Below, piece by piece: positions 1-27,579 of a stretch of 27,579 nt of DNA. The stretch covers positions 1 through 27,579 of the forward strand of contig LT635980.1 in assembly GCA_900128565.1 (NCBI GenBank), given 5' to 3'. The notes under the pieces were generated by a model, which saw only the letters and a program-made list of their open reading frames with translations, searched no databases and was not told the DNA's origin. How positions within the stretch are numbered: the first letter of the stretch is position 1; each line of letters begins with the position of its first letter. Both the position numbers and the translations under genes were made by a program. This DNA comes from Stramenopiles sp. TOSAG23-6 (Eukaryota > Sar).

Positions 1-68
1 TGTTTTATTTTTTTTTGTATAATTTTTTTTTTTTCGTACGAAATTTTGTACCTAACAAAATTTTTTAG

Positions 69-826
69 TTTTTTTTTCAAATATTTTTCCAAAATACATG
101 TATCTGGGAAAGGCACTTTCAAATAAAGAGCAATGGAGAAAAGCTCTGCTATATGCTGAGCTCGCTGCGCGTAATTTATCAAGTGCTGCTGTACAACTAA
201 TAAACCGCGAGGCATTTGTGACAACTGAAAAAAATGAAAACACAAACCTTGTAAGTTTTCTAAATTGAATTTCGAGTTAATTTTTTTCGAACCAAATTTT
301 GTACCTAACAAATTTCGAATTTGACATTTTTTTCACAATACTTGGTTCTGTTTTCCGAAAGTTTTGTGATAATAGCAAGTTTGGTACTAATGATGAATGT
401 TTTAAAGATCTTTACAAAAGTACTTTAAATAATTCGAATTCGTATTTCGCTAAGGGCAAAGACATGTTCAAAGAACCATACTTTGCACAATATATGCGAA
501 GTGCAGTTGAAGTGTCGTATCATGATTATATCTTACCAATGCTGCCTCAATTAATCACAAAATTAGAAGAGATCAAAGCAACGCAAAGTAGCGACAATGA
601 AGCTAGTTCAAAAACGGCCAAAGCAATTAAAACGCTTCAGGGTACCATTGCTTTTGCCGATTATATCAAACCAAGTTGTAGAGGTAGTAGCGCACCACAA
701 ATTTTAACACGCTTTTTGGGATGTTACGGTGCTCTACGATTTGGAATAGCTCGAGATATCCAAGAAGTCATACAATCGGGAGTTTTTCGTGTCACCAGTC
801 CTAGTAGCCCTAGCCCTAGTCCTTAA
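69..826 (+). CDS. 3' end of a second giant helical-repeat gene, paralogue of the gene at 1279-14244 (5' partial, spliced)
   Basis: Two exons can be read, 69-250 and 362-826, both in the same frame, with an intron of 111 bp between them. The first exon enters after the acceptor AG at 67-68 and reads ...SNIFPKYMYLGKAL...QWRKALLYAEL. The second starts FCDNSKFGTNDE and ends in a Ser/Pro tail (SPSSPSPSP) before TAA. The order matches the C-terminus of the neighbouring giant protein: LSNI...YMYMAMPLANEHSWVQCMRYLEL, then ICFDNRYDIGGYC, then a helical segment of similar length. This makes it the terminal repeat of a tandem paralogue whose body lies left of the window. Without the intron the frame stops at TGA 266-268, so splicing is required. 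Function is unknown. The homology to the neighbour is seen in the sequence; the full size of the gene is inference. Confidence 0.75.
251..361 (+). other. Spliceosomal intron in the 5'-partial paralogue
   Basis: The donor GTAAGT lies at 251-256 and the acceptor AAAG ends at 361. The length is a multiple of three, with an in-frame TGA at 266-268. Removing it joins two blocks that both align to the downstream giant protein. A 19-nt segment containing CTAAC (294-312) also occurs in the preceding intron (41-59). Confidence 0.7.
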
Positions 827-985
827 ATCCCCACGATGTTTTAAGAAAAGGGTATGGAAAAGAGTATATTTTGTCTCATTTCTTGGATGATGATTGTTAT
901 TATAAAAATAGAATATAGATATATATATATGTCTTTTTTTTTACGTATTTTGAAATTTCATGTTTTTTACGCGCGTCCGTTACTT

Positions 986-1005
986 TCCGAGATCGATCTC
1001 TCGGA
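986..1005. repeat. Short hairpin with nested 12-bp palindrome
   Basis: TCCGAGA (986-992) pairs with TCTCGGA (999-1005) around a 6-nt loop. Nested in it is the perfect palindrome GAGATCGATCTC (989-1000). It lies about 280 bp before the giant gene's ATG and could be a protein-binding site. No function is shown. Confidence 0.4.
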
Positions 1006-1153
1006 GATTTTGCGATCTTTGTTCATTTCGTACCATTTTTTTGTACTTAATCAATTGTTCGTTTCAGATTTCGGTTAAGTTTCTGGGTTATCCCCACATA
1101 ACCTTGTTCCATCTAGTAGTATCCAAACGCATCCTTGCTCTGTACAAGCTTTC

Positions 1154-1166
1154 TATATATTATAAA
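1154..1166 (+). promoter_or_regulatory. TATA-like element, candidate core promoter of the giant gene
   Basis: TATATATTATAAA lies 112 bp upstream of the ATG at 1279. The surrounding DNA is AT-rich, so chance occurrence is quite possible. The assignment rests only on the motif and its position. Confidence 0.22.
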
Positions 1167-1278
1167 TTCACAATCGTGCACTTTACACAATCACATAAGG
1201 TTTATTCATTACTAAACAAAGAAAAGTTACCGCAATCAACGCAATCAAGCGATTCATTCATTAATAAAACGTAGAAAT

Positions 1279-4200
1279 ATGAGTCCTTCTCCGAGTGCTA
1301 CAAACAAAGTTGAACAAGTAAACCCTCTTACTATTGCTCACACGTCTATTGAAATGAATCCTCTTGTTGTTGCTCAAACATCGGTTAAAACGAATCCAAT
1401 CGAAGTTACACAAAGCAGAAAGTATAACCCTCGACAGGCTATTCATGCGACGAAACGCCAAATTCCTCGAAACTCCCGGAGTACACGTAAAAAGTTGGAC
1501 CCAAACTATTCACAAGAACAAAAACGTAAACTGAAAAACAATACAGAAAGTTCTTGTTCAATAATGATGATTGGTGTAGCAGTTGGATTATTAAGTCTTG
1601 CTATAATCATTGTAGCATTTTTCTTAAATACTATATCAATGGATACACAAATTGAGAGAATGCAGACTGATTTGTCGGGGGCAAAAACAGAATTAAATTT
1701 GACAAAAACTTCAAGAATATCTGGCGGTTTATCACAAAGCACACAATCCAAAATTGCAGATATCATGGAGACTATGCCATCTTTGCAGATGGCAGCGGAG
1801 AAATTAAAAGAATCTCATATTTCCAAAGGAGTATCGACAACCGAGATTAACGAGATTAAAAAGGCGGTGAAAGAAGAATCAAAAACAACGCTTATCATAC
1901 GAATCAAAAGAGAAATTCGAGAAACTGAAGAGGCTATGCAAGAACTTGCTGCGGAAAGCAACGACAATGACGATGTAATCGCAGGCGTAAGAGCGTCTAT
2001 CAATACAGTCAAAGAAAAAGTTACAAAATTTGAGAAATTGGGTAATTTACAAAAAACTGACAAAATGGTTACTACGTTACTCGTTCAACTCCGGGGTATT
2101 ATTGCTCAAATACGTGCTCGCCAATCTTCCACATTTATTGGGAAACTGAATCAAATTGCTGCAAATCTAAAGTCAATGACTACTTTCAGTCGCAAAAACA
2201 ATGATAATGTTGAAAGGCTACAAAGTCAAATCACGAGGCTACGCGAGGCTCTTGGGCATGCAAAAGATGAAGATGAGCAAATAAAAAAGCAGATGGCAGC
2301 AGTGGCATCTACCGCAGATAAAGCAACTGCTGTTGCGAAGACATCAACCGAGATACAAAATTTAAGAAGAACAGCAAATCGGTTAAAAAAGTTTTGTCAT
2401 ATATATATGAAAGCTCTTGAAGGAATATCTGTGTCAAGTCATGATAAAATAACTTCCATAAACTCTTTTGAAAAGGCCGCCACATCTGCAAATTTAGTGA
2501 CCATGTCATCTGATGCCACACAAGCTGAAGAGTATCTTGCTTTTGCAGAATCTACATTCAAAGCAACATTGCCAAAAGCTCATAAAGCACTTGCTACTGA
2601 AGCCATTCGAATAAGCAGCGATATCAGAACACTTAGTAAGGGTTTGAATAATACTAACGTTTCTATGTTGATGGGAAAGGTTGGAGAAGGAACAAACTAT
2701 GCAAAGAAAGCCTTAACAAGTGTCCAGGATCATAACTCGAAAACATTTTTACATCTTATGAAAGATTCTCAGGTTGTTTATACGGAAGCACTTAAGGGAT
2801 TTGCGGTGATACTGAAAGAATTACTTGCTAAGGAAGCTGGAAGAAGTGGATATACGACAGCTATGAATCAAATTCGTATTGCAGAATCAGATATAAATTT
2901 GGCAATAAAAGGAGCTTCAAAAGTTTTGGGATTGGGAAAAATAAATAGTTCCATCAAATTGCTTATTGCCGCAAAAGAAGCTACAGAGTCAAGTGAATCC
3001 TTTGACAAAAGTAAAGGCATATCTGACTCAAAACAAATCGTATCAACATTGCGTGGTTTGAGGTTTATTTTACCTAACAAGGAAAAANTAAAAGTAGAAA
3101 CAAGCTTATCCAAGGCAATGAACAGTATTGAGCGTGCAGAGGTTTCAAAATCGAATAACCTTGCAGTATTCACGAAAACTTTTAATATTGCAATAGGACA
3201 CATAGCGACTGCAATATTAGACGCAATGGTGCCTGGCCTAGAATCAAAGCTTAAGGAACAATCAACTTCAGATGAAAGGGAAAGAGCTTTGGGTGAAGTT
3301 GGAAAAGCAAAGTTAAAAACAGAAAAGGCTAAAGATTCAATAAGATTCACTAAATGGTCCTTGGTCATGACAAATCTAAAGTTTGCAATTTTGTCGCTAA
3401 AAGAAGCATCGGCACCGTTTTCCCCAGATCAAGCAATCAACAAGAATGATATTGTTAAAACATTGCGCAATATGTCATCGACTCTAATTTCCATGAAAAG
3501 ATACTTGGTAGAGCCTGAAAGTCGGCAAAAGTTGGAACTAACTATATCAGAGGCAAAACCTGGACTTCATATTGTATCTGACACGACTAAATTTGTTACA
3601 AATGTTAGCAGTTCAATACATTTGTATGCTTATTCGATTGGTGGTCTACTATACCATGCAGTAACATCAAAGCTTTCGAAACAAAGCAAAACTTCAGTGC
3701 AACAACGCTCTCTTCATGAAGCTCGCAAAGCATTTGCATTATCAATGCAGGCTAAATCATCTGCAAATAAAAAACATTTATCTGAAGCTTTAACAACGTT
3801 AAAAGTTTCTGTTGAGTGTCTACAGGAAGCTGCTGCGGGTCTTTCGAAATTAAAAACAAAATTTGGAAATGATACACGATCAGTGCTTGATACACTGGAT
3901 ACATATTCACAAACATTGCTTGCAATGAAGCATTATTTTCCAGTCTCACAACAAAGGCCACTTGAAAATAAAGTAAGACAAGCTGTCTCGTCACTTGAGG
4001 ATGCCAACAGTAACAGATTGGAAAACACCAAATTTCATCAATTCATAGCATCGTCTATAGAAAAATTTGGTGAATCTGTGAACTTTTTAGGTCAACATCT
4101 CAAACCAATAGTGGGAGATCTGCCAGACGGCGATGGTAAAAGACATGCTATAAAACAAATGGAACTATCTACAGTCAATGGAAATTCTGCAGCAAAACTT

Positions 4201-7200
4201 GCACAAAAGCAAGAATTGAAAAATGCATTCAGCCAGCTAAACATTGGTTTCATATCATTGCAACAAACAGATCGTGATATAACCATTGGGATATTAAGAG
4301 GCATGGCTGAACCACTGCGCACAATGACTTCGCATATTTCTGACGAGCAAAAGAAAAAAAGCGCAATATCACGCATAACAAGCGCAGAATCTTCAGCTAA
4401 TGAAGCAAACAGGAATATATCTAACTCTGATGAGTTTATTGCAAGTGTTACGAAGTCAGTGCAGAGTTATGCATTTGCAATTTACCGAAAATTACTCCCT
4501 GGAATTCGTGAAAGTTTAAATGCTTTACGAGGTGACAAAAAGGTAGAAAGTTTGAAGAAAGCAGATACCGTAGAGACATACGCCGTTGCAGCACAACAAT
4601 TAGTAAATAATGGGAAATTTCAAGATGCGCTATTAAAACTTATACTTGCATTTAAACAATTGCACAAAACCGAATCTGTACTAACAATGGGGGGAGTTGA
4701 ATTTGACAATAAATATGCTGCAAATAAAGTTTTAAGAGAATACGCAACAGAATTGCTTCCAATAAGATTGTATTTAAAGAGCGTTGTGCAGCGTGATTCA
4801 ATGAAATCAAAGTTAGAGAGCGCTGCTAGTTACGCCGAAAAAGCAAAAACTAATATGTCAAATAAAAAGGAGTTCAATGAATATATGATTAAATCAATTG
4901 AAGAATACGCAAGTTCAATCAAAGGTGATTTATCGCATGCGATGAAGTTAGAAGTAAATTCTATGAAAGATGGCAGTGTTAAGGATGCCGCCCTGGCCAG
5001 AGTCGATGATGGTGAGAGAGATGCAGCATTTGTATCGAATCTTATTGATGGAAACTCTTTGCAAAGAGGTTTTACAAAACTTATTAGTGCGGGTGGTGCT
5101 CTGCAAGAAGCTGAACGCGCGATTGTGGTTGTAACACTCAGAGATATGGCTGAACCATTGCGAGATATGAAACCCCACTTGTCAAACGCAGCAAATATTA
5201 ATCGGGCTGAGAAGTTGATAGAAACGGCTGTTGAACTTGTAAGTGATGCGCATGATAATATAACTGATGAGAAGGACTTTATCGAACCCGCTAGCAAAGC
5301 TATAGAAATGTATGCTGATGTAATCTGGGTGGTATTATTATTTGACATAAAACACAAAATATTAAGTCTTCCAGATAATGTAAAGGGGAAAAGTGGCGCT
5401 TTAATTGCGGCAGGTAAGGCCAGAAAAGAAGCAAAATTGGCCCAAAGATATGCGAAACACGAAAAATTGATAAGCTCATTGAATCAATTAAAACTTGCAT
5501 TTACAGAAATAAAAAAAGCAGCTTCAGTTTGCCCAACAAATACTTTCCTGAATGATTTGTTGGACATTACAATTCAGTTAAGATATATGAAATCTCATTT
5601 ATTGACAAAAGAAAGGCAATCTAGTGCCAGTGAATTAATAAAGGAAGCAACGGCTATGGCCCAAGAAGCAGAGGAAAAAATTTCTAGTAAGCATAATTTT
5701 GCACATCTTGCTTCAGCATCAATTAGTAAATATGCAATTGTAATTCACAGTATAATTCTCCCCGACCTTAAAGAGAGACTTAGAAGAGAACTTCCGATAG
5801 GCAACATTCGAGATGTTGCTTTATCTGAAGCAGAAAATGCTAAAGCAGAAAGTGTGAAAGCCGAGAAACTTGGCGTTGAAGGGAATTTCTCTGGAGCTTT
5901 TGATAAATTAAAGACTGCATTCGCAGCATTAAAAGTAACAGAAGCAGCATTCGATGTTTCTGTTCTAATGTCAATGACAGAACCATTGGAAGGAATGTTA
6001 CCGCATTTGACAAATAAAAAAGAGAGAAATGACGCAAGAAATATGATAGTCGAAGCCGTGAAACTTCGAGATGAAACCCAAGCAAATATATCTACTCATG
6101 CAAAGTACTGGAAGCTGTGTCAGTCTGTAATTAAATATGCAAGTTGTATGTATATGAAAATTATACCTTCTATAAAACCAAAGCTTGAATCACAATTAGA
6201 TGGCGAGGACAGAAAAAAAGCGGTTAAAGACATTACAGAAGCTGATAAGCTTGCAAGACGTGCTACGTTTGTGGCAAATGAACGAAAATTGTCGTTAGCA
6301 ATGGAAAATCTTACAAAAGCGTTTACTTTACTCGAAAAAGTAGAAGTTTTTGTTCCTGTAACTGATGAGGAGTTTGTTCAAGTATTGAAAGATATATCAT
6401 CCACATTGAGACATATGAAAGCTTATATACCAGTAGAAAAACTACAACTCAAAGTAGATGCACATGCAGCTCATGCGTACACTTATGCAAATACTGCCGA
6501 GTTTAATATAAAGAAAGATAGAACAAAATTTAACAAATATATGGGGTTGGCTATTGTTGAGCATGTGCACAACATTCAAGGAATGTATAAAAGTATATAC
6601 AAAACGATTGAAGGTCAAGTCAAAAGTTATTCATATAATATCTCTAAAATAGCTATTGAACAGGCATTACAAAAGTGCGAAGCTGCAAAAGCGATTGTTG
6701 AAAAAGAATCTTGGAAGAAAGCCATGCCTTTACTAAGAGTCGGCATCGATTCTCTTAAGAACTCTGTAAATGCTTTGGTCTTAGACAAAAAATATATTAC
6801 CAATACTTTGATTAATATGGCCGAGCCTCTGCGACACATGAAAGTTTACATGACCCTTCAGTTCGCCAATGAAACTGAAGAGGTACTGCTCATTGCGAGT
6901 TCACTAGCAACCGAAGCAAAAAGTTACAAAACAGATAACCCGAGAATCGTAAGCAAGATTAGAAAATCCATTGAAAAATATGCTACGATTATGTTCGATG
7001 TCATTCAACCTGAGATTTTACGGAATTTACATGGCATTGTACGAAGTAGCTCTTCTATAACTGATTCATTTAAAATAATAAGAAAAGTCAAAACGCTCTG
7101 TACGGAGGCCCTAGAGTTTGTAACTGGTAACACTACTTCACATGAATGGATGAGTGCACTACCGAAGATAATAGACGCATCAACATTACTTCGTCGAGCT

Positions 7201-10200
7201 GCAACTGAATTAGTAGAAAGGGAAAAAGCCACACGCATATTAAAACAGTATGCACCGTTTTTACAATCTCTCATACCTTTCGCATCGATTTCTCATCAAG
7301 AAGACGCTTTTAGACTAGTCGGTCGTGGTGAGTTTTCTGCAAATTTTGCTAAAAATTACAGAGAAAATAATGATAAATTTCAGTCGGAAATGAGCAATTC
7401 AATTAAATCATATGGCTTAGCTATACATGACTATATTTTACCTGGTATAAAATCAAAAATAAAAGATCAACGCCAAATGGAAAGCACAAGTAAAACTGGT
7501 GCCCTAAAAAACATCGCCAAAGCAGCAATACTGAGTAGATCTGCAACAATGTTTGCGATGGGGTTTAATTGGTCAGACGGCCAAGTATCCTTAAAAGAAG
7601 CGATTACTTGCGTCACCGATGCAGTAAAATTGTTGCCCATCGACAGGGGTGTTTCTCAGCAAACATTACAGCAGACTGGAGAAACACTAGTATCACTAAA
7701 ACAATTTCTATCTTTAAGATCTCAGGAGGATACACGTAAACAACTTTTATTAAATAATCTACTGAGTGAAGCAGGAGAAAGCACAGATGCAGCAATGAAC
7801 ATTAAAAATGATGCAATCTTTATACCGTCCATGAAATCTGCTATAGTGAAGTATGCTCAGGCTATACGTGATCATTTCCAGCCTGACATACTTAAACAGT
7901 TAATGCAGATGAAACAATCGAGTGAAAACATGTCTCCAAGCATCATTATGAATATCAATGATGGTATTGATGACGCAACTGAGGCATTATTACAACAAGT
8001 CAAAGCAACTGAGGCAATTGCAATGCAAAACAGTGTAACTAGCACATCTAGAACCCGAGGCGTCAAAATCAAAGCCCCGTGGGAGTTGGGTCTATCAGCT
8101 TTAATTAATTCGGCAACCTTACTAGAATCTGCGACTAAGTCTCTAATTGATAAAACTATAGAAGTTGAGAAACTTGTGAACATCAGTGCTTCATTGCGTG
8201 GCATGAAGCAATACACGTCGAAGGCAACATCGGCTAAGGCTGAACTTGAAATAGCCAAAGGAATAACAAAATCAGGCATCGCAAGAAGCGCGATAAATGA
8301 TTTGAATAAATACGTAGAAAATATCACATCAGCGACATTACATTATGCTATTGCTATTATGTTGTTACAACCTGATATCTTAAAAAAACTTCGAAGCCTA
8401 CCTGCAAACAACGAAAAAGTTGTTAGAGAAAAAGATGCTGCTATAGAAAAAGTTAAGATCGCCATGAAAATGGCAACACTAGCTAGAAATTTAAACCAAG
8501 GAGGAAAGTGGTCACAGGTGCTGCCGCGATTAAATAGTGCAAACCATTTGCTTCGCTTAGGTCTAATATTTATACCACAAAGAAAGATTCAGCTTACAAA
8601 GGATCTGGTCGAACCATTACGAGGCCTGAATCATTTCTTATCAGTGGGGTATGCTCGAAATGCTTCAAAATCTTTATGTCTTGCTTTAAACTTTGCAAAT
8701 GCAGCATATTTGGATATAAAACATGGAAAAGTTTTTCAATATAAAGAAAATTTGGTCAAATCAATGAATGGTATTGCCGAAACATTGAAGTCCCTGATAT
8801 TGCCTGGTATAGAAATAAAATTAAGTTCAATGAAAGGTATAAATAAAGCATATGCTATGAGTGCTTTCGAAAGCACAAAGGAAAAATCCCAAAACGTTAT
8901 CGAGATTTTAAACGGTGATAGCGATAATTTAGCAAGCGCATTGGATAAATTATCCATCTGTATCAATGATGTACAACTAGGAGTGTCCTATATCGCACCA
9001 GATAAAACATACACACTGGCTGTGCTGGTACAACTTGGCGACTCCTTAAAAATATTGAGACCACTACTTTCAAAAATAGATAAAACTAAGTTTGATGATG
9101 ACATAGGCAAAGGTGTTCAATCCACAAATATGGCAGCTGCAATCAAAGATAGAAGATCAAAGGAGAATGTGGTAAAATTTGCTAAAAATGTAAAAGATGC
9201 GATTAAGTTCTATGCTTCTGCTTTGATGAATCAGACCTCTGAAACCGTAAAATCTAAATTGAAACTTAAGTCTGGGTGTTCTGGGTGTATATCTGCAGCG
9301 ATTGATGCAGATATAGCTCAAGGTACGATTAAAAATGCTTACTTATTAGCTGATAATAACGATTGGATTGCAGCATTTCGTAAATTAACTACTGGATTTT
9401 TCCGCCTTCAAAGTGCCGCAGTCAAAGCAATGGATATAGAAGCTACAAATGCCAAAGTTGATGATATACTAAAATATGTTATTTCACTACATGAAGTAGG
9501 AATACATTTACCAAAGGATAGAAAAATGAAAGCCAACCAAGCTATCGCGAATGCTCATGACAATGCACTTAGGGCAAAAACATATGTATCATCGGATCGA
9601 AAAGCCTTTTCCGTTTTCATAAATTTATCGCTCAGTGAGTATGGACACACTCTGTCTTCAAAAATGATACCATTTATAAAAACAAAAATAGAAAGTCTAC
9701 CTACCAATGCAATTAAAGCAGAGGCTTTAAAGTTTATTGATAAAGCTCTTTCAGATAGCATTTGGACAATAAAATTCGCCGATTCTGAACGATGGTCTTT
9801 GGCTTCATTAAGATTAAAGGCAGCGATGCATTCTATACACCTAGCAGTTGACAAATTGCCCCTAGATCAAGGCTATGTAGTGACCCGACTGGAGAAAATG
9901 AACACAGCATTTCACAATCTGATTTCACAGTTTTTACACAAAAGTAAGGATAAGAACAAGGCTGTGAAAATTCTTGATGCTGGAAAAAAAGAATTAAATC
10001 AAGCCAAGAATAAACGCACGACTAAAAACACTGCCGCGTTCAAAGCACACATTATTGCATCTTTGGTGAAATATTCCGAACTTATTTTAAATGTGATGGA
10101 ACCAGAACTAGATACATTGGTATATGCAGCGAAGGGCAAGCTATTAGGGCCAGAATTTAAAGCATCTACCACTTATCTAAAAGCAATAAGAACTCATTGT

Positions 10201-13200
10201 ACTTCGAGTCTTACGTATTGTAAAAAAAAAGAAATGTCCAGAGCATTTAGCGAACTATTTGTAGCATTTAACAAGCTAAAATCTTCATTGATTTATGTGG
10301 TTAATAAGTCAGATTTTGTTGTTTCATTGAACAATTTACAGATACCACTAAAGTATATGCGATATTACATCTCCACAGAGCAACGTGAAAAATGTATGAA
10401 GGAGCTGGATGAAGCTGTAATGTATGGAAATTTAGCGCAATCTCGGCCTACAACGTTCCATGAAAATATTGGAATTGCAATGAAAAAGTACACAAGTTCT
10501 ATAACTAAGTATATAGGCCCACGTATTAAAGAACAATTACTTGAGATGGATATTGATAACATTACAAATGCGGCCATTAAGAATGTAGAAGAATCGATGA
10601 AATTAGCTTTAGATACCAATGAGATGTGTAATCGGTCAGCGTTGTTAGAAGCAAAATGGACATTAGTGAAAGCAGTCCATGCTCTACAGCGCGCCGAAAA
10701 GGCATTACCAACGGACATAGATAATGCAACACAGATCATTTCAGACACATCTGAGGTAATGCGATACCTTCAGATGTATCTACCAGAAGATTTTCGCTAT
10801 CAATTAAACAATTTACTTTACCAAAGAGTTGAACCGTTGGAACTCGCACTTCGCAAGCAGGATAATATAGCTGAACGCGGGAATGCTATATTTCGGGTAT
10901 TAAAAATTGATGCACAGATTATGAAACAATTACTAGTCCCTAAAATAAAAGAATTATTGAATACTATAATTCGTGGAGCCAACGCAAACGGCAAAACAAA
11001 ATTCAAAAAAGTACTTGCAAAATTGGGCGATGCAGAACAAGAGGCCAAAAACTGCGACAATGTGAACAATGCTGAACAATGGACGACAAAATATCGTTTT
11101 GCAAAGACATGCATGTACTTAATCATAGAGATAGCGAACCAATTACCACTAGATAAAGGGTATATAGTGGATTTTTTGGAAGAAATGTATGAGCCCTTGA
11201 AAGATATGACTTCAAACGGAATAGTAAAATCTAGACTCAGCGTTGCTAAAAGCAAAGTATTAGAAGCAGCTGCAATGGTGGATAAAAGCAATGCGATTGA
11301 GTTATTTTACAATACTATTAATGAAGTATTAAAGCTGTATTCGGAAAGTATGGCCAACGAGATACCCATAGCTATTAAAACACAACTGAGAAGTAAAAGT
11401 GAGAGTATCGATGTACACACCGCAGTGATTGACATCGACATAGCAAAAGACTTTGCAACTAATGCAAATGCTTTGTCAAAAGGCCAAAGTTGGAAGGCAG
11501 CACTCCCGAACACCTTTATTGCATTCGAATATCTTACTAAGGCATATTCACCGTTATGGGATAAGGCCCCCAAAATACAATTATTGGGAAGTATACACAG
11601 TCCTATATCTTCTATGCTTTTATATTGTGATGAGAACAAACTAGAGGAAAATAAAAGTATTCTTAATATCGCCATTACAACAGCAAAAAATGCAAGCTTG
11701 GCGACCACTTACAAGGATTTTGCGAGGAATATATCTGACTCTATCGGTAACTATGCAGCAGTTATAGATTTATATATATATCCTAGCTGGAAAAACAGCT
11801 TTCAAAACCTCAAAGGTGAAGCCAAAACTGTTGCTATGGAGGGGTTAAAAAGTGCAAGAAGATATGGGAGGACATCTCGCGGACAGGCTGTCGCAAAGAA
11901 GTGGAATCTTGCTATATTATCACTTAAAAAGGCCGAGCAAATGCTAATCAAAGTTGAACCATCATTATCAAAAGATCGAGCGAAGGTATATGCTGCCACA
12001 TTCATGAAATCAATTGACTCACAGCTGAAAGTAAATATCCCAAAATATTCATCAGATCCAGATTATGCACCCACAAAATCAACGTCATTTAAAGAAGCGC
12101 GGGATATTGCCTCAGATGCATTTACCATTAAAAATGGAAGTACTACTAAATTTCGCGATAAACTTTGCGATGCAATGATCAAGTATGTTGATATTTTGAG
12201 TTTTGAATCGAATGAGCTCATCAAGACACTGAAAATGAAATCGGGTAATGGTTTTAAAATAGGTATTGATGATGCAAATTATGCAAAAAAATCTTTTACT
12301 ACAGTTCAAAAGATACTATATACGAGCAGAAGTAGGTGGATAAAAGCATTCAGCGAGTTCGCGGAGGGGTACGACAGCTTACTCAAAGCTCTAGTCCTGT
12401 TGGTAGATAAGGTTGAGGCCTTTAATATATTACGATCGGCTGTATTACCCTTCTTATTTCAAATGGATCCTAAGGATAATCTTTGGTTTAAAAAAGGAAG
12501 TCAACAATATAAGAATTTATCAGTTGGAACAGGTAAGGCAACTGCTTTAATGTGGCATGCATATGATGTGAGATCTGATTCTGGTTTGTTTGCGACAAAT
12601 ATGTCGAAAGCTATTAAGGAAATATCATCTGGGTGGATTTTAAGCGACTTTTTAAAAAACAAATTTTCTGAGAAGAATTGCAAAAAGAAAAATCCGTGCT
12701 TAAAAGCATATGAAAATATTGAAAAGGGCCAACGTGATTTGACACTTGCAAACACACTTGCTCTAAAGGAACGATGGTCTGAGGCTTACACTAAAGTAAA
12801 ATCGGGGTTAGATTTGATTAAACCCACCATAACTAAAGCCGACACTGACAAGTTGTGGGCTCTTGATGACTTCTTTACGAAGAGGCGTATTAACAGATTA
12901 TGGATGGCTCTTCAAACAATAAGAGATACGATGAAATACGACATAGCTTTAGAATACAGAAATAAAGATTGGCAATCTAAAATCCAAGACAAGTTAGAAT
13001 CCGCCAAAAAAATAAATGCCACCGACCGTAAGAATTTTATAAAGTATCTTTGGGGTATGTTTGACTTCATGATCAATAACTTTGAGATGGGTTTATCCGA
13101 TAAAATTCAAGCAACTCCTACAAGCAGTACCGAACTTCGTAAAGCAAGAACATCTCTGGGCGTGTTGCCAGAAAAAGATAATGATTTGACAGAACCTGTA

Positions 13201-14244
13201 ATATGGAATTTTACGAACGCATTCGATGAAGCATTAGAACATATGCACAGTGCATTATTTTTCAGTATAAGTAAGAATGAGGAAGCAATGAAGAAAATTA
13301 TGTTTTTAGAATCTCAATTACGTGTTTTTGATTTCTTTGCATTTTTTCGAAATAAATCTAATGCAGAAAAAGAAGAATTTTTAAAACCAATGCATGAGGC
13401 ATATGTACATTATATAAAAGCTGGGAAGAATATGGATTATCGAGAAGTATTCAACCGGGAAATATCATCTCAATTGCACTTATACTGCACATATATAAAA
13501 AAACTGTACCCAGAATTAAGAAAGTTACTCCAGGAAATGATTTCAGATAAAAAGAAAAGTAAGAGTTCAAGCTGGAGAAATAAGAATAAGGATCTCGCCG
13601 ATTCTCTGCTAAATATACAACTATCTAATATTGATGAATCTGAGCATTACATGTACATGGCAATGCCTCTTGCAAATGAACATTCCTGGGTACAGTGTAT
13701 GAGATATCTTGAACTTGCGATTTTTCACCTGACAAATGCTTCATTTGAACTACTTGACAGACCGAAATTGTATGAAACAATGAGAGATCGAGATCCAGGT
13801 TCAATGACTGAAATCTTACATAGAATATGTTTTGACAATCGTTATGACATAGGAGGATATTGTAGTGAGAGTAATACCAAATTTCATCATGGCCTCAATA
13901 CTTATTATGCCTATTCAAGTGATAGGTACTACATGAATTTAGGTATTTGGAATTATACTCGAATGGCTCTTGAGTCAATCATTAGTAAATTTGACAGTAT
14001 TTTGCATGATAAAAGCGACGGGACAAACCAAAACTTCTTGATTTGGAAGGGTGCTAAATATCAAAGAGATGAGGCTTCTGTTGAAGTAACAATTGCAAAA
14101 TCGTTTGTAACTTTATTACAAAGTCGATACAATTTAGATAAAAAGTACCGAGATGTGTTTGAGACGCTCGGCCTCATATATGGTGGAGTCAGAGCAGTTC
14201 AAAGAGCACAGGCAAATGGTATATTAATAAGCAAAAATGCCTAA
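1279..14244 (+). CDS. Giant single-pass membrane protein with ~26 diverged ~143-residue helical repeats
   Basis: A single uninterrupted frame of 4321 codons; one residue is unknown because of an N at 3088. Residues 1-93 are hydrophilic and rich in K/R, with three imperfect 12-residue repeats (about 14-45). Residues 94-117 form one strong membrane segment (MIGVAVGLLSLAIIIVAFF). The basic flank in front suggests N-terminus inside, type II topology. About 120-375 looks like coiled coil. From about residue 580 to the end run some 26 helical repeats, with a helix around MAEPLRxMKxYL, a helix around YMxxSIxKYAxxI followed by LPxIKxKL, and a helix around WxxAxxxLxxAFxxLxxA. Cysteines are sparse. ATG context AAT-ATG and the absence of a longer frame support this start. 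I do not recognise the family. A long rod or tether at a membrane or cell surface is inference only. Confidence 0.9.
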   Translation: MSPSPSATNKVEQVNPLTIAHTSIEMNPLVVAQTSVKTNPIEVTQSRKYNPRQAIHATKRQIPRNSRSTRKKLDPNYSQEQKRKLKNNTESSCSIMMIGVAVGLLSLAIIIVAFFLNTISMDTQIERMQTDLSGAKTELNLTKTSRISGGLSQSTQSKIADIMETMPSLQMAAEKLKESHISKGVSTTEINEIKKAVKEESKTTLIIRIKREIRETEEAMQELAAESNDNDDVIAGVRASINTVKEKVTKFEKLGNLQKTDKMVTTLLVQLRGIIAQIRARQSSTFIGKLNQIAANLKSMTTFSRKNNDNVERLQSQITRLREALGHAKDEDEQIKKQMAAVASTADKATAVAKTSTEIQNLRRTANRLKKFCHIYMKALEGISVSSHDKITSINSFEKAATSANLVTMSSDATQAEEYLAFAESTFKATLPKAHKALATEAIRISSDIRTLSKGLNNTNVSMLMGKVGEGTNYAKKALTSVQDHNSKTFLHLMKDSQVVYTEALKGFAVILKELLAKEAGRSGYTTAMNQIRIAESDINLAIKGASKVLGLGKINSSIKLLIAAKEATESSESFDKSKGISDSKQIVSTLRGLRFILPNKEKXKVETSLSKAMNSIERAEVSKSNNLAVFTKTFNIAIGHIATAILDAMVPGLESKLKEQSTSDERERALGEVGKAKLKTEKAKDSIRFTKWSLVMTNLKFAILSLKEASAPFSPDQAINKNDIVKTLRNMSSTLISMKRYLVEPESRQKLELTISEAKPGLHIVSDTTKFVTNVSSSIHLYAYSIGGLLYHAVTSKLSKQSKTSVQQRSLHEARKAFALSMQAKSSANKKHLSEALTTLKVSVECLQEAAAGLSKLKTKFGNDTRSVLDTLDTYSQTLLAMKHYFPVSQQRPLENKVRQAVSSLEDANSNRLENTKFHQFIASSIEKFGESVNFLGQHLKPIVGDLPDGDGKRHAIKQMELSTVNGNSAAKLAQKQELKNAFSQLNIGFISLQQTDRDITIGILRGMAEPLRTMTSHISDEQKKKSAISRITSAESSANEANRNISNSDEFIASVTKSVQSYAFAIYRKLLPGIRESLNALRGDKKVESLKKADTVETYAVAAQQLVNNGKFQDALLKLILAFKQLHKTESVLTMGGVEFDNKYAANKVLREYATELLPIRLYLKSVVQRDSMKSKLESAASYAEKAKTNMSNKKEFNEYMIKSIEEYASSIKGDLSHAMKLEVNSMKDGSVKDAALARVDDGERDAAFVSNLIDGNSLQRGFTKLISAGGALQEAERAIVVVTLRDMAEPLRDMKPHLSNAANINRAEKLIETAVELVSDAHDNITDEKDFIEPASKAIEMYADVIWVVLLFDIKHKILSLPDNVKGKSGALIAAGKARKEAKLAQRYAKHEKLISSLNQLKLAFTEIKKAASVCPTNTFLNDLLDITIQLRYMKSHLLTKERQSSASELIKEATAMAQEAEEKISSKHNFAHLASASISKYAIVIHSIILPDLKERLRRELPIGNIRDVALSEAENAKAESVKAEKLGVEGNFSGAFDKLKTAFAALKVTEAAFDVSVLMSMTEPLEGMLPHLTNKKERNDARNMIVEAVKLRDETQANISTHAKYWKLCQSVIKYASCMYMKIIPSIKPKLESQLDGEDRKKAVKDITEADKLARRATFVANERKLSLAMENLTKAFTLLEKVEVFVPVTDEEFVQVLKDISSTLRHMKAYIPVEKLQLKVDAHAAHAYTYANTAEFNIKKDRTKFNKYMGLAIVEHVHNIQGMYKSIYKTIEGQVKSYSYNISKIAIEQALQKCEAAKAIVEKESWKKAMPLLRVGIDSLKNSVNALVLDKKYITNTLINMAEPLRHMKVYMTLQFANETEEVLLIASSLATEAKSYKTDNPRIVSKIRKSIEKYATIMFDVIQPEILRNLHGIVRSSSSITDSFKIIRKVKTLCTEALEFVTGNTTSHEWMSALPKIIDASTLLRRAATELVEREKATRILKQYAPFLQSLIPFASISHQEDAFRLVGRGEFSANFAKNYRENNDKFQSEMSNSIKSYGLAIHDYILPGIKSKIKDQRQMESTSKTGALKNIAKAAILSRSATMFAMGFNWSDGQVSLKEAITCVTDAVKLLPIDRGVSQQTLQQTGETLVSLKQFLSLRSQEDTRKQLLLNNLLSEAGESTDAAMNIKNDAIFIPSMKSAIVKYAQAIRDHFQPDILKQLMQMKQSSENMSPSIIMNINDGIDDATEALLQQVKATEAIAMQNSVTSTSRTRGVKIKAPWELGLSALINSATLLESATKSLIDKTIEVEKLVNISASLRGMKQYTSKATSAKAELEIAKGITKSGIARSAINDLNKYVENITSATLHYAIAIMLLQPDILKKLRSLPANNEKVVREKDAAIEKVKIAMKMATLARNLNQGGKWSQVLPRLNSANHLLRLGLIFIPQRKIQLTKDLVEPLRGLNHFLSVGYARNASKSLCLALNFANAAYLDIKHGKVFQYKENLVKSMNGIAETLKSLILPGIEIKLSSMKGINKAYAMSAFESTKEKSQNVIEILNGDSDNLASALDKLSICINDVQLGVSYIAPDKTYTLAVLVQLGDSLKILRPLLSKIDKTKFDDDIGKGVQSTNMAAAIKDRRSKENVVKFAKNVKDAIKFYASALMNQTSETVKSKLKLKSGCSGCISAAIDADIAQGTIKNAYLLADNNDWIAAFRKLTTGFFRLQSAAVKAMDIEATNAKVDDILKYVISLHEVGIHLPKDRKMKANQAIANAHDNALRAKTYVSSDRKAFSVFINLSLSEYGHTLSSKMIPFIKTKIESLPTNAIKAEALKFIDKALSDSIWTIKFADSERWSLASLRLKAAMHSIHLAVDKLPLDQGYVVTRLEKMNTAFHNLISQFLHKSKDKNKAVKILDAGKKELNQAKNKRTTKNTAAFKAHIIASLVKYSELILNVMEPELDTLVYAAKGKLLGPEFKASTTYLKAIRTHCTSSLTYCKKKEMSRAFSELFVAFNKLKSSLIYVVNKSDFVVSLNNLQIPLKYMRYYISTEQREKCMKELDEAVMYGNLAQSRPTTFHENIGIAMKKYTSSITKYIGPRIKEQLLEMDIDNITNAAIKNVEESMKLALDTNEMCNRSALLEAKWTLVKAVHALQRAEKALPTDIDNATQIISDTSEVMRYLQMYLPEDFRYQLNNLLYQRVEPLELALRKQDNIAERGNAIFRVLKIDAQIMKQLLVPKIKELLNTIIRGANANGKTKFKKVLAKLGDAEQEAKNCDNVNNAEQWTTKYRFAKTCMYLIIEIANQLPLDKGYIVDFLEEMYEPLKDMTSNGIVKSRLSVAKSKVLEAAAMVDKSNAIELFYNTINEVLKLYSESMANEIPIAIKTQLRSKSESIDVHTAVIDIDIAKDFATNANALSKGQSWKAALPNTFIAFEYLTKAYSPLWDKAPKIQLLGSIHSPISSMLLYCDENKLEENKSILNIAITTAKNASLATTYKDFARNISDSIGNYAAVIDLYIYPSWKNSFQNLKGEAKTVAMEGLKSARRYGRTSRGQAVAKKWNLAILSLKKAEQMLIKVEPSLSKDRAKVYAATFMKSIDSQLKVNIPKYSSDPDYAPTKSTSFKEARDIASDAFTIKNGSTTKFRDKLCDAMIKYVDILSFESNELIKTLKMKSGNGFKIGIDDANYAKKSFTTVQKILYTSRSRWIKAFSEFAEGYDSLLKALVLLVDKVEAFNILRSAVLPFLFQMDPKDNLWFKKGSQQYKNLSVGTGKATALMWHAYDVRSDSGLFATNMSKAIKEISSGWILSDFLKNKFSEKNCKKKNPCLKAYENIEKGQRDLTLANTLALKERWSEAYTKVKSGLDLIKPTITKADTDKLWALDDFFTKRRINRLWMALQTIRDTMKYDIALEYRNKDWQSKIQDKLESAKKINATDRKNFIKYLWGMFDFMINNFEMGLSDKIQATPTSSTELRKARTSLGVLPEKDNDLTEPVIWNFTNAFDEALEHMHSALFFSISKNEEAMKKIMFLESQLRVFDFFAFFRNKSNAEKEEFLKPMHEAYVHYIKAGKNMDYREVFNREISSQLHLYCTYIKKLYPELRKLLQEMISDKKKSKSSSWRNKNKDLADSLLNIQLSNIDESEHYMYMAMPLANEHSWVQCMRYLELAIFHLTNASFELLDRPKLYETMRDRDPGSMTEILHRICFDNRYDIGGYCSESNTKFHHGLNTYYAYSSDRYYMNLGIWNYTRMALESIISKFDSILHDKSDGTNQNFLIWKGAKYQRDEASVEVTIAKSFVTLLQSRYNLDKKYRDVFETLGLIYGGVRAVQRAQANGILISKNA
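3030..14210 (+). repeat. Array of ~26 diverged coding repeats, period ~430 bp (~143 aa)
   Basis: The helix with consensus xLxxMAEPLRxMKxYL recurs near bases 3047, 3460, 3882, 4288, 4727, 5135, 5561, 5960, 6380, 6806, 7236, 7663, 8169, 8594, 9024, 9467, 9889, 10324, 10736, 11169, 11585, 11999, 12426, 12860, 13298 and 13810. The steps are mostly 400-440 bp; two are longer (7663 to 8169 and 13298 to 13810, just over 500). The best copies read GMAEPLRTM, DMAEPLRDM and NMAEPLRHM; others keep only the hydrophobic pattern. Copies are diverged in DNA, so this is an old protein-level array, not a recent satellite. Weaker copies may precede it at about 2360-2960. Exact unit borders are approximate. Confidence 0.85.
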
Positions 14245-14297
14245 ATAGAGACTTGAAGTATAATCTTTTACAAGTTTTTTAAATTTTAATAGTCAAT

Positions 14298-14306
14298 CGC
14301 AATCAA
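14298..14306 (+). other. Third copy of CGCAATCAA, in the 3' flank of the giant gene
   Basis: The 190-bp spacer 14245-14434 between the giant gene and the acetyltransferase shows no gene. It contains one more copy of the 9-mer that is tandem-duplicated just before the giant gene's start (1231-1248), here 54 bp after its stop. It may be chance. Confidence 0.2.
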
Positions 14307-14434
14307 ATCGAAATTAATAACGGTCGTGTACTACCTGACGGTGACCCTCCTTAGTGGCCACACGGCAAACTCTGCTAAGCTAGAGAGCAGATTTCATTAC
14401 GTTGCAGACTTTTGGCTTTTTTATGCTCATATAG

Positions 14435-14803
14435 ATGCAGAGTAAAAATGAAATTATTAATCAGATTGAAGTTTGCCATAATGGAGCAAATTTTAACATC
14501 GTGCAAGTTTTGACGGGTGAGGGTGGCGCTTTCATGATAATGAGCTGTACGATGAGAAATATAGTCCTTTCCCAGTTAGACTATCGCAACGTTCACAAAG
14601 ATAAAGTATTAGATTTCTATCACACCGAAACAAGGGAAGATCATCGGGGTAAAGGCCTTGCTGCTTTAGTCGTACACGAAGCTTTCGAATTTGCACGACG
14701 TGAAGGAAAGCAAGTATTACCATCTTGCACGTACATTTCGCACTTTGTAGAGAAGAATGGCAGTAGTTATTCAAAATTTATATACAAAAATAAAACTAGA
14801 TAG
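14435..14803 (+). CDS. NATD1-like GCN5-related N-acetyltransferase domain protein
   Basis: This 122-residue protein has the short, single-domain layout of the YjdJ/NATD1 group of the GNAT superfamily. Residues 62-108 carry the diagnostic block: YHTETREDHRGKGLA, followed by a helix (ALVVHEAFEFAR) and the LPSCTYISHFVEKN segment, equivalent to the LTCWYIQKYVKENP end of animal NATD1. RGKG at 71-74 corresponds to the acetyl-CoA pyrophosphate-binding loop. Members are presumed acetyl-CoA-dependent acyltransferases; the physiological substrate is not established for this family. The N-terminal half (VCHNGANFNIV...) fits the usual first strands. There is no targeting signal, so it is probably cytosolic or nuclear. 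Its stop lies 45 bp from the stop of the convergent EF-hand gene, so the two 3' UTRs almost certainly overlap. A single exon is sufficient. Confidence 0.85.
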   Translation: MQSKNEIINQIEVCHNGANFNIVQVLTGEGGAFMIMSCTMRNIVLSQLDYRNVHKDKVLDFYHTETREDHRGKGLAALVVHEAFEFARREGKQVLPSCTYISHFVEKNGSSYSKFIYKNKTR

Positions 14804-14848
14804 AATGATTATTAGTATTCATTATAAAAGTACAAAATATAATAGTCT

Positions 14849-15778
14849 TTACTTTTTTGATTTGTTTTTACCTTTCTTACCTTTCTTCTTTCTTTTCTTT
14901 GTTGTTGTTGTTTTCTTACTTTTAGTTGTACTAGAGCTATTTCCTTCAACCTCTTCCGCTTCTGCAGGAGTTGCTTCTGGTAAAGCTTTTCCCCACTCTT
15001 CAAGCCCCCCATAACACTGCTGAAATTCTATTTGTGTATAAAGTTGACCATCATTAGGATCATAGCGTTTTTCTATGTCTTGTTTTGTGTCATTCGTGTC
15101 TGCGTCACTATTTAGATTTTCCTCTAAATCCCATATTTCGTTCATTTGCTCAGGGTGTCGTGGGTCACCTTCTTTTCCGCCCTTTCCGTAGTAATAATAC
15201 TTATCTGGCATCCCATACTGTGTAGTGAATGTATCAAATTGTCCTGGGCTGAAATCATGTTGTTGTTTTAACATATATCGCCATTCTTCAAGCTGAATCT
15301 TCCCATCGTGGTTAGTATCATACACTTGCATAAGGAAACTTAATTTTCTAGGAATTTCAACAATTTCCTCATTTTCCATAAATGTTTGCAGTTCCTTCTC
15401 CGTCAAGAAACCTTGATTATTTACATCTAAGGCCTTAAATATATCATCAATCAAGTGTTCTCCTGGGGTAGGGTATTGGACGTCTCTATCGTCATAATCA
15501 GTAGGTTTGGAATAAACTTCTGCCTTACTGACTGAATTGTAGTATACTCTATACCCTTCTTCGTCAAACTTATAACCCCACGACTCCCGTATTTTGAATT
15601 CTAATTCTGGATCTTCTTCAGCGACGTAAAGCGTTTCAATTCCTGCATCTTGTAACTTTTCTTGAGTCGCCTGCTTTTGTTCTAGTTGAACAACTTTGCG
15701 TTTTTCTCTTGCCTCGGCTAAAATCTTCTGAGCTCGAGTTAACGGTTTCTTCTTCTTCTTCTTCTTTTTACGAGCCAT
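14849..15778 (-). CDS. Lysine-rich WW-like / EF-hand protein
   Basis: 309 residues, hydrophilic, with no signal peptide. It begins with a lysine run (residues 4-11) and ends in a second basic tail (about 285-309, KK/KR/GKK-rich). Residues 66-92 resemble a WW domain: SWGYKFDEEGYRVYYNSVS ending with KP, with W67, Y79-Y80, N81 and P92; the second tryptophan is replaced by Y89. Two EF-hand loops follow. DVNNQGFLTEKE (118-129) is plausible but atypical, and DTNHDGKIQLEE (154-165) has all canonical Ca2+ ligands. A third degenerate loop (about 236-250, DPNDGQ) may be structural. The product is probably a Ca2+-responsive adaptor that can bind nucleic acid or acidic partners through its basic ends; that role is inference. 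No closer family name is recognised. The start is the ATG opening the lysine run, with A at -3. Confidence 0.85.
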   Translation of the reverse strand: MARKKKKKKKKPLTRAQKILAEAREKRKVVQLEQKQATQEKLQDAGIETLYVAEEDPELEFKIRESWGYKFDEEGYRVYYNSVSKAEVYSKPTDYDDRDVQYPTPGEHLIDDIFKALDVNNQGFLTEKELQTFMENEEIVEIPRKLSFLMQVYDTNHDGKIQLEEWRYMLKQQHDFSPGQFDTFTTQYGMPDKYYYYGKGGKEGDPRHPEQMNEIWDLEENLNSDADTNDTKQDIEKRYDPNDGQLYTQIEFQQCYGGLEEWGKALPEATPAEAEEVEGNSSSTTKSKKTTTTKKRKKKGKKGKNKSKK

Positions 15779-16100
15779 TATTGTTTATGAAACTTTGTCT
15801 AACGTATGCTTATATTATTTCTCATTCATAAGAATATATATTGTTTTCTCGATGGTACCGAGGCTTTTAGTTACCGCTAAGTACTTTTACAACAATCCGG
15901 TTAGATACTTGGAACATATGCGGCTACTACTAGCTAGAGTATAGGATATAACTGGTACCGCACGTTACGTTTTTGTTTTTTTACCGTATATATAACGGAA
16001 ATAATATACTATGTATAATAGCTATAAATTTTGTTTTTATATTTTAAATAAAAAATAATATGCTTCTAAAAAATAGATTTTCTCATGAATAGTGTAGACA
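15779..16100. other. Intergenic spacer with four TACCG motifs
   Basis: 322 bp between the start of the EF-hand gene and the 3' end of the NIPA-type gene, both on the minus strand. No gene is seen. TACCG occurs four times on the plus strand (15856, 15872, 15956, 15982), two of them within GGTACCG exactly 100 bp apart. The region should hold the EF-hand gene's promoter and the transporter's polyadenylation region. Confidence 0.5.
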
Positions 16101-17468
16101 TCAATCAGCACAATTTTTGTTTACAACAAGTCCAGGTGGTTTTGATGTTTGCCTTTTTGCGGGTTGGCTCATATAAATATTGCTACTATTATTATTACTG
16201 TTGACATCTTTCCAACTCGATATTTTTGACAAACTTTCACAATCTAAGACTCTTTGAGGTAGTTTATTCACATCATTTGGTATATTTCCCACAAAACTTT
16301 GTCTATTAAATTTACTAATTATAAATGCAGATCCATTTTTGTCAGGCAAAATTGGTTGTGATGAATTTGACGAATCATCTAACCATTCTTCGAAAGATTT
16401 TGTTTTTGGATTTGTAGAAAATCCAGTTGCTCTAGATAGTCGATAAACTCCAAACAACGTAATACAACAACCTATTGTAAAGAAAAAAAATTGATTAAAA
16501 CTGAAGGATTTCAGTTCATCGTAGCATACGAGACCTCCAAATATTGAAATCAAGATCCAAAATGTTTGAAAAATGGGAACACAGTATAGTGCATCAAATA
16601 TTTGCAGTCCGGAGTTGAGCCAGTACACTTGTGCAAACACAGAAGTAAGCATTAAGAAAACAACAATCCAGAGTTCTACTCTATCCGATATTTGTTGATC
16701 CTCAAATGTCAGAGTTGTTTTAATGGCTTCAGCTGTACACTTACCTAATAAAACAGATTGAGCACCAATTACACCACTAAGTGCTGGGTAGAGAAATCTA
16801 TGTAGTCTATGAACTGCGGAATTAGGTAAATAACAGTATCGTCTTAAATTTGTATTATCATATATCGCATATTTTTCCTCAATCGATGTGATACAAGAAT
16901 ACATACCAAATATTAATAGGATTATGATAAACGCATAATATTGAAAACGTGTGGAAGAATAAATGTCAAATAGCGTATCAAGATTGAATATTAGTGAATC
17001 GTGGTGCGGTCCGAAAGCGACTGACAGAGTGCACCCCCCACAAATCAGAAACATATTACGAACATTAGATCTATCAATGGTTTCATTCAACATTACAGGG
17101 GCAATAACCATATTTGAAACCAAAGTCAGAGACCCCAAAGTAGCTACAAGTGACTGTGCGGTAAACGCAAGAGCAGCGAAATCAGCGAAACTGCCTAAAA
17201 CTATAAATATCATTCCTAGAAGCCATTTAGGCTGTGTTATATAAGATACCCTGTCCCATTTTGGTTTTTCATATTCTCTCTGCAAAGGTTTGTAGTATGT
17301 GTTTTCAAGGTGTGCAAGCTTTTGGAGGTTGAGCCCCAGGTTGGAGACAAAAGAAGCGAGAATAGCAATGAAAGCACCAATTGTCCACTGTAGATCCTTT
17401 ACCCATAAACCTTCCCATTGAATTTGAGGTAGATGCGATGTGATATTCATCGCCATGATTTTATTCAT
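16101..17468 (-). CDS. NIPA-family (DUF803) membrane transporter, probable Mg2+ transporter
   Basis: 455 residues with about nine hydrophobic segments near 28-48, 82-102, 104-126, 138-153, 176-195, 227-244, 265-283, 295-316 and 325-345, followed by a hydrophilic Ser/Asn-rich tail of about 105 residues. The second and third segments show the family signature: KWLLGMIFIVLGSFADFAA, then QSLVATLGSLTLVSNM, then LNETI. This parallels the NIPA pattern of a small-residue-rich helix followed by (V/A)TPLGALSV and a conserved LNE or LGE. NIPA proteins belong to the drug/metabolite transporter fold, and several transport Mg2+ at the plasma membrane or endosomes. Substrate here is by family only. The first of three close Met codons is used (MNKIMAMN); any of them gives an intact first helix. 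The long soluble tail is somewhat more than in animal members. Confidence 0.88.
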   Translation of the reverse strand: MNKIMAMNITSHLPQIQWEGLWVKDLQWTIGAFIAILASFVSNLGLNLQKLAHLENTYYKPLQREYEKPKWDRVSYITQPKWLLGMIFIVLGSFADFAALAFTAQSLVATLGSLTLVSNMVIAPVMLNETIDRSNVRNMFLICGGCTLSVAFGPHHDSLIFNLDTLFDIYSSTRFQYYAFIIILLIFGMYSCITSIEEKYAIYDNTNLRRYCYLPNSAVHRLHRFLYPALSGVIGAQSVLLGKCTAEAIKTTLTFEDQQISDRVELWIVVFLMLTSVFAQVYWLNSGLQIFDALYCVPIFQTFWILISIFGGLVCYDELKSFSFNQFFFFTIGCCITLFGVYRLSRATGFSTNPKTKSFEEWLDDSSNSSQPILPDKNGSAFIISKFNRQSFVGNIPNDVNKLPQRVLDCESLSKISSWKDVNSNNNSSNIYMSQPAKRQTSKPPGLVVNKNCAD

Positions 17469-17491
17469 GATAGTAGGCTTCTACTAAATAT

Positions 17492-17701
17492 TCAATCAAA
17501 TCTTTCAACAATGCTCTCGTATATTTGGGAAAAATTCAAATTAGACAGACTTTGTATGCGTTTATTTATTAGTAGTCTTGCCCTGGATGCTCGCTCCTCA
17601 AGTCGATTTTGAATTTTCAAAAAATGTAGATTTCGTGATTTTGGCATAAAATTAATTACTTTCAGTTCAAAATCATTTCGATGTAACACACACGAGGTCA
17701 C
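17492..17701 (-). CDS. Doubtful 69-codon reading frame upstream of the transporter (small gene or upstream ORF)
   Basis: An ATG-started 69-residue frame on the same strand as the NIPA-type gene, ending 23 bp before that gene's ATG. The product is basic and could form an amphipathic helix (RLEERASRARLLINKR). It lies in the only spacer (17469-17762) between the transporter and the divergent gene at 17763, so it would be either part of the transporter's 5' leader, acting as an upstream ORF, or a shared promoter region that is open by chance. No homology is recognised and there is no sign of splicing into the transporter. Treated as uncertain. Confidence 0.22.
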   Translation of the reverse strand: MTSCVLHRNDFELKVINFMPKSRNLHFLKIQNRLEERASRARLLINKRIQSLSNLNFSQIYESIVERFD

Positions 17702-17762
17702 ACACTTTTAAACTCCTTTAGGACTTTTACATTACACGGAAAAGAAAAGTTGGAAATCAAAG

Positions 17763-19484
17763 ATGTTATCTAGCCGTAAGATATGTTCTATGGGAAGAAT
17801 GTATCACCACATGCTTCCCTATGCAGTATATTCCAAGGGTATTCAAAATCCAAGTCACCTCTTGAGATTGTGCTCTTCAGTGTCAAAATCTCAGCAAGTG
17901 CATGAGTCCTCTTTGTGGTTTCCATGGAAAGACACTACATCTTCAGAGGCAAATATACCACCGATCTTTACAAAAATCAATGCGAAGAAAAATACAGCCA
18001 GTTACTGGATTAAAAAGTTGGAAGAATCATATCTTATGTGTCGTGAAAAAGAGACGAAGACAATAGAGCTTGAATTGGAAAAATCTGATGTTGACCGAAA
18101 GGTACGCGAAGAAGTTCACAAAGTTTTAGCTACAAGAAACACAAAAAAGGGAAAGAAAAGGAGGAAAATTAAACAAATTGCTCATCTTGAAGCTTTATTT
18201 CGTAGTTCAAATCCACAGAAAAATTTTGATGGAGAAACTTTATTCGATAATTTCATCCTCGTCAATGGCCCTTCGTTTGAAGTTTTGAATGCTTCTTTGA
18301 AGTATAGATGTAGTACGTCTGAAGAAAAATGGAATTTTCTTGAGAAAATCCGTGCTCGTCATTATGGCAAAGCAGACAATTTTCTCAAATATTTATATTT
18401 GGAATATCTTCAAAACTCAAAACCAGACGAAATCCAAACGAATTCAACTCAAGTAGAAAAAGTCATGGAAAAATTAGACCAAAAAAAGTTTTTGTGGAAT
18501 CATAATTTTTCTAAATTTCATCGTTATTTTGCAAACAAGCAAAATGATGATACAACGAACGATACTAGGAATGGTAATAGTAAGAAGGATAAATTAAAAA
18601 TCCCAAATGATGTTACAGAAATACAAAATATTGAAAAAAATAGTACTCTAGTTGTGAAGCCAATAGATGATATTCATACAACAAAGACTATTAAGTCAGA
18701 AGTATCAAAGAATGCTAATAGGAATAGTAAGAAGGATAAATTAAAAATCCCAAATGATGTTACAGAAATACAAAATATTGAAAAAAATAGTACTCTAGTT
18801 GTGAAGCCAATAGATGATATTCATACAACAAAGACTATTAAGTCAGAAGTATCAAAGAATGCTAATAGGAATAGTAAGAAGGATAAATTAAAAATCCCAA
18901 ATGATGTTACAGAAATACAAAATATTGAAAAAAATAGTACTCTAGTTGTGAAGCCAATAGATGATATTCATACAACAAAGACTATTAAGTCAGAAGTATC
19001 AAAGAATGCTAATAGGAATAGTAAGAAGGATAAATTAAAAATCCCAAATGATGTTACAGAAATACAAAATATTGAAAAAAATAGTACTCTAGTTGTGAAG
19101 CCAATAGATGATCTTCATACAACAAAGACTATTAAGTCAGAAGTATCAAAGAATGCCTTTAAAGAAACAGTTTTGATTAATCAAAAACATTTCGAAAATG
19201 ATATTCTTAAAAGGGTAAAATCTATTGAAAAAAAATTAGAACTTTTATGCGAGAACACGAAATTGAATGACTCTCTACTATCAAACGTAAATTCTGGATT
19301 AAATTGTTCAGAATCTACAAATGATCATGATGCTATGCGAGCTTTAATAATTGAAAATGAAGTTCTTCGAGAGAGGAACTTTAAGATGAGCTTATCTGCT
19401 GAAAAGACAAGTGCTGTCCGAGAAGCTGCTTTTGATTCTTTATTTTTAAAACTTGAAAAAAAGATTAATAGTATGATACATTAA
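17763..19484 (+). CDS. Unknown, probably mitochondrial-targeted protein with four 49-residue repeats and C-terminal coiled coil
   Basis: 573 residues. The first ~47 lack acidic residues and are rich in R, K, S and H (MLSSRKICSMGRMYHHML...), which looks like a mitochondrial presequence. Residues about 80-140 are highly charged and helical (SYWIKKLEESYLMCREKE, RNTKKGKKRRKIKQ). Residues 160-260 seem folded, with aromatic clusters such as FLKYLYLEYL. Residues 272-465 are four tandem copies of a 49-residue Lys-rich unit beginning NSKKDKLKIP. The C-terminal ~100 residues are coiled-coil-like (ILKRVKSIEKKLELL, ENEVLRERNFKM). I do not recognise the family. The ATG has A at -3 and no in-frame upstream Met. 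AATAAA-type signals follow the stop (around 19515 and 19536). Repeat number may vary between strains, and its consequence is unknown. Confidence 0.8.
   Translation: MLSSRKICSMGRMYHHMLPYAVYSKGIQNPSHLLRLCSSVSKSQQVHESSLWFPWKDTTSSEANIPPIFTKINAKKNTASYWIKKLEESYLMCREKETKTIELELEKSDVDRKVREEVHKVLATRNTKKGKKRRKIKQIAHLEALFRSSNPQKNFDGETLFDNFILVNGPSFEVLNASLKYRCSTSEEKWNFLEKIRARHYGKADNFLKYLYLEYLQNSKPDEIQTNSTQVEKVMEKLDQKKFLWNHNFSKFHRYFANKQNDDTTNDTRNGNSKKDKLKIPNDVTEIQNIEKNSTLVVKPIDDIHTTKTIKSEVSKNANRNSKKDKLKIPNDVTEIQNIEKNSTLVVKPIDDIHTTKTIKSEVSKNANRNSKKDKLKIPNDVTEIQNIEKNSTLVVKPIDDIHTTKTIKSEVSKNANRNSKKDKLKIPNDVTEIQNIEKNSTLVVKPIDDLHTTKTIKSEVSKNAFKETVLINQKHFENDILKRVKSIEKKLELLCENTKLNDSLLSNVNSGLNCSESTNDHDAMRALIIENEVLRERNFKMSLSAEKTSAVREAAFDSLFLKLEKKINSMIH
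18576..19157 (+). repeat. Four in-frame tandem repeats of 147 bp (coding minisatellite)
   Basis: Copies start at 18576, 18723, 18870 and 19017; the fourth lacks the last two codons. The first three look identical at every base I compared. The fourth differs at one internal codon (ATT to CTT, Ile to Leu). The unit is a multiple of three, so gain or loss of copies keeps the frame. Such identity implies very recent expansion or homogenisation. Confidence 0.95.
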
Positions 19485-19600
19485 TTTTCAAACAAAGAAA
19501 AAAAAATTAAAAAAAAATAAATGTTTTCTTTACTCAATAAAATCGTTTGAACAAAAGAAACCTTCAAAGAGAAGAACGGAAATTAACTTCTATAATTGTT

Positions 19601-20727
19601 TTACAGTCTCTTTAGTGACTTTTTTCTTTCCAAAACTTTTCGATCTTTCGATTTGTCACTTTTTTTTTTCTTCTTCTTTTTATCACCTTTCGTTTTTGAT
19701 TTTTTTGGTTCTGTTCTCTCTTCTTGATTTTCCTTACGACTGTTTCGCTTCTTTGCAATAAAATGATTTTCTATTTTAGGACTACCATCAGAATTTTCAC
19801 CAATTGGTGATGCCGTGGAAGTGGATACTGATTTTAGAGAAGGACTTGAAGGAGCTGACCCAGTACTTGACTTAGTGGTTGAAGGTTTAGATTTTGTTAC
19901 TATAGAAGTTGTTGTTGAGGTTGAACTAAGAAATGTCGAACTTTCATTGGAAGAAGAAGAAACAGAGTTATTACTCGTCTTTTTCTGAATGCATGCTGAA
20001 GAATGATCTTTTGTCTTTCGCGAGACAGCGTGAATATCTGTTAGCAGCCTAGCTTTCTTCGCGTAATCTCCATATGACTCCATGAATAATTTTCCTGCTT
20101 CATCATTTAGTGAAGACTCCGGAAAAGGCACAACTAGTAAACACCAGATTACTTTCAAAACATGACACAATCCTAGGTCCGCTTTCCAATCCTTTTTTAA
20201 TGTATTGACGCATATTTCACCTTGTAACGAAACATTAGGGTGGTAAATCTTTGTCAAAAAATGACCTTTTGGCGGAGTTGATGGATAATCTGGTCCAATC
20301 AACAATTTTACAACAAAAGTACCACCTTCAAAGGGAGTTCCACTAGGACCGTTGAGTTCCGCAAATACTTCTGCGATATTATCACCGCTGTCTTTGTACT
20401 CAGGAAGATATTTTACTCCAGGTGGTGGTTCCCTTGCAAGTCTACGCAATTCCTTAGACATAATGCGTAACACACTAGGCGGAAGATTCTCATAAGACTA
20501 CAATGTTGAAATATACAAAAAAATGATTCTTAGTTTAGCTAATTTCCTAGAGAGATACTTTATTGGTTCATATGTGGAGAATCATAACACAATTTCAAGT
20601 AAGAAACACAAAAAGAACGACAGGAGAAAATACGAGAGAGGATGGAAGCCTTCGAAAACAAATAATTATGTAAAATTTTGACTCCAAATTATCAAATGAA
20701 TGTGCACTTCATCGTATAACTTACCAT
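19601..20727 (-). CDS. UBE2S: UBE2S-like ubiquitin-conjugating enzyme E2 (spliced)
   Basis: Predicted as complement(join(19601..20497, 20725..20727)), 299 residues. The UBC domain covers about 10-160. It carries a UBE2S-type N-terminus (YENLPPS, compare ENLPP in animal UBE2S), KGHFLTKIYHPN, the HPN motif at 87-89 and catalytic Cys97 in GEICVNTLKKDW. It then reads PESSLNDEAGKL and ARLLTDIHA, as in UBE2S. A Ser/Thr-rich linker and a strongly basic tail follow, ending KKSLKRL. In animals UBE2S extends K11-linked chains on APC/C substrates, and its terminal LRRL docks on the complex; LKRL here suggests the same partner. The start was chosen because the frame opens from an acceptor (TAG before TCT TAT GAG) and an ATG directly followed by GTAAGT lies 227 bp upstream. 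Without the intron only a GTG or an internal Met would be available. The intron is prediction; the family call is firm. Confidence 0.9.
20498..20724 (-). other. Predicted intron directly after the UBE2S start codon
   Basis: On the minus strand the sequence reads AAAATG then GTAAGT (donor at 20724), and CAACATTGTAG ends at 20498 before TCTTATGAG. An ACTAAG branch-like site lies upstream of the acceptor. Removal joins the ATG in phase 0 to SYENLPPS, which restores the family N-terminus. Confidence 0.7.
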
Positions 20728-20964
20728 TTTAATATCTGTTGGTTTCCAGCAAAATTTATCGTAAGATTTTAGCTTGAACAATCTATTTCAAATTTTCAAT
20801 TGTCGTCGTTCAGATTAGATTTGAGTATGGAGAGGAGGATCGAATGAAAGAGAGATATCTACATAGATCTCGATTTGAGATTTGATTCTTTCGAAATTCA
20901 AAATTATTTTTAGGTAATAAAATTTGGTACAAAATTATTGAACACATCAAAAAATATTTTGTTG

Positions 20965-23900
20965 ATGGCTATAAGATCGACGCGACTTCCAAATTGCAAT
21001 AATTATCAAAAGGTGTGTGATTTATTTACCAAGTGTTCTTTCGTTTTAAGATTACGCGGGTCTGACCACTTGGTTCTTTCCTTTGAGAATAACATGGGCG
21101 ATCGTCCGAAATTATCCCAACCAATAAAGGCAAATCACCAGATACAGTTCGGAGCTCTCTCAGACGAAGCTGAGCTTTTCTGTGAATCTACAGGTTATGT
21201 GTCAGGACCTAGTACAGAGCGAAGAAAGTCCCCAAGTTTACGAAAAAGTCCACGGGCTAGTCCTTTGTCAATGAATGGAACCCATACAAGGACACCATCA
21301 CCACATATAGGGAGAAAAAGCCGGACACCCTCCCCAGGAGCTTATGGCTCAAGACGTAAACGTACCGCTCCTATCAGAAGTGCTACCAATTCCACAGGTT
21401 CTGCTTTTGAAAGGAGGCAAAGAACATTAACGAGCCCCTCCCCCCATTCACCTGCTAGATGTGGGACCAATCCTCCTGCATTTGAGAGACGCCAACGAAC
21501 GCTAACAAGTCCATCTTCACATGGAAATTCTCTTGGACAGTGTATGTTGTTCGTATCCCATTGAACCTTTATTTTTTCACATTCTTTTTTTTTTTTTCTC
21601 ACTTTAGATTTTATGAAACATTTTCACTTTATAGCAAGAAAGTCTAGAGCTCGTTCACCTGTCGGACCATTATCACAGTCAAATAGGAGGGACATTCGTG
21701 ATTCAAAATGTCCTCGAGACCCTACATCGTCTACAACTAAAGGAAAGTTGTCATCAAACGGAGCTTCTCATGAGTGGGACAGAAACAATAGCAAATCTTC
21801 GAGGAAAAGAAAGTCATCTTCATCTGACAACAGAAAAGACTTTGCTGCTGCTGTCGCCGCTGCTGCTGATGCTATAGCGCGTCAAGAAGAAGCAGCTCGA
21901 AGAAATTCTAGTTTAACGAAGAAAACGATTCCAGCAATCTCAAATGGAACAAATAAAGTCACAAATATATTGTCTGAAAGTCACACGAGTCCAAATTTAT
22001 CACCCACACCAAAAACTTCAAAAGCATCCTTATCGTGTTCAATCTCTTCTGCGTTTGATAGTTCTGTTCATCAAAATATCAGTGAGGTTGGCGAAGACAC
22101 GAAATCTGATCAAGTTTTGAAGGATAGTGGAAATATTGAATCGGAAGTTTCAAATAGTGGAAATGTAAATAATACTGGAACAAAAAGTAATAAAAATACA
22201 ACAACAACGCAAAGATATGAATCATACGAAGAAAATTATTCAGAACCTGCGACACCTAGAGATTTACAGTTTTTAAATGATAGTTCGTCTCTTTTGGGAA
22301 TGTTTCGCTCCCAAAATCGTAATAGGGTAAATAATCATAATAATACTTCAAGTACATCAGCACCAAATAGATCATTACTTCCATCAAATCTTTCCGAGCA
22401 AAAAAATAATTCAACACAATTGTCTCAAATTTCAATGAAAAGTAAAGCAACACCTCAGGGCTCATCATCTGATGATATAAGTGCAAAATCCTCAAAATCA
22501 TATTTTAAAACATCACCACCTAATTCTTATCTAAAAGCCACAAAATCCTCAAAATTATATTTTAAAACATCATCACCTCCCAATTCTTATCTAAAAGCCA
22601 CAACATCGTCTGGTGTAGTAAGTGTAAACAAAAATGATTCAAAAAATTCAAAAATTCAAAAAGCAATAGTCTCATCAACTGTGAAATGCAGCACCACAAA
22701 TTGCTCTTTAGATGTCTCAATAAATTCAAAATCGGCAAAGCTTCCTAAAGGTTTGAAATCGAACCGTGTTGTTTCTATGGATGGTACGCCCGATATTATC
22801 CAAAATGTCGTCAACAGTAAAATGAATTGTCGGGTAGGACGTCATCTGACACATCATCAAAGCTCTTTGGTAACTTCAAATGGACAGTCGAAAGTTAACC
22901 AAAATACACGTTTATCAGCATCAAGGGGTCGTCCTACATCAGGTGGAGTAGTTCTATCAAAAGTTGTATCAAGAGTTCGTGGTACTGTACCAACAATGAA
23001 AAAGAACTTTGTTAGTGCTATTAGTAGTGCAAGTAGCGCAAGTAGTGCTAGTAGTAGTGCAAGTAGTAGCACAAGCAGTGCAAGTAGTAGCGGCGGGGCT
23101 ACAGTAAATGATAGATCAATTCGCCGGTTCAAAAAACGTTCCTGGGCAGATGTTGCTGCTGGTACCGATAGAACAGACAGAGCTGTTCATACTCTAGTGC
23201 AGAGTACACAAAATTTGTCTATCAATCAATCCAATAATCAAACTGACGCCGCTCCAACTGGTGCGGAAATAAATATTAATAAGCCATGTCGAAACCATGA
23301 AATTGGATCTCGTGGAGGTTTATCTTCAACATTACACAGGAAAGAACCAATGGTTGGTGAAACTGGCGCAACTTCAGAAAATTCTCTCAGTCATGAAAAA
23401 ATTCATACAAAGGATAAATCAACACGAAATCGAAGAAATGGTTCACATACAACATCTCACTCGAACGAATATATCTTGCCACAAGAAGAATTGATAAATA
23501 GAGATGGTCATGTTGAGAAAGAAAATGTTTCGATTGTAACAGAAAAATCGGAATTTCATGCACGTAATAAATCTACACCGCAAAAAAAAAATAATTGTGA
23601 TCAGGAACATGAAATAAAGCCGTGGATAACTTCTAATGGGTCAAATCAATGTCTAAGTAGTGTTTCGAAAATAAAGCAAGGCGAGCTTCGAGATGGTGCA
23701 GTNCCCCCCCCNCCACCTGAAGTCGATACAGCTGCAGGTACAGGTAGTAGCATTAGTAACACGTGCCACAATATGAAGTGTAAGATTCATCATGATAGCA
23801 GTTACACTAAAGATGGTTTAACAAAGTCAAATGAGGTAATTAGTATTGATATGATAGGTAATATTATTTCCCGAGATTCAGAAATGAGTTTTGAAGATAT

Positions 23901-25536
23901 TCGTAAATTAGAAAAGATTTTAATGATGAAAAAATCTGAACTTTTAAAAACTACAAAATTAGGTACAAAGTGTGGAAGTGCAACTGATACTTCGGTTGAA
24001 AACTCTCAGGAGAACGGCTTAATGGTACTCGAAAGTCTAGTTGAACGTCAGCAACAGACTCTTGTTGACCTTGGTTATATAGCTGCCGCACCAGGAGGTC
24101 AATCAAATGGACGTACACACAAAGCTGCTATTCATGGGTACCGTGGTGACGACGATGAAATTGAAAGAATCAACACAGAAAAGCGTATTCATACAAATAA
24201 ATATAAATGGCGTCATGATGTAAATTCCAGTTCCTCATCTGAGGATGAAGATAAGGATGCATTTGATGATGCAACTTTTCACTTTGCGACAAAAAAAACA
24301 CAGCAACAATCTCAGTATTCAAATTATGGTGGAAAGCGATCATCAAGTGAGTGGGGCAGTAGTTGTAGTAGAAGCTCTTGTAGTAGTTCTAGTATTAGTA
24401 GTGCTAGTAGCATGAATGGATCTCTTATTTGCTCCAATAAGCAAAATATGAAAAGTAAATCTGTTCTTTCAAGAGATGATAAAAATACTACATTAAATTT
24501 AAAGAATGGAAATATTAGATTTTCGGATAATATCAAAGAAAAATCATCCAATATAGATGTAGATGCACGAAATGATAAAAATAAGAATCATAATGTGACT
24601 AGTGATGAACATTCAAAATCTAATTGCGCCACTGAAGCCGAACAAGGAATTCATTCACGAAGTAATCACCATAATACAAAGTCCTCAAAGAAATGCACAG
24701 AATCAGATATTTCTTGTGACATTACTAAGGCTTCACAGAGAGAAGTTATAGATCTTAACAGTAAAAAGGAAAAGATTGATGATAATAGCCGTCGAAGAAT
24801 CTCTTCTAGTAATAACAACCAACATAGAAATGGAAATACGAAAATGTTTGATTATCCTATTTCAAATAATCAAAATGTAATGGAAGAATCGAATTCGAAA
24901 CAATCTAGGCAACATCGCCGCGACTTTGGAAAAAGTCCTGGGGGTATAATGTTTCGTCAATCTCCTCATCCTTTAGTTCCACCATTGAATCTAGTCGCCC
25001 TCACTCGCAAAAACATTACTCCAGGAGTACCAGCATATCGTGTAGTTGGTAGTACGAGCAGCAAGAAGGGCACACATTCGCATGGTAATCATCTTAAACA
25101 ACCACCCTTAAGTAGAAGTAGTAGGAAAAATAATGGACATCGTTCGAAGTCTCATCATCATCATCATCATCAGAGTAGCTCAATATTCCGTCAAGGTCCT
25201 CGACAAATTACAAGGGAAATTACAGCAAATAGACATAAATTAGGTCTATATTCACCAAGGGCACAGGTTGCATATTCCCCGAGAGACATGGCATACTCCG
25301 CATCACGACATCGGAAATTGAGTAAATCTCCAGCATTATCGAAATGTGTCGAAACTATTTTAAGTCCAAGATCAGCATTTTCAAAAGCGTCTTCCATATC
25401 TTCAGGAACCAGTAGCGCTTTCAGTACTCCAAGTTCTTCACCATTTCCAACACCGCGCAGCGCTCGTACACCTAAAGGCTCATATCTTTCCTACCGGTCT
25501 CCACGTACTCCAAGGACACCTCGATCATATTATTGA
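20965..25536 (+). CDS. Large Ser/Pro/Arg-rich disordered protein (spliced, unknown function)
   Basis: Predicted join(20965..21541, 21635..25536), about 1492 residues. An alternative start at 21094 (MGDRPKLSQP, better context with A at -3) gives about 1449 and I slightly favour it. Most of the chain is low-complexity. The N-terminal ~200 residues are rich in SP/TP/RS (RRKSPSLRKSPRASP, HTRTPSPHIGRKSRTPSP). Then come long Asn/Ser/Lys tracts, a poly-Ser run, a SWADVAAG segment, a possible helical region around EDIRKLEKILMMKKSELL, six His (25153-25170), a conserved-looking PLVPPLNLVALTRKN block, and a C-terminus of TP/SP repeats (TPKGSYLSYRSPRTPRTPR). Many SP/TP sites suggest proline-directed kinase targets. 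RS-like content suggests RNA or cytoskeleton association; this is inference. Two Ns (23703, 23712) lie at a proline-codon C-run. A family is not recognised. Confidence 0.8.
21403..21522 (+). repeat. 75-bp tandem duplication encoding AFERRQRTLTSPS twice
   Basis: Copy 1 is 21403-21477 and partial copy 2 is 21478-21522. The peptide AFERRQRTLTSPS is identical in both, but many synonymous positions differ (AGGAGGCAAAGA versus AGACGCCAACGA). The protein motif is therefore kept under constraint after an old duplication. Confidence 0.85.
21542..21634 (+). other. Spliceosomal intron in the Ser/Pro-rich gene
   Basis: Donor GTATGT is at 21542. It contains an in-frame TGA at 21562 and a T-rich tract (21585-21599). 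The acceptor ATAG ending at 21634 gives ...SLGQ-S-RKSRARSP in frame. The upstream acceptor TTTAG at 21607 is also in frame and would add nine residues, so the 3' site could be alternative. Confidence 0.7.
22489..22605 (+). repeat. Tandem coding duplication, 57/60 bp
   Basis: Copy 1 (22489-22545) encodes SSKSYFKTSPPNSYLKATK. Copy 2 (22546-22605) encodes SSKLYFKTSSPPNSYLKATT. They differ by one inserted codon and a few substitutions. Confidence 0.9.
23023..23091 (+). repeat. Poly-serine microsatellite (AGT/AGC with interspersed GCA/GCT)
   Basis: 23 codons of Ser with regularly spaced Ala and one Thr, encoded almost only by AGT/AGC and GCA/GCT. A second, looser Ser/Cys-rich tract lies at about 24343-24414. 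The codon bias indicates replication slippage. Confidence 0.85.
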
Positions 25537-25878
25537 ACTTTTAAACATTTATATGAACATTTATATGAATGAATTAAAGCGGTTTTTTCATTTTTTTTAA
25601 AAAATAAAATAATAGTTTTTTGTTGTTGAAAATCCGACCAAATCGAAGTGATTCTAGATTTCTTGTTATTTATAATTTCAATTTTATTACATTATAAAAA
25701 AAATAACGATGAATAATTCTATTTCTACCAAGCATTTATTACATGTTATTACATAAACAAAATATAACAAAAAAAGATCAATTGTTGAACTTTGTAATTT
25801 TCCTTCTGCAAAACCGTACAAAATATTGTAAGCACAAATTCTAGATACATGTATGAATTCTTTTGACTTGACTATCAC
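25537..25878. other. Convergent 3' spacer
   Basis: 342 very AT-rich bases between the Ser/Pro-rich gene (+) and the proteasome gene (-). No gene is seen. AATAAA-type signals occur on the plus strand (near 25602) and, as TTTATT at 25735-25740, for the minus-strand gene. Confidence 0.5.
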
Positions 25879-26670
25879 TTAATCAGCCTTCAGATCAAAG
25901 ACTATTTTTTCGACGCCCTTGCTGGTAATAACGAAAATCTCAACTTTGTCACCGGTGAAAATGTCGCGTTCACCAGCAGTAATAAAAACATCTTTTACTA
26001 ATTCCACCGCTTGTTCTTTTGTGTATTCACAGGGAGCGTCTGCCCGATTTTTATTACCAACAACATTATCAAGTATTGGAATAATAAGCTTTTGACCAGC
26101 ACCTTGTGATGCATACTTGACTCGTTCAAAAGAACCAATAGCGTCGTATGTGTAGACTGCACCCTTACCATCACTGTCGATGCCTCCGACAACGTTAAAC
26201 GCATAGTAAGGAAAGAAACGCCTTCCATACAAGTTTGTAGAAAGAAGCTGAGCAATTGAAGGCGTGCTCATTTCTCTACCGTGATTATCTATGTATTGTC
26301 TTAAGCGGATATCAAGTAATTTTTGAAGAGAGACCACGTCTGTGCGACAACCTCCGGACGCCATGACGCATTTGCTCGTAAGCTGATGTGCTACAGAACC
26401 ATTTCGGGTGATGATATTATAACCAGAGCTCAATCGAGTATCTGCACCAACAACACAGAAATCTGCACCAGCAATCGCAAGGCACGTACCACCATTGAAA
26501 TCATACGGAGACGCACGGCACTCAATTGGCACTTCACTAGAACAACCACTAATGGCTCGTTCAACACCTCCATCATACCTTTCACCACGGCGCAATTCAT
26601 CGTCACCTCCTACATGCATTGCATCCAAATTAACTGTTCCGGCAGTAGTCCACATTCCAACAGAAGCCAT
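25879..26670 (-). CDS. PSMB1: 20S proteasome subunit beta-6 (PSMB1 / Pre7 type), non-catalytic
   Basis: 263 residues, single exon. The alignment with eukaryotic beta-6 is clear in blocks: SPYDFNGGTCLAIAGADFCVV, ADTRLSSGYNI, LLSTNLYGRRFFPYYAFNVV, GGIDSDGKGAVYTYD, LLDNVVG-like ILDNVVGNKN, and VKDVFITAGERDIFTGD near the C-terminus. Beta-6 lacks a catalytic N-terminal threonine site. It is a structural member of the inner beta ring of the 20S core, acting in cytosol and nucleus. Here about 53 residues precede the SPY motif, roughly twice the human leader, with a Gly/Asp/Arg-rich stretch (GGDDELRRGERYDGG) that may be an assembly propeptide. ATG context AAA-ATG is good. It is transcribed divergently from the partial gene at 27171. 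Confidence 0.95.
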   Translation of the reverse strand: MASVGMWTTAGTVNLDAMHVGGDDELRRGERYDGGVERAISGCSSEVPIECRASPYDFNGGTCLAIAGADFCVVGADTRLSSGYNIITRNGSVAHQLTSKCVMASGGCRTDVVSLQKLLDIRLRQYIDNHGREMSTPSIAQLLSTNLYGRRFFPYYAFNVVGGIDSDGKGAVYTYDAIGSFERVKYASQGAGQKLIIPILDNVVGNKNRADAPCEYTKEQAVELVKDVFITAGERDIFTGDKVEIFVITSKGVEKIVFDLKAD

Positions 26671-27170
26671 TTTAAAGTTTACCCTATAAAATGAATAAAC
26701 GTTGTAGAAGTTAGAACCTTTCGACAGAGAGAAAACAAGGTTCGTTGCGGTTTGCGGCTTCGAGAGTCTTCGACTGCTTTTTTCGCGATGGATGATGTTT
26801 TGCTTTTGAAGGAATTATTTTTCGACAAACCTGTTTTTAGGCAGCTAGATTGAGTAACACGAAATCTGGACTTATGAACGAATGTTCGTGATGATTGATC
26901 GGCCGGTCATATTAAATGAATGGCAGATTGTTCACTCTCTTCGATACCGTTTGTGGTTATATAGTTAAGATAAGAGTAATAAGGTTATAAGTGTTTGGTT
27001 GTTGGCTTAGGGGTATTTAGAATATAATTCTAAATACATTATACAATCAAATAAAGTAGAATAGTTAATTGGTAAACTGTTTGATTCAGGGTTAAAGTTA
27101 TATTGATCAAATAGTTATATTACAAACATATCGTTGTGCACGAAATCCGTCACTGCAAATCAAGCTGGTT
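26671..27170. other. Divergent promoter spacer
   Basis: 500 bp between the proteasome gene (-) and the partial gene (+). It contains a tiny 21-residue open frame (26788-26853, MDDVLLLKELFFD...) that I do not call, and a perfect inverted repeat at 27013-27037. It should hold promoters for both genes; no core element is identified with confidence. Confidence 0.5.
27013..27037. repeat. Perfect 11-bp inverted repeat with 3-nt spacer
   Basis: GTATTTAGAAT (27013-27023), spacer ATA, ATTCTAAATAC (27027-27037). All 11 pairs are complementary. It lies 134 bp upstream of the ATG at 27171. It could be a dimer-binding site or the tip of a small inverted-repeat element. No polyT follows, so it does not look like a terminator. 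Confidence 0.7.
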
Positions 27171-27579
27171 ATGAGCCCATACGGCGAAGGTAATTCGACG
27201 TATAACAATATGGATGTAAATAAAATGGTAAATGCTAAAGACGTGGATGCTTCGTATGCATTCGTGGCTTTGCAACTGCAAGCGAAGGCGGCTGACAAGT
27301 CGTCGAAAAAGAAATCGATTGCGGAAGAGAAAAAGACAGAAGCTGCGATGGCTGACGAGAAATGTGAAGTAACCCAATTCAAAGGCAACTCACTAGAGAC
27401 CGTGAAGAGGGAAATGAAGAGGTCGTACAAGAAGATTTATCTATCTCAGGTAAACAAAGAGCTAAGGAAAAACACACCTCAGTTACCTACAGCGGATGAA
27501 GTAATAGCGTGGGTTACAGAATCGGCTCCTTACGTAAGGCAAGGAAAAGTAGGTGTTCCAAAGGTAAATGTAGATAAGG
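27171..27579 (+). CDS. Unknown lysine/alanine-rich protein, 3' truncated by the window edge
   Basis: Open from ATG 27171 to the window end, at least 136 residues. No in-frame Met lies between it and the upstream stop (TAA 27093-27095). It begins MSPYGEGNSTYNNMDVNKMV, then has a Lys/Ala/Glu-rich helical stretch (QLQAKAADKSSKKKS) and a block KREMKRSYKKIYLSQVNKEL followed by PTADEVIAWVTESAPYVRQG. There is no signal peptide or membrane segment in the visible part. GC-ending codons (GCG, TCG, GTG, ACG, AAG) are visibly more common than in the giant gene. This could mean higher expression, a different origin, or a mobile-element ORF. A CAG-GTAAAC sequence at about 27447 could be a splice donor, but the frame stays open past it. 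Family not recognised. Confidence 0.6.
   Translation, partial: MSPYGEGNSTYNNMDVNKMVNAKDVDASYAFVALQLQAKAADKSSKKKSIAEEKKTEAAMADEKCEVTQFKGNSLETVKREMKRSYKKIYLSQVNKELRKNTPQLPTADEVIAWVTESAPYVRQGKVGVPKVNVDK

Follow-up and report, generated by a model that had tools for sequence, protein, structure and literature searches.

Giant genes for single-pass membrane proteins with a predicted five-helix repeat, very likely in tandem, in a probable MAST-3 stramenopile

Giant rods assembled from helical bundles have been described before, and protists commonly possess giant proteins restricted to their own lineage. A contig from a marine lineage that has hardly been brought into culture, and whose attachment and feeding are poorly known, raises the question of what a protein of 4,321 residues does there, whether its repeat belongs to any described family and whether it stands beside a second gene of the same kind. 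The window analysed here is the entire contig C30 (27,579 bases); the assembly searched is eukaryotic and comprises 8.03 Mb in 408 contigs. Our searches matched the repeat unit to neither a described family nor a solved structure. A tandem pair of such genes with a fixed unit order offers a clean case of how a giant repeat protein stays constant after duplication, and the element that interrupts one of them points to a large, recently spread family of introns with unusual ends.

The open reading frame at 1216–14244 runs for 4,342 codons without a stop and contains a single ambiguous base, at 3088. Its first ATG is codon 22 (base 1279), and the predicted protein is richest in lysine, leucine, alanine and serine. 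One hydrophobic segment, at codons 114–137, stands apart from the remainder, with a best 19-residue mean hydropathy of 2.91 versus 1.43 for the next-best stretch elsewhere. The gene and the parts of its predicted product are as follows:

1279–14244, forward strand: giant gene (paralogue 2), read as a single exon encoding 4,321 amino acids
1279–1554, forward strand: basic N-terminal tail of 92 residues, net charge +10 (+4 in paralogue 1)
1555–1626, forward strand: single transmembrane segment, predicted from hydropathy
1663–2607, forward strand: stalk-like region, its helical or coiled-coil nature judged by eye
2608–13773, forward strand: array of 25 recognised units of about 140 residues and a gap, from the unit profile; the units are predicted to be five-helix bundles
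13774–14241, forward strand: C-terminal cap without a recognised unit

The earlier note had described a 4,321-residue single-pass protein, and the open frame, its ATG and the lone hydrophobic segment bear this out; a single transmembrane helix near the N terminus is predicted in both copies, from the hydropathy profile of the window copy and, in paralogue 1, from visual inspection of the corresponding position. The two tails share the motifs NPL..AH.S.E and QSRKYNPRQA, and stalk codons 211–350 are 53–59% identical between the copies. The gap in the array, at approximately codons 3885–4029, has room for one diverged unit.

The repeat is detectable without any model of it: substitution-score autocorrelation of the protein peaks at lags of 283 (3.9 s.d.) and 143 (3.5 s.d.) residues, among 400 lags. 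A hidden Markov model built from 8 hand-cut seed units recovered non-seed units with E values down to 1.4e-19, and on iteration identified 25 units, the first starting at codon 465 and the last ending at codon 4186, whereas 20 shuffled copies of the protein yielded none at E ≤ 1e-3. The final E values come from a profile trained on these same units, and so exaggerate the strength of the matches. Support that is independent of training comes from paralogue 1, in which 24 units were found at E < 1e-3, and from two short frames in the window (101–250, E = 1.3e-6; 362–823, E = 2e-5), with 0.016 as the best value among 8 control open reading frames. Units within the protein are approximately 23% identical to one another (mean best identity). 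The unit alignment used for the scans below comprises 24 of the 25 units, the first (codon 465) being left out.

Structure prediction, proposed in the earlier note for two to three adjacent units, gave five helices per unit in both models. The AlphaFold2 alignments consisted of the window's own units only (12 rows of two units and 8 rows of three). Two units (codons 1309–1590) were predicted with a mean pLDDT of 92.4 and a pTM of 0.61, and three other units (codons 1585–2014) with 82.8 and 0.55; because the pTM values are modest, the models do not fix the angle between units. In the three-unit model, helices run nearly continuously between two units (residues 249–271, then 274–294), and the longest helix of the two-unit model has approximately 34 residues (5 nm). 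Foldseek returned no natural protein below E = 0.01 for either model (best 0.17 for two units and 0.016 for three), and the sole row at E ≤ 0.001 in both cases was a designed helical barrel. The first natural proteins for the two-unit model were metavinculin and an alpha-catenin fragment, neither of them significant (E = 0.17; query TM-scores of 0.29 and 0.27). For the three-unit model, melatonin receptors (E = 0.016) ranked above vinculin (E = 0.033, query TM-score 0.22). Such rows come by default with helical proteins.

In the sequence searches, the view that the repeat cannot be assigned to a named class has held up. The whole protein drew three Pfam rows and the pieces of paralogue 1 two, all below their cut-offs. 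With the 24 units, 21 Pfam families appeared at E ≤ 1, each matching one unit only (best E = 0.0021), and three NCBIfam families matched one unit each (E = 0.0023–0.0048); we judged all of these to be chance. TPR, ankyrin, HEAT and other named repeats were absent from the 21 families, and the spectrin profile gave no row at E ≤ 1, a search in which HMMER filters drop most matches above about 0.1. Neither FIVAR nor GA, nor actin-, microtubule- or KASH-type domains, nor adhesion or other known domains were found in the Pfam scans; talin, vinculin and alpha-catenin gave no row in either the Pfam or the PDB sequence searches. PHROGs yielded no match at E ≤ 0.01. Against PDB sequences, the whole protein had one row (E = 1.2) and the unit profile 16 rows at E ≤ 10, the best a designed minibinder (E = 0.017), again judged to be chance. 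In a set of 5.8 billion proteins, none of 1,805 scored candidates for the whole protein and none of 7,998 for a two-sequence alignment of about 500 residues reached E ≤ 0.01, and no relative was present among 54 pattern matches in viral contigs and 63 in prokaryote contigs; because a candidate is found only through short exact words, and the query in the later searches was limited to codons 2290–2789, distant or fragmentary relatives may be missed. Among the titles listed by a literature search, none concerned a giant protein with tandem five-helix-bundle repeats. By sequence comparison, the repeat family appears to be undescribed as far as these searches reach.

Is there a second giant gene beside the first? 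The left end of the window carries the following features, all of which concern paralogue 1:

1–99, forward strand: most of one copy of an introner-like element, which begins 3 bases earlier on contig C91 (C91 19876–19977)
100–250, forward strand: penultimate exon of paralogue 1, the end of a repeat unit (unit profile E = 1.3e-6); it starts at 98 or 100, a dinucleotide ambiguity
251–361, forward strand: intron of paralogue 1 with GT..AG ends, its splicing predicted from sequence
362–826, forward strand: last exon of paralogue 1, a partial repeat unit (unit profile E = 2e-5) and the C-terminal end

The left flank, where a repeat-bearing gene was to be looked for, does hold one: the body of paralogue 1 lies on C91, in a frame at 6935–19900 with 4,321 codons open. 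Its layout matches that of the window copy (first methionine at codon 22, then tail, membrane segment, stalk and array), and the two are collinear at 42–46% identity. The terminal 114 bases of C91 and window positions 1–114 are identical in 113 of 115 columns, the two gaps falling in homopolymer runs. Most of this overlap is the repetitive element, so the junction rests on 15 bases and the protein match; the overlap alone is weak, because several contigs start close to an element end. Three observations nonetheless make the tandem order of the two giant genes very likely: 15 matching bases outside the element, the reading frame, and the resemblance of the downstream exons to the repeat unit. 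The collinear copy on C91 and its overlap with the window thus support the proposed tandem pair of giant helical-repeat single-pass proteins.

The fine detail at this junction differs from the earlier description. Because bases 1–99 are a copy of the intron-like element, which lies between the long 5′ exon of paralogue 1 and the exons at its end, the exon that had been started at 69 begins at about 98–100. It aligns to codons 4147–4193 of the giant gene with a score of 71, reached by 0 of 1,000 shuffles. Among the C-terminal blocks said to align in order between the paralogues, W..AL.Y.EL stands on this alignment, and the 'SNI' of SNI..YMY is translated element. The FCDN/ICFDN and last-helix blocks are not confirmed by the alignments of the last exon (362–823): within codons 4001–4342 its best match is at approximately codons 4043–4119 (score 51, reached by 2 of 1,000 shuffles), within the whole protein near codons 1193–1297 (score 55), and from codon 4151 onwards it scores 33, little above the wrong frames (27 and 29).

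For 23 of the 25 units of the window copy, the best match among the 24 units of paralogue 1 is the one with the same index (mean best identity 43%). As unit order has been kept, the array was probably already in place when the gene was duplicated as a whole. Across 3,811 aligned codons (amino-acid identity 44%), the paralogues differ by 0.395, 0.309 and 0.495 at codon positions 1, 2 and 3, and these differences show the predicted protein to be under constraint throughout the region in which the two copies align. The large family envisaged earlier is not supported: searches with both protein halves and the N-terminal part found only two copies in the 8-Mb assembly; the contigs seen were all longer than 10 kb, and shorter ones may be missing.

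The element that interrupts paralogue 1, about 100 bp long, is abundant. A genome search with it returned at least 42 matches, from 40 scored of 1,551 loose candidates, and its end pattern, searched with up to one mismatch, has 815 genomic occurrences, whereas the reversed control gave 0. We scanned loci L023, L024, L027–L054 and L057–L061 and the window, a biased sample in that 28 loci were chosen as best matches, and found 48 distinct elements. At least 50 codons are open on both sides in the sense orientation for 39 of the 48, and in antisense for 3. Exact removal of the element leaves the two longest flanking frames in phase in 36 of these 39 cases (chance expectation, 13), although copies within the same gene have flanks in common and therefore do not count as independent; one of the three out-of-phase cases is an overlapping second call in L034. 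The five 10-kb stretches picked without regard to the element (L057–L061, one of which is half N) contributed none of the 48, although the looser end pattern was present in all five and the core pattern in three. The elements start mostly with GTATGT preceded by AT (AT in 40 of 48) and end in ATACAT (39 of 48); a T-run followed by AG is missing from 26.

Some copies sit in, or at the edge of, conserved domains. In L044, alone among five loci, the same Pfam family lies on both sides of the element: adh_short (short-chain dehydrogenase), profile positions 1–143 and then 152–191. An RNB match in L023 extends to the last residue before the element, an ankyrin match in L050 begins at the first residue after it, and L041 and L042 have a Pfam domain upstream only. 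The GT..AG intron at 251–361 carries a diverged copy of the element core (TTTCG.AC.AAATTTTGTACCTAACAAA), including a branch-point-like CTAAC; the repeat pair 28–62 and 281–315 is 91% identical. At least seven contigs (C4, C18, C19, C21, C37, C43 and C45) start no more than about 60 bases from an element end; the assembly therefore seems to break at elements, and such ends may help scaffolding.

With ATGTAT/ATACAT-type ends, in-phase flanks and no fixed AG, the element resembles an introner whose ends lack AG and read GT..AT or AT..AC. As in the introners covered by the relevant parts of PMC9860276 and PMC7789003, many near-identical short copies are dispersed in coding sequence in the sense orientation, and here the frame stays intact if they are removed. 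The element differs from them in lacking an AG at a constant 3′ place, and it has a terminal inverted hexamer, ATGTAT/ATACAT. Introners are known from aquatic protists, as described in PMC9860276, whose survey also extended to 520 partial genomes from aquatic organisms and whose main text does not contain the word MAST. Amoebophrya introners also have non-canonical ends, according to sections of PMC7789003, and in Pelagomonas introners were suggested by intron length, according to part of PMC9481584. Our literature search found no paper title on introners in MAST-3, and the word 'intron' is absent from the main text of two MAST papers (PMC12614181 and PMC8163842).

The host is probably a MAST-3 stramenopile, because the proteasome beta gene of the window (25879–26814) is 92% identical to the EukProt record GSMAST32.ASY1.ANO1.686.1, its next match after a single one at 100%, the name MAST-3 being read from the record label. 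The other readable organism names among the best 120 of 1,031 matches were diatoms or Nannochloropsis. An apicomplexan and an Amoebophrya-like dinoflagellate parasite were set aside as hosts, given this match and 0 occurrences of the dinoflagellate spliced leader with one mismatch allowed. No match to a light-harvesting protein was found, which leaves a photosynthetic host unsupported. Match positions reveal near-identical contig pairs (C13/C14 and C275/C276) and inverted duplicates inside C120, C262 and C372; both are to be expected when the DNA of single cells is amplified, inverted duplicates within contigs being a product of whole-genome amplification. At 17712–19484 the window also encodes a protein without a Pfam match in which a segment of just under 50 residues (beginning NSKKDKLKIPNDVTEIQN) occurs four times in tandem with almost no change.

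What might the giant proteins do? A structural, adhesive or surface role, as put forward in the earlier note, is plausible. We tentatively favour, at a little less than even chances, a giant type II membrane protein in which the chain of predicted five-helix bundles acts as an extracellular tether. The short basic tail would lie in the cytosol, one helix would cross the membrane and a helical stalk would lift the remainder off it; some 25–26 five-helix bundles would then form a chain of roughly 100 nm with a small cap at its end. Taking the longest predicted helix (5 nm) for each of 25 bundles in line would give about 130 nm, less if the chain zig-zags. We picture the chain as passive and probably flexible, a tether or fibre at the cell surface that would serve attachment or form a coat; binding surfaces would be provided by the cap and by individual bundles. 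Other members of MAST-3 live attached to surfaces or on diatoms, according to PMC5778133, which makes an adhesion role attractive.

Orientation decides between this reading and its most serious rival, a rather unlikely one in our estimation: that the body is cytosolic, with the N-terminal helix in an internal membrane (endoplasmic reticulum, Golgi or nuclear envelope), and the protein ties membrane to cytoskeleton or membrane to membrane. Nesprin and giantin have a similar long-tether layout, but reversed. In the window copy, the 30 residues on the N-terminal side of the membrane segment sum to a charge of +6 and the 30 that follow it to 0, which favours a cytosolic N terminus and an external body; in paralogue 1 the two values are +1 and +2, so that the difference is clear in one copy and absent in the other. 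N-glycosylation sequons are at chance in both copies (38 versus 33.2 ± 5.4, and 36 versus 38.1 ± 5.6), with 10 columns in common out of 41 and 37, and their counts do not support a lumenal or extracellular body. Cysteines are few (27 in each copy, 14 of them aligned), and some of the weak fold rows, vinculin and alpha-catenin, are cytosolic linkers. Against the cytosolic tether, the Pfam scans found no actin-, microtubule- or KASH-type domain. We keep it in serious contention because the charge rule is clear in one copy only and sequons are at chance.

A talin-like force-bearing rod, in which bundles unfold one by one under load, expose binding sites and buffer length and force, would suit tandem five-helix bundles, the near-continuous helices between two units and the appearance of metavinculin and alpha-catenin as first natural proteins in the two-unit fold search. 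Those rows are not significant, with query TM-scores of 0.2–0.3 and melatonin receptors above vinculin in the three-unit search, and no sequence link to talin, vinculin or alpha-catenin was found; we regard this rod as improbable. Least probable of all is a lineage-specific gene pair without a specific mechanical role, which fits the lack of homologues in the sets searched but sits poorly with the constraint along both copies and the conserved unit order.

Returning to the extracellular tether, a more specific version of it, which we hold to be doubtful, is that the repeat is a new five-helix-bundle family private to MAST-3-like stramenopiles and that the proteins form a surface fibre of about 100 nm by which these tiny flagellates would grip prey, hosts or particles. 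With its confidently predicted new repeat unit, the tandem pair offers a good basis for further work.

Among known systems, the talin rod, vinculin and alpha-catenin are strings of four- and five-helix bundles in long linker proteins, and in this the giants resemble them, as the weak Foldseek rows reflect. They differ in having no sequence relationship that we found (Foldseek E values of 0.03 or worse) and in possessing a transmembrane segment, of which we know of none in those families. Spectrin and nesprin are likewise long arrays of helical bundles, and the near-continuous helices between some giant units recall them. A spectrin repeat, however, has three helices and about 106 residues, whereas the giant unit has, in the models, five helices in about 140 residues and drew no spectrin row in Pfam. 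Giant bacterial surface proteins of the Ebh type are built of many small helical domains and share with the giants the design of an anchored rod; the giants are eukaryotic, with an N-terminal membrane anchor and a predicted five-helix unit.
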